Below the pieces are notes generated by a model. The model saw only the letters and a program-made list of their open reading frames with translations, ran no database searches and had not been told where the DNA came from. A stretch of 64,000 nucleotides of DNA, from IMG/VR virus record IMGVR_UViG_3300008963_000001, positions 62,001 to 126,000 of that record. The stretch is one strand, 5' to 3'. Numbering within the stretch: the first letter of the stretch is position 1; every line of letters begins with the position of its first letter. Below, in pieces: positions 1 through 64,000 of the stretch. Source of the DNA: a virus. A program made the translations under genes and the position numbers.

Positions 1-102
1 GAAATGAACGGCATGAATCCAAGCTGGACTAGACAAAACGAAGGAAGAGACAACGGCCTAGAACAGCCCCGCGCTATCTATCAGGGCAAAGAGGACAGTT
101 GA
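1..102 (+). CDS. C-terminal end of an unidentified protein (partial)
   Basis: Frame 1 is open from the first base of the window to a TGA at 100-102 and encodes 33 residues, polar and charged, ending in GKEDS. The start lies outside the window, so the product cannot be named. Its stop codon overlaps the -35 box of the promoter that drives the gp47/gp46 pair, so it is probably the last gene of the preceding transcription unit. Confidence 0.5.
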   Translation, partial: EMNGMNPSWTRQNEGRDNGLEQPRAIYQGKEDS

Positions 103-127
103 CATATGATCGTTGATATTGTATTAT
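99..127 (+). promoter_or_regulatory. Sigma70-type early promoter of gp47/gp46
   Basis: TTGACA (99-104) is a perfect -35 box. After a 17-base spacer comes TATTAT (122-127), a five-of-six match to the -10 consensus. The predicted start point falls a few bases before the GGAGG ribosome binding site of gp47. A host-type promoter suits an early replication/recombination gene pair. Confidence 0.75.
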
Positions 128-142
128 ACATGTGGAGGATTT

Positions 143-1153
143 ATGTCACTGTTTAAAAAAGCCGCATGTTTTACCGACATACACTTTGGTATGAAAAACG
201 GCAGTCGCATTCATAATTCAGATTGTGAAGAATTTGTCAAATGGTTTTGCGAACAGGCAAAACAGGAAGGTTGCGAGACCTGTATCTTTCTAGGCGATTG
301 GCATCACAACAGAAGTAGTGTGGATGTCAGTACTATGAACTATTCTGTGTCGAATCTCGAAAGATTGAGTAAATCATTTACAGATGTGTATGTAATACTA
401 GGCAACCACGACGAATATTACAAAGACAAGAGAGAAATACATTCGGTTGAATTTGCAAGACTGTTTCCCAACGTCCACCTAGTAAACGAAATTTTCACTG
501 ACGGCGATGTAAGCATTGTACCGTGGCTGGTAGGCGATGAGTGGCAAGAAATCTCTAAAATCCAATCTCGTTATATTTTTGGTCATTTTGAACTGCCCAG
601 CTTTTACATGAACGCAATGGTACAGATGCCTGATCACGGCAGCTTGCGAGCAAGCCACTTTCAGAATCAAGAATATGTGTTTACAGGTCACTTTCACAAG
701 CGTCAGCAGAGAAACAATATTGTGTACATGGGCAATGCATTTCCTCACAACTATGCAGACGCCGGCGACGACGAACGCGGTATGATGATTTTAGAGTGGG
801 GCAAGGAGCCTGTGTATCGTGCATGGCCCGATCAGCCCAAATATCGTGTGTACAAACTGAGCCAAATACTGGAAAAGCCAGATGAACTGCTGTTCCCAAA
901 AATGCACTGCCGTGCAACTATTGATGTAGAATTGAGCTTTGAAGAAGCCAACTTTATCAAAGAACAGTTTATTCCGCAATATGATCTACGAGAGTTACAG
1001 ATGATTCCAGAGAAAGTTGAGGTGGATTCGCAGACCGCAGTAGTTGACATGAATTTTGAAAGCGTTGACACTATTGTTATGAATTCTCTCACAAGTCTTG
1101 ACACAGAAAGTTATGATCATAAACTGTTATTGGATCTATACAAAGACCTATGA
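143..1153 (+). CDS. 47: gp47, recombination nuclease subunit (Mre11/SbcD family)
   Basis: This is the nuclease subunit of the phage Mre11/Rad50-type complex, which resects DNA ends for recombination-dependent replication. The 336-residue protein carries the metallophosphoesterase motifs in order: D12-x-H14 (TDIHFG), GDWHHN at 51-56, GNHD at 87-90, H148 (GHFE) and H183/H185 (TGHFH). These residues would bind the two catalytic metals. An upstream in-frame TTG at 113 was rejected because GGAGG at 133-137 is placed for the ATG at 143. The 3' end overlaps the gp46 start by four bases (ATGA), a sign of translational coupling that fits the known 1:1 partnership. Length and motif order match T4 gp47, and nothing appears damaged. 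Confidence 0.95.
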   Translation: MSLFKKAACFTDIHFGMKNGSRIHNSDCEEFVKWFCEQAKQEGCETCIFLGDWHHNRSSVDVSTMNYSVSNLERLSKSFTDVYVILGNHDEYYKDKREIHSVEFARLFPNVHLVNEIFTDGDVSIVPWLVGDEWQEISKIQSRYIFGHFELPSFYMNAMVQMPDHGSLRASHFQNQEYVFTGHFHKRQQRNNIVYMGNAFPHNYADAGDDERGMMILEWGKEPVYRAWPDQPKYRVYKLSQILEKPDELLFPKMHCRATIDVELSFEEANFIKEQFIPQYDLRELQMIPEKVEVDSQTAVVDMNFESVDTIVMNSLTSLDTESYDHKLLLDLYKDL

Positions 1154-2925
1154 TTAAAATAAAAAATCTAACCGTACAGAATTTCATGAGCGTTGGAAAT
1201 CAGACGCAGGCCATTGACTTTGATCGAGGACACCTTACATTGGTGTTAGGCGAAAATCTCGATCTCGGCGGAGACGATGGTGGCAATCGCAACGGCACTG
1301 GCAAAACAACTATAGTTAACAGTTTGAGCTATGCGCTGTATGGTCAGGCTCTTACAAATATTAAAAAAGATAATCTAGTAAACAAAATCAACAACAAGCA
1401 CATGCTTGTGACCTGTACTTTTGAAAAAGACGGTGTTGAATATCACATTGAACGCGGCCGTAGGCCTAATGTATTAAAACTAAAAATTAACGGGCACGAT
1501 CAAGTGCCAGAAGACAGCGACGAAAGCCAAGGCGACAGTCGAGAAACACAAAAAGCCATTGAAGATATCATAGGCATGAGTCACATGATGTTCAAACATC
1601 TTGTAGCTCTCAACACCTATACTGAACCGTTTCTTTCGATGCGAGCTAACGATCAGCGCGATATCATCGAGCAGTTGCTTGGCATAACCATGCTGTCTGA
1701 AAAAGCAGAAAAGCTGAAAGAAAACAATAAGTTTATCAAAGACGAAATCAAGACCGAAACTGCTAAAATAGACGCAATCAAAAGCAGCAACGATAAGATT
1801 CTAGAATCGATTCACGGCCTCGAAAGAAAACAAAAAATTTGGAACGACAACAAAACACGCGACCTTAACGATATCGAAGTGGCTATAGAAAAACTGGCTC
1901 ATATAGACATCGAACAAGAAATTGAAAATCAACGTTTGTTAACAGAATGGCGAGAGCGCAAGCGAGAACGAGAAAACATCGAAAGCATGCTGGCTAGACA
2001 AAATACTTCGGTTGAAAGGAGTCAGCGTCAACTGGAAAAATTAGAATCAGAACTTGTTCAATTAAAGCAGAAAACCTGCCATGCTTGCGGACAAGAGCTG
2101 CATGACGACACGCACCGAGAGCTTTTAGATCGAAAACAAGCGCAGATCGATGAGCTTGTACAGCAATTAAACACAGAAACAACGGAAGTTAAGGATTTAG
2201 AAACTGCGCTTGTTGAAATTGGAGATCTAGGAGCATGTCCTAGCGTTGATTATGATTCTTTAGAGGAAGCATTAAATCACAGAAGCACGCTCGAAAGCTT
2301 GCAAAAAGAGTTTATGCAGAAAGACAAAGAAACTAATCCGTACGACGATCAAATTAAAGAGCTACAGGACACTGCTTTACAGGAAATCAGTTGGGAAGCG
2401 GTAAACGAACTCACAAGAATCAAAGATCATCAAGAATTCCTATTAAAACTGTTGACTAACAAAGACAGTTTCTTGCGTAAAAAGATTATTGATCAAAATC
2501 TTGCGTTCTTAAATCAACGATTGACTTACTATCTCAGCAGAGTGGGTTTACCGCACGTAGTAGAATTCCAAAATGATCTCAGCGTAATCATAACACAGCT
2601 AGGTCAGGATTTGGATTTCGACAACCTCAGCAGAGGAGAGCGCAATCGTTTGATTCTCAGTCTCAGCTGGGCATTCCGAGATGTATGGGAAAACCTCTAT
2701 CACGGTATAAATCTGCTGTTTATTGACGAGTTAGTCGACAGCGGCATGGATGCGAGCGGTGTTGAGAATTCAATAGGTGTTCTCAAGAAGATGTCTAGAG
2801 AAAGAGAGAAAAATGTATTCTTAATCAGTCATCGTGACGATCTTGTCAGCAGAGTGAACCAGGTGTTGAAAGTCATAAAAGAAAACGGATTTACATCGTA
2901 TTCAACGGATGTAGATATTGTATAA
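1150..2925 (+). CDS. 46: gp46, recombination ATPase subunit (Rad50/SbcC family)
   Basis: This is the SMC-like ATPase partner of gp47. The N-terminal P-loop runs from G34 to T54 and is stretched by an acidic, glycine/asparagine-rich insertion before NGTGKTT, as in T4 gp46. A coiled-coil arm of charged residues (about 170-480) is split by a zinc hook CHAC at C310/C313. Near the C-terminus are the ABC signature LSRGERNRLIL and the Walker B segment LLFIDEL, which complete the ATP site when the two halves meet. The ATG lies inside the end of gp47 (four-base overlap). At 591 residues it is close to the T4 protein. The identification is secure. Confidence 0.95.
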   Translation: MIKIKNLTVQNFMSVGNQTQAIDFDRGHLTLVLGENLDLGGDDGGNRNGTGKTTIVNSLSYALYGQALTNIKKDNLVNKINNKHMLVTCTFEKDGVEYHIERGRRPNVLKLKINGHDQVPEDSDESQGDSRETQKAIEDIIGMSHMMFKHLVALNTYTEPFLSMRANDQRDIIEQLLGITMLSEKAEKLKENNKFIKDEIKTETAKIDAIKSSNDKILESIHGLERKQKIWNDNKTRDLNDIEVAIEKLAHIDIEQEIENQRLLTEWRERKRERENIESMLARQNTSVERSQRQLEKLESELVQLKQKTCHACGQELHDDTHRELLDRKQAQIDELVQQLNTETTEVKDLETALVEIGDLGACPSVDYDSLEEALNHRSTLESLQKEFMQKDKETNPYDDQIKELQDTALQEISWEAVNELTRIKDHQEFLLKLLTNKDSFLRKKIIDQNLAFLNQRLTYYLSRVGLPHVVEFQNDLSVIITQLGQDLDFDNLSRGERNRLILSLSWAFRDVWENLYHGINLLFIDELVDSGMDASGVENSIGVLKKMSREREKNVFLISHRDDLVSRVNQVLKVIKENGFTSYSTDVDIV

Positions 2926-3195
2926 ATGAGCACAGAAAGCCACGACAAAATGATCGAAGCATTCCAGCAATACTTCAAGTGGCAAACTAATTTTGAATAT
3001 AAAGGCTCTGACGAAGCAGGTATCAAGGCACGTTATTGGCTATCACAGATACGCAACTGTGCGTCCGAACGCAGAAAAGAAATACAGGCAAAGCGAGAAC
3101 AACGAAAGGCAGCCAGAAAAGGCATGATAGGAAGGCCGAAACAAGTAAGTAAGTCTGATGACAAAGTGGACATATCGGGGAAAGGAAATCAATGA
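2926..3195 (+). CDS. Small basic protein of unknown function
   Basis: An 89-residue protein whose ATG follows the gp46 stop directly (TAA then ATG), so it is probably translated by coupling. The first half is a likely helical segment with aromatic residues. The second half is strongly basic (runs such as KREQRKAARK) and could touch nucleic acid. No known domain was recognised. It overlaps the next gene by 38 bases. Its place behind gp47/gp46 suggests an accessory role in replication or recombination, by position only. Confidence 0.7.
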   Translation: MSTESHDKMIEAFQQYFKWQTNFEYKGSDEAGIKARYWLSQIRNCASERRKEIQAKREQRKAARKGMIGRPKQVSKSDDKVDISGKGNQ

Positions 3196-3613
3196 GCTTC
3201 CAAACGAGTGCGAAGGCTTTGTCTATCTTATCACTAATCTTACCAACAATAAAAAATACATAGGCAAAAAACTAGCACGTTTTAAAACTTCAAAACCACC
3301 TCTCAAAGGCAAAAAAAATCGCAGGCGCGGATATAAAGAAAGTGACTGGAGAGACTATTGGGGATCTTCAGATCATCTTTTAGCAGATGTAGAAACACTA
3401 GGCCCCGAAAAATTTACTAGAGAAATTTTACATTTTTGTCCCAGCAGAGGCGTCTTATCATATCTAGAGGCTAAAGAACAGTTTGACAGGCGAGTATTAG
3501 AAACCGACGAGTATTACAACGGTATAATCAATGTTCGCGTAGGCAGTTCAAGGCAACTTTCAGAAACACTACAACAAATATATGGAAATCGTCCACCGCA
3601 GTTGGACGATTAA
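3158..3613 (+). CDS. GIY-YIG-type endonuclease
   Basis: A 151-residue protein with a recognisable GIY-YIG core: GFVYLIT at 20-26 followed by YIGKK at 34-38, then a basic stretch and a DYWGSS motif typical of short phage GIY-YIG proteins. Members cut DNA and are often mobile (homing) enzymes in T4-like phages. The gene overlaps the preceding frame by 38 bases and has no obvious Shine-Dalgarno, consistent with late arrival or coupling. Its last codons form one arm of a perfect eight-base-pair hairpin (3588-3610) that begins the structured gene-free region. Whether it is a free-standing homing nuclease or a resident phage enzyme cannot be decided here. Confidence 0.8.
   Translation: MTKWTYRGKEINELPNECEGFVYLITNLTNNKKYIGKKLARFKTSKPPLKGKKNRRRGYKESDWRDYWGSSDHLLADVETLGPEKFTREILHFCPSRGVLSYLEAKEQFDRRVLETDEYYNGIINVRVGSSRQLSETLQQIYGNRPPQLDD
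3523..3528 (+). promoter_or_regulatory. Possible -10 box before the structured RNA region
   Basis: TATAAT occurs exactly once in the lead-up to the RNA-like region, inside the GIY-YIG gene, about 60 bases before the hairpin at 3588. No convincing -35 box sits at 16-18 bases (closest TTAGAA at 3498-3503, spacer 19). It is recorded as a weak candidate only. Confidence 0.25.
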
Positions 3614-4080
3614 CACCGTCAATTAAGCCCCCACCGGCGCTGTTATGGTGGACTTAGACCTGGCCAGCTACGTGAGCACAGGGAATTGAATTTCCGTTTG
3701 GCGGCGGAGACTCGCATCACTACCCGAAAGGATGATGATTGGATATGCCTAATTAACCAATTTGATGCGTTTATAGAAGAATTCATTCGAGGCTAAGGAC
3801 GAGATAATCAAATCTCAGGTTTTGTATGCAAGACAGCATTTGTGTACAAGGCTGCCGTTGGACATAAGAAACTCTATCGGAACGAGCAGGTACCGGCCAA
3901 CCGCCTGTGAGGTGTGCTATAAAGAAAGTGCATTACAGTTGTATGCATTGTTTATAAAACATCATAGTTCCAATGCTGTGGTGACTGTGCTACTCAGATA
4001 ATGCGCAGAACAGTGAGCCCCGCAACGGGCTCTATGTGACCGCTTAATCTAGATAATACTTAAACTGCTTCGCAGTTAGA
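3588..4080 (+). ncRNA. Candidate large structured non-coding RNA
   Basis: Between the GIY-YIG stop (3613) and the minus-strand gp26 unit there are about 530 bases with no frame worth calling, in a genome otherwise packed with genes. The plus strand folds by eye into many helices. These include an eight-pair hairpin 3588-3610, CCACC 3631-3635 with GGTGG 3647-3651, and CGCATCA 3713-3719 with a TGATGCG near 3763 enclosing two further hairpins. Others are GAGAT/ATCTC near 3803, CAGC/GCTG near 3835-3855, TATAAA/TTTATA around 3918-3955, and GAGCCC/GGGCTC near 4015-4032. GTTGG/CCAAC and CAGG/CCTG between 3857 and 3907 interleave as a pseudoknot. GNRA-like loops favour the plus strand. No tmRNA, RNase P or group I intron core was recognised. 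The ends are estimates. Confidence 0.55.
4063..4077 (+). other. Short perfect hairpin at the 3' edge of the RNA-like region
   Basis: AACTGC-TTC-GCAGTT forms a six-pair stem with a three-base loop. It is not followed by a clear T run on the plus strand, so it is not a standard terminator. It may mark the 3' boundary of the candidate RNA. Confidence 0.4.
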
Positions 4081-4093
4081 ATATTGTTTCATT

Positions 4094-4122
4094 AAAAAAG
4101 CATTGAGCGCAAGCGAAAATGC
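4094..4122 (-). terminator. Rho-independent terminator of the gp26 unit
   Basis: Read on the minus strand, GCATT...AATGC with an inner CGC-TT-GCG stem is followed by six T residues (plus-strand A run 4094-4099). It lies 22 bases after the stop of the minus-strand frame ending at 4144. Another perfect eight-pair hairpin (4123-4142, loop TTTA) sits between the stop and this terminator. Confidence 0.75.
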
Positions 4123-4143
4123 AAACGATCTTTAGATCGTTTA

Positions 4144-4317
4144 TTAAAAGAAAGGCATCTGTGTTTTCTTTGTTGTTTCCAAATTGTCTTTGATTATCTC
4201 TGAAACAATTTGTCTTTCTTCGTAGCTCATATTCATGCCCTCGCTATAGGATAGTCCTCTCATATACCAACACATTTTAAGAACTTCCTTTTTGATGTTC
4301 CGAACATCTTTATCCAT
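4144..4317 (-). CDS. gp51-like frame, probable -1 frameshift extension of gp26
   Basis: A 57-residue frame (MDKDVRNIKKEV..., ending in MPFF) with an aromatic, arginine-containing centre (MCWYMRGLSY) and a charged helical end. In marine T4-like phages a small gene at this place after gp26 is usually labelled gp51, baseplate hub assembly catalyst. No Shine-Dalgarno stands before its ATG at 4317. The same frame stays open upstream to the TTTTTTC heptamer at the end of gp26, so it would be joined to gp26 by a -1 slip, adding 75 residues. This is the arrangement of tail assembly chaperones in many tailed phages. Separate initiation at 4317 remains possible. Confidence 0.65.
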   Translation of the reverse strand: MDKDVRNIKKEVLKMCWYMRGLSYSEGMNMSYEERQIVSEIIKDNLETTKKTQMPFF

Positions 4318-4355
4318 ATTTTTAGCGATCTCTTGGATCTCTGATTCCGGAAGTC

Positions 4356-5213
4356 TCAGGATCCTGGCGCGAAAAAAGTCGTTTGATCCATTGTTACAGG
4401 CATGTCATAGTTGTGCTCACAGGAATTACAGGTTACAGGAATAACTTTAGCGCCACCGTTGCCTTTCATGTTTGTGATGTGATCTGAAATAGTTTGAAAC
4501 ACTTCTTTGTCTGCGTTGTTTACGAACTCTTGTATCATGTCTGGATCACTGACAGAACCTTGAGGCGTTTGTATTTCTCGAATACAACCTGCTATAACAT
4601 CTACGGTCATTGCGGTAAGTTTTACAAAGCTCTCGCCGAACATTTCTATTTTTTGCTCGTCTGAAATGGTATCGTCGTTGATCACACTGAAAATTCTCTG
4701 CTGCTCGAACGTTTTGAGATTGGTTTTTGTTATTTCGCTGTAGGAGTATGGCTTTATGTGGATAGTAAGTTCGTCCAGTTGTATTACTGATTGATACTGG
4801 AACTGAGCAGTTTCCGCCAGCCAATTTGTGAGATTGATAGCAAATTCGTTGTCTGCTTCGCATGAAGGACAAGTACTGCTTACTTCCATGTCTTCGCCGT
4901 AGGTTGCGATTCTTATGGCTATAAGAGCGGCATCTACGTCGATTGACGGCATCTGCCACGGGTCTTTTATAGCTGGGATGCAGCTTTTGATTACTTCTAC
5001 AGTGCTTTGTCCGCTGAGTAGTGCGTCGGGTGTCTTAAACATCAATTCGTCTTTTGCAGTCATTGCAAAAACTGCATATTTCCCGTCCTGAGACAGATCC
5101 AATGTGCCTTCTGGATAGAATTCTCCTCGGCTGGGTAGATCAATATAGATCTTAGGCTGTCTATAATACTGTGCTAGCGGGTTGGGGTTTGTCAGTCCTT
5201 CAAATTCGGCCAT
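4356..5213 (-). CDS. 26: gp26, baseplate hub / tail assembly chaperone-like protein
   Basis: The 285-residue protein matches the T4-like gp26 family seen in marine myophages: N-terminal RQPKIYIDLPSRG, then MTAKDELMFKTPDALL, and a helical C-terminal half. It has two CxxC pairs (C115/C118 and C262/C265) that could form a split zinc ribbon. The first possible start in the frame is a TTG at 5225. The ATG at 5213 is preferred because TTGGAG lies seven bases before it. A perfect late promoter TATAAATA is 35 bases upstream. The T TTT TTC heptamer at codons 280-281, five codons before the stop, would let some ribosomes shift -1 and make a 356-residue form. The divergent neighbour is the probable tape measure gene, matching the usual pairing of chaperone and tape measure. 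Confidence 0.85.
   Translation of the reverse strand: MAEFEGLTNPNPLAQYYRQPKIYIDLPSRGEFYPEGTLDLSQDGKYAVFAMTAKDELMFKTPDALLSGQSTVEVIKSCIPAIKDPWQMPSIDVDAALIAIRIATYGEDMEVSSTCPSCEADNEFAINLTNWLAETAQFQYQSVIQLDELTIHIKPYSYSEITKTNLKTFEQQRIFSVINDDTISDEQKIEMFGESFVKLTAMTVDVIAGCIREIQTPQGSVSDPDMIQEFVNNADKEVFQTISDHITNMKGNGGAKVIPVTCNSCEHNYDMPVTMDQTTFFAPGS
4371..4377 (-). other. TTTTTTC slippery heptamer (-1 frameshift site)
   Basis: On the minus strand the gp26 codons read ACT TTT TTC GCG, which places T TTT TTC in the exact X XXY YYZ register. The -1 frame from here is open for 75 codons to the TAA at 4144. The zero frame stops 12 bases later at 4356-4358. Confidence 0.7.
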
Positions 5214-5247
5214 TGTTATCTCCAATAAATAAGTAAGCTATAACAAA

Positions 5248-5255
5248 TATTTATA
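5248..5255 (-). promoter_or_regulatory. Late promoter of gp26 (TATAAATA)
   Basis: The minus strand reads TATAAATA, identical to the T4 late promoter -10 element. It stands 35 bases before the gp26 ATG and is the only perfect copy among the late-promoter sites listed here. Confidence 0.8.
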
Positions 5256-5280
5256 TGCGCAGATTATGGGTTTTTAATTA

Positions 5281-7932
5281 ATGGCAGTGCAAATAGACAT
5301 CCCCGGCGTTGGATTAGTAACAGCAGAAAATGCTGCGTCGGAAGCAACCCTAGAAGAACTTCTCGAAGTATTCAAAAGGTACACAGGCGACGAAGGCGGC
5401 CGCAAGCCTAAATTCGATGATTTCAAAAAAGGTCTAGGCGGTGCCAAAACCAGTTCGGACAAATTTGCAATATCTGCAAGAATGGCAGGTAGAGGTCTGC
5501 TGGATCTAGCAAATTCGTCAACTAGACTGATTAATGAGTTTGCTAATGTAGGCAACAGCATCAGCAGTGCCACACAGACACTGAGCTATATTCCAGTTGT
5601 TGGAAACACGCTGGCAAATGTTTTTACCGCAGTGGCGCGCAACGCTGAACAGCTGGGTAATTCTTTTATCAATGCCACTGCTACTGGCGCTACATTCGGC
5701 GGTAGCGTGTTAGACATGGCAAGGTCTGCAAGCGAAGCAGGCATGACCTTAGACGATTTTGCTGGTCTCATGCAGAGAAACGGTGAAGCACTGTTGGGTT
5801 TTGGAGAAACCACAGCAGACGGTGCTAGAAGATTTTCACGACTCAGCAGAACTCTGTTAAACACCAACGACGGTCTCTATAACCTAGGATTGGGCACACA
5901 ACAGATCAACGAAGGTCTATTAAACTACAGTAGACTGTTGCGTATCCAAGGTATTCAACAGGGCCTGTCTGATAGACAACTGTTGTCTGGAACGCAAGAT
6001 TATCTAAAAACACTAGATGAACTTGCCAAGGTCACGGGCGAAAGAAGAGATTCTCTAGCGGAAGAGCAGGCACAGATTGCTAGTTCTGCACAATTTCAGG
6101 CGGCATTGCAAGGAACTAGCGCAGATGTAAGGCAAAGTTTTAACGATTTAATTACGCAAATGCCAAACAACGAAATGAAAGAGTTGGCAAAAGATGTTTT
6201 AGCTACGGGCACAGTTAGCCAAGAACAAAACCAATTATTAGCTAGCCAATTTCCTAATGTTGTCTCTGCATTACAAGAATCTAGAAAAAATATACAGTCC
6301 AACACTGTTCTAACAACTCGAGATAGACAGAGAATTGACAACATTTTGATACGCGAAGGTCAAAGAGTTGCACAGTCGATTTCGGGTATTGCAGGAGCAA
6401 ACCAAGCCCTTTTTCCTGTAATGCAAACAGCAACAGCCGCACAACGTAGACAGATAGGTGCTATAATTGCAGCCGAACAAGCACAGCAGTCGGCGGCCGA
6501 GGGTGGAGATAATTTTAATCAAGTCCTTCAACAGTCACAACAAGAAGTTGCTAGAATGGGCAACTTCTTTACAGTTGCACTTGCTCAAAGTGGATTACTA
6601 CCGTTAGCGATAGATTCTGTTGTAATACTTGGTAACATAGTCAGCGGACTCGTGCTTCCGGCATTTAGATTAGTAGGTACGGTAATAACAGATTTTGTTG
6701 TTCCTTCACTACGATTCATAGGCGGAGTAATAGACGACTACTTATTTCCAATTCTCACAGGTGTTGCAGGAGCATTTATTGCACTTAAAGGCGCTGCCGC
6801 TGCCCAAGCTATTGCCACTGGTATTCAAACAGGTGTTACTGCTACCGCAACTGCGGCAACGGGTGCATTTGCTGCATTAATGGCAGCACTGTCGGCCCCT
6901 GTGCTAGCAGTAATTGCAGGTGCCGTTGCAGTAGGTGCAATTTTCAAAATTTTATACGACAAGGGATGGTCTTTAGGCGATATGTGGGAAGGCCTAAAAG
7001 ACACAGCAACACTGCTAGGACTAGCCCTAAAAAATGCCGCAGGACTAGTAGCTGGCCAGTTGCAAAAATATCTAGTTCTGCCATTCCAAGCTATTACCAG
7101 TAAAATAACTTCATTCTTTGAAATAATGTTTATAAATCTTGCAGGCGCGATCGATAGATTAAAAACAGCATTAAATCCGTTCGCAGACGAAGAAGCATTT
7201 GCATCGCGTCAACAGTTGAGAGAACAGCAGTTAGAAGAGCTTAAAAATGCAGAAGCTGCCGCAAAGATAGCTAGACAACAAGAAGTACAGCGCATAGATG
7301 AAAATAAGCAGCTGAGAGAACAAGAATATCAAAATGCTCTTGAAGATGTGCAAGAAAGAAGAAAAGCAAGAGCTGAGGAAAGGCACGACAGGGCTAGAGC
7401 ACGTTCAGAAGAGCCTGGCCTTTTATCTGGTCTTTTAGGTAACCTCACAGGCGGAGGATCGTTTACTAGAGATCTAGAAAATCTAAGAACAAGAGAACTA
7501 GATGCTAGAGAAGAAATAGTAGACGACAACGAAGATTTTTCATACAGTAATCCCATACAAAGCCTAGTAAGAACCGCAGAACAAGCCGGCACCGCAGACG
7601 AATTTAGAGCACGCACAGGCGGACAGCCTGTTGATAGAACAGCACCCATGCCGTCTCCGGAACTTGCACAGACCGGCGGCCCCGAAACCGACACCCCCGG
7701 AGCTCCTGAAGAAGCGCGTGGAGGTGGAGGTGCTGGCAGGAGAGCAAGAAGAGAAGCGCAAGGTACAGGAACAAGGCCACAGGGCCAAGAAACACAAACA
7801 GACCCTATACAACAATTAAATACTAATATAACTGAATTAGTGAGATTAATGCGTGTCAACAACGATCTAACCAGAAGAGAAATATCAGTAACTGAAGGCC
7901 TTTCTGGAGATCTCTACAAGGCCATAGGATAA
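5281..7932 (+). CDS. Probable tail tape measure protein (gp29-like)
   Basis: An 883-residue protein beginning MAVQIDIPGVGLVTAENAAS. The N-terminal two thirds are helical and rich in Ala, Gln and Arg. The centre (about 450-590) is strongly hydrophobic with Ala/Gly-rich stretches (for example LMAALSAPVLAVIAGAVAVG) that could span a membrane. Then comes a charged coiled coil (650-710) and a low-complexity Pro/Gly/Glu-rich tail. This order is typical of tape measure proteins, which set tail length and enter the host envelope. It is divergent from gp26 and just before the portal gene. The sequence is too diverged from T4 gp29 for identity to be claimed by eye. No good ribosome binding site stands before ATG 5281. 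Confidence 0.65.
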   Translation: MAVQIDIPGVGLVTAENAASEATLEELLEVFKRYTGDEGGRKPKFDDFKKGLGGAKTSSDKFAISARMAGRGLLDLANSSTRLINEFANVGNSISSATQTLSYIPVVGNTLANVFTAVARNAEQLGNSFINATATGATFGGSVLDMARSASEAGMTLDDFAGLMQRNGEALLGFGETTADGARRFSRLSRTLLNTNDGLYNLGLGTQQINEGLLNYSRLLRIQGIQQGLSDRQLLSGTQDYLKTLDELAKVTGERRDSLAEEQAQIASSAQFQAALQGTSADVRQSFNDLITQMPNNEMKELAKDVLATGTVSQEQNQLLASQFPNVVSALQESRKNIQSNTVLTTRDRQRIDNILIREGQRVAQSISGIAGANQALFPVMQTATAAQRRQIGAIIAAEQAQQSAAEGGDNFNQVLQQSQQEVARMGNFFTVALAQSGLLPLAIDSVVILGNIVSGLVLPAFRLVGTVITDFVVPSLRFIGGVIDDYLFPILTGVAGAFIALKGAAAAQAIATGIQTGVTATATAATGAFAALMAALSAPVLAVIAGAVAVGAIFKILYDKGWSLGDMWEGLKDTATLLGLALKNAAGLVAGQLQKYLVLPFQAITSKITSFFEIMFINLAGAIDRLKTALNPFADEEAFASRQQLREQQLEELKNAEAAAKIARQQEVQRIDENKQLREQEYQNALEDVQERRKARAEERHDRARARSEEPGLLSGLLGNLTGGGSFTRDLENLRTRELDAREEIVDDNEDFSYSNPIQSLVRTAEQAGTADEFRARTGGQPVDRTAPMPSPELAQTGGPETDTPGAPEEARGGGGAGRRARREAQGTGTRPQGQETQTDPIQQLNTNITELVRLMRVNNDLTRREISVTEGLSGDLYKAIG

Positions 7933-7936
7933 GTCA

Positions 7937-9646
7937 ATGAGTTGGAAAAAATATTTTAGTCCTGTATCAGCGGACAATTCGGGTTCTTACAGCCCTGTAG
8001 GAAACGGAGGCGGTGCTGGTCCTGCAAGATCAAACTATTCGTCATATCTTCCTGATGTATACGCAGGCTCTCCCAACAGAACAGAGCGTTATACACAGTA
8101 TGAAACAATGGACATGGATTCTGAAGTCAATGCCGCGTTGGACATACTGGCAGAATTCTGCACAGACAAAGACAACGAAAACGGAACGCCATTCAAATTT
8201 AAATTCAAAGGCAGTCCAACTCCGACAGAAACACGCATGTTGAATGACGCACTGGTTAAATGGAGCAAGTATCAGGAATTTGAAACTCGCATTTTTAGAA
8301 TGGTGAGAAACACTTTTAAATATGGCGATTGCTTTTTTATTAGAGATCCAGAAACACTCAAACTGCTATATGTTGAACCTGCCAAAGTTTCAAAAATCAT
8401 CGTAAACGAAAGCACTGGTAAAATACCAGAGCAATATGTTATTCAAGACCTTAACTTCAATTTTAAAGAAAATGTTGCAGTTACTCCTTTTGGAACACAA
8501 AACAATGCACCGCACGGCACCAGTTCTTATGTAAGTGGCGGTGCATTTGGCCGAGGTTATGTTGGTGATGTAAATCAACCGCCTGGCACGCGCTTTCAGA
8601 CCAATCAAAACGAAGTCACTGTCGATGCCAAACACATGGTACATTTGAGTCTTTCAGAAGGCATCGATTCTAACTATCCGTTTGGCAACAGTCTGCTAGA
8701 AAGCGTTTTTAAGGTATACAAACAAAAAGAACTTTTAGAAGACGCTATTATTATCTACAGAATTCAGCGTGCACCAGAGCGACGCATTTTTTATGTTGAT
8801 GTTGGAAACATGCCTGCACACATGGCCATGCAGTTTGTTGAACGTGTTAAAAATGAAATTCAGCAGAGACGTATTCCCAGTGCCAGCGGCGGCGGACAAA
8901 GTGTTATTGATGCAAGTTACAACCCGCTTTCCACAAACGAAGACTACTTCTTTCCTCAAACAGCAGAGGGCCGTGGATCAAAAGTTGAAACACTGCCTGG
9001 CGGCACAAACCTTGGTGAAATAACAGATCTAAGATATTTTACAAACAAACTGTTCCGTGCCCTGCGTATACCCTCTAGTTATTTGCCAACAACGATCGAC
9101 GAACAACCCAATACAGTTGCAGATGGCAAAGTAGGCACGGCATATATTCAAGAACTGCGCTTTAACAAATACTGTGAACGTCTACAGAGCACTATTGTAG
9201 AGGTATTTGATCAAGAATTCAAGTATTGGTTACATCACAATGGATATAACATAGACAGCAGTCTATTTGAAATTGACTTTAATCCGCCGCAAAACTTTGC
9301 CGCATATAGACAAGCAGAATTAGACGCAACACGTGCAAATCTATATGGCCAGATAGCAGACATTCCGTTTTTAAGCAAGCGTTTTGCTATGAAACGCTAC
9401 CTTGGTCTAACAGAAGAAGAGATTGCAGAGAATGAGAGACTGTGGCGCGAAGAAAACACAGGCAGTCTCAAAAACGAACTAGATTCTGAAGCGCAAATGC
9501 GCAGTGCTGGAGTAACTCCTGCTGGAATCGAAGCAGATCTTGCTGGAGAAACAGAAGAAGCACCTGCCGATATCGAAGGTGGCGACGAGGGCGGTGAAGC
9601 AGAAAGTCCGCTAGGTGGCGAAGAAGGCGGAGCAGCAGAAGGATAA
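7937..9646 (+). CDS. 20: gp20, portal vertex protein
   Basis: The 569-residue portal protein forms the dodecameric ring at the head vertex through which DNA is packed and ejected. It shows the conserved gp20 blocks: DMDSEVNAALDILAEFCTD near 60-80, FKYGDCFF near 135, the IYRIQRAPERRIFYVDVGNMP region near 275-295, and SSYLPTTIDEQPNTV near 380. The C-terminal tail is acidic and glycine-rich (GGDEGGEAESPLGGEE). It starts four bases after the tape measure stop and its own stop overlaps the next late promoter. The length is slightly above T4 gp20, and the identification is firm. Confidence 0.95.
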   Translation: MSWKKYFSPVSADNSGSYSPVGNGGGAGPARSNYSSYLPDVYAGSPNRTERYTQYETMDMDSEVNAALDILAEFCTDKDNENGTPFKFKFKGSPTPTETRMLNDALVKWSKYQEFETRIFRMVRNTFKYGDCFFIRDPETLKLLYVEPAKVSKIIVNESTGKIPEQYVIQDLNFNFKENVAVTPFGTQNNAPHGTSSYVSGGAFGRGYVGDVNQPPGTRFQTNQNEVTVDAKHMVHLSLSEGIDSNYPFGNSLLESVFKVYKQKELLEDAIIIYRIQRAPERRIFYVDVGNMPAHMAMQFVERVKNEIQQRRIPSASGGGQSVIDASYNPLSTNEDYFFPQTAEGRGSKVETLPGGTNLGEITDLRYFTNKLFRALRIPSSYLPTTIDEQPNTVADGKVGTAYIQELRFNKYCERLQSTIVEVFDQEFKYWLHHNGYNIDSSLFEIDFNPPQNFAAYRQAELDATRANLYGQIADIPFLSKRFAMKRYLGLTEEEIAENERLWREENTGSLKNELDSEAQMRSAGVTPAGIEADLAGETEEAPADIEGGDEGGEAESPLGGEEGGAAEG

Positions 9647-9649
9647 ATA
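9642..9649 (+). promoter_or_regulatory. Late promoter GATAAATA five bases before a start codon
   Basis: GATAAATA overlaps the gp20 stop and ends exactly five bases before ATG 9655. With T4 late-promoter geometry the first transcribed base would be the A of that ATG. Confidence 0.7.
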
Positions 9650-9654
9650 GTAGT

Positions 9655-9897
9655 ATGCTTTTGAGAGAGTTTTTGGCCTTCGACCAAGATAAAAATGATT
9701 TTGCAAATGATCGCAGATATGACAATCGCCGCGACAACAGTGTACTGTCTCGAGGCGACACCCGCAAGGTAAAACTTACTCTAGGACAAATAAATCAGCT
9801 GAGACTACAAGCTGAAGCCCACAAAGCAGAGCACGAAGCCGAATCGGGCTTCATACAACAGATGTATGGAAACCCAAGTGGCGAAGAAGAGGCTTAG
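9655..9897 (+). CDS. Small conserved head-region protein (gp67 position)
   Basis: An 80-residue charged protein (MLLREFLAFDQDKND...) between portal and prohead protease. It occupies the place of T4 gp67, a prohead core protein, although no clear sequence match to gp67 is visible. It lacks a Shine-Dalgarno; a late promoter ends five bases before the ATG, so the message may be leaderless. Its end overlaps the next gene by 32 bases. A role in prohead core assembly is an inference from gene order. Confidence 0.6.
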   Translation: MLLREFLAFDQDKNDFANDRRYDNRRDNSVLSRGDTRKVKLTLGQINQLRLQAEAHKAEHEAESGFIQQMYGNPSGEEEA

Positions 9898-10585
9898 AAA
9901 ACTAAGGGAACAACAGGCAACTAAAAAACCAAACATTGCACACGTTGAAAAACCCAAAGTTGTAAAAAAAATCCAAAACATACAAAGTCAAGACATTGCG
10001 TTTGTAGTAGGCAATGGCACTAGTAGACTGTCTGTAGATCCACAAGAACTTCAAAAAATAGGAACCGTTTATGGCTGCAATGCTCAATATAGAGAATATG
10101 AGCCAGATTATCTCGTGTCGGTAGACGTTAAAATGGTCAACGAAATTGTTGCTAGCGGGTATCACAGAAATCATCAGGTTTGGACAAATCCAAACAAAGG
10201 CATAAACGCTAAATCTGGTATCAACTACTTTTCGCCGCACAAAGGCTGGAGTTCTGGACCAACGGCACTGTGGTTCGCAGCTACAAATGGCCATAAAAAG
10301 ATCTTTATTTTGGGTTTTGATTATCAAGGCAACCGAGGCAAACTCAACAATGTGTATGCTGACACATTCAATTATAAGAAATCTACAGACGCCGCAACCT
10401 ATTTTGGAAATTGGTTAAATCAAACTGAAAAAGTGGTAAAAGAGTTTGTGAACACCAAATTTTATAGACTAATACCAGAAGGTGGCTTTGTGCCAGACAA
10501 GCTCAGCACCCATAGAAATTTAGAGCATATTTCCTACGATCAAATGCATGAATTGTTCGATTTGACTATATATTCCAAAAAATGA
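9866..10585 (+). CDS. Conserved protein with a Rossmann-like core, function unknown
   Basis: A 239-residue protein. After a basic N-terminal tail (KKRLRKLREQQATKK) comes a compact alpha/beta region with VVGNGTSR near 47, YGCNAQYREYEPDYLVSVD near 68-86, GWSSGPTALWFA near 125 and IFILGFDYQG near 150. The glycine-rich turns and alternating hydrophobic strands resemble a nucleotide- or sugar-binding Rossmann fold such as DUF115/MptE-like proteins, but the family was not verified. It lies between portal and prohead protease and overlaps the preceding gene. It could be a head-associated enzyme; no role can be assigned. Confidence 0.6.
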   Translation: METQVAKKRLRKLREQQATKKPNIAHVEKPKVVKKIQNIQSQDIAFVVGNGTSRLSVDPQELQKIGTVYGCNAQYREYEPDYLVSVDVKMVNEIVASGYHRNHQVWTNPNKGINAKSGINYFSPHKGWSSGPTALWFAATNGHKKIFILGFDYQGNRGKLNNVYADTFNYKKSTDAATYFGNWLNQTEKVVKEFVNTKFYRLIPEGGFVPDKLSTHRNLEHISYDQMHELFDLTIYSKK

Positions 10586-10625
10586 ATCAAAAAAGTACCA
10601 TTTAAAGCCAAAAATGTTAAAATAT

Positions 10626-10633
10626 TGTAAATA
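10626..10633 (+). promoter_or_regulatory. Late promoter-like TGTAAATA
   Basis: TGTAAATA precedes the acidic head protein gene. The predicted leader of about 29 bases contains GAGGAG before ATG 10668. It is one mismatch from TATAAATA. Confidence 0.5.
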
Positions 10634-10667
10634 GTACTACAGCCTTACAACTAGAGGAGATTAAATT

Positions 10668-11492
10668 ATGTCAGACAAGACACTTGAACAGATGCTAGAG
10701 CATCTTGTAAACGACGAACAAGACAAAGCGGAAGAGCTTTTCCACGAGTATGTGGTAGCTAAGTCGCGCGAAATTTATGAAAGCCTAATCGAAGCAGAAG
10801 AGGGCGAATTCGAAGAAGAAGTCGAAGAAGCTGCTAATGATGCAGATGAAGACGAAGACGACAAAGACGAGGAAGTCAAAGAAGAAGACATGATGGATCT
10901 TCCAGACGAAGAAACAGGCGACCTCGAAGACGAAATCACAATCGATGATGAAGAAGGCGAAATGGACGATGAAGAGGGCGAAGAAGATCCTGAAGAACTC
11001 TTCCAAGACCTTGAGTCTATTGTAGACGAACTACAAGCCAAGTTCGACGAACTCAAAGGCGAAGAATCCGAAGAAGAGCCCGAAATGGACGCAGACATGG
11101 AAATGGATGCTGAAGAAGAAGGTGAAGAAGAAATGGAAGGCTTTGCAAGTGAAGAAGATCAAGCTTTCGAAGCAGAACTTGCACAGGTACGTGAATACGT
11201 AGAAAAGATGGACGGCAAAGGTGCTTCCAGTTCTGAAACAGAAGCAGACAATACAGATTCTGTAGTCGACAACATGAAGAACGACATGGGCGGAACAACC
11301 GAAAACATCCTCAGCGGCGGCGAGGGTGAAACAGGCGGTTCTTCAGAAACACCAAAAGACATGAACACAGGTAATGTCAACAAAGTTGGTGGAACAAAGT
11401 CGTCTAGCATGTATGGCAAAGCGCCAGCAGGTGCAGACAGCAAAGAATCCGGTGCAGACAACACCGACAGCGTTCTCCGTAGCAAGCGATAA
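10668..11492 (+). CDS. Very acidic probable prohead core / internal head protein
   Basis: A 274-residue protein. Residues about 45-170 are almost wholly Glu/Asp with Gly and Met spacers. The C-terminal third is polar and low complexity (Gly, Ser, Thr, Asn). LIEA near residue 40 fits the hydrophobic-x-Glu cleavage rule of the gp21 protease encoded next. Acidic core proteins that are chopped up by the protease and make room for DNA are known in T4 (gp67, gp68). A strong GAGGAG stands seven to eight bases before the ATG. The minus-strand frames opposite this repeat-rich sequence are shadows. Confidence 0.65.
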   Translation: MSDKTLEQMLEHLVNDEQDKAEELFHEYVVAKSREIYESLIEAEEGEFEEEVEEAANDADEDEDDKDEEVKEEDMMDLPDEETGDLEDEITIDDEEGEMDDEEGEEDPEELFQDLESIVDELQAKFDELKGEESEEEPEMDADMEMDAEEEGEEEMEGFASEEDQAFEAELAQVREYVEKMDGKGASSSETEADNTDSVVDNMKNDMGGTTENILSGGEGETGGSSETPKDMNTGNVNKVGGTKSSSMYGKAPAGADSKESGADNTDSVLRSKR

Positions 11493-11502
11493 GGAAATTT
11501 AG

Positions 11503-12129
11503 GTGAAACAAACTCTTGCAGAACATTTGAGTTTCGACCAGGCTAAGATTGTCTTGGAGCGACAAGAAGAGGAAAACGGCAAATCTCTGTATATGAGCGG
11601 TATTTGCATACAAGGTGATATCCGCAATCAGAACCAGAGAGTTTATTCTTCTCGTGAAATTGGCAAGGCTGTTGAGTCGCTCAACGAACAGATCTCTGGA
11701 GGATATTCAGTCTGTGGAGAAGTTGATCACCCTGAGGATTTAAAAATCAATTTGGATAGAGTCAGTCACATGATTACTAACATGTGGATGGATGGTCCAA
11801 ATGGCTACGGAAAACTCAAGATCCTCCCGACTCCCATGGGGCAACTAGTGCAAACCATGCTGGAGTCGGGTGTGAAATTGGGTGTTAGTTCGAGAGGAAC
11901 AGGAGAAGTAGACGGCGACGGCAATGTAAGCGGTTTCGACATTGTAACTGTTGATGTTGTAGCACAACCGTCTGCTCCGGGTGCATACCCGACAGCAGTT
12001 TATGAACACCTTATGAACGAAAAAGGTGGATACAAGGCAGTGCAAATTGCACATGAAATCAAAGGCGATCCAAAGGCACAAAAATATATAGCAGAGAGTC
12101 TGAAAAATATTATTTCGGGGCTCAAATAA
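11503..12129 (+). CDS. 21: gp21, prohead core protease
   Basis: A 208-residue serine protease that processes scaffold, internal proteins and major capsid protein during head maturation. The conserved blocks are visible: CGEVDHPEDL with the likely catalytic His near residue 76, VSHMITNMW, and LGVSSRGTGEV with the likely catalytic Ser near 128. The C-terminal region VAQPSAPGAYP also matches the family. The start is GTG at 11503, supported by AAGGAA about eight bases upstream and by the typical short N-terminus. It is followed by the scaffold gene, the standard T4 order. Confidence 0.92.
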   Translation: MKQTLAEHLSFDQAKIVLERQEEENGKSLYMSGICIQGDIRNQNQRVYSSREIGKAVESLNEQISGGYSVCGEVDHPEDLKINLDRVSHMITNMWMDGPNGYGKLKILPTPMGQLVQTMLESGVKLGVSSRGTGEVDGDGNVSGFDIVTVDVVAQPSAPGAYPTAVYEHLMNEKGGYKAVQIAHEIKGDPKAQKYIAESLKNIISGLK

Positions 12130-12143
12130 AGTAGGAGAATCAC

Positions 12144-13232
12144 ATGCTAGATTTTGTACAAAACCTATTAGAAAATGATGTGATTTCCGAAGAAATGAAA
12201 TCGGAAATTGAATCTGCTTGGCAAAACAAGATTCAAGAAAACCGTGATCAAGTCAGCGCAGAACTTCGTGAAGAGTTTGCTCAAAAATATGAGCACGACA
12301 AAGCCGCGATGGTAGAAGCAGTCGAAGCAATGCTTGAAGAGCGTCTTCAAACAGAGCTTGGAGAATTTGCAGAAGACCGTCAAGGACTAATCGAAGCACG
12401 TGCCAAATACGTTGAGAAAATGAAATCAGATTCTCAAGCATTTGAATCGTTCTTGCTCTCCAATCTCAAAAACGAGATTGCAGAACTTCATGAAGATAAA
12501 AAGCGAATTGCAGAAAATGTCAATAAGCTAGAACAGTTTATTGTGGACTCATTAGCGAAAGAAATCGCAGAATTCCAGTCCGACAAACAAGATCTTGCAG
12601 AAACCAAAGTTCGTTTGGTTAAAGAAAGCAAGGCCAAGTTTGAAGAAGTCAAAAAAGACTTTGTTAATAAGTCAGCCGAAGCAGTTAAGGAAACAGTATC
12701 GAAAGGTCTGCGTTCTGAAATGACTCAGCTGAAAGAAGACATTGAAGCAGCTCGCAAAAATGACTTTGGTCGTAGGATCTTTGAAAGTTTTGCAAGTGAA
12801 TATGCAACAAGCTATCTCAACGAGAAGAGCGAAACTGCTAAACTAATGAAAGTTGTTCAGCAGAAAGAGCAAGAACTCGAAGAAGCAGCAAAAATTGTTG
12901 CAGAAAGTAAAAAAGAAGTAGAAAATCGTGAGCGTAAAATCAAGCAAATTAAAGAGTCAGCAGAAAGAAAAGAAGTTATGAACGAGCTTCTTGGAACGCT
13001 GAATCGTGACAAGCGTGAAGTTATGTCAGAATTGCTAGAATCAGTGCAGACCGATAAACTACAAGCTACCTTTGAAAAGTATTTGCCAGCCGTTATGGAC
13101 GGGCATACACCTAAGAAGAAGGAAGCGTTAACAGAGGCAAAAGAAGTTACAGGCGATAAACAGGCACAAACAGTCGAAGCGGAAAAGAAAACCGCTGACG
13201 TATATGACATCCGCAGGCTTGCGGGACTTTAA
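12144..13232 (+). CDS. 22: gp22, prohead scaffold protein
   Basis: A 362-residue protein that is almost entirely charged coiled coil (many Glu, Lys, Gln heptads), as expected for the assembly core of T4-like proheads. Candidate gp21 cleavage sites of the form hydrophobic-x-Glu occur several times, for example ALTEA near 336. TAGGAG is properly placed before ATG 12144. It lies between protease and capsid genes, as in T4, and no lesion is seen. Confidence 0.9.
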   Translation: MLDFVQNLLENDVISEEMKSEIESAWQNKIQENRDQVSAELREEFAQKYEHDKAAMVEAVEAMLEERLQTELGEFAEDRQGLIEARAKYVEKMKSDSQAFESFLLSNLKNEIAELHEDKKRIAENVNKLEQFIVDSLAKEIAEFQSDKQDLAETKVRLVKESKAKFEEVKKDFVNKSAEAVKETVSKGLRSEMTQLKEDIEAARKNDFGRRIFESFASEYATSYLNEKSETAKLMKVVQQKEQELEEAAKIVAESKKEVENRERKIKQIKESAERKEVMNELLGTLNRDKREVMSELLESVQTDKLQATFEKYLPAVMDGHTPKKKEALTEAKEVTGDKQAQTVEAEKKTADVYDIRRLAGL

Positions 13233-13255
13233 AAGTTTTAAGGAGATATAGAAAA

Positions 13256-14427
13256 ATGTCACAACTACTCGAGTCACGCTGGTCGGAAACCTAAGACGCA
13301 CTTCTTGAAGGTCTCCAAGGCAACAAGAAGACAGTTATGGCAACAACTCTGGAAAATACCCGCAAGTATCTTGCAGAGAGTGCCACAGCTGGTGCTACTT
13401 CTTCCGGCAACGTAGCAACCCTAAACCGTGTAATTCTACCAGTAATTAGACGTGTAATGCCAACCGTTATTGCTAACGAGTTGGTCGGCGTACAGCCAAT
13501 GACTGGTCCAGTAGGTCAGATCCACACACTGCGTGTTCGTTATTCGGACGCATTTGACAGCACAAGTGGCACTGACGTAACAGCAGGCGAAGAAGCACTT
13601 TCGCCATTCAAGATTGCTGAAGGTTATTCCGGTGCAGCAGACGACAAGGCAGCTTCTACAGCCGCTCTTGAAGGTGTTGCTGGTAACAAGCTTTCAATTC
13701 AGATCTTGAAGCAGACTGTTGAAGCCAAAACTCGTAAGCTCAGCGCACGCTGGACTTTCGAAGCAGCGCAAGATGCACAGGCTCAGCAGGGAATTGACGT
13801 CGAAGCAGAAGTAATGGCCGCGCTAGCGCAGGAAATTACTGCTGAAATTGACCAGGAAATTCTTGCTTCTCTAAGCACGCTAGCTGGCACAGCCGCACTG
13901 ACATATGATCAGGCTGCTGTTTCGGGTACTGCTACATTCGTTGGTGACGAGCACGCTGCACTAGCTGTTCAAATCAACCGTGTTGCAAACTTGATTGCAC
14001 AGCGTACACGTCGCGGTGCTGGTAACTATGCTGTTGTTTCGCCAACAACACTCACACTGCTCCAGAGTGCAACTACTAGTGCGTTTGCTCGTACTACAGA
14101 AGGCACTTTCGAAGCTCCAACAAACACCAAGTTCGTTGAACACTCAACGGTGCAATGAGAGTGTATGTAAACGGCTATGCAACATCTGACGATGTATTGG
14201 TTGGTTACAAAGGTTCGACTGAATCAGACGCACCTGCGTTCTACTGCCCATACATTCCGCTGATGAGCAGTGGGGTTGTACTTGACCCAACTACGTTCGA
14301 GCCAGTCGTAAGCTTTATGACACGTTATGGTTATGTTGAGCTTACAAACACAGCGTCATCGCTAGGTAACGCTGCTGACTACCTCGGCAAAGTTGCGGTT
14401 ACTTCCAGCAACCTACGCTTTGCATAA
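13256..14427 (+). CDS. 23: gp23, major capsid protein, frame broken twice
   Basis: The major head protein, with the conserved VQPMTGPVGQIHTLRVRY block and a C-terminal segment (YCPYIPL, TRYGYVEL). AAGGAGATATAG stands before ATG 13256, but codon 13 is TAA (13292-13294) and the frame then continues in register: MSQLLESRWSET-stop-DALLEGLQG. A second break is near 14138. The frame runs to a TGA at 14156-14158, while the remaining 90 residues lie in another frame from 14155. One extra G (GTT GGA ACA CTC AAC GGT) would restore a normal FVGTLNGAMRVYV. The readable pieces are 13337-14158 and 14155-14427. Two lesions in an essential, highly expressed gene point to sequence or consensus error, or a dead variant. 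LAES after codon 37 fits gp21 cleavage, so the TAA lies in the removed N-terminal part. Confidence 0.85.
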
Positions 14428-14449
14428 GTCTACACTTTGTGTAAACTGG

Positions 14450-14477
14450 AAAGGGCCTTTACAAGGCCCTTTTTTTA
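14450..14477 (+). terminator. Rho-independent terminator after gp23
   Basis: AAAGGGCCTT and AAGGCCCTTT form a ten-pair stem with loop TAC, running into a T tract. It stands 23 bases after the capsid gene stop, as expected behind the most strongly expressed late gene. Confidence 0.9.
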
Positions 14478-14479
14478 TG

Positions 14480-14487
14480 CTTAAATA
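14480..14487 (+). promoter_or_regulatory. Late promoter-like CTTAAATA five bases before a start codon
   Basis: CTTAAATA follows the gp23 terminator directly and ends five bases before ATG 14493, giving a predicted leaderless transcript. Confidence 0.55.
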
Positions 14488-14492
14488 TTCAT

Positions 14493-14771
14493 ATGAAGAT
14501 AGAAAGCGATCAAGACTTCGACAAAATCGAACAGCATATTAGAAAGTATAAAAAAAATTTTCCTATTTTTATCAAAGACATTAAAAAAATAGAAAATACA
14601 ATCGAACAATATAAAAAAGACTATGGCAACTTCATGGTGGCGCATAGACAAAACAAAAATCGTGCCAGCCTCGAGCGTGCTCAAGAACAAATCAACAAAA
14701 TCAGTCATCTGCTGGACATGCTAGATAAAATCGAACTGTTTGCCCTAATGGCCAAGCACGGATCTAGATAA
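14493..14771 (+). CDS. Small coiled-coil protein, function unknown
   Basis: A 92-residue, Lys/Ile/Glu/Gln-rich protein predicted by eye to be helical and coiled-coil throughout. It has no recognised domain. It has no Shine-Dalgarno; the late promoter-like motif CTTAAATA is five bases upstream of its ATG. It is a one-gene unit between the gp23 terminator and the next late promoter, which overlaps its stop codon. Confidence 0.65.
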   Translation: MKIESDQDFDKIEQHIRKYKKNFPIFIKDIKKIENTIEQYKKDYGNFMVAHRQNKNRASLERAQEQINKISHLLDMLDKIELFALMAKHGSR

Positions 14772-14774
14772 ATA
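14767..14774 (+). promoter_or_regulatory. Late promoter GATAAATA of the tail-fibre unit
   Basis: GATAAATA overlaps the stop of the preceding gene. The predicted first transcribed base is 14780, the first base of a perfect six-pair stem of the leader pseudoknot. Confidence 0.7.
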
Positions 14775-14779
14775 AAATT

Positions 14780-14863
14780 GTCTACAAGTGTGCCGCCTAC
14801 CAGTGGTGGACTTATGCGGATACCCACCGCGTAGACCTAGAACGTCACAACAAGGAGAAACAA
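14780..14863 (+). promoter_or_regulatory. Structured 5' leader with nested pseudoknot
   Basis: GTCTAC (14780-14785) pairs perfectly with GTAGAC (14831-14836). Inside, CCGC (14793-14796) pairs with GCGG (14816-14819) and GGTGG (14805-14809) with CCACC (14824-14828). These two helices interleave, which makes an H-type pseudoknot. A free AAGGAG (14852-14857) and ATG 14864 follow. It could protect the message end, bind a protein or control translation. No known riboswitch class was recognised. Confidence 0.6.
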
Positions 14864-15307
14864 ATGGGACGCCCGATACAAAAAAGAAAAATTGGCGCAG
14901 GTGAAGCCAAAATACAAGTAACATCAGCTTATTTTACAGGTGATGGATCTGCCACCACAGGTGGTACTGCTACTCCTCTTTATATTGAGAGACAAAGAAG
15001 CTCGCGGAGATTTAAAGTAACACAGGTAGGAACTGGCAAGACCGAAGTTCTACTTATGACGCCAAAAGCAACTCCAGCAGAAGGCGAATTCAGCATTCAA
15101 ATTACACTAGATAGTGTTGCAGATACAAATCTAGATGATTCGTCACTTTACTATGCATATCGTTTACACAATAGAACCGTTAGTTGTTGCCCTGACGATG
15201 ATGAGTCAAATATGATCCACCTTCCATATACATTACAAGACGGCGAAAATGATCAGGAACTGTTAGCTGACGGATTTATTTTAGCAAACATTGACACGCA
15301 GGCCTAA
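14864..15307 (+). CDS. Virion structural protein candidate
   Basis: A 147-residue beta-rich protein (MGRPIQKRKIGAGEAKIQV...). It shows alternating hydrophobic strands and a phrase (YIERQRSSRRFKVTQVG) that resembles small tail-associated proteins of marine T4-like phages. AAGGAG is ideally placed. It is the first gene behind a structured late leader and begins a run of fibre genes, so a virion role is likely. No enzymatic motif is seen. Confidence 0.6.
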   Translation: MGRPIQKRKIGAGEAKIQVTSAYFTGDGSATTGGTATPLYIERQRSSRRFKVTQVGTGKTEVLLMTPKATPAEGEFSIQITLDSVADTNLDDSSLYYAYRLHNRTVSCCPDDDESNMIHLPYTLQDGENDQELLADGFILANIDTQA

Positions 15308-15313
15308 TTGTAA

Positions 15314-16285
15314 ATGAGCAAGGTTATTCAAACCAACGGTGACTTTTCGATAAAGACATCGGATGCAGGAAACATACTCCTCGACACTGGTCAAGGTGTC
15401 GGGGAGGTCCGCATCACTGGCAATTTGAATGTAGAAGGAGAAACTTTCACAGTTTCTGCAGAGAACTTAAACGTAGAAGACAACAGCATAGTTTTAAATT
15501 TTGGTGAAACAGGCGCTGGTGTAAGTTTACGTTATGCAGGAATCGAAATTGACAGAGGAAGTCTGCCTAATGCATCTATAATCTTTGATGAAAACGACGA
15601 TGTTTTTAATTTTGCAAAAGGATCAGCAGATACCGGAACGCTAGATTATGCCGACAGTAAAATAAGACTTAAAGAAATATTAACTAATAGCACTACTGAT
15701 GATGGAGATCTTATACTAATCGGAGAAGGCACAGGTGTAGTAAAAGTTTTAGGCACTAATAACTACGAAGATCAAGTTACACAAGACGACGATATTCCTA
15801 ATAAAAAATACGTTGACGATGCCATTAGAAATAATCCAACCTTCCAGATTATTGACGACGATACTCGTGTTATAGTAACAGATGTCGATGTAGCAGGATC
15901 TGAAGACTTTCTTTTGAATAATGTAGGCTACTCTACGTTTGGCGAGAGTGCTGTAAGTGTTGTGGTTAACGGCGGATTAACTGCTCAATTCTATAGAGAC
16001 TTTGTGCAGTTTCAAGACCTTGAATTTAATAAAAATGAAATTACAACCGCAGGAAATACAAACGACAATATCGTTGTGAGAACGCAGGGAACAGGTAAGC
16101 TGGAAACTAACTACGGACTACAGTTAGAAAAGTTAACACTGACGCCTGCGTTTGTTAATGGGTCTGTAATCTTACACGCAAAAGATCCAGACATCGGAGA
16201 CACTGGATTATATTTTTCAAACTCAAAAGAAACTGGAGAATTAGTAAACAAAAACAGGGCACTGCTTTTTAGTTTAATATTTTAG
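15314..16285 (+). CDS. Tail fibre-like structural protein
   Basis: A 323-residue protein built of short beta repeats with phrases common in phage fibres (GEVRITGNLNVEGETF, SIVLNFGETGAG, IPNKKYVDDAI). It is rich in Asn, Asp, Gly and Thr and has no Cys, which suits a trimeric beta-structured shaft. It starts six bases after the preceding stop without a clear Shine-Dalgarno. The exact place in the tail is unknown. Confidence 0.6.
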   Translation: MSKVIQTNGDFSIKTSDAGNILLDTGQGVGEVRITGNLNVEGETFTVSAENLNVEDNSIVLNFGETGAGVSLRYAGIEIDRGSLPNASIIFDENDDVFNFAKGSADTGTLDYADSKIRLKEILTNSTTDDGDLILIGEGTGVVKVLGTNNYEDQVTQDDDIPNKKYVDDAIRNNPTFQIIDDDTRVIVTDVDVAGSEDFLLNNVGYSTFGESAVSVVVNGGLTAQFYRDFVQFQDLEFNKNEITTAGNTNDNIVVRTQGTGKLETNYGLQLEKLTLTPAFVNGSVILHAKDPDIGDTGLYFSNSKETGELVNKNRALLFSLIF

Positions 16286-16293
16286 GATAGATT

Positions 16294-16674
16294 ATGATAT
16301 ACAATAAATTGGTAACATCAACATCAACATCGGTTCCCGAACTTGTTTATACCAGCACAAATACCGGTGATACTGTTGCTAACGGAGCAACAGAACAGGA
16401 AAATGCCATAACAACGATGGTGCTGTGTAATACAGGCACGCCCGATATCACAGATGAAAGCGTCAACAGTGTAACTGTAAGCATTCACATTGTCAAAAAA
16501 GGTGATGCATATGGAGCCGAAAATAAAATTGTAAGCAATTTAATTGTTCCTGCAGGGGAAAGTGTGTTCTTTAGCGACGAAAAAATTATACTAGACGGCG
16601 GCGACGAAATTTATGTAGGAACCAGCACTGCAAGTTTAATCAGTGTTATGGTAAGTTCGTTCAAGGTTAACTAA
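16294..16674 (+). CDS. Small beta-sandwich tail protein, paralogue group member 1
   Basis: A 126-residue beta-rich protein. Its pattern (strand with TTMVLCNTG, a polar loop, strand with IHIVKKG, then LIVPAGESVFF and IYVGTS) recurs in the proteins at 20657 and 35117. These look like paralogues of a small virion protein. A role as an adaptor or decoration between fibre proteins is inferred from their spacing among the fibre genes. Confidence 0.55.
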   Translation: MIYNKLVTSTSTSVPELVYTSTNTGDTVANGATEQENAITTMVLCNTGTPDITDESVNSVTVSIHIVKKGDAYGAENKIVSNLIVPAGESVFFSDEKIILDGGDEIYVGTSTASLISVMVSSFKVN

Positions 16675-16675
16675 T

Positions 16676-17203
16676 ATGAAGTTTTTAAAAAGCCAAAACA
16701 CATCTAGATATAGCCCGTCAGACAACACTTTTTTTGCAAACCCATATGGACGAGTGGTTATAGATGCAAACGGCGGTTTACTTATACCTAAAGGAACAGA
16801 AGCACAACGCCCTGATCTGGTGGGGGTAAGACAGCCCGAAGATGCAAACGGAACTATTCGATACAATACAGATACTAATGAAATCGAAGGGTATGTAGGC
16901 GGCGCATGGGAAACCATACGAGCACCGGGTGCTAGCACTATATCGATAGAAACATTTGGACCCGGCGATGCCGACGAAACTGTGTTTGGTCCGTTAGCTA
17001 ATGTGCCATCTAGTGCAAACAACATAATTGTGTTGGTAGAAAATGTAATGCAGATTCCTACTACCAACTTTACTCTAGAACAGAGTGTAGGCGGAAGTCT
17101 TACGGGACCTAATGCACCATATGCAGACGGCTGGTATCTAAAATTTACATCCCCTGTTCCTTTCAGTAAAAACGTGACGGTGTTTTTTGGATTCGCTAAC
17201 TAA
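16676..17203 (+). CDS. Tail fibre-like protein
   Basis: A 175-residue protein starting two bases after the previous stop. The middle holds the fibre phrase GLLIPKGTEAQRP followed by GTIRYNTDTNEIEGYVGGAW, which also appears in variant form near the C-termini of the proteins at 17203, 19601 and 35463. The shared phrase may mark a trimerisation or attachment segment. The stop overlaps the start of the next gene by one base (TAATG). Confidence 0.6.
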   Translation: MKFLKSQNTSRYSPSDNTFFANPYGRVVIDANGGLLIPKGTEAQRPDLVGVRQPEDANGTIRYNTDTNEIEGYVGGAWETIRAPGASTISIETFGPGDADETVFGPLANVPSSANNIIVLVENVMQIPTTNFTLEQSVGGSLTGPNAPYADGWYLKFTSPVPFSKNVTVFFGFAN

Positions 17204-19485
17204 TGGCACAGCAACTTGGTAGAATTGGAGGGCATCTACTTAATCCAAACCTTGTAAGAGAGGGGGTAGACCTTGCCTTTAAAAATACCTCGTTTGATTC
17301 CGAACCTATATTATTTTTAGATGTCGAAAATGGACGTGTGGGCATAAAAACTGACAGTCCCGTATATGACTTAGATATTCGTACCGACATAAGCACTACT
17401 AATTTTGGCGCAACTGATCAAATGGAAATTGATCAAGTATATATCAATGCCGATGGTTTTTTTACAACAGGCACAGGTCCTTTACAGATCACCCCAAGCG
17501 GACCTGATCCTATAATTGTACTAGAGCGCCTTATCAGTGACAATATACAAATCACAGACAACAAAATTTCTACATTTGATAATTCGTCTGTAGAGTTTGA
17601 CCCTAACGGTACAGGAACAATAGAACTACAAGCAGATGTCAATTTAGTAGGCAATATTTCTACAACAGAAAACATAAACATTAACGGTGATCTTTCTACA
17701 GCCTCTAACATTATAATTGGTGATAGTCCACTAGACACCGTTACTATTACACCAGAATTAGAGCAAGGACTAACCACCGGTTCTGATTTACAATTTAACT
17801 TAGGATCATCTTCGCGTCGCTGGGCAGAAATGTATTCTCCCGATATGACTAATATTGCTAATGTAAGACCAGAGGCAGCCCGCGTAAGTTCTCAAATGTT
17901 GATCGATGGTGTTAACAATGAAATTAATACGCTACAATCAAACGATAGTATAGATTTAATAACTGGTTTTCAAAATTTTGTAGTAGATGAAATTGTTAAT
18001 CCTAATATTTTCGGAACAGAAGAAAACGATAATTTTGGGAGATCAGTAGACACAGTAGAACAATACTCTATAATCGGAGCGCCGAGCGAGGACGACGGTC
18101 TAGGTTTGTCTAGCGGAGCAGCTTACATTTTTGATAATTTTGAAAAAAGAATAAAACATAAGATTTCTAATCCTAATGCCGAACGAACATCTAATTTAGA
18201 TCGATTCGGATCGTGTGTAGCTATTAATAGCACCATATGTATTGTTGGCGCCCCTTTTGAAGATAGCCAAAACGGCACTGGAAGTTTTGACGAAGGAAAA
18301 GCTTATATTTTTGATAATTTTAGCGGAGAATTACTTTTTACACTTAATCAACCTACAACTATAGTAACAGATCCTCAGGATAATTTTGGTTTTGATGTTG
18401 CATTAAATGAATCATATATTATTGTTAGTGCTCCCAAATTTAACAAAGACGGAGTTAATAGCGGCGCTGTTTTTTTGTTTAATACAAGCGGCGATCTTCT
18501 ACATACATTTTTAAATCCAGACCACGATAATAATCCGTTAAACGATAGATTCGGAGAGTCTATAGCAATATCTAATCAATATGTAATAGTAGGATCGCCA
18601 AATGAAAATTCTAACGAAAGTAACAGCGGAAAGGTTTACATATTTGATTTAGAAACAAGATCTTTAATCCATTCTATATCTAACATAAATGCAATAGGCT
18701 CGGAACAAGATGATAAATTTGGATCCAGTGTAGCAATATCTGATGAATATTTTGTTGTGGGTTCTTACAATGAAGACAATTATTCTGGAAGGTGTTATGT
18801 GTTCGAAACAAAGAATGGTAATCTAATACACACTCTTTCAAATCCTTTAGGATCTTTTGGAGCATTTTTCGGGTTTGATGTAGATATCTCAAAAGATATA
18901 ATACTAGTTGGTGCGTATAAGCAGAATGATTCTTCTATTATAGATAACGGAAAAGCGTTTGTTTTTAATGCGCGCACAGGAAACCTATTATCGACAATTG
19001 ACAATCCAAATCCAGTAGGCTCTGGAGATGAAGATTTTTTTGGAAGGGCTGTTTCAATATTTGTAGGTAATAATACTACGAATAAATTTAACCAGTGTTT
19101 AATTGGTGCTGATCTAGCAGATAATCAACTACCAAATAGCGGCAAAACCTATCTCTTTACACAAAATAAATTTCCTTTGGAAATCGAGTCAACTACTTGG
19201 CTTAACAGCATCATAACAAACAATTTAAATACCCCCTTAACTCTAGCAAGCACCGGTATAGGATACACTAGGTTTATAGGATCAAACGGAATGATAATTC
19301 CTGCAGGAACAAATGCGCAACGCCCTGCCGTACCTGAAATCGGAGACACTAGATGGAACACAGATGAACAATACCTCGAGTGTTTCGATGGTAGTGTCTA
19401 TATTGTCTCTATCGGAGAAGGCGATCCTGTAACCGAAGCAGACATGGAAGATTTTGGAACAATCTACAGCCTCTTCCTAGGCTAA
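17203..19485 (+). CDS. Tail fibre protein with inserted FG-GAP beta-propeller
   Basis: A 760-residue protein. Residues 1-260 and 655-760 match, in order, the 350-residue protein encoded next (N-terminal GRIGGHLLNPNLVREGVDLAF, C-terminal IPAGTNAQRPA...GDTRWNTDEQ). Between them, residues about 266-654 form six to seven repeats of about 55-60 residues. Each has D-x-FG followed by strand, (I/V)VG(A/S)P, a GK(V/A)Y(I/V)F strand and an L-x-H/T-x-I-x-N-P turn. This is the FG-GAP pattern of integrin-type beta-propellers, with Asp/Asn-rich loops that could bind calcium. It probably provides a receptor-binding head on a fibre shaft. Confidence 0.7.
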   Translation: MAQQLGRIGGHLLNPNLVREGVDLAFKNTSFDSEPILFLDVENGRVGIKTDSPVYDLDIRTDISTTNFGATDQMEIDQVYINADGFFTTGTGPLQITPSGPDPIIVLERLISDNIQITDNKISTFDNSSVEFDPNGTGTIELQADVNLVGNISTTENININGDLSTASNIIIGDSPLDTVTITPELEQGLTTGSDLQFNLGSSSRRWAEMYSPDMTNIANVRPEAARVSSQMLIDGVNNEINTLQSNDSIDLITGFQNFVVDEIVNPNIFGTEENDNFGRSVDTVEQYSIIGAPSEDDGLGLSSGAAYIFDNFEKRIKHKISNPNAERTSNLDRFGSCVAINSTICIVGAPFEDSQNGTGSFDEGKAYIFDNFSGELLFTLNQPTTIVTDPQDNFGFDVALNESYIIVSAPKFNKDGVNSGAVFLFNTSGDLLHTFLNPDHDNNPLNDRFGESIAISNQYVIVGSPNENSNESNSGKVYIFDLETRSLIHSISNINAIGSEQDDKFGSSVAISDEYFVVGSYNEDNYSGRCYVFETKNGNLIHTLSNPLGSFGAFFGFDVDISKDIILVGAYKQNDSSIIDNGKAFVFNARTGNLLSTIDNPNPVGSGDEDFFGRAVSIFVGNNTTNKFNQCLIGADLADNQLPNSGKTYLFTQNKFPLEIESTTWLNSIITNNLNTPLTLASTGIGYTRFIGSNGMIIPAGTNAQRPAVPEIGDTRWNTDEQYLECFDGSVYIVSIGEGDPVTEADMEDFGTIYSLFLG

Positions 19486-19497
19486 TTTTTCGATTAG

Positions 19498-19505
19498 ACT
19501 AAATA
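19498..19505 (+). promoter_or_regulatory. Late promoter-like ACTAAATA
   Basis: ACTAAATA lies 12 bases after the preceding stop. The predicted first transcribed base, 19511, is the first base of a six-pair stem in the following leader. Confidence 0.6.
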
Positions 19506-19510
19506 CTATT

Positions 19511-19600
19511 GTCAGCAAAGACCAACGCTGACCTTTTACTGTGGTCAACCCGCAATGTAAGGTGGTTGGAGGGACAAGATCCCCGTGGTAAGGAGAGCGA
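19511..19600 (+). promoter_or_regulatory. Structured 5' leader with 5'-terminal pseudoknot
   Basis: GTCAGC (19511-19516) pairs with GCTGAC (19527-19532), and GACCA (19520-19524) pairs with TGGTC (19542-19546). The helices interleave, an H-type pseudoknot beginning at the predicted +1. A GGG/CCC hairpin (19571-19583) follows, then AAGGAG and ATG 19601. The pseudoknot arms differ in sequence from the leader at 14780 but the position is the same. Confidence 0.6.
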
Positions 19601-20653
19601 ATGGCTATTGGTCGTATTAGTGGTCCGCTCTTAAAAGCAAATCTCGTCCGCGACGGGATTGATCTAGCTTTTGAGAACGATCTACTCTATCTTGATGTAA
19701 ACAATGCTCGCATTGGAATTAATAATTCCAGTCCAGCCACAGATTTGGATGTCATAGGCACAGCACGTGCAACAACAACCGTAGTAGACAACGAAGTCCA
19801 AGTAGGTAATCTTACTGTATTTGGCAACACAATACAGAGTGACTTAAACACTATAAGTTTTCAACCAAGCGGTGATGATCCTGCTGTTTATAATGCCAAA
19901 CTACAAGTAGATGATTTTCAGATACAAGGAAACAAAATTTCAACTTTTGTTTCTAATTCTAACATCGAAATAGAGCCAAACGGAACAGGAACTATCGAGT
20001 TTATCGGCAATACAAACATTACCGGTAACTTAGGTGTAACCGGATCTGTTACGGCAACAGGCAATATAACAATACTAGGCGATATTACTATCGGTGATGA
20101 AACTACCGACACGATCGAATTTAACGCCAGCATTCAAAGCGATATAATACCAGAAGAAGACAACACTTATAGCATAGGTAGTCCTACAGCAAGATGGTCT
20201 ACAATACATACTAACGATCTTTTTGCCGACTTTTTAAATTTACCAGAATTAGATATTGGAAATTTAGAATTTAGAGACACGTCGATAACTACTACCGTAA
20301 ACGATTCGATTTATATAGACGGTAACGGCGTAGGCGGAGTTCGTTTAGCTAATTTTGAGATAGTAGGAAACAAGATTACAAATGTTTCCAATAATGCAAT
20401 TACGCAAATTGCACAAACAGGAACGGGTTATTTTAAAATTGGTACAACTAATGGTTTTGTGCCGCCAAGAGGCGGAAACGAAACAAGACCTACAGCTTAT
20501 GCTGTTGTAGGTATGACAAGGTACAACACCGATTCAAATGCATTAGAAGTGTGGGATGGCAACGCATGGGCAAGTCCAGCAGGTGCGTCCGGTGCTGTGT
20601 CTGAAATTCAAGCAAACGACATTGCTGCAACATTTGCGCTAACCTTAGGATAA
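19601..20653 (+). CDS. Tail fibre protein, propeller-free paralogue
   Basis: A 350-residue fibre protein (MAIGRISGPLLKANLVRDG...) with repeated short strands such as NITGNLGVTGSVTATGNITILG and a C-terminal TRPTAYAVVGMTRYNTDSNALEVWDG segment. It is the compact paralogue of the preceding 760-residue protein and lacks the FG-GAP insertion. TAAGGAG is well placed before its ATG. It is the first gene behind a structured late leader, so it is probably made in large amounts. Confidence 0.65.
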   Translation: MAIGRISGPLLKANLVRDGIDLAFENDLLYLDVNNARIGINNSSPATDLDVIGTARATTTVVDNEVQVGNLTVFGNTIQSDLNTISFQPSGDDPAVYNAKLQVDDFQIQGNKISTFVSNSNIEIEPNGTGTIEFIGNTNITGNLGVTGSVTATGNITILGDITIGDETTDTIEFNASIQSDIIPEEDNTYSIGSPTARWSTIHTNDLFADFLNLPELDIGNLEFRDTSITTTVNDSIYIDGNGVGGVRLANFEIVGNKITNVSNNAITQIAQTGTGYFKIGTTNGFVPPRGGNETRPTAYAVVGMTRYNTDSNALEVWDGNAWASPAGASGAVSEIQANDIAATFALTLG

Positions 20654-20656
20654 AAA

Positions 20657-20989
20657 ATGCCAACAATTTTTAGACAATCAGTAACAACAGGAATAGGAAC
20701 AACTCCGGTAGATGCTGTACAGATACAGCCTGGAGTTCGTGCAACAGTAGTAGGTATTAACCTTGCTAACACAACCGAAAATGATTTGGTTGTTGTCAAC
20801 GTTTTTGTTATAGACGAAAATTCAACACAAGGTAATTATGTGAAAGACATTCCTATTCCGCCTGCAACTAGTCTAAAAGCAATAACTCAAGGCGAAAAAC
20901 TAATTTTACCAGAAACAGCAGGTTTGCGGATTGTGTCTGACGTTGAAGATAGCATAGACGCAACTGTGAGCTACGTTGAAATTTCGTAA
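20657..20989 (+). CDS. Small beta-sandwich tail protein, paralogue group member 2
   Basis: A 110-residue beta-rich protein (MPTIFRQSVTTGIGTTPVDA...). The strand order matches the proteins at 16294 and 35117: VVGINLANTT, VVNVFVIDE, then YVKDIPIPPATSL and LILPETAGL. It starts three bases after the fibre stop with TAGGA upstream. It is probably a virion component; no enzymatic motif is seen. Confidence 0.55.
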   Translation: MPTIFRQSVTTGIGTTPVDAVQIQPGVRATVVGINLANTTENDLVVVNVFVIDENSTQGNYVKDIPIPPATSLKAITQGEKLILPETAGLRIVSDVEDSIDATVSYVEIS

Positions 20990-20998
20990 GGATATATC

Positions 20999-21418
20999 AT
21001 GGCTAATACATATTATTTAGGAAGAGATCCAGAACAGGTTCTAGGCGAAAGCACAAGATTCTTCTATGCTCTTCGTCGCAATGAAGACGGTGAACTATTC
21101 TTTCAACGGATAGACCTGTTAAAAGATCAAGATGTGGTAGATGTCAACAGAATAGGTGCTCCTGAAGATACTTTTGAAGACTTTGAGGAAGGAATCGACT
21201 TTTTTGAAGGCATCGACGATGACCATGTAAATCAATATCCCAATTTGATATATCCACAATACAGATGGGATGATAGATCAGTTTTTTACTATATAGATGA
21301 CGAAGGAAGATTTGTGCAACAGATCAACAGAGGATACGATTATCCGGAAGGGGTATCATCAGATGAGTCTGAGAATCCTGTATCCCAATCAACAAACGTA
21401 GGAGGCGCTTATGGCTGA
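20999..21418 (+). CDS. Acidic virion-associated protein candidate
   Basis: A 139-residue acidic protein with many aromatic residues (YYLGRDPEQVLGEST at the start, NLIYPQYRWDDRSVFYYID near 75-95). AAGGA precedes the ATG. Its last codons overlap the giant tail protein gene by eight bases and carry that gene's GGAGG ribosome binding site, so the two are probably translated together. No family was recognised beyond similarity in style to marine T4-like structural proteins. Confidence 0.55.
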   Translation: MANTYYLGRDPEQVLGESTRFFYALRRNEDGELFFQRIDLLKDQDVVDVNRIGAPEDTFEDFEEGIDFFEGIDDDHVNQYPNLIYPQYRWDDRSVFYYIDDEGRFVQQINRGYDYPEGVSSDESENPVSQSTNVGGAYG

Positions 21419-24400
21419 GTTTAAATTTAGCAGGCTTAGATATAAGTGGAAGGGAAACTGGAATACATCGATTGATTACAATCGCGATGATGTAATACAT
21501 TATAGAGGAAAAAGTTGGATTTGTATTCGACAACATACATCTACCGATTTTGCTGCAGATGTGAATTTTAAATTTCCAGGGGACACAAACACTTCGCCGG
21601 CTTGGTTGCTTATGGCAGAAGGATACGAGTGGAGGGGAGACTGGACAGCCACTACACTTTATCAGCCAGGAAATTTAGTCTTATTCGGAGGCACAATTTT
21701 TCTTTGTGTTATTTCGCACACCGGGACAGTTTTCGAAGATGATGAAACTAATTGGACTGTCTATTCTCAATCTGACAGATACAGAGGAAATTGGAATGAC
21801 AACACTACCTATGGACTTAGCGACGTTGTAAGAAATAATGGCATTGTTTATAGATGCATATCTACACATACTTCCCAAGCTACATTAGAAGACGATTTGA
21901 ATAAGTGGGAGGTAGTATACGATGGTATTGTATACAGGGGAGTATTTGAAGAAAATACCTATTATGTAACCAACGACTTGGTAAAATTTGGACCTACGAT
22001 TTTTAGATGCATTACTCCACATTCTTCTAATGCTAGTTTTGCAGATGAAAACTTTCAAATTGAGTTTTTTGGATCTACGCATGCAGATGATTGGCAATTA
22101 GATGTCGCATACGGTATAGGTGATATTGTTTTACATGGCGGTTATCTCTACATAGCCGTTCAAAATTCAGCAGGAGAAATTCCCGATAGCAACGAAGGAA
22201 TCACTAATCCGTCCTGGGCAGTCCTATCAGAATCTCAACGATATCAAGGTATATGGAATGTCGATACTGAATATAAAGCAGGCGATATAGTAACACGCGG
22301 AGGAATTGTATATAAAGCGAAAGTTAACTCTTTTGATGACGGTTCTACACAGGATTATCTCGCAGACGATTACTGGGAAGTTGTAATTCCTGGTAATAAT
22401 TGGCGTAATTTTTGGCATACTGAATCGCAATATTTTGTAGGTGATATCGTATCCTATGAAGGAAATGCTTATAGATGTAATTTTACTCATTTTTCTAGTA
22501 ATGAAAATTATCCCGGCGACAACGGAAATGGATTTGATTTCTGGAATTTAATTTTACAAGGTAGTGATAACACAGCACTTTCTAAAGAAGGCGATCTTTT
22601 GTCATTTGGTCTGTCAAGAAGCAGAACAGGAGACACCAGCACACTTGGCGCATCTCCTATTCCTATAGGAAATCCTGGCGAAATACTTACTGTAAGCACA
22701 AATGATGATTTTGAATATAAAAAAATAGGGCAGTCGGAAAGATTCTTTTATGTTACGCTTGATGGAATTGATGATGATCTTGACGCGGAAAGAGGAATAA
22801 GTCCATTTAAACCTTGGAGAACAGTTGAGTTTGCATGCGAACAAGCAAACGATAATTATCCAGGTCTTACCACAATTAATATTGGTCCAGGATTATACGA
22901 AGAAGTTTTACCGATAGTTGTGCCTAAGCGAACCGCTATTAAAGGAACAGAATTAAGAACAACAACAATAACGGTCAACTCTCCCATAGAAGATTTAGAT
23001 ATAACACAATTTGTTAGAAAACATCATTTATGCATTGATAGAATTTCAGATTTAATGGAATCTCTCCTAGTAGACAGAGATGTAGAAAAAACAGAAACAA
23101 ACCCAATAGATCCTGTTTATTCAGTGCAAAGAAATTTAACTTTCGACGGAACAGGAAATCCGGTAACTGATCAAGAAGGAAACTTAATCTTTGAAACAAT
23201 AGATCTTGCAAGTGACAGCGCAACTACAGATGATATAGTTGAATTACTAGCAGACATTAAGACTTATGTTAATTTTAACGGTCTAGGAACAGGATCTAAT
23301 GTAGTTGTAGACGGATCTAACAGTTCGGTAAACACAGAAGTAGTCAATAATGCTATTATTAATATAAATGACAATGTAAACTTTTTGATTCAAGAGGCGA
23401 TTGCATTTGTTGAGCTAACTAACATTTTTTCATCGCAGGAAATTTCATTACTTGAACAAACTATAAAAAGGTACCTTAACGCATTTACAAAAGATTTAAG
23501 ATCTCCTGGCAATTACCATACAGTCAAAGCGGCAAAATATCAAACGAATCTACTGATAGGATCGGCTGGAACTGACATGTTCTATGTAAGAGATTCTAGC
23601 GGAATCCGTAATCTTTCATTAGAAGGACTACGCGGTGACTTAAATCCAAGCGGTGTTTTTGAACTATTTCAAAGACCGACAGGCGGATCATATGTATCTC
23701 TAGATCCAGGTTGGGGTCCAAACCACGAAGATTGCTGGATTATGAATAGATCCTGCTATGTCCAAAATGTAACAACATTTGGTTATGGTGCAGTCGGTCA
23801 AAAAATAGACGGAGCTTTACATAATGGCGGCAACAAATCAATTGTATCGAATGATTTTACACAGGTAATTTCCGACGGTATTGGCGCATGGGTATTAAAT
23901 AACGGAAGGGCCGAGCTAGTATCTGTGTTTACATATTATGCACAGGTCGGATATTTAGCGGAAGACGGCGGTGTTATTCGTGCAACAAACGGAAACTGCT
24001 CGTATGGTAACTTTGGAGCATACGCAACAGGATTTGACGCAACAGAAGTATATTCAACAGGTTTTGTTAATAATCGCGCACAAGATGCAATTATCGACAA
24101 AGCGTTTGCCGGAGAAGTAAACGACGAAATACTTGCGTTAGAATATATTAACGCCGGAATTGGATATTCTCAAGCTCAAGCTAGTTTTCTCGGAGCTGGA
24201 GTAAACGTAGATGTTGAATACGATGATTTTAGAGATAACGCAATATTCAGATATGAAATTACCAATCCGTTAGACAGCGGAGTTCCCGGCGGCGGCGGAT
24301 ACACACAAAATCAAAATAACGCACAAACAGGCGATGAATTTACAATTACAATCGCATCAAGTGATGAAAGTTTAGAATCTGAATTACTAGGTTTACGTAT

Positions 24401-27017
24401 TTTGATTACATCAGGAACAGGTACAGGACAATATGGTTATGTACAGGCCTATAACGATATCACCAAAGTTGTCACAGTTTATCGTGAAAGCGATAATCAA
24501 CCAGGTTGGGATCACATAGTAAGTGGGACTCCGCCAGTGCTGTTAATGGATACTTCTACTCTTTATAAATTTGAAGCAAGGCCAGTAATAGCAGACCCTG
24601 GATTTACATCCGAATCGGTGGACTTAACAGTAAACACAAATTGGGGAGCAGTTGCATTTGGGCCTACTACAGAACAATTTACAAATGTAATTGCATCATT
24701 AGGTTCTGGCACAGTAGTTACAGATGACGGCCTCGAAAAGACAGGTGCGTCTTTCGATGTAGATAAAATTGGAACTGATTATTCTGTTAGTTTAAGAAAC
24801 GGTGGCGCTGGATATGCTGTCAATGATACTATTATTATTAGCGGATCCGATCTAGGCGGCATATCGCCCGACAATGACATCGAAATTATTGTATCCTCTG
24901 TAAGTGATGATAGCACAAATGCAATAGTAACTTTCTCGGCATCTGGTAATGGAACAACAGGACGTTTTGTTATTACGTCAAGCGTAGGAAATACAGTTGC
25001 ATATTCAAGTAACGGCGATGATTGGGAAATTTCGCTATTGCCATTTAACGGGAACTGGAGTATACTACAAAGCGGCGAAAATAAATTTTTAGCTCTTAGA
25101 CCCGATGAAGACCCAAATAATGTAGGAGCAGTAAGTTCAGATGGAATAAATTGGACGTCATTTTCATTACCTACAATAGAACTTTGGCGCGATATAGTTT
25201 ATGGAAATGGTATTTGGTTAGCGGTTGCATCATCAAATAATAGAGGAGCATTTAGTGTGGACGGCGGAGAAACTTGGTCATCTACAACATTACCTGAAGC
25301 TCCAGATAGTTCGTTGAATCAATGGGTTAGCGTAACTTATGGCAGAGGAAAATTTGTAGCTATATCTAATAGTAATAATGTTGCCGCTGTAGGCACATAC
25401 AATACCCAAACTGGAACATTCTCATGGGAACTAGAAATATTAGATGTTATATCAGACTCTTCGCAAAAAGACTGGATAAGTGTAGAATGGGGTAATAACA
25501 GATTTGTTGCACTGTCTAGCCAAGGAGATATTGCATACAGCTTTACAGGAGACCTTTGGCTTTCTGCTACAATGCCAACTCCCGATGGGTCTACGCAGAT
25601 GACATGGACGAATTTGTATTATGATCAAGGAATCTTCTTTGCAATCTGTAATACTGGAGGAAGAACTGTTGGGGGCGATGAAACAACAGGGCCCACGAAT
25701 TATTGTGCTACTTCCAAAGACGGTATAGTATGGACAAACAGGTTCATGGAAAGCGAAGCTAACTGGGTAGATTTAGCATACGGCGGTGTAGATATAACCG
25801 TAGGTGATTCTTCTATACAAAATAGAACTCCTACTTGGATAGTAATTACCGATGATCAAACCGCTTCTGCTGAAAAAGTGTTTACTGGCGCAAAAGCAGA
25901 GGCACGAGTAGAGGTATTAAGTGGAAGGCTGATAAAAGTTAACATATGGGACCCCGGAAGCGGATATAGATCCATGCCAGATATTGATTTTGTTGATCCT
26001 AACAACACCAGTGATGTTTTTGTAACACCAAGAATCGGCGACGGTGTCTTAGCACAGCCTTCATGGCTCGAAAGAGGGCAAGGATTCAGGACGTCGTCGA
26101 CTACGGTTACAATTACTGGTGACGGCGTAGCTGATGTTATTCCGATTAACAATCAATTATTTGTTGACGGTTTGACTACGTCACTTGGTCCGGGATCGCA
26201 ATTATTAATAGAGGGTTTGACTGAACCTAGAACTGTGGTTTTGATTACTGAACTACCGCCAAACGCAGACGGAACATTGAGAGCAAGAGTGCAAGTTGAT
26301 CCAGGATTTACCACAGAAATAAATCCAGAACATCTAGCACCTATTCGTGTGAGAGAAAGATATTCTGCCTGCAGAATTACAGGACACGATTTTCTTGATA
26401 TAGGAACAGGCAATTTTGTTGAAACAAATTATCCTGATATATATGCCTCCGGCGAATTCTTTGTGTTTGCGCCGGAAAACGAAGTTACAGAAACAGACGG
26501 CGGCAGGGTTTTTTATACTAGTACAGACCAAGACGGCAACTTTAGAGCTGGCGAGCTCTTCGCGGTTGAGCAGGCTACAGGTGTTGTAACAATCAGTGCT
26601 GAATTTTTTGATTTAGATGGTTTAAGTGAATTGCAATTAGGCGGCATTAGAGTTGGTGGTTCAGGTGTTGTAATTAGAGAATTTTCAACCGACCCACTCT
26701 TTACTGAAGATTCTAACAACGTTATCCCAACACAACGAGCAATTGCGGCATATTTGCAGAATCAATTAAGTGTCGGCGGTTCGGAACTTACCTTGAGTAA
26801 TTTTATTGCAGGAACAACGAGTGTCGGACCCGATAATATTAGATCTAGTGTAGGCAATTATGTTAGATTTCCTGAGCCTTTGAATTTCCAGGCTGATATT
26901 AATGAACTAGATGAAGAAGGAAATATAATCGAGGATCAAGGGCAGGTAAAAGGAACAATTCTAGCACATACATTATTCAAGGCCTCGTTTAACGACGATC
27001 CGGACAGACAAACATAA
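21411..27017 (+). CDS. Giant tail/adhesin protein with sugar-binding-like repeats, beta-helix and propeller
   Basis: An 1868-residue protein. Residues 1-390 hold about seven repeats of roughly 50 residues with the pattern W-x-(G/N)-x-W, Y-x-x-(G/D)-D-(I/V)-V, G-x-x-Y-x-C and HTS, resembling aromatic carbohydrate-binding modules of the CBM5/12 type. Residues about 440-1000 fit a pectate-lyase-like beta-helix (YVTLDGIDDD, then CYVQNVTTFGYGAVGQKIDGA). Residues about 1180-1480 hold Asp-box-like units (SSDGINWTS, SVDGGETWSS) of a beta-propeller. The C-terminus (HDFLDIGTGNF, TSTDQDGNFRAG) is shared with the protein at 29378. It is likely a long fibre or baseplate-attached adhesin that binds host glycans. 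Confidence 0.7.
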   Translation: MAEFKFSRLRYKWKGNWNTSIDYNRDDVIHYRGKSWICIRQHTSTDFAADVNFKFPGDTNTSPAWLLMAEGYEWRGDWTATTLYQPGNLVLFGGTIFLCVISHTGTVFEDDETNWTVYSQSDRYRGNWNDNTTYGLSDVVRNNGIVYRCISTHTSQATLEDDLNKWEVVYDGIVYRGVFEENTYYVTNDLVKFGPTIFRCITPHSSNASFADENFQIEFFGSTHADDWQLDVAYGIGDIVLHGGYLYIAVQNSAGEIPDSNEGITNPSWAVLSESQRYQGIWNVDTEYKAGDIVTRGGIVYKAKVNSFDDGSTQDYLADDYWEVVIPGNNWRNFWHTESQYFVGDIVSYEGNAYRCNFTHFSSNENYPGDNGNGFDFWNLILQGSDNTALSKEGDLLSFGLSRSRTGDTSTLGASPIPIGNPGEILTVSTNDDFEYKKIGQSERFFYVTLDGIDDDLDAERGISPFKPWRTVEFACEQANDNYPGLTTINIGPGLYEEVLPIVVPKRTAIKGTELRTTTITVNSPIEDLDITQFVRKHHLCIDRISDLMESLLVDRDVEKTETNPIDPVYSVQRNLTFDGTGNPVTDQEGNLIFETIDLASDSATTDDIVELLADIKTYVNFNGLGTGSNVVVDGSNSSVNTEVVNNAIININDNVNFLIQEAIAFVELTNIFSSQEISLLEQTIKRYLNAFTKDLRSPGNYHTVKAAKYQTNLLIGSAGTDMFYVRDSSGIRNLSLEGLRGDLNPSGVFELFQRPTGGSYVSLDPGWGPNHEDCWIMNRSCYVQNVTTFGYGAVGQKIDGALHNGGNKSIVSNDFTQVISDGIGAWVLNNGRAELVSVFTYYAQVGYLAEDGGVIRATNGNCSYGNFGAYATGFDATEVYSTGFVNNRAQDAIIDKAFAGEVNDEILALEYINAGIGYSQAQASFLGAGVNVDVEYDDFRDNAIFRYEITNPLDSGVPGGGGYTQNQNNAQTGDEFTITIASSDESLESELLGLRILITSGTGTGQYGYVQAYNDITKVVTVYRESDNQPGWDHIVSGTPPVLLMDTSTLYKFEARPVIADPGFTSESVDLTVNTNWGAVAFGPTTEQFTNVIASLGSGTVVTDDGLEKTGASFDVDKIGTDYSVSLRNGGAGYAVNDTIIISGSDLGGISPDNDIEIIVSSVSDDSTNAIVTFSASGNGTTGRFVITSSVGNTVAYSSNGDDWEISLLPFNGNWSILQSGENKFLALRPDEDPNNVGAVSSDGINWTSFSLPTIELWRDIVYGNGIWLAVASSNNRGAFSVDGGETWSSTTLPEAPDSSLNQWVSVTYGRGKFVAISNSNNVAAVGTYNTQTGTFSWELEILDVISDSSQKDWISVEWGNNRFVALSSQGDIAYSFTGDLWLSATMPTPDGSTQMTWTNLYYDQGIFFAICNTGGRTVGGDETTGPTNYCATSKDGIVWTNRFMESEANWVDLAYGGVDITVGDSSIQNRTPTWIVITDDQTASAEKVFTGAKAEARVEVLSGRLIKVNIWDPGSGYRSMPDIDFVDPNNTSDVFVTPRIGDGVLAQPSWLERGQGFRTSSTTVTITGDGVADVIPINNQLFVDGLTTSLGPGSQLLIEGLTEPRTVVLITELPPNADGTLRARVQVDPGFTTEINPEHLAPIRVRERYSACRITGHDFLDIGTGNFVETNYPDIYASGEFFVFAPENEVTETDGGRVFYTSTDQDGNFRAGELFAVEQATGVVTISAEFFDLDGLSELQLGGIRVGGSGVVIREFSTDPLFTEDSNNVIPTQRAIAAYLQNQLSVGGSELTLSNFIAGTTSVGPDNIRSSVGNYVRFPEPLNFQADINELDEEGNIIEDQGQVKGTILAHTLFKASFNDDPDRQT

Positions 27018-27020
27018 ACA

Positions 27021-27028
27021 GATAAATA
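27021..27028 (+). promoter_or_regulatory. Late promoter GATAAATA
   Basis: GATAAATA begins four bases after the stop of the giant gene. The predicted 16-base leader contains CGGAG before ATG 27050. Confidence 0.7.
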
Positions 27029-27049
27029 ACATAACGGAGTTAGTATACA

Positions 27050-29377
27050 ATGGCAGAATTTAGACTTGGTAGAATTAGGTTTGTTTGGAAAGATGCATGG
27101 CAACCAAACAAAGAATATTTTGTTGATGATGTAATTAGATATGGCGGCAAAGTTTACATATGCCAACAAGGACACACCAGCGACCAAGATTTTTACACAG
27201 ATTTAGATATTGTTCCATCGAAATGGAATTTATTAGCCGATGGTTCTGCCTGGAAAGGTTTATGGGATGTTGATACATTTTATAAATTAGGCGATATTGT
27301 AAAATATGGAACTACCCTTTATATTTGTAATACTCCCCATACTTCTAACTCTGATTCAAGTCTTAGTTTAGAAGCTGATCAAGAAAAATGGGACCTGTAT
27401 GCATCTGGTTTAGACTATAAAGGTGAGTGGACAACAGATTTCTTTTATAAGAAAAACGATCTAATAAGATACGGCGGAGTAACATATGTATGTAACACGA
27501 CACATACATCTGCATCGACAAATGTTTTAGGGCTAGAAGACGATCAAGAAAAGTGGGATATTTTTAACCAAGGGTTTGCATTTCTAGGAAATTGGGAAGA
27601 CTTAGAGATAAATTCCAGAGTCAAACAGAATGATGTAGTAAAATTCGGTGGAGGTTTATTTCTAGCAACAGCATCACATAATAAATCTTCTGATTTTTTA
27701 AACGATTCTGCTAATTGGGTAATCTTTGTAAATGGTATAGAATTCGAAAATGATTGGAATATTGCAAGACAATATAAACCGGGTGATATTGTAACATACG
27801 GTGGATATCAATATATTTCAAAAACAACCCACACAGGAGCCATTCCGTCTACTGATACAACAAATTGGGGTGTGTTTTCATATGGATTTAAATACGAAAA
27901 CGAATTTGAATTTTCTACTCCCTACAGAATAGGTAATGTAGTAAAACAAAGAGAATACACTTATCTTGTAACACAAGATGTAAATCCACAAAATGATGTA
28001 GTTAATACAACTTCAGCGTCAGATAACACTTTTCATGTTACTTCTACAACAAATTTAGAAGTAGGATTTGCAATCAAGTTTTTTGGAGCAACATTCGGAA
28101 GTGTATTTACAGCAGGTGATAGCGCATCAAGTGCAATTTACTACATCAAGTCTATTGAGGATAGCACCCGCATAACTATAACCGATGAGCCAGGAGGCAC
28201 AACTTTTACTCCTACAGACGGATCGGGTTCTATGGGTGTGTCGTTTAGTCCTATTCCACCTAACACAGATTACTTCGCCCCTCTCAGCAGTGGCATAAGT
28301 TGGCAGGGTGAATGGCAAGATGATTTTGAATATTTTGTCGGAGACGCTATCCGTTATAATAATAACGCATATCTGTGTGTCAAAAATCATAGATCCGAAG
28401 CTGATGACGGATCAACTATTAGGCAACAGGGCGGTGGTTTAACAGATAGCAGACCTGATAATGACACAGCAGGAATGTATTGGAACCTGCTGGTTTTAGG
28501 CAATGAAACTACAGTATTACAACAGACAGGCGATTTGGTTTACTTTAGCGGAGCCGGTCCTTCCAGACTGCCGATTGGGACAGAAGGGCAGGTCCTACGA
28601 GTAAGCTCCGACCTTACTCCAGAGTGGAGGACACTAGGACAAAGTATAAACGGGTATTATGTGGCAGAGCACGGAACTGATGGCACTGCTCCTGTGCATG
28701 GACTGTCAATTGATAAACCGTTTAGAACAATTCGACATGCAGCTGAACAGGTCGAAAATGGCATAAAAGTCCCTAATGCTAGAAAGCTTTTAGAAAGGAA
28801 CAGAGAGTTTATAAAACGCGAAGTAACAGAATATGTAATTTATGAAATTGCGCAAAATATTGAACCATTTGATAATTTTGATGGTTTTGATGATGCAATT
28901 TTTGAAAGAGATATGGGTTTTCTATTAGATGCTGTTATTTTTGATCTAACTCACGGCGGTAACGCACAAACTAGAGAAGAAACTTTTGAGACTATACAAG
29001 ACATAGGACGCTATAAAAGCAACGATCCTAAACGAAGCAAATCTACATTAACGGTTGTAGAGAGGGGAAGATTGTTTGAAAGTTCTATGAGACTGCAATA
29101 TATTGAAGCAATTGCATATCTAAACACATTAATAGGAAATGTTTTAGATCAAGTTGCGCCTGAAGTAAATTATCAAGTTTTAAACGGGGATAATAGTTCT
29201 GCTATTATCGAACAATATTTTGACCCTACTATTACAGTTGAATCGGATTACACAACGAATCCATTCTCCGGAGGAGGGTATGAAGGATCATCATATACAA
29301 CCAACACAACTAGCAATAATGATTCTTATTCATTCGGCGGCAGTAGCAATAACAATGGACAATACGGAGCATATTAA
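27050..29377 (+). CDS. N-terminal half of a second repeat/beta-helix tail protein
   Basis: A 775-residue paralogue of the start of the 1868-residue protein. At least six aromatic repeats (W-x-W, GD-I-V, Y-(I/V)-C, HTS) cover residues 1-310. After a spacer, another copy lies near 420-480. Then comes the beta-helix entry phrase YYVAEHGTDGTAPVHGLSID, and the protein ends in a Ser/Asn/Gly-rich tail. The stop TAA is followed at once by the ATG of the next gene, which continues the alignment to the intact paralogue. The two are therefore a split version of one architecture and may assemble together. Confidence 0.65.
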   Translation: MAEFRLGRIRFVWKDAWQPNKEYFVDDVIRYGGKVYICQQGHTSDQDFYTDLDIVPSKWNLLADGSAWKGLWDVDTFYKLGDIVKYGTTLYICNTPHTSNSDSSLSLEADQEKWDLYASGLDYKGEWTTDFFYKKNDLIRYGGVTYVCNTTHTSASTNVLGLEDDQEKWDIFNQGFAFLGNWEDLEINSRVKQNDVVKFGGGLFLATASHNKSSDFLNDSANWVIFVNGIEFENDWNIARQYKPGDIVTYGGYQYISKTTHTGAIPSTDTTNWGVFSYGFKYENEFEFSTPYRIGNVVKQREYTYLVTQDVNPQNDVVNTTSASDNTFHVTSTTNLEVGFAIKFFGATFGSVFTAGDSASSAIYYIKSIEDSTRITITDEPGGTTFTPTDGSGSMGVSFSPIPPNTDYFAPLSSGISWQGEWQDDFEYFVGDAIRYNNNAYLCVKNHRSEADDGSTIRQQGGGLTDSRPDNDTAGMYWNLLVLGNETTVLQQTGDLVYFSGAGPSRLPIGTEGQVLRVSSDLTPEWRTLGQSINGYYVAEHGTDGTAPVHGLSIDKPFRTIRHAAEQVENGIKVPNARKLLERNREFIKREVTEYVIYEIAQNIEPFDNFDGFDDAIFERDMGFLLDAVIFDLTHGGNAQTREETFETIQDIGRYKSNDPKRSKSTLTVVERGRLFESSMRLQYIEAIAYLNTLIGNVLDQVAPEVNYQVLNGDNSSAIIEQYFDPTITVESDYTTNPFSGGGYEGSSYTTNTTSNNDSYSFGGSSNNNGQYGAY

Positions 29378-32300
29378 ATGGCAACAGTAAAACAACAAAT
29401 TCAAAATTTGACAGATATATTTTCGGAGGCGATAGAAAACGATAATGTAGATACTGTTCCTGCAAGACAGGTAGAGGATGTCAGTATATTTGTTAAAACA
29501 GGAACTTATAGAGAAACTTTGCCTATTATTGTTCCAGAAAGCACAGTTATTTTAGGTGATGAACTTAGATCGTCAAATGCCGGGCCTAGCAGCGGTGTAA
29601 CGGACAGGTCTGATGCATTTTACAGCCAAAATTCTATGAATCATTTATCCAGCATTGTTAGAAGCATTGTGGTAGGGGATACAGTCACTCCTTCGGTGGG
29701 TAATACTGAAGTGCAAAGTCAAAAATTTCCTTTTGCAGATACTCCACAACAATCAGATCTTAAATTGTTAATCCAAACAATTCAAAATAATATAGATTTT
29801 AGAATTGGCACAACGAACATGGCAGAATATAATTTTCCTGTAGGGTATAATGATACCTTTTTGCCTACTTTTGGTAATGCACGTAAATTGTTGTCATACA
29901 ATAAAGAATTTTTGAAAGCAGAAGTTGTAGCTTATATAAAAAACAATTTTCCTAATATTTTATACAGCAAGACAAAATGCGCACAAGATGTAGGTTATAT
30001 TGTAGATGCTATTGTTTATGACATGACTTATGGCGGAAACACACAATCTATAATAGCAGGACTTGCGTATTATGACGGCAACTCCTCGAATTTAGCAATC
30101 GATTCAACAGAAAAATCAGCTACAATATCTGCATATAACTTTTTAAAATCTAGAATAGAAACTGTGATCACTGGGTTTTTCCTACCATCGCCTCAGCAGT
30201 CGGATGTAACCCAGTTTACAGATACTGCGGGTAATTCAACAAGTATAAATTATGCTAAAGATTTAGTTGATATAATCATTTCTATCTTGCAAAATGGCGT
30301 ATCTGCCGCTCCTAATGTAACTGTTGTGACTATTACAGGAGCCGACACTCTAAATACAAGTGTTGCACACGGTTTAGAAGTAGGTGATTCGTTTACACCG
30401 AGAGCAACTATAAACGGTCTTGTTAAAAACAAAAAACATTGGATTGTTGATGTTCCTACAGCCACTTCTTTCAAAGTAAGCGAGTCGTTTGGCGGATCGA
30501 TATTATCTCTAACAAACGGATCGAATTTGAATTTAATCGGTGATGTTATAGACTATCCTGTTACTACAAATGGAATCACGACAACTACAGCATTAATTAC
30601 AGCTGCAGAAACTTTAGATGCAGCTCAAGAGCAAATAATTAGAAATGTTATAGATGATCTTAACAAAGTTGCATACAATTTTGATTTTACTGTAGATGAC
30701 GTAAACCTAACCAACGATGATTTTCAAATTTATGTAGGAAAAGATGATTACGCCCACACATATGTAAGCGGAGGTACTGTTACCAAATCAAACGGAACAG
30801 TTTTAAATGTTTCCAACTTTGTTTATAATGAAGCTACAGGTTACGCTACAATTACTACGTCAGTAGATCATGAACTTGAAGCAGGCGACATAGTTGACAT
30901 ACAGGAAATTACTGTTGAAGTTACGTTGAACGGACAACCGATAACTTTTGAATTCCCTAGTCCTACGAGCATAGACGGTAGCCAAACAAAGGTGCTATAC
31001 AGACGTTCCAAATGTGAAAGAGATACAAGATTAATTCTTGAGGCAGTGATGTTTGACTTTATGTTAAATTCAAACTTTCAGAGTCTTAAATCAGGTTATG
31101 CATATCTAAGAGCAACTTCATCCGAAGTATACGGATTAGATCAAAAGCAAATAACAAGAGATGCTCTCGATAATGCAAGAACAGAAGCCTTAGCTAATGT
31201 CGGAGGAGATAGTACAGCCCAGTCTAGAATAACCCCGCTTATGGAACTAATAGATGCAATTATCTTTAGTGGATCCATAGAAGGCACAAATAATGCAACC
31301 GTATTGAGAAACAATGATTATGCAATTCATCAGTTGGAGATGAATAAAGATTTTATTGTGCAAGAATTAACTTCTTATATTCAAAGCGAATATTCGGACA
31401 CAGTTAATCTATTGCAAGACTCTACATCATACATTAGTATATCTGATACAAGTTGGTTAAACAGAGGAGCCAGTATAAGATTTACAGGCGATGTACGGAG
31501 CACCATTGAAAAAAACAAAATTTATTACGTGCAGAATATTATAGACGAATACAATTTTACAATTTCAGAAACACGTTATTCAAACATTCCTTTTGTGTTT
31601 GATGTAAATGACGATGAAATTCTTGATGCAGAACTTGCAACTAATTTTAGGGTAGAATTAGTATACAACACAGCTTCTTGTGAAAGAGATGTGTCTGCAT
31701 ATCTAGCGGCACTTAAATACGATCTAAAATACCCTGGAAATTATAAATCACTTTACGCAGCCAGATATTATGGTAATAGTGTTATTGGATCTTTAGAAGA
31801 AGACATGTATTATGTCAGAAACGGAACCGGTATTCGTAATCAAACATTGGAAGGCTTGAGTGGAGATGTCTTAGCTGTCAATGAATTCGGAACAAGTCGC
31901 GTTAGTGCAGGTGCATTCGTATCGCTAGATCCGGGCTGGGGGCCAGATGACGATAGAACTTGGGTTAAAACACGTTCTTGCTATGTGCAGGGCGTAACAA
32001 CATTCGGTTATGCGGCAGTCGGACAAAAGATTGACGGTGCCCTGCATAATGGTGGTAATGACAGTATTGTATCTAACGACTTTACGCAGGTAATATCTGA
32101 TGGCATAGGCGCATGGGTAACCAACAACGGTAGAGCTGAGCTTGTATCTGTGTTTACATACTATGCTAGAATAGGCTACCTGTCAGAAAATGGCGGACGG
32201 ATTCGCGGAACAAACGGTAACTGTTCTTATGGAACATTTGGCGCAGTAGCAGAAGGATTTGATGCAACAGAAACTCCAATTGAGGCAGTGGTAGATAATA

Positions 32301-35101
32301 GGCAAGGCTTTGATGCTGTAATTGGTAGTGTTTCAACAGATGGAGATAAGATACTAGGCTTCGAGTTTGACCATGCAGGTAATGAATATACAGAAGTTGA
32401 ATATATAATTACAGGCGGCGGCGTTAATTCAGATGTAGAAAACGATGAATTTAGAGATGATGCAGTTTTCGAAATACGCGGATTAGATCTAGGTAATGAT
32501 TCATCAGGACAATTTGGCGGTGATGGATATCTTACTAATGCAAACACAGCACAGGGAGGAACTACAACTAAAATATCTTTAGCAGCTGTGGATCAGGAAG
32601 TAAGTTCTGCTTACATTGGTATGAAAGTCGTGTTAGATGGCGGGAAAGGTGCCGGACAGTTTGGTATTGTTACCACATACGACTCAGGAACCAAAGAAGC
32701 AACTGTTGTAAGAGAAAGTGACGGCCAACCAGGGTGGGACCATTTTGTTCCAGGAACTCCTATAGTTGCGCCCGATCCATCAACAACTTATGTTATGGAG
32801 CCGGCAATATCTCTAAGCTCTCCAGGATTTTTATCCAGTGAAGTAACAATGTCGCAATCTGGGGTGTGGTCAGAATCTGTTTACGGAAATACATCAGAAG
32901 AGTATCTTGACAAGGCTGTAGATTCATACGAAGGTAACGGAACCGGAGCAAGCTTTAATATAACAAGAGTTGGCACAAAGTATTTTGTTACTCTAGAAGA
33001 CGCAGGGGAAGGATATGCCAGACTTGACACACTGACAATATTAGGCAGTTCACTCAACGGAGATGACGTAACCAATGATATTGTGATAACATTGACTTCC
33101 GTAAATTCAACCACCGGAGCAATTTTAGAGTTTGATTTTGAAGGTTCGGCATTCGGCGGAAGATTTGTAGCTGTTACTACATCTAACAACAACGGATCAT
33201 ACAGTAACGATGGCGAAACATGGCAAGCAATGACACTGCCAACAGCCGCAAACGGTTACTCGTCCGTTGCGCACGGACTTTTAGATGACGGCTCATCCTT
33301 GGTTAAGTTCTCTAAATTTGTTGCAGTATCACCAAACAGTGATATAGCAGCTTATTCGTCAGACGGTATAACTTGGACGGCATCAACATTACCTATTAGC
33401 GCAAACTGGACAAGCGTAGCATTCGGAAATGGAAGATTTGTAGCAGTAGCATCTGATTCAACAACTGTAGCAGTTTCTAACGATGGAGAAGTGTGGGATT
33501 TAACGTCTACATTGTCAAGAACTGGCGCAAATGAAGTTGCCTATGGCATGGGACGTTGGGTAGTTGTTTTTGATAACTCGTCCAGCGGGGATGGCGTGAA
33601 TTATTCAGCAACAGCTTTAGGTAATTGGAATGCACCCGACAATGCGGACGAACAAATGCCAACCGGGGCAAACTGGACTTCAGTAACATGGGGACAAGGT
33701 GCATGGGTGGCAGTAGCTAGTGATACAAACACAGGAGCTATAAGTATTGACGGCATAAATTGGAATTCAATGACTGTAGGATCTCCTGACTCTACTGATC
33801 CTGCCGGATACAACAAAGTCAGATACGGCCAAGGTTTGTTTATGGCCACACTAGAAGACACAACTGCTGGAATAACTGGCTATTCATATATTGCTAAATC
33901 AGAAGACGGGCTCTTCTGGGAGTTTGAAGGTGTTAACGATAACGGAAACGCTGTGAACGGGTACAATGCAATTTCGTTCGGTAATCCTAACTCAACAGGT
34001 TTTTGGTCAATTATTGAAAATCAAACTACCACAAGAGGAGTAAGAATTAGGACAGGCGCAACAGCTCGTGCGCGAGCATTTGTATCAGAAACTAAAATTT
34101 TCCAGATTAGGATACTAGAACCAGGTTCAGGATACGAATCGCCTCCCTCTATAACTATAACAGATCCCAACAATATTTTTGAAGCACCATTCGACGTTCG
34201 AATAGGCAAAGGAGCACTAGCGACCCCTAGTTTTGTAAACCGAGGCGAGGAATACGGATCTGCCAATGCAGAAGTAGAATCCGATCTTTCTAACGGTTTC
34301 GCGGACTTTTTCCAGAATGGAAACTTTGTATTTGTAAAGAGATTAACTGAAAGACCTGTTCCGGGTGCTAATGTGGTATTTGACAGTCTTCCTGATCAAG
34401 TATTTAGGCTTGTAAATGTGGTAACATTCTTAGGACAGAATGATGGAGCATACACAGCATTCTTACAAATCAGTCCTGAAATTCCAATCAGTCAAGCTCC
34501 GCCTCAGAATGACGGAGTAACAACTAGAATTAGATATTCGCAGGTTAGATTAACTAACCATGATTTCTTAGATATAGGAACAGGAAACTTTGTTACAACA
34601 AATTATCCTAACACTCCATTACAAGAACCTGATCCTAGCAAAGAAACAACAGATGCAAATGGCGGAAGGGTATTCTTTACATCCACTGACCAAGATGGCA
34701 ACTTCCGAGTAGGTGATCTGTTTACAATCGAACAATCCACAGGTGTTGCAACATTGAACGCAGATGCATTTAATATTGCGGGATTGCAGGAACTATCTTT
34801 GGGAGAAGTTACACTAGGTGGTGGTTCGGCAAGTATTGATGAATTCTCAACAGATCCATTTTTTACAGCTGATTCAGACAGTATTGTTCCTACTCAGAGA
34901 GCAATTAAGGCTTATATTGCGGCACAGATCGGCGGCGGCGGCGCGTCACTTAATGTAAATAGTGTAACAGCAGGAAGTATCTTTATAAATACTAACCAGA
35001 TAAGAACAACCGATCAAAGCACGATACAGATGCGAGGAAAATTTGATTTCCAAGCTGAAATAAATGGGTATCCACTTGCGTGGAACTACTTCTTAAATTA
35101 A
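29378..35101 (+). CDS. C-terminal half of the second repeat/beta-helix tail protein
   Basis: A 1907-residue protein. Its N-terminus (VSIFVKTGTYRETLPIIVPE) lines up with residues in the middle of the 1868-residue paralogue. It contains the conserved beta-helix block SLDPGWGPDDD...TTFGYAAVGQKIDGALHNGG, an Asp-box-like propeller (YSNDGETWQ, YSSDGITWTA, SNDGEVWD, SIDGINWN) at roughly 1260-1530, and the shared C-terminal HDFLDIGTGNF and TSTDQDGNFRVG blocks. Inserted segments in the first 800 residues, absent from the paralogue, explain its larger size. Probably a virion adhesin. Confidence 0.65.
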   Translation: MATVKQQIQNLTDIFSEAIENDNVDTVPARQVEDVSIFVKTGTYRETLPIIVPESTVILGDELRSSNAGPSSGVTDRSDAFYSQNSMNHLSSIVRSIVVGDTVTPSVGNTEVQSQKFPFADTPQQSDLKLLIQTIQNNIDFRIGTTNMAEYNFPVGYNDTFLPTFGNARKLLSYNKEFLKAEVVAYIKNNFPNILYSKTKCAQDVGYIVDAIVYDMTYGGNTQSIIAGLAYYDGNSSNLAIDSTEKSATISAYNFLKSRIETVITGFFLPSPQQSDVTQFTDTAGNSTSINYAKDLVDIIISILQNGVSAAPNVTVVTITGADTLNTSVAHGLEVGDSFTPRATINGLVKNKKHWIVDVPTATSFKVSESFGGSILSLTNGSNLNLIGDVIDYPVTTNGITTTTALITAAETLDAAQEQIIRNVIDDLNKVAYNFDFTVDDVNLTNDDFQIYVGKDDYAHTYVSGGTVTKSNGTVLNVSNFVYNEATGYATITTSVDHELEAGDIVDIQEITVEVTLNGQPITFEFPSPTSIDGSQTKVLYRRSKCERDTRLILEAVMFDFMLNSNFQSLKSGYAYLRATSSEVYGLDQKQITRDALDNARTEALANVGGDSTAQSRITPLMELIDAIIFSGSIEGTNNATVLRNNDYAIHQLEMNKDFIVQELTSYIQSEYSDTVNLLQDSTSYISISDTSWLNRGASIRFTGDVRSTIEKNKIYYVQNIIDEYNFTISETRYSNIPFVFDVNDDEILDAELATNFRVELVYNTASCERDVSAYLAALKYDLKYPGNYKSLYAARYYGNSVIGSLEEDMYYVRNGTGIRNQTLEGLSGDVLAVNEFGTSRVSAGAFVSLDPGWGPDDDRTWVKTRSCYVQGVTTFGYAAVGQKIDGALHNGGNDSIVSNDFTQVISDGIGAWVTNNGRAELVSVFTYYARIGYLSENGGRIRGTNGNCSYGTFGAVAEGFDATETPIEAVVDNRQGFDAVIGSVSTDGDKILGFEFDHAGNEYTEVEYIITGGGVNSDVENDEFRDDAVFEIRGLDLGNDSSGQFGGDGYLTNANTAQGGTTTKISLAAVDQEVSSAYIGMKVVLDGGKGAGQFGIVTTYDSGTKEATVVRESDGQPGWDHFVPGTPIVAPDPSTTYVMEPAISLSSPGFLSSEVTMSQSGVWSESVYGNTSEEYLDKAVDSYEGNGTGASFNITRVGTKYFVTLEDAGEGYARLDTLTILGSSLNGDDVTNDIVITLTSVNSTTGAILEFDFEGSAFGGRFVAVTTSNNNGSYSNDGETWQAMTLPTAANGYSSVAHGLLDDGSSLVKFSKFVAVSPNSDIAAYSSDGITWTASTLPISANWTSVAFGNGRFVAVASDSTTVAVSNDGEVWDLTSTLSRTGANEVAYGMGRWVVVFDNSSSGDGVNYSATALGNWNAPDNADEQMPTGANWTSVTWGQGAWVAVASDTNTGAISIDGINWNSMTVGSPDSTDPAGYNKVRYGQGLFMATLEDTTAGITGYSYIAKSEDGLFWEFEGVNDNGNAVNGYNAISFGNPNSTGFWSIIENQTTTRGVRIRTGATARARAFVSETKIFQIRILEPGSGYESPPSITITDPNNIFEAPFDVRIGKGALATPSFVNRGEEYGSANAEVESDLSNGFADFFQNGNFVFVKRLTERPVPGANVVFDSLPDQVFRLVNVVTFLGQNDGAYTAFLQISPEIPISQAPPQNDGVTTRIRYSQVRLTNHDFLDIGTGNFVTTNYPNTPLQEPDPSKETTDANGGRVFFTSTDQDGNFRVGDLFTIEQSTGVATLNADAFNIAGLQELSLGEVTLGGGSASIDEFSTDPFFTADSDSIVPTQRAIKAYIAAQIGGGGASLNVNSVTAGSIFINTNQIRTTDQSTIQMRGKFDFQAEINGYPLAWNYFLN

Positions 35102-35116
35102 ACGGAGAAAATAATA

Positions 35117-35437
35117 ATGGCAACAGGAAAACTTGGAGCAGAAGACTTAGCAGCAGCCACACCCACAGTGATTTACACCGTCCCAGACGGACAATTCACA
35201 GTAGCTTCTATTAATATCTGTAACAGAAATACAAGCAACGTTTTGATTAAAATAGCAATTGCAGATGCCGACACACCTGCAGCAGGAGAATACATAGAAT
35301 TCGATGCAGAAATCCTCCCCAACGGTGTCCTTGAAAGGACAGGCATTGTAATGAATGCTGACCAGCGCGTGGTTGTCGAAGCCAATGCTATTAATGTAAG
35401 TGCGAATGCGTTTGGTATTGAAACATCGGTATCTTAA
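35117..35437 (+). CDS. Small beta-sandwich tail protein, paralogue group member 3
   Basis: A 106-residue protein (MATGKLGAEDLAAATPTVI...) with the strand order of its relatives at 16294 and 20657: VASINICNRNTSN, IKIAIADAD, YIEFDAEILPNGVL and VVVEANAINVS. ACGGAG lies ahead of the ATG. Its stop overlaps the next late promoter. Probably a virion component. Confidence 0.55.
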   Translation: MATGKLGAEDLAAATPTVIYTVPDGQFTVASINICNRNTSNVLIKIAIADADTPAAGEYIEFDAEILPNGVLERTGIVMNADQRVVVEANAINVSANAFGIETSVS

Positions 35438-35445
35438 GATAAATA
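35438..35445 (+). promoter_or_regulatory. Late promoter GATAAATA
   Basis: GATAAATA follows the stop of the small beta protein. A short leader with AAGGAAG leads to ATG 35463. It should drive the adhesin triplet. Confidence 0.7.
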
Positions 35446-35462
35446 GCTAAAAGGAAGAAATA

Positions 35463-35918
35463 ATGGGTAGAAAAATATCCGGCGGTGTAAGACAACCGAT
35501 TAGTAATACATTTTCAGGGACTACAGCCGAAAGACCGACAAATGTATCACCGGGAATACAATTTTTTAACACAGACATTAATCTGTTAGAAATTTATGAT
35601 GGCAGCGGCTGGCACAGAATTAATGATTTTATACCAGTTGCTGTTGCAACTTCTACTACTATTACTGCTAATAAAACTTACTGGGTAGATACTGCCGGCG
35701 CACCGGTAACAATAACATTACCTAGTAGTCCTGTTGCACAAGATTTTATTAAAATTACAGATATTTCGGGGTCTTTTGATAATAACAATCTTACAGTAAA
35801 CCCAAACGGCCATCCTATAATGCGGACTTCAGATTCAATGACGGTTAGCACACAGGGTGCATCGTTTATAATGGTATACTATAATGCTACTACCGGTTGG
35901 TTATTAGAGGGTATTTAA
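35463..35918 (+). CDS. Small tail fibre-like protein
   Basis: A 151-residue protein with the fibre phrase AERPTNVSPGIQFFNTDINLLEIYDGSGWHRI near the start, related to phrases in the fibre proteins at 16676 and 19601. A beta-rich C-terminal half (TITANKTYWVDTAGAPVTI) follows. It is the first gene of the unit that carries the three glycine-rich adhesins and may be their attachment partner. AAGGAAG precedes the ATG. Confidence 0.6.
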   Translation: MGRKISGGVRQPISNTFSGTTAERPTNVSPGIQFFNTDINLLEIYDGSGWHRINDFIPVAVATSTTITANKTYWVDTAGAPVTITLPSSPVAQDFIKITDISGSFDNNNLTVNPNGHPIMRTSDSMTVSTQGASFIMVYYNATTGWLLEGI

Positions 35919-35927
35919 GGATAAAAC

Positions 35928-36776
35928 ATGCCATTTAATTATGAAACGCTAAAAAGATTACAAGGCGATGCTGTAATAGATCAATCTCTCACCTCCGATG
36001 ATATAAAGGATGGCGATATTGACGCGGATAAACTCGATAATAGCTCTATTTCTAGCGCACAACTAGCTGATGCGGCAGTAAATCTAAGCGGTAACAAAGT
36101 TACTGGATCACTTGCTGTCAACAAAGGAGGCACAGGATTATCAGGTATCTCCGGAGCATATCAGGCAGTAACTACAAGTGGTAGCAACAACACACTACGC
36201 CCGCACGGAATCTACGGCATGCAGGTGTTCACAGGCAACGGGACCTGGAATAGGCCAAGTAATGTCAGATACATCAAAGTTCAGGTAGTAGGCGGTGGTG
36301 GCGGCGGCTCGGGCCACGGCGAAGCCGGTGGATCTGGTGGCTATGCAGAAGAAATTATTAATGTTGAAAGCATAAGCAGTGTTCCAGTTACCATCGGCGG
36401 CGGTGGCGGTAGTTCGTATTACTCCGGTGCTGGCGGCAACGGTGGCGCAAGCTCTTTTGGACCTTATGTATCAGCAAGTTTAGGTTATGGCGCAAACAGA
36501 AATAACCAGCACTCTGGTGGAGTTAGTGGTGTAGGAAGTGGCGGTAACTTAAATATTCATGGCGGCGGTGGTGGAAATCATCACCAGAGATCTGGAAAAG
36601 GCGGCGGATCGTATTGGGGCGGCTCTACAGCAGGAGGACATCCGCAAGGTGGACAGTTTGCTTATAATCACCGCAACCACGCAGGCCCCGGAGCCGGGGG
36701 CGCAGGCGGATATTTTAATGGAAACAGGGGTGCAATAGGCAAAGCAGGTATGGTAGTTGTTACCATGTTTTACTAA
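35928..36776 (+). CDS. Glycine-rich tail adhesin, copy 1
   Basis: A 282-residue protein. Residues 1-95 form an attachment-like segment (IKDGDIDADKLDNSSISSAQ, NLSGNKVTGSL, GGTGL). Residues about 100-122 form a beta strand pair (MQVFTGNGTWNRPS). From about 122 to the end the protein is made of glycine runs (VVGGGGGGSGHGE, TIGGGGGSSYYSG, LNIHGGGGGNHH) separated by exposed variable loops. This resembles the polyglycine-II sandwich of gp38-type adhesins in T2/T6- and S16-like phages, where the loops bind the receptor; that comparison is by pattern only. It is followed by two tandem paralogues. Confidence 0.7.
   Translation: MPFNYETLKRLQGDAVIDQSLTSDDIKDGDIDADKLDNSSISSAQLADAAVNLSGNKVTGSLAVNKGGTGLSGISGAYQAVTTSGSNNTLRPHGIYGMQVFTGNGTWNRPSNVRYIKVQVVGGGGGGSGHGEAGGSGGYAEEIINVESISSVPVTIGGGGGSSYYSGAGGNGGASSFGPYVSASLGYGANRNNQHSGGVSGVGSGGNLNIHGGGGGNHHQRSGKGGGSYWGGSTAGGHPQGGQFAYNHRNHAGPGAGGAGGYFNGNRGAIGKAGMVVVTMFY
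36489..36580 (+). repeat. 92-base tract identical to one in adhesin copy 3
   Basis: The bases from GGCGCAAACAG to AAATCA are identical to 38222-38313, including third codon positions, while the flanking sequence differs. Copy 2 differs at several silent sites in the same region. This suggests recent gene conversion between copies 1 and 3. Confidence 0.8.
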
Positions 36777-36787
36777 AGAGAAAACAT

Positions 36788-37642
36788 ATGGCATTTGATT
36801 ATAGAACTTTAAAAAATATAACAGGAAGAGCATTTGTTTCTGAAACTTTAGAAGCAACAGATCTTGCAGATGATGCAATCACCTCTAGCAAAATCGAAGA
36901 CGGTGCTGTAAATGCAAATAAAATGCAAGAGGGATCAGTTAACTTAAGTGGAAACAAAGTAACCGGGTCTGTAAGTGCAAATGCTGGCGGAACCGGTTTA
37001 ACATCACTCGGATCCGCTTATCAAATTTTAAGTGTAGATTCAGGCGGCGGTAACCTTACATATGCGAATTCTAGCATTAGAAGTATGCGTGTATACACAG
37101 GTAATTCGACTTGGACGAAACCCAGCGGTGTTAGATATGTAAAAGCCTGTGTTGTAGGCGGTGGTGGCGGCGGCTCGGGCCACGGCGAAAGTGCAGGAGC
37201 CGGCGGGTACGCAGAAGAAATTATAGATGTAACTGGCATAAACAGCGTATCGATAACTGTAGGGGGAGGCGGTGGCAGCTCGTATTACTCCGGCGCAGGA
37301 GGAAATGGCGCAAGTTCGTCGTTTGGACCTTATGTATCAGCCAGCGGCGGGTATGGCGCAAACAGAAATAACCAGCACTCCGGCGGTGTTGGCGGTGTAG
37401 GAAGTGGCGGAAATTTAAATATTTACGGCGGAGGAGGCAATCCTCATCACACAGGATCAAGCACCGGTGGAGAGTCATTCTGGGGAGGTAACACAGCCGC
37501 AGGACATCCGCAAGGTGGACAGTTTTCTTATAATCACCGCAACCATGCCGCTCCGGGAAGTGGCGGCGCAGGCGGCCATTATAATGGAAACAGGGGTGCT
37601 ATAGGCCGAGGCGGAATGGTCGTTGTTTACGAATATTATTAA
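36788..37642 (+). CDS. Glycine-rich tail adhesin, copy 2
   Basis: A 284-residue paralogue of the genes on either side, with the same order: DLADDAITSSKIEDGAVNAN attachment segment, NLSGNKVTGSV, a strand pair ending in YVKACVVGGGGGG, then glycine runs and loops. Differences concentrate in the loops (IYGGGGNPHHTGSSTGG against the other copies) and in the final residues. The leader AAAGAGAAAACATATGGC is almost the same as before copy 3, so the duplication included the translation start. A host-recognition role is inferred from gene order and the glycine architecture. Confidence 0.7.
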   Translation: MAFDYRTLKNITGRAFVSETLEATDLADDAITSSKIEDGAVNANKMQEGSVNLSGNKVTGSVSANAGGTGLTSLGSAYQILSVDSGGGNLTYANSSIRSMRVYTGNSTWTKPSGVRYVKACVVGGGGGGSGHGESAGAGGYAEEIIDVTGINSVSITVGGGGGSSYYSGAGGNGASSSFGPYVSASGGYGANRNNQHSGGVGGVGSGGNLNIYGGGGNPHHTGSSTGGESFWGGNTAAGHPQGGQFSYNHRNHAAPGSGGAGGHYNGNRGAIGRGGMVVVYEYY

Positions 37643-37654
37643 AGAGAAAAACAT

Positions 37655-38509
37655 ATGGCATTTGATTATAGAACCTTAAAACAATTGTCTACTGAAGATA
37701 TAGTAGACGGATCGCTTGAAAAAACAGAATTAGCAAACGGTGTAGGTATTTCACGCACCGTAGCTAATAGTGCTGTTGGAGATACAAAACTAGCTAACAG
37801 TTCAGTGGATTTAGGCGGCAATAAAGTGACGGGTACATTGGGCGTAGGTTCAGGAGGAACAGGATTAACGTCCGCTGGAAGCAACTTAGAAGTATTGCGT
37901 GTTAACGGCGCCGGCAACGCTCTGGAATACTCTCGAATAGGTATCAATGCAATCAGAGCATATCAGGGCAATTCAACATGGAACAGACCTGCCGGTGTAA
38001 GATATGTTCATGTGCAAGTTGTAGGCGGTGGTGGTGGCGGCTCGGGCCACGGCGAAAGTGGCGGTGCAGGCGGGTACGCAGAAGAAATTATTAATGTAGA
38101 AAGCATAAGTTCGGTAAGCATAAGCATAGGGAGTCGAGGCGGTAGTTCGTATTACTCCGGTGCCGGCGGCAACGGAGGATCAACCTCCTTTGGACCGTAT
38201 TGCTCTGCAGGCGGCGGGTTCGGCGCAAACAGAAATAACCAGCACTCTGGTGGAGTTAGTGGTGTAGGAAGTGGCGGTAACTTAAATATTCATGGCGGCG
38301 GTGGTGGAAATCACACTGAAAGTTCGGGCCCCGGAGGATCATCATTCTGGGGAGGTAACACCGCAATGGGACATCCGCAAGGCGGACAGTTCACATATAA
38401 TCACCGCAATCATGCCGCTCCAGGAAGTGGCGGAACTGGCGGATATTATAATGGAAACAGGGGTGCTATCGGTCGCAACGGAATGGTTGTGGTAACTGAA
38501 TACAGATAA
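37655..38509 (+). CDS. Glycine-rich tail adhesin, copy 3
   Basis: A 284-residue third paralogue. It shares its start (MAFDYRTLK) with copy 2 and a central block (NRNNQHSGGVSGVGSGGNL) with copy 1. The loop after it (NHTESSGPGGSSFWGGNTAM) is its own. One glycine run is altered to SIGSRGGSSYYSG. Its mosaic likeness to the other two copies suggests recombination inside the array. The stop overlaps the next late promoter. Confidence 0.7.
   Translation: MAFDYRTLKQLSTEDIVDGSLEKTELANGVGISRTVANSAVGDTKLANSSVDLGGNKVTGTLGVGSGGTGLTSAGSNLEVLRVNGAGNALEYSRIGINAIRAYQGNSTWNRPAGVRYVHVQVVGGGGGGSGHGESGGAGGYAEEIINVESISSVSISIGSRGGSSYYSGAGGNGGSTSFGPYCSAGGGFGANRNNQHSGGVSGVGSGGNLNIHGGGGGNHTESSGPGGSSFWGGNTAMGHPQGGQFTYNHRNHAAPGSGGTGGYYNGNRGAIGRNGMVVVTEYR
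38222..38313 (+). repeat. 92-base tract identical to one in adhesin copy 1
   Basis: Identical to 36489-36580 at every base; divergence resumes on both sides. It lies inside the glycine-rich domain of copy 3. Confidence 0.8.
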
Positions 38510-38512
38510 ATA
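38505..38512 (+). promoter_or_regulatory. Late promoter GATAAATA
   Basis: GATAAATA overlaps the stop of adhesin copy 3. A short leader with TAGGA leads to ATG 38532. Confidence 0.65.
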
Positions 38513-38531
38513 GGATTATAGGAAAATATTC

Positions 38532-39038
38532 ATGAAAAAAGTTTTAGTAAGCTTAGAAGGTTATGTAATGCAAGTCGAAGAACCCGGTAGTGACTTTGAC
38601 ATATACGAAGGTCCAGATGCAACATTTGCATGGGTAGATGCACCCGATGATGTGACATTACAATGGACACTAGAATATAGCCCATCTCAAGGTAAAATGA
38701 TTTGGGTCAATAGAGATGCACCTCCAGTCGATTTAGGAATGCAAAGAAGAGTTGCGTATGGCACCGTGGAGGATCAATTAGACATGCTTTATCATGATAT
38801 GAAAGACGGAAATCTCACAAGCGGATCTTGGTTTAATCATATTGATATAATCAAAAAATCAATTCCTAAGCCTCCTCCAAGCGAAGAAGAGTTATCTCCT
38901 GAGGAGCAAGAAGCTTTAGATGCAATACGCGAGCCGGATGTTAACTCCCCTATGAAATTTTCGACACCGGAAATGCCATCATGGGTAAGATGCCCGGGAT
39001 GGAAATATTACGAAGGTGATAAGGAGAAAGATGTATAA
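38532..39038 (+). CDS. Small protein after the adhesins, possible fibre assembly factor
   Basis: A 168-residue acidic protein. A beta-like N-terminal half is followed by RVAYGTVEDQLDMLYHDMKDG, a phrase resembling those at the ends of phage tail fibre or fibre-assembly proteins, then a Pro/Glu-rich linker (PKPPPSEEELSPEEQEAL). Its place directly behind the adhesin triplet suggests it helps fold or attach them. This is positional inference; no verified family match exists. The stop overlaps the next ATG by one base. Confidence 0.5.
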   Translation: MKKVLVSLEGYVMQVEEPGSDFDIYEGPDATFAWVDAPDDVTLQWTLEYSPSQGKMIWVNRDAPPVDLGMQRRVAYGTVEDQLDMLYHDMKDGNLTSGSWFNHIDIIKKSIPKPPPSEEELSPEEQEALDAIREPDVNSPMKFSTPEMPSWVRCPGWKYYEGDKEKDV

Positions 39039-39259
39039 TGGCTACACTTAGAGCAATTGGTCCTGTAACGGTCGAGAATGTATCTTTGGGGAAATTATTT
39101 GAAGCTTCTCTAGTTTCATTTGAAAAAAAGGTTAGTCTAGTAGTAGAAATAAATGGACATAATGTGTCTTTAGCTTACGATACCGATGGCAATGATTATG
39201 AAGCTGATCATAATGGACATAGGTATAGGGCTATGAATCCTAAATTTGTAGCAGAATAA
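39038..39259 (+). CDS. Small hypothetical protein
   Basis: A 73-residue protein with beta-like alternation (KVSLVVEINGHNVSLAYDTDG) and no recognised domain. Its ATG overlaps the previous stop (TAATG). GGAG occurs shortly before, inside the previous gene. It is the last gene before a strong terminator. Confidence 0.6.
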   Translation: MATLRAIGPVTVENVSLGKLFEASLVSFEKKVSLVVEINGHNVSLAYDTDGNDYEADHNGHRYRAMNPKFVAE

Positions 39260-39275
39260 ACTATCTTATTTGCAT

Positions 39276-39302
39276 AAAGCAGGTCCTGCCCTGCTTTTTT
39301 TA
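39276..39302 (+). terminator. Rho-independent terminator
   Basis: AAAGCAGG (39276-39283) pairs with CCTGCTTT (39290-39297), followed by a T run. It separates the adhesin unit from the halogenase/oxygenase island. Confidence 0.85.
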
Positions 39303-39321
39303 TCATCCCCTGATAATAAAC

Positions 39322-39329
39322 GTTAAATA
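39322..39329 (+). promoter_or_regulatory. Late promoter-like GTTAAATA of the enzyme island
   Basis: GTTAAATA follows the terminator. The short leader contains GTGGAG before ATG 39353. As no other terminator or late box was found up to 48852, it may drive the whole plus-strand island. Confidence 0.6.
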
Positions 39330-39352
39330 TATCCAAGTTTAGTGGAGAAAAT

Positions 39353-40957
39353 ATGAAAATAAAAAAGGTGTGTATTGTTGGTGGCGGATCGTCGGGCTGG
39401 ATGACTGCTGCTTCGTTAGCAAAACTTTGTCCTCATCTTGATGTCGTGTTGGTAGAGTCAAAATCAGTCGGCACTGTAGGTGTTGGTGAGTCTACCCTAG
39501 GACATATTAATAGATTTCTAAAAATGCTCGATATCACAGACGAGATGTGGATGGCCGATTGCAATGCTACATACAAGAACTCGATTAGATTTACAAGCTT
39601 TAGAGAAAACAACAATGAAGTTTTCGAGTATCCTTTTTGTCATGGGTTCGATTCTACCTTTGGAAAAGAAAACGGATTAGAAACGTGGAATGAACTTTCT
39701 GCCCTATACCCGGATATTTTTACTCCTGAGACGTTCGCAGAATTTCATGCTTTATCAAATACTACTCTTGCTACATATAATAAACAAACAAGAAATGAAG
39801 AAAAAAAATTAAAGTTTTTTGATTTCGGTCTAGATACTGCATATCATATGGATGCACAGTTATTCGGCGAATGGTTAAAAAATAATATTGCGTTACCCAA
39901 TGGAGTAAAACACATCACAGGTAATGTAATAAATTTTGCTGACGACGGAAAAGGAAAATTATTCAAGTTATTTGTAGATTCGGGCGACGAAATCGGCGCA
40001 GATTTATTTATTGATTGCACTGGATTCAGATCTTTATTATTAGAAAAAATAATGGGCGCACAATTTATTTCATTCGAAGATTATCTTGCAAATGATAGAG
40101 CATGGGCAGTTAGACTTCCGTATTCAAACAGAGAAGAGCAAATGCACAATGTAACTGATTGTCATGCGTTAGGCAACGGTTGGGTGTGGAATATACCTCT
40201 CTGGAACAGAATAGGGACCGGTTACGTATATTCCAGTCGTTTTATTGACGATGACGGCGCACTGAAAGAATTTAAAAATCATTTAAATGAGAAACATGAT
40301 GTAGATCTAGAAGAAGCAAAATTTTTCCCCGTCCAAATCAGGCACGGTAAGCGGACTCGTGCTTGGATAGGAAACGTAGTAGGTATAGGTCTAAGTTATG
40401 GGTTTGTTGAACCTTTAGAATCAACAGGTCTACTAACAACACACGAAAATATTATAAGATTAGTAGATATGCTAAACACAAGGGGCGGATATCTTACTAG
40501 ATCAGAAAGAGAAGCATTTAATAAAGCAGCTGATACGGATATAGAAGGATTCAAACAGTTTGTTTCTATGCACTATGCATTATCTAAAAGAAATGACACA
40601 GCATACTGGCGTTGGGCAACTCAAAAAAATGAATACGAGCCCTTGCAGTTTAACGATTTTCAATCTTCAAGATATGATTATAAAGATATCTTAGGACCTA
40701 TAATAGGAAACCTAGCAATGAACGATAGATATCATGGAAATAACTTTATTATTGCTGGTATGGGAATGCGATCAATTTCTACCGTTGGTCTTATTAAAGC
40801 AAGATATAACTACGACAGACTAAGTGAGCTTGAAAAGATAAAAAATGAATTTTTACACAAAAGAGACAGTGTTAGACAATATGTATCCGCCCTCCCAACA
40901 CATTATCAATATTTAAAAGAAAATATATACAATAATATTGACAACTATGATGTTTAA
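39353..40957 (+). CDS. Tryptophan-halogenase-like flavoenzyme 1
   Basis: A 534-residue FAD-dependent halogenase family protein. It has the GGGSSG nucleotide-binding turn at 10-15, VGVGES at 42-47, the likely catalytic lysine K75 in ATYKNSIRF, CTGF near 222, and the diagnostic WxWxIP motif as WVWNIP at 277-282. Family members use FADH2, O2 and halide to make hypohalous acid, which the lysine guides onto an aromatic ring; a flavin reductase must come from elsewhere. A marine cyanophage relative (VirX1) is known to iodinate varied substrates in vitro. It opens a chain of oxygenase genes; the in vivo substrate is unknown. Confidence 0.85.
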   Translation: MKIKKVCIVGGGSSGWMTAASLAKLCPHLDVVLVESKSVGTVGVGESTLGHINRFLKMLDITDEMWMADCNATYKNSIRFTSFRENNNEVFEYPFCHGFDSTFGKENGLETWNELSALYPDIFTPETFAEFHALSNTTLATYNKQTRNEEKKLKFFDFGLDTAYHMDAQLFGEWLKNNIALPNGVKHITGNVINFADDGKGKLFKLFVDSGDEIGADLFIDCTGFRSLLLEKIMGAQFISFEDYLANDRAWAVRLPYSNREEQMHNVTDCHALGNGWVWNIPLWNRIGTGYVYSSRFIDDDGALKEFKNHLNEKHDVDLEEAKFFPVQIRHGKRTRAWIGNVVGIGLSYGFVEPLESTGLLTTHENIIRLVDMLNTRGGYLTRSEREAFNKAADTDIEGFKQFVSMHYALSKRNDTAYWRWATQKNEYEPLQFNDFQSSRYDYKDILGPIIGNLAMNDRYHGNNFIIAGMGMRSISTVGLIKARYNYDRLSELEKIKNEFLHKRDSVRQYVSALPTHYQYLKENIYNNIDNYDV

Positions 40958-41720
40958 TTTTAAAAAGAAAAAACCAAAAATACGATTTTACAGTACCGAG
41001 CCCGGAGTGCCTGATGTGTTTCCTGTTGTTCCAACATCTCAAATTGAGAGATCGTGGTTAAATTTACCTAATTTTAATCATGATACAAACGGCGATATGT
41101 GGACAAAAAATTGTCCAGGTATAAAACTTATTATGAATGCAGGCTGGGTAATTCCTGCACCTGCAGATTTTATTATTGAAACAAACGGCGATGGTATTGA
41201 CTTTCAATGGATTGAACCCATAAAGTTTGCCCACGAAAAACCACCCGGAAACGAAATTTATATAGGCTTCCATGACAAAGATCAATCTGCCAGACTAGTA
41301 AACAAAAAAAATACTTTACAAACTGTTGTTAAGGTAAACACACCCTGGAGAGTTGAAGTTTCAGACGATTATCTATTATTGCAAATGCCAGTGTCTTATA
41401 ATAACGAATTTAGGTTTACCTCGGCACAAGGAATCCTAGATCCTAGATACGCACATGTTTTAAATATTCAGTTGTTTTGGCACGAAACAAACTCAAAAAC
41501 CATAATCAAAGCCGGAACTCCTTTAGCACAGTTTATTCCTATAAAAAGGAACGAATATATTTCAACAAATTTTGATTTCAGTGTAACAGAAGCAACAGAA
41601 AAGGATAAGCAAAAAGAACGAGCTTTTAACTATGCTCTCCGATGCTCCGAACTCAAATATGACACTTTAAAATCGAGATTAAAAAGAGTCAAATCAGTTC
41701 TAAGTAAATATGCTTTATAA
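40947..41720 (+). CDS. Conserved beta-rich protein of the halogenase island
   Basis: A 257-residue protein (KIRFYSTEPGVPDVFPVVPT near the start) with strand-rich blocks around KVNTPWRVEVSDDYLLLQMP and QLFWHETNSKTIIKAGTPLAQFIPI. Similar proteins occur beside oxygenase genes in marine T4-like phages; no enzymatic residues are evident. The overall pattern is cupin-like, but a metal site is not clear. The start was set at ATG 40947, inside the end of the halogenase gene; the TTG at 40938 was rejected. It may bind the product or substrate of its neighbours. Confidence 0.55.
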   Translation: MMFNFKKKKPKIRFYSTEPGVPDVFPVVPTSQIERSWLNLPNFNHDTNGDMWTKNCPGIKLIMNAGWVIPAPADFIIETNGDGIDFQWIEPIKFAHEKPPGNEIYIGFHDKDQSARLVNKKNTLQTVVKVNTPWRVEVSDDYLLLQMPVSYNNEFRFTSAQGILDPRYAHVLNIQLFWHETNSKTIIKAGTPLAQFIPIKRNEYISTNFDFSVTEATEKDKQKERAFNYALRCSELKYDTLKSRLKRVKSVLSKYAL

Positions 41721-41731
41721 GGAGATATAAT

Positions 41732-41983
41732 ATGACATATAAAATAAGTTTACAAGAAGTTACAGATAAAATTAAACATAAAAAAGAAGATACTGAAATT
41801 AAATTACAAACGCTAGAAAATGAATTAAACGACACTTCATTGAATCCTTACGGAATAACCACAATAGATTTTTCGGAAAGAAATGAAATGTTAGAAGATA
41901 TCCTTAAAATGGAAGGAGTCTTAATGGGACTTCAACTAGCAATGGAAACATATGACGAAGCTTTTTTAGAGAAAGATGAATAA
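41732..41983 (+). CDS. Small coiled-coil protein in the oxygenase chain
   Basis: An 83-residue charged helical protein (KIKHKKEDTEIKLQTLENEL). An excellent AAGGAG precedes the ATG. It overlaps the next oxygenase gene by eight bases. No family was recognised; it could be a small partner subunit. Confidence 0.6.
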   Translation: MTYKISLQEVTDKIKHKKEDTEIKLQTLENELNDTSLNPYGITTIDFSERNEMLEDILKMEGVLMGLQLAMETYDEAFLEKDE

Positions 41984-42563
41984 TGCAATATGCGTCGATC
42001 CGTTTCCTTCGTTAATTTGGAAATATAAGTTCAATTTTAGATTTCCAGAGTGGAAAGCAAAACTGTATTTGCATTCTGAAAACAATACTTCTCATTCATA
42101 TTTGGAAGAAGGCGATTCATACTCTAGTGTGTCGTCGCAAGACCAACCCATTCACTTATGGGACGAATTAAATGAGTTTAGAATTTGGCTACCAAACATA
42201 ATTAAACAGAATTGTAAATATCATTGCTTTAAGGATAAACAATATACAATTTTAAATTCATGGTTTAATATTCACAGGCCTAGTGGAAAAACTTTAGAAC
42301 ATTATCATAACAAGACAGATTTAGTAGTAACTTGTTATTTAGATAAACCACAAAACACCGGCAATATTGAATTTAGAGATCCCTTAGAATACCATAAATC
42401 AAACACATCAATAGAACCAGAAGAATTGTTATGGAAAGAAGTTGATTGCAAAACAAATGACATTTTAATATTTCCAGGCTGGGTTCGACATAGAACACAA
42501 CCGAATCGAGGGGATAAAGATAGAGTTGTAATGACAATAAACATAGGAAGTTATGAATTTTAA
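41976..42563 (+). CDS. 2OG-Fe(II) oxygenase-like protein A
   Basis: A 195-residue protein with the double-stranded beta-helix pattern of the phage 2OG-Fe(II) oxygenase group (2OG-FeII_Oxy_5-like): SWFNIHRPSGKTLEHYH with ligand candidates H109 and H111, YLDKPQNTGNIEFRDP, and IFPGWVRHRTQP with H172, then R183 to hold 2-oxoglutarate. Such enzymes hydroxylate or otherwise oxidise protein or small-molecule substrates. It overlaps both neighbours, so it belongs to the operon. Confidence 0.7.
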   Translation: MNNAICVDPFPSLIWKYKFNFRFPEWKAKLYLHSENNTSHSYLEEGDSYSSVSSQDQPIHLWDELNEFRIWLPNIIKQNCKYHCFKDKQYTILNSWFNIHRPSGKTLEHYHNKTDLVVTCYLDKPQNTGNIEFRDPLEYHKSNTSIEPEELLWKEVDCKTNDILIFPGWVRHRTQPNRGDKDRVVMTINIGSYEF

Positions 42564-43311
42564 TCGGTGTGTTCCGGATGCGAACAATTATAAAAACGAA
42601 GTAAAGATCAAAAGTTTACAGGATATCGAAATTGAATCCATAAACTTTGGAGAGATACACTGTTGGATTTTTAAAGATATATTTAAGAAGGACGGATTCG
42701 AAAAAATAAAAAATGTTATAGGATCATTTCCTATTCAAAAAAATAATAATATAGACACTAATTATGATCCTAATCCGTTCGATACCATACATATCCCTGC
42801 GTGGGCTTACAAAGAAGTTTGTTTCTTACTGCGAGATTTCTATTTAAAATTTCTCTGTGACAGTCCTTCACCTACTAATTTTGAGATTTTTGAATGGGGA
42901 AATGTTTATTTTAAGGATAAATCAAGACCAATAATAAGTAATCGTTTACCACATATAGATTTTTTGCATGGTATTGTAGGTAACTTATGGTTAGAACAAC
43001 AAGGAGGCGAAAGCGGAACTTCATTATACAGCTATAACGGGCAAATAATAAATGGTCAATATGATTTTATGGTAGACACTAATCACAGGAAGCACTTAGA
43101 TTATATGGAATTAGTGCAGAAAGGACGATCAGAGAATTGGTTTAATTTTGATAGCAATTTTTTGGCTGATTTCGGTTTTGTGTTTGAAGGATATTTACCT
43201 AGCATGGAAAATACAATGACCGTATACAGATCTAATCAATATCATACTCCATTTATAGACGACTTAACAAATTTTAGATGGTCGCATACATTTGCATTTT
43301 CTCACAGGTGA
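42553..43311 (+). CDS. 2OG-Fe(II) oxygenase-like protein B (divergent)
   Basis: A 252-residue protein. RLPHIDFLHG supplies a candidate HxD pair (H134/D136), followed by a strand and GGESGTSLYSYNG as in DUF6445-like relatives, and an NQYHTPFIDD motif near 232 for the distal histidine. The spacing is larger than in its neighbours and a clear 2-oxoglutarate arginine is not obvious, so activity is less certain. It overlaps the preceding gene by 11 bases. Confidence 0.55.
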   Translation: MNFNRCVPDANNYKNEVKIKSLQDIEIESINFGEIHCWIFKDIFKKDGFEKIKNVIGSFPIQKNNNIDTNYDPNPFDTIHIPAWAYKEVCFLLRDFYLKFLCDSPSPTNFEIFEWGNVYFKDKSRPIISNRLPHIDFLHGIVGNLWLEQQGGESGTSLYSYNGQIINGQYDFMVDTNHRKHLDYMELVQKGRSENWFNFDSNFLADFGFVFEGYLPSMENTMTVYRSNQYHTPFIDDLTNFRWSHTFAFSHR

Positions 43312-43326
43312 AACTAAACTATAAAA

Positions 43327-43935
43327 ATGAACAAATTCGAATACAATCATGATTTTAGAATTACCGAACTATTTCCGGTTCCGCTGTTTCAAACGGTAAT
43401 TGATATTCCTGATATTAATAAAGACGACTGGGTCTGGAAAGATAATTTAAACAATCAAATTTCTGAGAATCAAAAAATATTAGAGCACGAAAGTTTATCT
43501 ATACTCAAGAAAGACATTGAATTAAATTTAAATACATTTTGGCGAAACGTTCTAAATGCAGATTGCGAAGCTGACATAGAAATAACACATTCTTGGCTGA
43601 ATATCACGCATACACATCAAAGTCATCATTTACATAGGCATCCTAATAGCTATATTAGTGGTGTTTTATTTTGGCAACATCACGAATCTGCAATTGTTTT
43701 TTCAAATGATCGGTATAGTCAGATACAGTATGAAGTTTCGTGCACAAATATGTTAAACAGTAATACATGGAGAGTGTGTCCGGAACCTGGACTACTTTTA
43801 TTGTTTCCTAGCTATCAAAGTCATGCGGTTGAATATGTATCACAGGAACAATCCGAAAGATTAAGTTTGAGCTTTGATACATGGGTTCGTGGCAGCGTGA
43901 ACAGTATTCCTAATCAACAATTGATAATAGGATGA
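43327..43935 (+). CDS. 2OG-Fe(II) oxygenase-like protein C
   Basis: A 202-residue protein of the same group as A. It has THSWLNITHTHQSHHLHRHPNS with ligand candidates H103 and H105, a strand ending in SGVLFW, and LLLFPSYQSHAVEY with H166, then R178 in SERLSLSF. The opening TELFPVPLFQTVI is typical of the family. A Shine-Dalgarno is not evident before ATG 43327. Confidence 0.7.
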   Translation: MNKFEYNHDFRITELFPVPLFQTVIDIPDINKDDWVWKDNLNNQISENQKILEHESLSILKKDIELNLNTFWRNVLNADCEADIEITHSWLNITHTHQSHHLHRHPNSYISGVLFWQHHESAIVFSNDRYSQIQYEVSCTNMLNSNTWRVCPEPGLLLLFPSYQSHAVEYVSQEQSERLSLSFDTWVRGSVNSIPNQQLIIG

Positions 43936-43954
43936 CTATCTTTATGGAGAAGTT

Positions 43955-44551
43955 ATGAATTTAGATTATTATTTTCCAACTCCTGTTTGGTGGACAGATA
44001 CTACATTCGATAATACAGATCTGTTAAAATTATATAATGATCTCAGGACCAAAGACCCAGTAGGAGCAGAATTAAGTAATTTTGGAGGCTGGCAAAGTAA
44101 ATCTTTCGCCCACAATGAATTCAACTGTACGTTACAAATATCGGATCTAATTTTAAACCAAGGAAGTAGAATTCTATCAGATTATGGATTAGAACCGACC
44201 TGTCATGTATTAGAAATGGATAATATGTGGTTTAACTGTAACAAAGGAAAAGATATAAATCAAGTCCATATTCATGGAGGATCTGATTTCTCAGGAGTTT
44301 ACTACCTTTCGGCTCCCGAAGGATCAGGAGATATAGTCTTTTATAAAAATTATCACGAAGAATTTTTTACGAACAGTTTAGGAAATAATTTTGAGAGAAT
44401 AACACCTGTTAGTGCAACTGTTGCTAAGTATCCGTCTAAAAACAAAAGATTAATCTTATTTCCTTCGAATTTACAACACGGTGTTCTTCCTAGCTCAACA
44501 GAAAGAGAGCGAATTTCTATCTCTTTTAATATTAAGGTAAAGCATGTTTGA
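43955..44551 (+). CDS. 2OG-Fe(II) oxygenase-like protein D
   Basis: A 198-residue protein with a very clear pattern: NQVHIHGGSDFSGVYYL (H105, H107), GSGDIVFY, LILFPSNLQHGVLPS (H175) and RERISISFN (R186). The N-terminus YYFPTPVWWTD is family-typical. TGGAG precedes the ATG. It overlaps the next gene by eight bases. Confidence 0.75.
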   Translation: MNLDYYFPTPVWWTDTTFDNTDLLKLYNDLRTKDPVGAELSNFGGWQSKSFAHNEFNCTLQISDLILNQGSRILSDYGLEPTCHVLEMDNMWFNCNKGKDINQVHIHGGSDFSGVYYLSAPEGSGDIVFYKNYHEEFFTNSLGNNFERITPVSATVAKYPSKNKRLILFPSNLQHGVLPSSTERERISISFNIKVKHV

Positions 44552-45257
44552 AAATTTATGTGAAAAAATATTAAAAAAATATAATTTACAGTATAACGAT
44601 CGACCAGTACACTTTGAAAATGTTTTTAACGACCCGTCAATACTAGCTAACTGGACGACTATCGAAAATTGTATTAACTTTCCTGCAATGTATGAATTTG
44701 AATTAATTGATTTTCATAATCAAAAGATTGAAATTCCTAGATATAGGAAGATGTGGAATTCAATAAAAACTGTGCAAGATAAAGAATTTGTTTTTAATAA
44801 ATTTATGCAGGGGTATGGCTTAATCATAACAAATTACGATAATAACAACGAGTATATAAATAATTTGCTTAGATGTTTTGAAAACTTTTTTGATGTTTAT
44901 ACCGATGCGCATTTATATTGTGGTTTGAAAAATGCTAATTCTTTTTCAATTCACGAAGATTATCCATCAAATTTTATTGTTCAAATCGACGGAACAACAC
45001 ATTGGAAAGTATTTAAAAATAGAATATCAAGCGTCTATAGGACAGGGTTAATGAACAATCTACTAAAAGAAGATCAATTAGAAACAGTGTTAGATGTAAC
45101 TTTGAATCCTGGTGATATGTTATACATTCCTGCTAGAGCCTATCACTGTGCACAACCATGCAACGAGCGTATAAGTATTAGCATTCCTTGTTGGAGCAGA
45201 ACATTAGCTGATGACCCTGCATTGCAAAATGATAGAAACATATATAGGATAAATTAA
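44544..45257 (+). CDS. JmjC/cupin-type hydroxylase-like protein
   Basis: A 237-residue protein different from its neighbours. ANSFSIHEDYPSNFIVQIDG supplies an H-E-D metal cluster (H137 to D139), THWKVF follows, and LNPGDMLYIPARAYHCAQP gives the distal H201. This is the pattern of Cupin_4/JmjC ribosomal-oxygenase-like enzymes, which hydroxylate protein side chains. Its presence hints that proteins are among the island's substrates. It overlaps its predecessor by eight bases and the next gene starts directly after its stop. Confidence 0.65.
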   Translation: MFENLCEKILKKYNLQYNDRPVHFENVFNDPSILANWTTIENCINFPAMYEFELIDFHNQKIEIPRYRKMWNSIKTVQDKEFVFNKFMQGYGLIITNYDNNNEYINNLLRCFENFFDVYTDAHLYCGLKNANSFSIHEDYPSNFIVQIDGTTHWKVFKNRISSVYRTGLMNNLLKEDQLETVLDVTLNPGDMLYIPARAYHCAQPCNERISISIPCWSRTLADDPALQNDRNIYRIN

Positions 45258-45824
45258 ATGTTTGAAACTCAATTGGTATACGGAATATTAGATACAAACG
45301 AATTTAAAGAAATAAATGATTTTGTAAACGGCACAGAAATAACCTGGACACATATAAAAGATACAACATATGAAAATGGCAGGACACCCAGTATTGATAC
45401 ACCTGCCTTTGCTCATATACTGTTGGGTCACGACGGGTATCGAAGCCCCTTTCTCGATAAATTTACGCCTCTGCACCAAGCATTAATGAATAGATTAGAT
45501 ATAACTCCTAAGAATGTATTCAGAATGAGATTAGGTTTTTTATTAAATACACGCTACACTTTTCCAAGTCAACCGTATGTTTATAATTCTCCGCATAAGG
45601 ATGCAGATTTTGATCATCTAACAGCAGTCTTTCATTTTATGCATTCTGACGGAAATACAGTAATTTTCAATCAAACAGAAGAAAGTGATGCATATTCAAT
45701 TAAGGAGAGCATTGAACCTGATCAAAACATGGCGGTAGTTTTTGATGGAAATTATTATCATGCAAGCACATGCCCAAAAGTATTTACTAAAAGAATTGCA
45801 TTAACAATTAATTTTACTATCTAA
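45258..45824 (+). CDS. 2OG-Fe(II) oxygenase-like protein E
   Basis: A 188-residue protein with SPHKDADFDHLTAVFHF (H113, D115), NTVIFNQTEE, and AVVFDGNYYHASTCP (H168) followed by KRIALTINF (R179). This is a complete HxD...H...R set of the 2OG-Fe(II) superfamily. TAA and ATG abut at the gene start, and the next gene begins immediately after its stop. Confidence 0.7.
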   Translation: MFETQLVYGILDTNEFKEINDFVNGTEITWTHIKDTTYENGRTPSIDTPAFAHILLGHDGYRSPFLDKFTPLHQALMNRLDITPKNVFRMRLGFLLNTRYTFPSQPYVYNSPHKDADFDHLTAVFHFMHSDGNTVIFNQTEESDAYSIKESIEPDQNMAVVFDGNYYHASTCPKVFTKRIALTINFTI

Positions 45825-46478
45825 ATGGAAAATTTTAAAAATAAAAATATAAAACCGCTTGTTCCTACTATTATCATAGATGACTTTTTTGAGTCGCCGT
45901 CGTTGTGGTTAGAATATGCAAAACAATTAGAGTATTTTAAAGGCGATAGAGGCACCTGGCCCGGTTATAGATCCGATTTATTTTCTAATATGAATACTGA
46001 GCTGCAGAATATAATCGATAATAAGCTCTTACAACATCTTTTTGAATTCGATAAATTTACAAAGAATGATATCAGCATACAATGTGTATCAGAAGAATGG
46101 GGCCAGGGATGGATTCATGACGATGATCCAAAATTTTATGGTGCCGCTGGAGTGATATTTCTTAATAAAAAATATCCTAAAAATACAGGAACAACAATCT
46201 ACAATCAACAGATAGATCCAAGTTATGAAAAGTTTGGAAATATATTTTTTGATGATGTTACAGATGTAGAAAGAAAACATAATGATCTCTATCTAAAACA
46301 CCAACAAGAACAAAAACAAATGTTTAAAGAAACTATCAAAGTCGAAGGAAGATATAATAGGTGTCTAATATTTGATCCGAGACAATGGCATGCGGCAGAT
46401 AATTATTTCGGCACAAGCAAAGATGATAGTAGATATACAATTGTTTTTTTTGTAAACAACAAGGATTCATTAAACTAA
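45825..46478 (+). CDS. 2OG-Fe(II) oxygenase-like protein F1
   Basis: A 217-residue protein: GQGWIHDDDPKFYGAAGVIFL (H98, D100), TGTTIYN, LIFDPRQWHAADNYFG (H189) and DDSRYTIVFF (R203). It shares this whole pattern with the next gene and is its tandem paralogue. The stop overlaps the next ATG by one base. Confidence 0.7.
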   Translation: MENFKNKNIKPLVPTIIIDDFFESPSLWLEYAKQLEYFKGDRGTWPGYRSDLFSNMNTELQNIIDNKLLQHLFEFDKFTKNDISIQCVSEEWGQGWIHDDDPKFYGAAGVIFLNKKYPKNTGTTIYNQQIDPSYEKFGNIFFDDVTDVERKHNDLYLKHQQEQKQMFKETIKVEGRYNRCLIFDPRQWHAADNYFGTSKDDSRYTIVFFVNNKDSLN

Positions 46479-47146
46479 TGCTATCACCAGAGGAGAGTTC
46501 GAGACTCATAAAAGAAAATGATCTAAAAAACAGGATAAAATATCCGAGATTTCCTAGTCGTATTATAGAAGATTTTTTACCTTGTCCGTATGTATGGAGA
46601 AACTTAGCCTTACAACAAGATTATTACGATACTGATCTGCCTATTCCAGGCCAGCGCAGTAAATTTCTCGAACAAATTGATGCAGATATATTTACAGACT
46701 TTGCTCGTATATTTTTAAAACATTTTCCTATTTTTTCTGGTTTTCAAAACCTTTCTGTTTGTTTTCAATTGGTCGATGAAACATATGGCCAGGGGTGGGT
46801 GCATGACGATGATCCTACAGTTACCTTCTCAGGGGTAATATATCTTAACCCACATGCTGCAGCCAATACCGGCACAACTTTATATGATGATCAGGAAGAC
46901 ACATATGCTAATGACTTTAAAGATATGATTTGGAAGGACACCCTTCAATCTAGTGCCGATGAAAGAAAACAATGTAGTAAATATAGATTACAGCAACGAG
47001 AAACATTTACTCCTTCACTTACGGTCGAAAACGTTTTTAACAGAGCATTTATTTACGATCCGAGAACTTGGCACAGTGCAGATAATTTTTTCGGCTCAGA
47101 TAAAGATGATTCAAGATTAACAATGGTATTTTACGGTAAAATTTAA
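46478..47146 (+). CDS. 2OG-Fe(II) oxygenase-like protein F2
   Basis: A 222-residue tandem paralogue of F1: GQGWVHDDDPTVTFSGVIYL (H109, D111), TGTTLYDDQE, FIYDPRTWHSADNFFG (H199) and DDSRLTMVFY (R213). The N-terminal 30 residues differ. Both F genes keep all ligands, so both may be active with different partners. TAATG couples it to the neighbours on each side. Confidence 0.7.
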   Translation: MLSPEESSRLIKENDLKNRIKYPRFPSRIIEDFLPCPYVWRNLALQQDYYDTDLPIPGQRSKFLEQIDADIFTDFARIFLKHFPIFSGFQNLSVCFQLVDETYGQGWVHDDDPTVTFSGVIYLNPHAAANTGTTLYDDQEDTYANDFKDMIWKDTLQSSADERKQCSKYRLQQRETFTPSLTVENVFNRAFIYDPRTWHSADNFFGSDKDDSRLTMVFYGKI

Positions 47147-47784
47147 TGAGTTCTGACGATATAATAGTAATAGATAATATAATAACAAAAAGTTATCAAA
47201 ATGCAATCTTAGATAGGGTTACTGCTCACACATTTCCGTGGTATTTCAATCCTAATCTAATCACGCCAAATTTTGCTAAAGGCAAAGAATATATGGATAG
47301 CAATCCAGTAGGATTAAATCATTTTTTATTCGAAGATGGTAAGGTCGATTCGCCATTTTTTGATTTTCTTTATCCGTTGATATTAAGTATTCAGGACATG
47401 AATATGTTTCCTAAGGCCTCGACAGAACGCATGAGGATGAACCTTACACAGCGAAATCCTAATTCGACAAAAGAACATCATCTACCACACATTGATAGTT
47501 TTTATGAACACTGGAATGTTATTTATTACGTAAATGATAATGACGGGCCTACCTATATTTTTAACGATACTAATAAAAATTATGAATATAAAGATCAAGA
47601 TTTTATGCTCACAAATAACTTTTCGGTAAAACAAAAAATTTATCCGAAGAAGGGAAGAATTGTTGCCTTTCCAGGATTTTATTATCATGCTTCTAGTTTT
47701 TGCAAAGAATTTCCTTACCGGATTGTTTTAAATATCAATTTTTCAGGATTACAAGATGTACTGCAAAGATCACGAGATACATAA
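47146..47784 (+). CDS. 2OG-Fe(II) oxygenase-like protein G
   Basis: A 212-residue protein: HHLPHIDSFYEHWNVIYYV (H115, D117), GPTYIFND, RIVAFPGFYYHASSF (H181) and YRIVLNINFS (R192). It resembles protein E in layout. It overlaps the next frame by 29 bases. Confidence 0.7.
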   Translation: MSSDDIIVIDNIITKSYQNAILDRVTAHTFPWYFNPNLITPNFAKGKEYMDSNPVGLNHFLFEDGKVDSPFFDFLYPLILSIQDMNMFPKASTERMRMNLTQRNPNSTKEHHLPHIDSFYEHWNVIYYVNDNDGPTYIFNDTNKNYEYKDQDFMLTNNFSVKQKIYPKKGRIVAFPGFYYHASSFCKEFPYRIVLNINFSGLQDVLQRSRDT

Positions 47785-48286
47785 TTCGCAATTAATTCTC
47801 AAAAATCATACAAAAATGGTAAATGATTTATATTTTGTCTATGATTTTTTCAAAGACATATTTCCTTATGGAGATAGCACAGAGGCATATCCTCTTTATA
47901 ATGTGTTTTGTGCAACCTCTCCCGATCCTGTATGGTATCAACTACTACAAGAACTTAAATTAATTATCAGAAATTTTGCAGGCCATAATGATCCTTTGTG
48001 GATGCAAGCTTGGCTAAATTATCATACACCGGAAACTGTGCTAGGTTGGCACGGGCACGATTGGCCGATACATGGATATATCAACATTAATCCTTTCGAT
48101 ACGGAAACACAGTTCGAAGATTATACTGTAAAAAATAAAATAGGAAATATCTATATAGGTCCAGGTCATCGATTACATAAAGTCAATGTAAAAAGCAATT
48201 TTATAGAGCCTAGATTAACAATCGGGTTTGATGTTCACGACAAGCCAGAACCACCGTTTAGACATTTTTCATTGATGCCGCTATGA
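47756..48286 (+). CDS. 2OG-Fe(II) oxygenase-like protein H
   Basis: A 176-residue protein with AWLNYHTPETVLGWHGHDWP (H99, H101, D102), IGNIYIGPGHRLHKVNV (H138 or H141) and EPRLTIGFDV (R153). The start is uncertain. ATG 47756 lies 29 bases inside the previous gene; a second ATG at 47816 would trim 20 residues and begins MVNDLYFVYDFF, which looks like a natural start. Neither has a strong Shine-Dalgarno. Confidence 0.65.
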   Translation: MYCKDHEIHNSQLILKNHTKMVNDLYFVYDFFKDIFPYGDSTEAYPLYNVFCATSPDPVWYQLLQELKLIIRNFAGHNDPLWMQAWLNYHTPETVLGWHGHDWPIHGYININPFDTETQFEDYTVKNKIGNIYIGPGHRLHKVNVKSNFIEPRLTIGFDVHDKPEPPFRHFSLMPL

Positions 48287-48852
48287 ACTTAAATAAACCA
48301 ATTTTTTTAAACAGAATTGTCGACGAAAAATTATTAGATTTTGTCACTAGAGAATTAAAAATAGCAGCCAATGCTGCCAGAATATTAGAACCGCACTCTG
48401 GATACGAAGAAGGATTTGCGGATAGTTTTAATTTTTATTGTCCGCCATGTTTAGAAGTTTTGTCGGAAATAATTCAGCCAGTAATAGAAAACAAACTACA
48501 ACTAAAACTATATCCTAGTTACACTTATGCACGGTTATATCGACATGGATCCCGTTTAAATAAGCATTATGACAGACGAAGCAGCGAATTTACAGTAAGT
48601 TTATCACTGGAATATGATGATTCAAATTGGCCTTTGTGTATTTTAGATGATGAAAATAACATAAACAAATTTGTGCTTAACAAGGGAGAAGCCGTAATTT
48701 ATAGCGGCAGGCAATTTGCGCACTGGCGTGACGGTCCTTATAAAGGGAAAGAACAAGCACAAGCATTTTTTCAATATGTAGACATAAACGGCGATAGTGC
48801 TGATCTCAAATATGATGGCAAAATAGCACCGGGCCTTCCCTTTACCTTTTAA
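48283..48852 (+). CDS. 2OG-Fe(II) oxygenase-like protein I (prolyl hydroxylase style)
   Basis: A 189-residue protein: YARLYRHGSRLNKHYDRRSS (H95, D97), FTVSLSLEYDDSNWP, then GEAVIYSGRQFAHWRDGP (H147) and a basic KGKEQAQAFFQY end. This is closer to the prolyl-4-hydroxylase branch than to A-D. It is the last plus-strand gene of the island; four bases separate its stop from the end of the convergent second halogenase, with no terminator hairpin seen. Confidence 0.7.
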   Translation: MNLNKPIFLNRIVDEKLLDFVTRELKIAANAARILEPHSGYEEGFADSFNFYCPPCLEVLSEIIQPVIENKLQLKLYPSYTYARLYRHGSRLNKHYDRRSSEFTVSLSLEYDDSNWPLCILDDENNINKFVLNKGEAVIYSGRQFAHWRDGPYKGKEQAQAFFQYVDINGDSADLKYDGKIAPGLPFTF

Positions 48853-48855
48853 ACA

Positions 48856-50367
48856 TTAATCAGTAACTTTTAAACTAGAAGCATAATTTACCAGATCGTT
48901 TACTGATGGTGTTGCATCTAAAAAATCAATTCCTTGCATTGCTAAATTAATTGCTTCTCTATGTTTTACAGTTTGGGGTAGTATACCCTGTCTTATGTTA
49001 TAAGCTTTTTTATGTAAATGCGGCATTTGCCCCCAAAGGTTAGCTATTTCTTTCCTATCTAATAATCGCAAGCCCCACATAACTTGCGTGTAATTAAGAC
49101 TTTTAAACATGATAAAATGATCGTTGAATGGTTGATGAGAAGGAAGATATTTCTTAAAATCATCTAAATATTCTCTGTTAAAATCTGTCAAAATTAAGTC
49201 AGAATTAATCCAGCGCCAAAACTCACTGTCGCGTCTTTCTGTTATATAATGTATTTGAACAAAATCAATTATATTTTCAGAAACCTGTTTAAATCTCTTA
49301 TTATATATTTTTGCACTTGTTTTATCATTTTTATGCCAATGTGGTAAACTGGTAATTAAACCAAACATCTGTTGTATTGTAGAACCAATGCTGGTTGCTT
49401 CTAGCGGTTCAACAAACATACTGGCAAGACCTACACAAACACAATTTTTTGTCCAGTTTTCGTCTAAATATCCTGCAGAAAATTTTATTTTTTTAGCTAT
49501 TTCTATTTTATCCGAATGTTGCGATTGCGCCTCGCTTATAGCTTCGTCTTCATTTATGAAATCGTCACAGTAAACATAGCCGTTACCGAATCTGTTTTGT
49601 GTAGGTATTCTCCACATCCAGCCTGAGCTTAAAGCTCTTGCTTCAGTGTGCGAAGGTATGTCTTCCTTATATCCTGTAGGAAATGCGATGGCACTGTTCA
49701 TAGGAAGATAGTCTTTGCAGTCTATCCATTTTACACCAAGCTTTGATGCAATCACTCTTCTAAATCCGCTACAATCAATGAAGAAATCTGCTGTATAAAT
49801 TTGTTTTCCGTGAAGTTTAGATACAAAGCCGCTTTCATCTAATTCTACATCGTCTATAGTATCATTTATGAAAATTACGCCTTTATTCTCACACTTTTTA
49901 TGAAAATAGTCATTAAGTTTTTTTGTATCAAAATGAAACTGATTTACGCTTTTAGAAAAAGGCCCGGCGTGCCTACTCTCTAAAGTTTCTTTCCATACCG
50001 ATGCAAGCGCATCTTCTCCGTTGGCAATTTGATCTACCATGCTAAGGTACAAGCCCGACCTCGGGTCTTGCGAAAGAGTAAACTCGGCAAGGGCATGCCA
50101 ATATTCAGTGTTATCGCCATGCCAGTTATTAAATCTTATACCGGTTTTAAAAGTTGCATCTGTTTCTCTTAGTAATTCAGGAATATCGATTTCTAAATAT
50201 TCCATAAGGTGTGCCCAGTGTTCTGTTGACCCCTCACCAACTCCTATAATTCCAATATCCTTTGATTCTATCAGGGTTACATCTAATTTTGGAAATGCGT
50301 GTTTACAACACAGGGCACTTATAAGACCTGCTGTTCCGCCTCCCAACACAATTAATTTATTAATCAT
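48856..50367 (-). CDS. Tryptophan-halogenase-like flavoenzyme 2
   Basis: A 503-residue FAD halogenase family protein with GGGTAG at 9-14, GVGEGST at 42-48, the likely catalytic K74 in ATFKTGIRF, DCSGFRR near 199, and WMWRIP (WxWxIP) at 250-255. It is only distantly like the first halogenase, so the pair is not a recent duplication. The start ATG 50367 is supported by AGGA eight bases upstream; a TTG at 50382 was rejected. It overlaps the preceding minus-strand oxygenase by eight bases. Its orientation closes the island from the far side. Confidence 0.85.
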   Translation of the reverse strand: MINKLIVLGGGTAGLISALCCKHAFPKLDVTLIESKDIGIIGVGEGSTEHWAHLMEYLEIDIPELLRETDATFKTGIRFNNWHGDNTEYWHALAEFTLSQDPRSGLYLSMVDQIANGEDALASVWKETLESRHAGPFSKSVNQFHFDTKKLNDYFHKKCENKGVIFINDTIDDVELDESGFVSKLHGKQIYTADFFIDCSGFRRVIASKLGVKWIDCKDYLPMNSAIAFPTGYKEDIPSHTEARALSSGWMWRIPTQNRFGNGYVYCDDFINEDEAISEAQSQHSDKIEIAKKIKFSAGYLDENWTKNCVCVGLASMFVEPLEATSIGSTIQQMFGLITSLPHWHKNDKTSAKIYNKRFKQVSENIIDFVQIHYITERRDSEFWRWINSDLILTDFNREYLDDFKKYLPSHQPFNDHFIMFKSLNYTQVMWGLRLLDRKEIANLWGQMPHLHKKAYNIRQGILPQTVKHREAINLAMQGIDFLDATPSVNDLVNYASSLKVTD

Positions 50368-50998
50368 TGGTTTGTTCCTCAAAAAAGTCTTTCTTAATTG
50401 TTGATTCTAGTTTAATAACTGCAATAGAATCTCTTGCTAAATTATAATTAATTTTACCTGTGGGTAACACATTAAAGCTTATTGTGTATCTATCAGTGTC
50501 ATCAAAATTAGGCATAGTAGAGTGATACATCCAACTAGGAAATAAAATTAATTTTCCAGGTTCTGGGTTTATGCGATAAAAAGGAGAGAATTCATGTTGA
50601 AGGACTTCGATTTGAGCATGTGTTCTTTGAAATACTGGGTCCTCAAACACAGTAGGCGCGCCCTCTGTTAAATAATAAATTCCACTCCATAAACTCATAG
50701 AATGTCTATGTGGAGCATGATACATATCAGAGTTACGATAATATTTATTAGCCCAACTGCTTGAAATTTCTAGCATGTCGCAATCATACTTATGATCATC
50801 TTTCAGCATGTTTAAACAGGAATTTATCCAATTAAATAAGCCACAAAATTGATCTTTTACGTGCAGATTATCAATAGAGCTTAGTGCATTATGTTCACCG
50901 AATGTTTCGTCATCCAGCAGTGAAATCAACTTGTCGTTATCGAGGGTATCATTGTTAAAAGAGTAGATTGAAACGGGGAATAAGTTTATTTTATCCAT
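50360..50998 (-). CDS. 2OG-Fe(II) oxygenase-like protein J
   Basis: A 212-residue protein with HAPHRHSMSLWSGIYYL (H97, H99), APTVFEDP, KLILFPSWMYHSTMP (H159) and TDRYTISFN (R170), a full family pattern. It is the first gene of the two-gene minus-strand operon with halogenase 2, a direct link between one oxygenase and one halogenase. A late promoter-like ACTAAATA lies about 20 bases upstream of the start; no strong Shine-Dalgarno is seen. Confidence 0.75.
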   Translation of the reverse strand: MDKINLFPVSIYSFNNDTLDNDKLISLLDDETFGEHNALSSIDNLHVKDQFCGLFNWINSCLNMLKDDHKYDCDMLEISSSWANKYYRNSDMYHAPHRHSMSLWSGIYYLTEGAPTVFEDPVFQRTHAQIEVLQHEFSPFYRINPEPGKLILFPSWMYHSTMPNFDDTDRYTISFNVLPTGKINYNLARDSIAVIKLESTIKKDFFEEQTND

Positions 50999-51019
50999 TG
51001 TCTATCCAAATTATTAGTA

Positions 51020-51027
51020 TATTTAGT
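51020..51027 (-). promoter_or_regulatory. Late promoter-like ACTAAATA (minus)
   Basis: The minus strand reads ACTAAATA 21 bases before the ATG at 50998. It should drive oxygenase J and halogenase 2. Confidence 0.55.
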
Positions 51028-51055
51028 TTTACATTTTTAGACTATGTGATTTAAC

Positions 51056-51063
51056 GATAAATA
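51056..51063 (+). promoter_or_regulatory. Late promoter GATAAATA (plus)
   Basis: GATAAATA lies 20 bases before ATG 51084; AGGGA falls in the short leader. It is divergent from the minus-strand box at 51020-51027. Confidence 0.65.
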
Positions 51064-51083
51064 AATTGCAGGGAACATTAAAA

Positions 51084-53585
51084 ATGGCAAAAACAGAAAC
51101 ATTTAACTTCATCAGAATTATTCCTAGAGAGACTGATTTTTTACAGAGAAGAGTCGGAGCTAGAGGAGAAATTTTCCTAGACAGAGAAAACCAGACCTTA
51201 AGATTTTTTGATGGGGAAATTCAAGGCGGAGCTACTTTAGCTAGAACCGATTTAAAAAATATAGATATAGAAACACTCGAAGATGCTATCAATTCGGCGG
51301 GATCCGCATTTATATCTTACACTGTAACAATCAATAATACAGGAGATGGAAACAAGTATATTCTGAATGGAGATTACAAGCCTGTTTTGAACTTTGTAGC
51401 AGGATACACGTATGAATTTAATCAAGATGATTCCACAAATGTATATTATCCTAATGCAACCGGCACAACAAATAATCAACATCCTTTGAATTTTTCAGCA
51501 GATGACCCTAACGGTGAAGCAGGTGATGGGACTGTGTATACCGCCGGTGTAACTTACCTTTTAGACAATGTAGCAGTTAACAAACAAGCCTACTGGGACG
51601 GATTCGAATCTGCAACTTCGCGCAGGGTAAGAATTAAAGTAACAACCGATACACCTTCTGTTCTTTATTATTGGTGTCAAAATCATCTTAATATGGGAAA
51701 CGAAATTGCAGTAGCTGTCCCAGGAACCGGATCAGGAAGTTCCTTAGACATAACCTACACTGCTGATGAAAACCTAGATTGGGCAGCAGGGTCCTATGAT
51801 TTTGGAAACAACATAATCAAATATTCAAATGCTGTCCAGCTAGAAAGTGAGCTGTCAAATTATTCGCCTGCTACATATCATGGTATGACAATGCATGTCC
51901 ATGAGTCCGGAGCATTATATTATGCACATGCAGGAGAATGGCGCAAATTAGTTACAGATACAAGCTATGGAGATCCTGTATCGGTCGGTTACACAGATCC
52001 TTTAAATTCAATTGCATATGACGGTTTGACATTAAGTAATGGAACCGGTATAAGTATTCAGTCTCCTTCGCCTAATAGTTTTACAGTAAGTTCAACAGGT
52101 CTGCAATCTCTTGCATTTTCTGTGCAAGGACAAACTACTTTAGAACAAACGTCTGACACCGGAAGTTTAAATTTAGTTGGCAACAATTTATCTATCTCAA
52201 CAGATGAGGAGAGCAACACAATCACATTCACTGCGCCGCAAGCTGTAACACAGGCATTTACTCGAATAACGGTATCGGGCGAAAGTGACATTGTTGCAGA
52301 CCAAGCAGAGGATGCGTTTCAACTTGTAGCCGGACCTAATATATCAATATCCACAAGTCCTGGCGGCGACTCTATTACAATTAGCGGAACTTCGGGCGAC
52401 GGGGAAGCAAGCGGAGTATCAACTGGACAAGCGAACAGACTTGCTAGGTATGCTTCAACAGGACAGGTTATACAGGATACAGGCGAAAACCTAATTTTCG
52501 ATGGCACAAATCTAATTTTAAACGGAAGCCCAGTAGTAACGGCGTCAACCGAAACAAAAACGGAATTTTTTATAGCCGCAGACGACTCTACTATTCGGTT
52601 AGTAAGAAATCAGGAAAGTGTGAAGTTTATAGGCGGCACAGGAATTACCACAACTAGTGATGTAGATGGTAACATTACAATTACAAATACCTCAACAGAC
52701 CAAAACATATTTTCAACTATTTCGGTTGCTGGGCAAGACAACATTACAGCCGATACAACATCAGACACGCTTACCTTTGCGGCCGGGTCGAATATTACAC
52801 TTACAAATGATGCACTATCTAATACAGTTACAATTGCGGCAGCAGGCGGAGGAATAGCGTCTAACACTTTTGAAACTATAGCTGTAAGCGGACAATCTGA
52901 TGTTGTAGCAGATAACTCTACAGATACACTTACATTAGTTGCTGGCTCAGGAATTGTTATTACAACAGATGCAGATAATAACAGTATTACTGTTGCTAGT
53001 TCTGCAGCTACTCCTGATTTATTCCAAACTGTAGAAGGTGATAACGGCAGCGTAACCGCAGATAGTCCTACAGAAACACTAACTATCGCCGGCGGCACAG
53101 ATATTTCAACATCTGTATCTGGCAATACTCTAACAATAGGATTCACAGGTAGTGCTGGCGCGGCTAATTTTTCAGAGTTAGGAGATGCAACAGATGCATC
53201 ATTGACAGTTGATGATTTTTATCTTCCGGCAATTACCAAATTAATTGTAGACAACAATTTAGCTTCGGCCTACACATTCGATCAATATTCAGGTGATAAT
53301 CCAACTATATATGCGATAAGTGGTTTAACTATAGCATTTGATCTTAATAATATTCAAGGACATCCTTTTCTGGTTCAGGATCCGGCCGGGTCTAATTACA
53401 GCACAGGATTAGTTCATGTAGATTCAGACGGGACAGTGAGTGAAGGAACCAACGCCCAAGGCAAGACCAGTGGAACTTTATACTGGAAAATACCTTCTAG
53501 TATTTCTGGGGGTTATAGATATCAATGTTCTGTGCATTCTAGCATGGTTGGTTCGATTCAAATTAAAAGTATAGCAACTATCTAG
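51084..53585 (+). CDS. Tail fibre-like protein with two cupredoxin-like domains
   Basis: An 833-residue protein. Residues 1-60 look like a virion attachment segment (FIRIIPRETDFLQRRVGARG, DRENQTLRFFDG). Residues about 78-212 form a cupredoxin-like domain with H133, C198, H201 and M204 (YYWCQNHLNMGNE). Residues 330-710 are fibre repeats (TVSGESDIVADQ, AVSGQSDVVADNSTDTLTLV, VAGQDNITADTTSDTLTFA). Residues 725-833 form a second cupredoxin-like domain with H760, C815, H818 and M821 (YQCSVHSSMVGSI). His-Cys-His-Met is the type 1 copper ligand set, though C-x2-H-x2-M is tighter than in plastocyanin. The start is ATG 51084, not the TTG at 51066. Confidence 0.65.
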   Translation: MAKTETFNFIRIIPRETDFLQRRVGARGEIFLDRENQTLRFFDGEIQGGATLARTDLKNIDIETLEDAINSAGSAFISYTVTINNTGDGNKYILNGDYKPVLNFVAGYTYEFNQDDSTNVYYPNATGTTNNQHPLNFSADDPNGEAGDGTVYTAGVTYLLDNVAVNKQAYWDGFESATSRRVRIKVTTDTPSVLYYWCQNHLNMGNEIAVAVPGTGSGSSLDITYTADENLDWAAGSYDFGNNIIKYSNAVQLESELSNYSPATYHGMTMHVHESGALYYAHAGEWRKLVTDTSYGDPVSVGYTDPLNSIAYDGLTLSNGTGISIQSPSPNSFTVSSTGLQSLAFSVQGQTTLEQTSDTGSLNLVGNNLSISTDEESNTITFTAPQAVTQAFTRITVSGESDIVADQAEDAFQLVAGPNISISTSPGGDSITISGTSGDGEASGVSTGQANRLARYASTGQVIQDTGENLIFDGTNLILNGSPVVTASTETKTEFFIAADDSTIRLVRNQESVKFIGGTGITTTSDVDGNITITNTSTDQNIFSTISVAGQDNITADTTSDTLTFAAGSNITLTNDALSNTVTIAAAGGGIASNTFETIAVSGQSDVVADNSTDTLTLVAGSGIVITTDADNNSITVASSAATPDLFQTVEGDNGSVTADSPTETLTIAGGTDISTSVSGNTLTIGFTGSAGAANFSELGDATDASLTVDDFYLPAITKLIVDNNLASAYTFDQYSGDNPTIYAISGLTIAFDLNNIQGHPFLVQDPAGSNYSTGLVHVDSDGTVSEGTNAQGKTSGTLYWKIPSSISGGYRYQCSVHSSMVGSIQIKSIATI

Positions 53586-53847
53586 GAATTTTATTATCCT
53601 TAATAATTTTTTGAATATCTTTTCTGATTGAAACTATCTTAAGTCTGTTAGAATTTATAGTCTCTGGAATAGCGTTTGTAATATGAAGATCATTATGCAT
53701 TTTGTCTATTAATTTAACCTCATCTATCAATCTTTCAATTAAAATTCTTAAATCCTGTTGTTGTTTTTGATCATCTATTTCTGCCATAGCAGTTTTATAG
53801 GTGTGTAATTCTTTTTTAAATTTTTGGCTTTTTTCAAGTTGCATCAT
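53578..53847 (-). CDS. Small coiled-coil protein, function unknown
   Basis: An 89-residue charged helical protein (KKELHTYKTAMAEIDDQKQQ) at the end of the minus-strand gp14/gp15 unit. Two adjacent ATG codons open the frame. It overlaps the preceding minus-strand gene by 14 bases and the convergent fibre gene by eight. No family was recognised. Confidence 0.55.
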   Translation of the reverse strand: MMQLEKSQKFKKELHTYKTAMAEIDDQKQQQDLRILIERLIDEVKLIDKMHNDLHITNAIPETINSNRLKIVSIRKDIQKIIKDNKIPR

Positions 53848-54217
53848 GCTGTAACTCCAAAATTGTTTCTATTTTAGCTTTTGTTATACTGTTGGTTAAG
53901 GTATTTTTTAAACCCACGTGTATATTTTTAGGTAAATTATCGACGCCTGCCCAACAATAGGTTTTTGATTTGCTTGCTAAAAATTCTTGATCTACAATAC
54001 ATACATACGTACTGTATTCAAATCCGTTGTCTCGAGATATGTAAAGCTCAATTGGAATAATTTTGCCGTGAGCATATTCGTCTAAAGTATTTTTTGCATC
54101 TTCAATCAATGCACCAGATTTAGGAAACGTGGGCACAGTCCACTTTTGATTTTCAAGAATTAAAAGAATTCTTTCTGACGACTTGCTTATGTACAAAAGC
54201 CCGGCACGTTGATTCAT
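53834..54217 (-). CDS. Nudix-fold-like protein lacking a clear Nudix box
   Basis: A 127-residue protein whose beginning (AGLLYISKSSERILLILENQ) and strand order recall Nudix-fold proteins. The catalytic Nudix box (Gx5Ex7REUxEExGU) is not recognisable in SGALIEDAKNTLDEYAHGKI, so pyrophosphatase activity is unlikely. It starts eight bases after the gp15 stop on the same strand. The fold assignment is tentative and the role unknown. Confidence 0.5.
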   Translation of the reverse strand: MNQRAGLLYISKSSERILLILENQKWTVPTFPKSGALIEDAKNTLDEYAHGKIIPIELYISRDNGFEYSTYVCIVDQEFLASKSKTYCWAGVDNLPKNIHVGLKNTLTNSITKAKIETILELQHDAT

Positions 54218-54224
54218 ACACTAA

Positions 54225-55655
54225 TTATACAGAATCTAATTCAATTCTCCAGAAACCTGAAGCGTATTCGCCTTCGAACGATTTAAGCCATTGCGATCCG
54301 TTCCAAACATATTGTATGCCTGTGCGAAGGTTTTGTATGTATGTTGGATCTTTGCCAGACACCGGACTAAACACTGCCTGCCATTCTGTGCCGTTCCACT
54401 CCACGATATAATTCAGTCCCATCTCACCAGTTTCGCCGTCTAGGTTAGTCCAGCCTAAGGGCCGATCTACAATGTCGTCTAACAATAGATACCTTGTACC
54501 TACTGGAATGTTGTCTAACGAGCCAAACTGTGTCAGAGGATCAAATTTTTCTGGATCCACTATGGCGTCAATTGTGCCTCTGTTTTCAACACCTTGTAAT
54601 ATTGTGTTTGTAGGTATAGTGTCTTGATCCAGTGTTACAACCAGCTGGCTTGGGTCTATCTCGTTTACAGCAAATGTGCCTACAACTTCATATCCAGACG
54701 GCTGTTTAAAAAAGATTTGATTAGAGCCTGCTTTGTACTGTCCTGAGACTTGTAAGATTGTGTTCCAGTCAATGCTGTCGCCAATTTTAAACTCGCCTCC
54801 CAGTCTTTGAAGGTTAAGTGCAATTTCGTCTTGATCCAGCAATGTTAGATTATAATCAAGCGATTGTCCGTTGTTAGATTTCAGCAGTAACACACTGTAA
54901 TCTATGGCAGGAGTTCTAGTTTCTGCATTAGCTTCTTGGGTGTTATAAACCAATGAGTTGATATCTTTTACGTCTCCTTGCTCTGTAAAGATATTTGAAA
55001 TAATATTTTGCACAACTCCGAGCTTTTTAACCTTGGCAGGCGGAGTAATATAGATAGGCATAGTAAAGTCAACTGAACACACATCTATGTCAGAATCTAT
55101 GCCTTGTGGTATACTTCTGGAAGTAAATGTAATATTGTTAAGGTAAACAGCACTCAAACTAGTCCAATCGATATAGTTGTCCGTGGTCTGTATTTCTAAG
55201 CTGGGATTAAATAAAACCAATATTTGTTCTAGGAGTTGCAGTTTTTGCTCGGTATTGCTGGTCCAAATGTCGCATCGCATCGATAATGTAAACGGAGTCG
55301 GCATTAGTCTTTCGATCGTATAAGCTCCGCCCTGCGAGCCTGTATACTGAGGATTTCCGTTTGAGTCAAACGAATAGTCTCTTTCTCTCACATTCATTTT
55401 ACTGACAAACGAAGGATCTGTTAGACGCTTTGTGTCTAGTTCTAATCCAGTTATAAAACAAGCCATCCTAGGAACAGTTGGCAGTTTGTTTTCTGAATTC
55501 TCTCTAATAATATTAGCAACTTGACGTGTTAGGTCGCCGTACATGACAGGCACGGTACGCTGTGTTTCGTCCCCCGCCTCGGTTCTAAAACCAATAAAGA
55601 TACGCATGAATTGAGTCACATAGCGTCTTATTTGGCCATCATAAAAATAATTCAT
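54225..55655 (-). CDS. 15: gp15, proximal tail sheath stabilisation protein
   Basis: A 476-residue protein whose N-terminus (YFYDGQIRRYVTQFMRIFIG) matches the start pattern of T4 gp15. It also shares the PTPFTLSMRCDIWTSNTEQKLQLLEQILVLFNPSLE block. gp15 caps the finished tail and binds the neck. The first about 230 residues correspond to the T4 protein. The rest is an extension with two GTR/GW-type beta modules (PVGTRYLLLDDIVDRPLGWT, WNGTEWQAVFSP), a style also found in this phage's tail sheath. Its ATG overlaps the gp14 stop by one base. Confidence 0.8.
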   Translation of the reverse strand: MNYFYDGQIRRYVTQFMRIFIGFRTEAGDETQRTVPVMYGDLTRQVANIIRENSENKLPTVPRMACFITGLELDTKRLTDPSFVSKMNVRERDYSFDSNGNPQYTGSQGGAYTIERLMPTPFTLSMRCDIWTSNTEQKLQLLEQILVLFNPSLEIQTTDNYIDWTSLSAVYLNNITFTSRSIPQGIDSDIDVCSVDFTMPIYITPPAKVKKLGVVQNIISNIFTEQGDVKDINSLVYNTQEANAETRTPAIDYSVLLLKSNNGQSLDYNLTLLDQDEIALNLQRLGGEFKIGDSIDWNTILQVSGQYKAGSNQIFFKQPSGYEVVGTFAVNEIDPSQLVVTLDQDTIPTNTILQGVENRGTIDAIVDPEKFDPLTQFGSLDNIPVGTRYLLLDDIVDRPLGWTNLDGETGEMGLNYIVEWNGTEWQAVFSPVSGKDPTYIQNLRTGIQYVWNGSQWLKSFEGEYASGFWRIELDSV

Positions 55656-57049
55656 TATTCGTCAGCCTTTGGTTTAAGTGCTTGAGATAGACTTTGCCGT
55701 TCTTGGATTTCTTTACCATTGATAGTGTCAGTATTTGTATTGTTAATAAATGTGGATTTTTGATTTTGTCTATCTTCTTTGCCTTCGAACCTAGCCCCTT
55801 CGGCTACGTCGCTAGATCCTAAATTGCTCATCGTCATTCTTACATCATCTTCTATTTTGACCCAACGAGATCCGTTAAATCTAAACAGCCTGTTTGGCAA
55901 GTAATCTGTTCTCAGAGCAAACTGTCCTTCCACAGGATTCAAAGGAAATGCAATGCCGCTAGAAAAGGGCGCTCCGTTTTCTGGTATTGCGTCGTCAGTC
56001 AAATAGCCGTCATATGCACTACCTTCCGGGCTAGCATATACTGTGTCTGCTCTATAATCCATGTAAATAGGATCGCCGTTTTCGTCAACCAACTCGTTGC
56101 CTTCACTGTCAGTAGAAGGAATCAGCTGTGTATCTAGATCTGCACCAACGATTTCAGCTTTTCCGTTTTCGTCAGGCTGCAGGGTATAAAATCTTTTAGT
56201 GTTGTATCCGGCCTGCGGCGCGTCCTCTTCTGCTTGATTTAGCACCGCTTCTGTAATCTGCATTTCTTTTTCGTATGTGCTCATTAGATCTCGTAGACTG
56301 TCTGCAGGACGGTAGTATGTGGAACCTTCTGCGCTGGTAGGATCAACACCCTGCACAGGTTGAGACACAATATATTTTTCGCCATCAGAACCTAGTACAA
56401 CATCATTAGGCTGATATTGCACAGCAGGGTTGTACGCGCCCTGATAGTCTTCTTCGTTTGCGAGATTATCGAGTATGTCTTTGAATTCTTGGCTGTCAAC
56501 CAATGGCACGCACTTGGCTCTGTACAGGTGCGGATACCACAAAGGAGAAAAACCCTCTGCTGCTCGATTTACATCTTCTATAACATAGAATCTTTTGAGT
56601 GCGTATTGTAAATCGTTCAGTGCATATTGATCTTTTAGGTGCGGCAATTCTATAACATCGCCTGGTATAATTTTACGAGCCAGTTTATCAACTGTGTCAT
56701 TGATATGAAAAGTAATAAAAACAACGTCGTTTTGTAAAAATAATCCAAATTGACTTAGATTAAAATCAATGTCGTTTACATTGTATATTCCGCGCAGTTG
56801 ATATACGTCCTCAGAATATTTTCTATCTCTGTTTTCGAGGAATAACAAATCCTGAATATTGCTCACACTGTCTTGCGCATATTGAGGTGTAGTTGGTGTG
56901 GCACCAGATGTAGATTCGCCCGGGCCGATATATTTGTGAATCAGTACATCGGTTCCGCCTACTTGGAACTGCTCCCAAATAACACGATCGTAAAAGTCGT
57001 AGTCATTGCCTTTTTCTGGGCGATATAGACTTAAGCGTGGAATAGCTAT
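55655..57049 (-). CDS. 14: gp14, neck protein, with a non-AUG start
   Basis: A 464-residue frame with the gp14-like blocks IPRLSLYRPEKGNDYDFYDR, VGGTDVLIHKY, DRKYSEDVYQLRG and FYVIEDVNRAAEGFSPLWYP, followed by a long acidic and Asn/Gln-rich C-terminal extension. The first conventional start is GTG 56866 (VSNIQDL), but the conserved 61 residues before it are in frame and open, and AAGGAG lies immediately upstream of them. No ATG, GTG or TTG exists there. The candidates are ATA at 57049 (one base from the Shine-Dalgarno) or ATT at 57043 (ideal seven-base spacing). This is either a rare AUU/AUA start or a base error. Divergent from gp13. Confidence 0.75.
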   Translation of the reverse strand: MAIPRLSLYRPEKGNDYDFYDRVIWEQFQVGGTDVLIHKYIGPGESTSGATPTTPQYAQDSVSNIQDLLFLENRDRKYSEDVYQLRGIYNVNDIDFNLSQFGLFLQNDVVFITFHINDTVDKLARKIIPGDVIELPHLKDQYALNDLQYALKRFYVIEDVNRAAEGFSPLWYPHLYRAKCVPLVDSQEFKDILDNLANEEDYQGAYNPAVQYQPNDVVLGSDGEKYIVSQPVQGVDPTSAEGSTYYRPADSLRDLMSTYEKEMQITEAVLNQAEEDAPQAGYNTKRFYTLQPDENGKAEIVGADLDTQLIPSTDSEGNELVDENGDPIYMDYRADTVYASPEGSAYDGYLTDDAIPENGAPFSSGIAFPLNPVEGQFALRTDYLPNRLFRFNGSRWVKIEDDVRMTMSNLGSSDVAEGARFEGKEDRQNQKSTFINNTNTDTINGKEIQERQSLSQALKPKADE

Positions 57050-57064
57050 TCTCCTTGTGTTTTA

Positions 57065-57072
57065 TATTTATC
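57065..57072 (-). promoter_or_regulatory. Late promoter GATAAATA (minus) of gp14/gp15
   Basis: The minus strand reads GATAAATA; the predicted first base is about 57059, giving a 10-16 base leader with AAGGAG before gp14. It stands back to back with the plus-strand box at 57078. Confidence 0.75.
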
Positions 57073-57077
57073 GTACG

Positions 57078-57085
57078 GATAAATA
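57078..57085 (+). promoter_or_regulatory. Late promoter GATAAATA (plus) five bases before gp13 start
   Basis: GATAAATA ends five bases before ATG 57091, predicting a leaderless gp13 message. Five bases separate it from the opposed minus-strand box. Confidence 0.75.
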
Positions 57086-57090
57086 ACAAT

Positions 57091-57849
57091 ATGAGCCAAG
57101 TTGACACACTAAAACAAGAAGTTTTTGATTACTGCCGCCTCAATCTAGGCGACGGAATGGTCGATGTTGAGCTCGATCCAGAGCATTATGAAACAGCTCT
57201 AGAAAAATCACTTGGTGTTTTTAGACAGCGTGCAGACAATGCTGTGGAAGAAAGCTATGCTTTTTTATATTTAGAAGAAGACAAAAACGAATATATTTTG
57301 CCGCGCGAAACACAGCAGGTCAGACAGATATTTAGGCGTTCTGTTGGTTCGCGAAGCGGCGGCGGCACAGGCGGCACAGTGTTTGAGCCATTTAACCTAG
57401 CTTATACCAACACTTATCTGCTGAGTTCGACCAATATGGGCGGACTGCTAACATACGAACTGTATGCAGGTTATCAAGAACTTGTAGGAAAAATGTTTGG
57501 CTCGTTTATCAACTTTGTGTGGCATCCGCACAACAAAAAGTTAATTATACAACAGAGGCCACGAGGCACAGAACTGGTCATGCTGTGGGTGTATAACGAA
57601 AAACCCGACGAAGTGTTGCTTACTGATGTGTATTCGAAACAGTGGCTAAAGGACTACACACTAGCGAACTGCAAAATGATATTGGGCCAAGCTAGAGAAA
57701 AATTTGCATCGATTGCAGGTCCGCAGGGCGGCACTGCGTTAAACGGCTCTAGCCTAAAAGCAGAAGCCGTAGGAGACATGGACAGATTGATTCAGGAACT
57801 TACTACACAGGTTTCTGGGGGACAGGGCTACAGTTGGATTATAGGCTAA
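57091..57849 (+). CDS. 13: gp13-like neck protein
   Basis: A 252-residue protein (MSQVDTLKQEVFDYCRLNLG) with MVDVELDPEHYETALEKSL, YILPRETQQVRQIFRRSVG, a Gly-rich loop, and GSFINFVWHPHNKKLIIQQRPRG, a pattern annotated as neck protein gp13 in marine T4-like phages. gp13 and gp14 form the collar on the packed head. The in-frame extension to 57055 was rejected because a late promoter lies in it and ends five bases before ATG 57091. No Shine-Dalgarno precedes this ATG. Confidence 0.75.
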   Translation: MSQVDTLKQEVFDYCRLNLGDGMVDVELDPEHYETALEKSLGVFRQRADNAVEESYAFLYLEEDKNEYILPRETQQVRQIFRRSVGSRSGGGTGGTVFEPFNLAYTNTYLLSSTNMGGLLTYELYAGYQELVGKMFGSFINFVWHPHNKKLIIQQRPRGTELVMLWVYNEKPDEVLLTDVYSKQWLKDYTLANCKMILGQAREKFASIAGPQGGTALNGSSLKAEAVGDMDRLIQELTTQVSGGQGYSWIIG

Positions 57850-58145
57850 TGAAAGCAAGCGAATTTATTACCGAGGAAGAAACCTTAGCAGAATTTAAAC
57901 GTGCGTTTAAACGCACAAAATCAGGTACCCCGAAACTTAGATTTAGATGTCCTAGCGGACCAAGAAAAAACAGAGTGGTTAGTAAGCCGTCTGACTGCTT
58001 TAAGGCTCCGAACCCTGCACAAGCGGCAAAGATGCGTGTTACACGCAAACGCACAGGAATACGCCAGGCTCGTAAAGCCAAAAGAACCAAACGCGTTAAC
58101 CCATTTTCTAAATTAGTAAGACAATTAAATAAAAGAATGACTTGA
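57849..58145 (+). CDS. Small very basic protein
   Basis: A 98-residue protein. An acidic start (MKASEFITEEETLAEF) is followed by a strongly basic body (GPRKNRVVSKPSDC, TRKRTGIRQARKAKRTKRVN), which suggests nucleic-acid binding or packing with DNA. The ATG overlaps the gp13 stop (TAATG); an earlier in-frame ATG at 57834 inside gp13 is less likely. The role is unknown; similar basic proteins stand beside neck genes in related phages. Confidence 0.6.
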   Translation: MKASEFITEEETLAEFKRAFKRTKSGTPKLRFRCPSGPRKNRVVSKPSDCFKAPNPAQAAKMRVTRKRTGIRQARKAKRTKRVNPFSKLVRQLNKRMT

Positions 58146-58169
58146 CTTTGAGTCTAAGATTGTTATAAT
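58142..58169 (+). promoter_or_regulatory. Sigma70-type early promoter of the dNMP kinase gene
   Basis: TTGACT (58142-58147), a 16-base spacer and TATAAT (58164-58169), a perfect -10, precede AAGGAG and ATG 58195. This early-type promoter stands amid late virion genes. Confidence 0.8.
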
Positions 58170-58194
58170 AACTCCATAAAGGAGAAAAACAATA

Positions 58195-58818
58195 ATGATC
58201 ATAGGCATTTGCGGCTTTATCGGCTGTGGCAAAGATACTGTTGCAGACTATCTTATCAATCAACACGGATTCCAACGAGAAAGTTTTGCAAGCACCCTCA
58301 AAGATGCTGTATCTGCGGTGTTTGGATGGGATAGAGAAATGCTAGAAGGTCGCAGCAAAGAAGCCCGCCTTGCTCGTGAAGAAGTTGACGAGTGGTGGGC
58401 AAAAAAGTTAAACATGCCCAGTCTTACTCCTCGTTGGGTCTTGCAGTATTGGGGAACAGAAGTTGCCCGCAAAAGTTTTCACGATTCTATTTGGGTTCAC
58501 AGCCTAGAGAGAAAACTGCTAGACAGCACCAGCGACGTTGTGATCACAGACTGCCGATTCCCTAACGAAGTTAAAACAATCAAAGAAGCAGGCGGCCAGG
58601 TGGTTTGGGTTCAGCGCGGCGCAATGCCAGATTGGTTAGATGCGGCAAGAGCTGCAAACGAGGGCGAAGTGTGGGGCATTAACACAATGAATGTTTTAGA
58701 AATCCATTCGTCTGAATGGAGTTGGCTGAATACTAACTTTGATCACATTTTAGACAACAATTATGATTTGACTCACTTATACGATCAGATCGAAAGTATT
58801 CTAGAAGTCTGCAACTAA
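58195..58818 (+). CDS. 1: Deoxynucleoside monophosphate kinase (T4 gp1 family)
   Basis: A 207-residue kinase that converts dNMPs from host DNA breakdown to dNDPs. GFIGCGKDTVADYL at 7-20 is the P-loop. FASTLKDAVSAVFGWDREML, TPRWVLQYWGTE and VVITDCRFPNEVKTIKEAGG are hallmark blocks of the phage dNMP kinase family. AAGGAG is well placed and the promoter is of early type, as fits nucleotide metabolism. Its last 18 bases overlap the end of the convergent HNH gene. Confidence 0.9.
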   Translation: MIIGICGFIGCGKDTVADYLINQHGFQRESFASTLKDAVSAVFGWDREMLEGRSKEARLAREEVDEWWAKKLNMPSLTPRWVLQYWGTEVARKSFHDSIWVHSLERKLLDSTSDVVITDCRFPNEVKTIKEAGGQVVWVQRGAMPDWLDAARAANEGEVWGINTMNVLEIHSSEWSWLNTNFDHILDNNYDLTHLYDQIESILEVCN

Positions 58819-59136
58819 GTCTCCCTGTTTCCAAACAGAATCCGTGTGTGCTAACTCTATTCTACAATTGGCACACACTGTTTTTAGATTACTGCGTCTA
58901 CAATTGTCAAGATTACCATCGATGTGATAAACTCTAAACACGTCTTTGTGCCTACTTTTATAACCACATTTATCGCAGTAATTGTTCATCCTATAGCCGG
59001 CACGGTACCATCTAGGGACTCCTGTGTTGACGCCGTGCTTCAAGCACACCTCACATAACTTTCTGTAATAAGTTTTGCCCTGCTTTTTATAGTTCACTGC
59101 GCAGGGTCTAACGCCGCATTTGCATAATGGTCTCAT
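58801..59136 (-). CDS. HNH-endonuclease-like zinc protein
   Basis: A 111-residue protein with several CxxC pairs (LCKCG, LCEVC, YCDKCG) and VYHIDGNLDNCRRSNLKTVC, which fits the H-N-H core, then CANC for the structural zinc. Such proteins are frequent mobile nucleases in T4-like phages. It is convergent with the dNMP kinase and overlaps its end by 18 bases. The late promoter-like GTTAAATA lies exactly five bases before its ATG, predicting a leaderless late transcript. Confidence 0.75.
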   Translation of the reverse strand: MRPLCKCGVRPCAVNYKKQGKTYYRKLCEVCLKHGVNTGVPRWYRAGYRMNNYCDKCGYKSRHKDVFRVYHIDGNLDNCRRSNLKTVCANCRIELAHTDSVWKQGDLVADF

Positions 59137-59141
59137 GTGCG

Positions 59142-59149
59142 TATTTAAC
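59142..59149 (-). promoter_or_regulatory. Late promoter-like GTTAAATA (minus) five bases before a start codon
   Basis: The minus strand reads GTTAAATA, then CGCAC, then the ATG at 59136. It is the only minus-strand example of the five-base arrangement. Confidence 0.6.
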
Positions 59150-59209
59150 TGACCGCACCTTTTTCTCCCCTTTTTAACCGTTGATATACGGGCGATTTTT
59201 GTGTTTCAC

Positions 59210-59217
59210 ACTAAATA
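59210..59217 (+). promoter_or_regulatory. Late promoter-like ACTAAATA of gp18
   Basis: ACTAAATA precedes a leader of about 26 bases containing AGGAG before ATG 59249. Confidence 0.65.
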
Positions 59218-59248
59218 CAAGAACAAACTATTACCAGGAGATGTGGGA

Positions 59249-62200
59249 ATGGCATTACAATCACCGGGCGTAGAAGTTAACGTCATTGATGAAAGTTTTT
59301 ACACCCCAGCGGCACCAGGAACAACACCACTTATTGTTGTTGCAACTGGTGAAAACAAAACCAACGGCGCTGGGACAGGAGTTGCACAAGGTACGCTGAA
59401 ATCAGCGGCCGGCAACGCATTTAGAGTTACAAGTCAGAGAGAACTAGTAGATCTGTTTGGTGCACCTTTCTTTGAAAAGTCACCGAGCGGAACACCAATA
59501 CACGGTTCCGAAAGAAACGAATACGGACTTCTAGCAGCTTACAGCATGCTAGGAGTTATCAACTCTGCATTTATTGTTCGTGCAGATGTTGACCTAAACG
59601 CATTAGAAGGACAAGCAGAAGCTCCGGGAGCGAATCCGGACGATGGGACATGGTGGGTTGACACACGAGCCACACGCTACGGCATTCAAGAGTGGAGCGG
59701 CGCACCTATCAGCGTAACAGGCGGACAAAAGTTTGCAAACAAAGTTCCAACAGTTCTAACTGATGCAGACGCTAACAAAATTGAACCTTCCAGCTATGGC
59801 CGCAGACCAAAAGCAGGTGTGGGTTCAATCGGTGATTATGCTGTTGTGTTTGAAACAGTTGATGGCGGCGACAGCTTTGCCGCAAACAGAGAAAATGCCA
59901 GAGTTTATTACAAGAGTGCAGGCAATACAGAAGCAGGCGTGGCCGCAGGCGAATGGGTATTAGTTGGTTCGCCGCAGTGGCGTGCAAGCTGGCCGATCGT
60001 AGAAGGTTCGGGTGTAGTAACAGGCACACTAACTGCAGATTCATTTACTATAAACGGCCAAAATGTTGATATTAACGGCGGCGACTCACTCGACAACGTT
60101 GTAGCAACTATCAATAGTAATAATGTTCCTGGTATAACAGCAAAGAATGTTAATTCTGTACTAAAATTATACTATGACGGCGCACAAGAAAGCGGCAATG
60201 CTATTACACTTGCTGGAACTGGCCTAGAAGCCCTAAATCTAACAGCAGGCACATACAACGGTGTAGAACTTGTTCAAGCACCACACACAAGTGTACCGGC
60301 CTGGAAAGTGAACGACGAAGATCGCCCAACAGGATCTGTTTGGATTAAAACAACTGATCCTAATCTTGGTGCACGCTGGAGAATTAAACGCTGGAGCAGT
60401 GAGACAACATCCTGGGTAGAGTTTGATGCACCATTGTATGCATCGACACACAGCGCTCTGTTTGGACTAGATCGCGCAGGCGGTGGCGCTAACATTCCAA
60501 CTGATAGTTTATTTGTTCAAACAAATGCAAATTACAACGACGGTTATGATGCTACTCCGTCTACTGCAACGTTTAGAGTGTTTTATAGGAATTCAACAGG
60601 AAACACCTTAGCAACTTCAACAATAATTGAAGCCAATACTTTTACAGCAGGAACTAATACTTTTTCGCTTAGAGAAAGTTCAAACGGCGAGCAAACGCTA
60701 AGTGATATTGTAAACATTAGTTTCCAAGCTTCCGGCGGCGCAGATGATGCATTTACTATTGCTGGAGCAATAAATGCCGCAGGCTTAACACACGTTGAGG
60801 CAGGTGTTACTGACGACAATAGACTTACTATTACACATAAACAAGGCGGTGATATACGTGTAATTGACGATACAGCAAGTATTGCTAACATCTTTGTTCC
60901 GTTTTCGATAGACGACAGATCAGGCACTGCAAACTTTTACCAGCTACCGCAGGGCGCTGCAGAAGATTCAAGCGGCCAAACAGTGTATTTGATTTCTAAC
61001 TGGAAACCGCTTGCAGCAGATGACTTCCAAGCAAGCCCAGATGATCCTACAAATGAACCAGCAGACGGGCAGCTGTGGTATAATCCAGAGTTTACCGATG
61101 TAGACATAATGTATCACAACGGAACTACTTGGGTAGGTTATCGCTACGACGGCTCTGATGTTGTTAACTTTGGAACAGCGGCATTTCCAAACACAGATCC
61201 AAACGGACCTCAGGTGCAGTCTGACGCACCCACAGTCCAAAGCACAGGCGATGCACTAGTAGATGGAGATCTATGGATTAACACTTCAAATATCGACGCA
61301 TTCCCAGATGTTTACCGTTGGAACGGCGATCTACTTGAATGGGTACAACTAGATACAACCGATCAGGTTACAGAAGATGGTGTTTTATTTGCTGATGCAC
61401 GCTATGGCACAACCGGTGCTACAGGTAATACAGCAGCATCAATTAGAGATCTATTAACTTCTAACTTCTTAGATCCAGATGCACCTGATCCAGCACTGTA
61501 TCCAAGAGGTATGCTGTTGTTTAACACACGCCGAAGCGGCGGTAACGTAAAAGTCTACAGAAACAATTATATTGATACTTCTGCAGACAACACACGTCAA
61601 AACGACGAAAGCATGACTGCTTATGCAACCGATCGCTGGACAACAGCTTCGCCAAACCAAGAGGACGGTAGAGGCAGCTTTGGTAGATTTGCACAGCGCA
61701 TTGTTGTAACGCAAGCACTTAAGAGCGTTGTAGATACTAGTCAGCAGATACGCGATACTGAAAGAAGAAACTTCAATCTTATTGCATGTCCTGGCTATAC
61801 AGAGCTAATGAGCAATCTTGTAAATCTCAATATCAGCAGAGGTTTAACAGCTTTTGTGATTGGTGATACACCACTGAGACTTCCAGATGATGCTACAAGC
61901 ATAAGCTCATATGCTACTAATGAAAACCTAGTAGTAGACAACAGCGAAGAAGGCCTTGTAACATTTGACGAGTATCTAGGTATGTTCTATCCAAACGGAT
62001 TCACAACAGACCTAAGTGGCACTAATGTTGTTGTTCCTGCATCGCACATGATGCTAAGAACAATTGCACTTAGCGACAATGTATCGTTTCCGTGGTTTGC
62101 ACCAGCGGGCACACGACGCGGCGGCATCACAAATGCTACAGCAGTAGGCTACATTGATGCAGAAACAGGCGAGTTCCAAACAATTGCTCTAAATGAAGGG

Positions 62201-62617
62201 CAAAGAGACACGCTCTATAACAACAAGATCAACCCGATTCCGTTCTTTGTAGGTGTAGGACTTGTCAACTACGGTCAAAAAACACGCGCAAGAAATGCAA
62301 GCGCACTAGACAGAATAAATGTTGTGCGCTTGGTAGCATACTTGCGTGGACAGCTTGATAGACTTGCTCGTCCGTATGTGTTCGAACCAAATGATCAGAT
62401 CACAAGAGACGAAATAAGACAGGCAGTTGAAAGCTTGTTGCTCGAACTAGTTGGATTAAGAGCAATCGGCGACTTTGCTGTGGTGTGTGACGAAACAAAC
62501 AACACACCTGCAAGAGTAGATAGAAACGAACTGTATGTAGACATTGCTATTGAGCCAATCAAAGCAGTTGAATTTATATACATTCCGCTGCGTGTTCAGA
62601 ACACAGGAGAAATTTAA
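59249..62617 (+). CDS. 18: gp18, tail sheath protein
   Basis: An 1122-residue contractile sheath protein, much longer than T4 gp18 (about 660). The N-terminus LQSPGVEVNVIDESFYTP and the C-terminal blocks NLNISRGLTAFVIGDTP, GFTTDLSGTNVVVPASHMML and PWFAPAGTRRGGITNA are typical of sheath proteins. The middle (about 130-800) holds extra modules of a repeated style: DGTWWVDTRATRYGIQEW, GSVWIKTTDPNLGARW, DGQLWYNPEFTDVDIMY and DGDLWINTSNIDAFPDVYRW. These probably project outward from the sheath. The start is ATG 59249 with AGGAG eight bases before; the open frame to GTG 59201 is promoter and leader. Confidence 0.93.
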   Translation: MALQSPGVEVNVIDESFYTPAAPGTTPLIVVATGENKTNGAGTGVAQGTLKSAAGNAFRVTSQRELVDLFGAPFFEKSPSGTPIHGSERNEYGLLAAYSMLGVINSAFIVRADVDLNALEGQAEAPGANPDDGTWWVDTRATRYGIQEWSGAPISVTGGQKFANKVPTVLTDADANKIEPSSYGRRPKAGVGSIGDYAVVFETVDGGDSFAANRENARVYYKSAGNTEAGVAAGEWVLVGSPQWRASWPIVEGSGVVTGTLTADSFTINGQNVDINGGDSLDNVVATINSNNVPGITAKNVNSVLKLYYDGAQESGNAITLAGTGLEALNLTAGTYNGVELVQAPHTSVPAWKVNDEDRPTGSVWIKTTDPNLGARWRIKRWSSETTSWVEFDAPLYASTHSALFGLDRAGGGANIPTDSLFVQTNANYNDGYDATPSTATFRVFYRNSTGNTLATSTIIEANTFTAGTNTFSLRESSNGEQTLSDIVNISFQASGGADDAFTIAGAINAAGLTHVEAGVTDDNRLTITHKQGGDIRVIDDTASIANIFVPFSIDDRSGTANFYQLPQGAAEDSSGQTVYLISNWKPLAADDFQASPDDPTNEPADGQLWYNPEFTDVDIMYHNGTTWVGYRYDGSDVVNFGTAAFPNTDPNGPQVQSDAPTVQSTGDALVDGDLWINTSNIDAFPDVYRWNGDLLEWVQLDTTDQVTEDGVLFADARYGTTGATGNTAASIRDLLTSNFLDPDAPDPALYPRGMLLFNTRRSGGNVKVYRNNYIDTSADNTRQNDESMTAYATDRWTTASPNQEDGRGSFGRFAQRIVVTQALKSVVDTSQQIRDTERRNFNLIACPGYTELMSNLVNLNISRGLTAFVIGDTPLRLPDDATSISSYATNENLVVDNSEEGLVTFDEYLGMFYPNGFTTDLSGTNVVVPASHMMLRTIALSDNVSFPWFAPAGTRRGGITNATAVGYIDAETGEFQTIALNEGQRDTLYNNKINPIPFFVGVGLVNYGQKTRARNASALDRINVVRLVAYLRGQLDRLARPYVFEPNDQITRDEIRQAVESLLLELVGLRAIGDFAVVCDETNNTPARVDRNELYVDIAIEPIKAVEFIYIPLRVQNTGEI

Positions 62618-62619
62618 AA

Positions 62620-63261
62620 ATGCCAATTACTTCACTTAACAATTTAGGTGTTCCAACCGACGGCGGCAACCAAGTTCTGTTAATGCCAAAACTGCGCTAT
62701 CGCTTTAGGGTCATCCTTACAAGTTTTGGTGCAGAAGCATCTACAGAACTAACCAAGCAGGTTGCAGATGTAACAAGGCCAACGGTTAACTTCGAAGAGA
62801 TGGAACTGCATGTTTATAACTCTAGAGTTTATCTTGCAGGCAAGCAACAGCTTGAAACTATCACGCTTACACTGCGTGACGACGCAACCGGCCTAGTACA
62901 AAAGCTTGTTGGTCAACAGCTACAGAAACAATTCGACTTTGTAGAGCAGGCTTCGGCTAGAAGTGGCATTGACTACAAGTTTACCACAAGAATCGAAATG
63001 TTAGACGGTGGCAACGGTGCTAATACACCAAACGTACTCGAAACATTTAATCTGTATGGTTGCTTCTTACAGAATGTTAACTATAACGAGTTAGCATATG
63101 ATTCTAACGAACCAGCCACGGTTGCACTTACCATACGCTTCGATAACCTCGAGCAGTATGCTGCAGGCGAATCGGAAGTTTCGGCAGTAGGCGGTATAGG
63201 TGCAGCAGTAGGAAGAGCTATTGCAAGCGAGGCCGCAACAGGCGCGGGTTCTGTAGAATAA
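62620..63261 (+). CDS. 19: gp19, tail tube protein
   Basis: A 213-residue tube subunit starting two bases after gp18. Recognisable blocks are QVLLMPKLRYRFRVILTSFG, ELTKQVADVTRPTVNFEEME, YLAGKQQLETITLTLRDDA and FNLYGCFLQNVNYNELAYDS. The Ala/Gly-rich C-terminal tail (VGGIGAAVGRAIASEAATG) is flexible. Gene order sheath-tube is that of T4. A terminator follows. Confidence 0.92.
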   Translation: MPITSLNNLGVPTDGGNQVLLMPKLRYRFRVILTSFGAEASTELTKQVADVTRPTVNFEEMELHVYNSRVYLAGKQQLETITLTLRDDATGLVQKLVGQQLQKQFDFVEQASARSGIDYKFTTRIEMLDGGNGANTPNVLETFNLYGCFLQNVNYNELAYDSNEPATVALTIRFDNLEQYAAGESEVSAVGGIGAAVGRAIASEAATGAGSVE

Positions 63262-63282
63262 AAATACACCCTAGGCCAAGCC

Positions 63283-63311
63283 AAAAGCCCAGAATAAACT
63301 GGGCTTTTTTT
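63283..63311 (+). terminator. Rho-independent terminator after gp19
   Basis: AAAAGCCCAG and CTGGGCTTTT form a ten-pair stem with loop AATAAA and run into a T tract. Confidence 0.9.
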
Positions 63312-63314
63312 ATG

Positions 63315-63322
63315 GATAAATA
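63315..63322 (+). promoter_or_regulatory. Late promoter GATAAATA five bases before a start codon
   Basis: GATAAATA immediately follows the gp19 terminator and ends five bases before ATG 63328; a leaderless message is predicted. Confidence 0.7.
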
Positions 63323-63327
63323 TTAGT

Positions 63328-64000
63328 ATGGCAAATAAATTCACAAGGTTCCTTTCGGGCCTAGGCAAAGGCATAGTCAGTCCAAGAGGTACACCCAGTA
63401 CCTACCAGCATGCCGCAAGGTTGTATCTAGACGACAATTTTAGACTGTCGCCGCGCACAAAATTTAATTATTTTGTAAAATTTGAACTAGATCCTACTGC
63501 AATCAAAGCACCACAATTTGATCGTGGAAAAATAGAAGAAGCAGGCTTGCTTGTAAAAAACCTGCAACTGCCTAGTTTTAGTTTTGATACTGTCACTAAA
63601 AATCAATATAATAGAAAGAAAATACTCTACAAAATGATCAGTTATGATGCTCTTAATCTAAGTTTTCATGACGACAGTGACGGTGTAGCAAATGCCCTGT
63701 GGGCAATTTATTATGGTTACTATATTGCAGATAGAAATTTGCCAGCGTCTGCATATAATGCTACCAAATACACACCGGTATCTAAAGAAGAAAACCTCAG
63801 CTATAGATACGGTTTAGACAATAACATAGGTGCACCCTTGTTTAGGAAGATACATCTATATACAATGAGTAGGCAACGGTTTTTGAGTTATACGCTCGTT
63901 AATCCTAAAATAACCAAATGGAGCCACAGTGACATGGATTATTCTCTGTCAGAGCCTGCACAGAATCAAATGACTGTAGAGTTTGAAGCAGTGCAATACG
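63328..64000 (+). CDS. Tail tube-like / baseplate tube protein (gp48 or gp54 type), partial
   Basis: The frame is open from ATG 63328 to the end of the window (224 codons). LYLDDNFRLSPRTKFNYFVKF, AGLLVKNLQLPSFSFDTVTK, NQYNRKKILYKMISYDALNL and SFHDDSDGVANALWAIYYGY follow the strand order of tail tube subunits. T4 has two such tube-initiator proteins, gp48 and gp54, which start the tube on the baseplate; a second tube-like gene behind gp19 suits that role. Which one it is cannot be decided. It lacks a Shine-Dalgarno. Confidence 0.65.
   Translation, partial: MANKFTRFLSGLGKGIVSPRGTPSTYQHAARLYLDDNFRLSPRTKFNYFVKFELDPTAIKAPQFDRGKIEEAGLLVKNLQLPSFSFDTVTKNQYNRKKILYKMISYDALNLSFHDDSDGVANALWAIYYGYYIADRNLPASAYNATKYTPVSKEENLSYRYGLDNNIGAPLFRKIHLYTMSRQRFLSYTLVNPKITKWSHSDMDYSLSEPAQNQMTVEFEAVQY

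What the first reader, a model, noticed from the sequence alone, without database searches (positions are those of the whole stretch)
39353..50998. Island of two halogenases and twelve non-haem iron oxygenases
An 11.6 kb block holds two FAD halogenases with intact WxWxIP and lysine, ten HxD/HxH...H...R oxygenase-like proteins on the plus strand and one on the minus strand (one of them, B, without an obvious arginine), and a JmjC/cupin-like protein. Most plus-strand genes are chained by overlaps or abutting starts. Marine T4-like phages often carry a few such genes, but a contiguous set of this size looks like a modification pathway. Its place right after the adhesins makes virion protein decoration (hydroxylation plus halogenation of Tyr/Trp-rich or Gly-rich fibres) a testable idea; host surface or small-molecule chemistry is the alternative.
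Basis: partly seen in the sequence, partly recalled or inferred. Interest (0 to 1): 0.78.

Follow-up and report, generated by a model that had tools for sequence, protein, structure and literature searches.

The report
Tail-fibre halogenase and oxygenase cassette
A marine virus of bacteria carries, directly after the genes for its glycine-rich tail-fibre tips, a conserved set of halogen-adding and oxygen-adding enzymes that are probably used to chemically modify those tips before infection, which would give the well-known 'orphan' viral halogenase VirX1 its missing natural substrate.

Summary
The block holds two FAD halogenases and twelve HxD/HxH...H...R oxygenases, with catalytic residues conserved across relatives. 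Oxygenase B does have its arginine (R242, 54/55). Halogenase A is a VirX1-type enzyme (PDB 6qgm, E 7e-187). The cassette is old and ordered: Gly-Gly-Gly-s-X-u-m-a-b-d-J-e-f-g-h-q-r recurs in about 90 IMG/VR contigs and in cyanophages Syn9/Syn10, S-CREM1, P-TIM40 and S-RIM44.

A reverse search with only the glycine-rich fibre as query found a halogenase 31-2,279 bp downstream in 73 of 73 testable contigs; the oxygenase set varies, the halogenase does not. Of 20 complete genomes, 8 have this fibre and all 8 have a halogenase. The fibres are Pam3-fibre-like tips with near-invariant Tyr167, His197 and His220; same-domain proteins inspected in four phages lacking this fibre family lack the signature. 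A T4-type late-promoter heptamer precedes the halogenase in 23/45 relatives with an intergenic gap (background 0.9%). Likeliest reading: a late operon that halogenates and hydroxylates tail-fibre tips during assembly.

The genes are individually known; the fibre-halogenase pairing was not found in the open-access papers searched. No chemistry has been shown. Solo halogenases away from fibres exist.

The parts
35928..38509 (+). Three tandem glycine-rich tail-fibre tip proteins (35928-36776, 36788-37642, 37655-38509), the proposed substrates
   Evidence: Pfam Gly_rich_2 in 22/22 aligned members; AF2 model best match Cyanophage Pam3 fiber 7ypx E 5.2e-8; Y167/H197/H220 in 93/95, 94/95, 95/95 diverse members
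38532..39038 (+). 's' (phrog_1787): small protein between fibres and halogenase, probably a fibre assembly chaperone (inferred from position and a Tfa-like C-terminal motif)
   Evidence: phrog_1787 4.7e-27; found in 96/107 sequences analysed; no Pfam or PDB match
39038..39259 (+). small ORF of about 73 codons, no known relatives in PHROGs
   Evidence: sequence; no PHROG match
39276..39297 (+). intrinsic-terminator-like hairpin with T tail closing the fibre operon; followed by a degenerate late-promoter-like GTTAAATA before the halogenase
   Evidence: many relatives have a T-rich stretch plus exact ATAAATA here
39353..40957 (+). Halogenase A, VirX1-type flavin-dependent halogenase
   Evidence: PF04820 2.7e-104; VirX1 6qgm E 7e-187; 53% identical to Syn10 VirX1; catalytic residues conserved
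40938..41720 (+). 'u' phrog_7084, dUTPase-like jelly-roll fold, weak DUF6065 similarity; function unknown
   Evidence: phrog_7084 7.6e-54; AF2 pLDDT 92; Foldseek dUTPase E 1.7e-4; DUF6065 in 4/40 members
41732..41983 (+). 'm', small conserved protein, probably helical
   Evidence: conserved NPYG.T.IDF..R motif in 50 relatives
41976..42563 (+). oxygenase a (2OG-FeII_Oxy_5)
   Evidence: PF13759 3.6e-13; H109/H111/H172 61/61, R183 59 Arg + 2 Lys
42553..43311 (+). oxygenase b
   Evidence: phrog_1644 5.5e-19; H134/D136/H231 55/55, R242 54/55
43327..43935 (+). oxygenase c
   Evidence: PF13759 2e-15; H103/H105/H166/R178 6/6
43955..44551 (+). oxygenase d
   Evidence: PF13759 2.8e-20; H105/H107/H175/R186 77/77
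44544..45257 (+). JmjC_2/cupin_8 protein hydroxylase-like enzyme (J)
   Evidence: PF08007 5.6e-17 over cut-off; H137/D139/H201 51/51
45258..45824 (+). oxygenase e
   Evidence: phrog_274 4.1e-25; H113/D115/H168/R179 52/52
45825..46478 (+). oxygenase f (DUF6445)
   Evidence: PF20043 1e-15; H98/D100/H189/R203 in 48-49/55; 6 relatives have lost all four
46478..47146 (+). oxygenase g (DUF6445)
   Evidence: PF20043 1.7e-11; H109/D111/H199/R213 36-37/39
47146..47784 (+). oxygenase h (2OG-FeII_Oxy_3 type)
   Evidence: phrog_274 2.3e-40; H115/D117/R192 62/62
47756..48286 (+). oxygenase q (phrog_2696)
   Evidence: phrog_2696 9.4e-46; H99/H101/H141/R153 44/44
48283..48852 (+). oxygenase r (phrog_2954, named ferrochelatase in PHROGs)
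   Evidence: phrog_2954 3.2e-43; H95/D97/H147/R149 48/48
48856..50382 (-). Halogenase B, second flavin-dependent halogenase
   Evidence: PF04820 3.1e-100; W255/W257/E325/E328 52/52; tandem copies in relatives
50360..50998 (-). oxygenase i
   Evidence: PF13759 2.9e-18; H97/H99/H159/R170 12/12

Best explanation
The block is a late-expressed virion-protein modification cassette. The glycine-rich fibre tips are made late in infection and folded with a small assembly protein (s). While they are being made or assembled, the VirX1-type halogenase puts halogen on an aromatic residue of the tip, most plausibly a conserved tyrosine such as Tyr167 (site inferred). A variable set of 2OG/Fe oxygenases, with a JmjC_2-type protein hydroxylase among them, hydroxylates other tip residues (His, Asn and Pro occur there; sites inferred). 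The finished tip would thus carry a chemically altered, sticky or receptor-specific surface. Shown here: the genes, their intact active sites, the near-obligate pairing of fibre and halogenase, the operon structure, a late-type promoter in many relatives, and the predicted fibre fold. Inferred: the substrate, the modified residues, and the benefit (adsorption).
For: Search by fibre alone (patterns taken from the fibre family) gives a halogenase 31-2,279 bp downstream in 73/73 testable contigs, and the 5 misses end within 25 bp of the fibre; their halogenases form 30 groups below 70% identity. Search by JmjC, by halogenase and by u (in another collection) returns the same order. In 20 complete genomes the fibre profile is in 8, all with a halogenase; counted against the linked VirX1-type cassette Fisher p = 1e-4, against any halogenase p = 0.04. 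Fibre and cassette sit together in different genome places: followed by neck genes in S-RIM44 and Sf-FP1, by small genes in Syn10 and S-CREM1, by a DNA ligase in L155, by a baseplate connector here. Fibre tips keep Y167/H197/H220, whereas Gly_rich_2 proteins read from S-ShM2, S-RSM4, HTVC008M and Sf-CH11 lack the signature. Exact ATAAATA lies within 60 nt before the halogenase in 23/45 loci with a gap (background 0.9%), none in loci without a gap; downstream genes overlap and mostly lack such promoters. Fold: Pam3 tail fibre. The neighbours are tail fibre, baseplate or sheath genes. Catalytic residues kept. VirX1 has a large, accessible active site and forms a trimer (PMC8407142).
Against: No mass spectrometry or enzyme test. 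Halogenases of this superfamily also occur without fibres nearby: S-B64 between gp46 and a peptidase, S-MbCM6 beside psbA, and IMG/VR loci L085 and L090-L093 show no such fibre within the DNA held. S-B64's Gly fibre lacks the H197 motif. Linkage may partly be hitchhiking in a recombination hot spot. The scan patterns came from the fibre family itself, so fibres with other tips were not sampled. In the window the late promoter before halogenase A is degenerate and a terminator separates it from the fibres.
Confidence: 0.6

Rival explanations
1. The enzymes make a halogenated, hydroxylated small molecule (antibiotic, toxin or signal) during infection.
For: Tryptophan halogenases are classic natural-product enzymes; this was proposed for S-CREM1 (PMC9964418) and for a different halogenase cluster of S-SSM6a (PMC7824862).
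Against: No scaffold-building gene (NRPS, PKS, aminotransferase, carrier, transporter) among the genes identified in the block; the oxygenase set varies while the fibre stays constant; late promoter; flanked by structural genes.
Confidence: 0.12
2. The enzymes modify the host: receptor proteins or surface polymers, for superinfection exclusion or release.
For: Host-surface enzymes are common in cyanophages; 2OG enzymes are annotated as host-metabolism genes (PMC9602691).
Against: Late-type promoter; no secretion or transmembrane gene identified in the cassette; pairing is with one fibre family.
Confidence: 0.1
3. Hitchhiking: fibres and cassette sit in the same exchange hot spot and are inherited together without working together.
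For: The region is a variable island; 2OG genes (phrog_81) occur in all 20 phages tested; solo halogenases exist.
Against: The fibre-halogenase pair persists in many lineages and in different genome places, while other neighbours change; the fibre tip signature goes with the halogenase.
Confidence: 0.1
4. The oxygenases change 2-oxoglutarate levels or nitrogen signalling in the host.
For: Proposed for cyanophage 2OG enzymes in general (PMC3037559).
Against: Would not need twelve divergent enzymes, nor halogenases, nor a place next to the fibre genes.
Confidence: 0.04

Closest known systems
VirX1, flavin-dependent halogenase of cyanophage Syn10 (PDB 6qgm; reviewed in PMC8407142)
   Same: Halogenase A is its homologue over the full length (53% identity to the Syn10 gene, E 7e-187 to 6qgm), same cassette position in Syn10
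   Different: VirX1 is known from in vitro iodination and bromination of unnatural substrates; the review read here lists no gene cluster for it. Here a natural substrate is proposed from gene context
Cyanophage Pam3 tail fibre gp24 with chaperone gp25 (PMC9608196)
   Same: Glycine-rich fibre tip fold; small protein encoded after the fibre
   Different: Pam3's distal tip is described as hypervariable; here tips keep Tyr/His/Glu residues and are followed by a halogenase. The s protein gave no sequence match to gp25
Mimivirus collagen-modifying enzymes (e.g. L230 lysyl hydroxylase-glucosyltransferase; from memory)
   Same: Virus-encoded oxygenase for virus-encoded fibrous proteins
   Different: Different enzyme, eukaryotic virus, no halogenase
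Halogenase/oxygenase/carbamoyltransferase cluster of S-SSM6a described as secondary-metabolite or capsule system (PMC7824862)
   Same: Phage halogenase with several 2OG and cupin enzymes; in the related S-SSM7 tandem Gly/Cys-rich proteins lie upstream
   Different: Carries sugar and carbamoyl genes; halogenase only about 30% identical

Membership tests
Flavin-dependent halogenase (PF04820), VirX1 type | GxGxxG FAD motif, WxWxIP, catalytic Lys and Glu | tested here: met
Flavin-dependent halogenase (PF04820), VirX1 type | halogenating activity with halide preference I > Br > Cl | not testable with these tools
   needs purified enzyme
2OG-Fe(II) oxygenases | HxD/HxH...H metal triad plus Arg for 2OG | tested here: met
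   eleven of the twelve window copies incl. one minus-strand; r has its conserved Arg two residues after the distal His, and J has its own JmjC pattern
2OG-Fe(II) oxygenases | double-stranded beta-helix fold | tested here: inconclusive
   Pfam oxygenase/JmjC models over cut-off for a, c, d, J, i; e and h below cut-off; f, g hit DUF6445; b, q, r only PHROG families
JmjC_2 protein hydroxylases (YcfD/MINA/NO66 type) | JmjC_2 domain with HxD...H | tested here: met
   PF08007 61.9 bits over cut-off 22; H137/D139/H201 51/51
JmjC_2 protein hydroxylases (YcfD/MINA/NO66 type) | hydroxylates a His or Arg of a protein | not testable with these tools
   needs enzyme assay
Glycine-rich tail-fibre tip (Pam3 gp24 / S16 gp38 kind) | Gly_rich_2 domain and its fold | tested here: met
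Glycine-rich tail-fibre tip (Pam3 gp24 / S16 gp38 kind) | present in the virion | not testable with these tools
   no proteome of this virus
Secondary-metabolite gene cluster | scaffold-building enzyme, carrier or precursor peptide | tested here: not met
   none recognised by Pfam/PHROGs in the block; m is a conserved probably helical protein, not precursor-like

The most novel reading that the evidence does not exclude
Marine T4-like phages halogenate (perhaps brominate or iodinate) and hydroxylate their own tail-fibre tips; this is the natural role of VirX1-type halogenases and would be, to my knowledge, the first case of enzymatic halogenation of a viral structural protein by a viral enzyme.
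Probability: 0.5. Interest if true: 0.9.

Novelty: new variant of a known kind. Interest (0 to 1): 0.74.

Why it matters
VirX1 is a celebrated biocatalyst whose natural substrate appears unknown; this analysis names a concrete candidate that can be tested with isolates already in culture (Syn9/Syn10, S-CREM1, P-TIM40, S-RIM44). If right, it explains part of the puzzling wealth of 2OG oxygenases in cyanophages, usually filed as host-metabolism genes, as virion-finishing enzymes, and adds halogen chemistry to how phages build their host-recognition surfaces in a bromide- and iodide-containing sea.

Tried and rejected
1) 'Fibre His content rises with the oxygenase set': 7.4% His in the full-set class against 4.0% in halogenase-only loci, but after clustering only 2 independent members of the full-set class remain and p = 0.33; rejected. 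2) Naming s as a proven fibre chaperone: no Pfam or PDB match; kept as inference. 3) Fibre tblastn against GenBank phages gave one record only, probably because the low-complexity filter hides it; profile search of whole records was used instead. 4) u as an active dUTPase: only a partial fold match (TM 0.36 on query); not claimed. 5) u in bacteria as a non-viral system: the two long hits among bacterial/archaeal genomes (L234, L235) are the same phage cassette; none in plasmids. 7) Literature for an earlier statement that phage halogenases act on fibres: none found in open-access full texts; subscription papers were not searchable, and the primary VirX1 paper was not held, so priority is not certain.
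Full report
WHAT IS THERE. The window is bases 62,001-126,000 of a 128,677-base IMG/VR virus record of T4-like cyanophage type. From 21 kb to 35 kb lie long tail-fibre genes, from 35,928 to 38,509 three tandem glycine-rich proteins, then s, then the block, and from 51,066 a baseplate/fibre connector, a tail-sheath stabiliser, a virion structural protein and tail sheath. All window copies have their metal ligands. Oxygenase B has H134, D136, H231 (55/55) and R242 (54/55), so it is not arginine-less. In oxygenase f six relatives have lost all four residues together, a likely inactive paralogue beside an active one. Halogenase A keeps K75, W277, P282, E353 and E356 in 92/92 and W279 in 91/92.

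HOW CONSERVED IT IS. Halogenase A matches VirX1 of cyanophage Syn10 (53% identity; PDB 6qgm E 7e-187). At least 597 matched stretches in IMG/VR encode relatives. In 107 sequences analysed (106 loci plus the window itself) the order Gly-Gly-Gly-s-X(X)-u-m-a-b-d-J-e-f-g-h-q-r, often followed by one to three minus-strand halogenase ORFs, is strikingly constant. GenBank phages Syn10, S-CREM1, P-TIM40, S-RIM44, S-WAM1, P-RSM6 and Sf-FP1 carry versions of it, always directly after fibre genes; the proteins s, u and J are found in largely the same cyanophages.

THE TEST THAT MATTERS. Starting from the halogenase biases towards cassettes, so I started from the fibre alone (profile A2, led by a divergent member). 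Of 78 loci, 73 have a halogenase 31-2,279 bp after the last fibre; the other five end within 25 bp of the fibre. The 68 long enough to compare fall into 30 groups below 70% identity (14 below 60%). The oxygenase set varies from many genes to one or none recognised, the halogenase does not. In 20 complete genomes the fibre profile is present in 8, every one with a halogenase; in seven the two are adjacent, and in S-B64 they are far apart (61.8 and 148.5 kb) with a weaker fibre match. The other 12 lack the fibre; six of them still have some halogenase, so the association is specific for the linked VirX1-type cassette (p = 1e-4) and weaker for any halogenase (p = 0.04). These 20 genomes are related and not a random sample, so the p-values are only a guide. 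A third entry point, u searched in bacterial and archaeal genome assemblies, again gave fibre-s-halogenase-u in two contigs that look like misbinned viral DNA.

THE FIBRE. All aligned members carry Pfam Gly_rich_2. An AlphaFold model, confident in the tip region, is closest to the cyanophage Pam3 tail fibre (7ypx E 5.2e-8), a trimeric fibre whose glycine-rich tip is described as hypervariable and receptor-binding (PMC9608196). In the halogenase-linked family the tip instead keeps Glu134, Tyr167, Phe179, His197 and His220 in 92-95 of 95 diverse members. Gly_rich_2 proteins read from S-ShM2, S-RSM4, HTVC008M and Sf-CH11 lack this signature. S-RSM4 is instructive: it has a Gly_rich_2 fibre of another type, no halogenase, and about ten oxygenase-like genes right beside the fibre. 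So oxygenases accompany fibres more widely, while the halogenase goes with this tip signature.

TIMING. In deduplicated relatives with a gap of 30 nt or more before the halogenase, 23/45 have the T4-type late heptamer ATAAATA within 60 nt upstream (median -33; background 0.9% of random 60-nt windows); where there is no gap there is none, consistent with co-transcription with the fibres. Downstream genes overlap and mostly lack it, so the cassette reads as one late operon. In the window itself there is a terminator-like hairpin and only a degenerate late-like GTTAAATA. Identification of ATAAATA as the late promoter rests on established knowledge of T4-like phages.

MECHANISM, SHOWN AND INFERRED. 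Shown: genes, intact catalytic residues, fibre-halogenase pairing, operon and promoter pattern, predicted fibre fold. Inferred: that the fibre tip is the substrate; that Tyr167 or another tip aromatic is halogenated; that JmjC and the other oxygenases hydroxylate tip residues; that the benefit is adsorption or tip stability. VirX1 has a large, open active site and is trimeric (PMC8407142), which would suit a protein substrate, but this is only compatible, not proof. u has a dUTPase-like fold and no assigned role.

AGAINST. Related halogenases sit without fibres in S-B64, S-MbCM6 and some IMG/VR loci. Linkage can be hitchhiking. No virion chemistry is known. Published readings are different: antibiotic protection (PMC9964418), 2OG/nitrogen signalling (PMC3037559), secondary metabolite or capsule for another cluster (PMC7824862). 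The fibre reading was not found in the open-access papers searched.

VERDICT. Real, conserved and functionally coherent; individual genes are known, the coupling to a particular tail-fibre tip is the new part, and it makes the natural substrate of VirX1 directly testable.

Noticed in passing
L238 (S-RSM4) 2735-10656: Gly_rich_2 fibre followed by about ten oxygenase-like genes but no halogenase found in the genome: oxygenases accompany fibres even without a halogenase.
   Followed up: partly
L113 (S-SSM7) 1-10482: Tandem Cys/Gly-rich Gly_rich_2 proteins lie about 7 kb upstream of a divergent halogenase; the cluster of S-SSM6a was described as a secondary-metabolite or capsule system (PMC7824862). 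It may also be fibre chemistry.
   Followed up: no
L232 (S-SRM01) 5980-10588: A divergent halogenase gene sits between a fibre-like gene and a gene annotated as gp37-gp38 adhesin tip in a reservoir cyanophage.
   Followed up: partly
L035, L041, L056, L067, L071, L082 (relatives of window 45825-46478): Six oxF relatives have lost all four metal/2OG residues together: a likely pseudo-enzyme paralogue in a duplicated DUF6445 pair.
   Followed up: partly
L234, L235: Full fibre-halogenase-oxygenase cassettes in contigs filed under a Euryarchaeota MAG and Nonlabens xiamenensis: probably misbinned viral contigs.
   Followed up: no
window 42553-48852 (PHROG families 274, 1644, 2954): These families are named 'DNA endonuclease V', 'minor coat protein' and 'ferrochelatase', but members here have intact HxD...H oxygenase motifs; the names look wrong.
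   Followed up: partly
L115 (Halorubrum tailed phage 7) 8734-9624: A distant homologue of u in haloarchaeal tailed viruses, next to thymidylate synthase, with no halogenase seen nearby.
   Followed up: no
window 39038-39259: Small ORF of about 73 codons between s and the terminator, no PHROG match.
   Followed up: no
L117 (S-PM2, record 121316-122701): The S-PM2 halogenase match has an in-frame TAA: possibly a decayed halogenase gene in a phage without this fibre.
   Followed up: no
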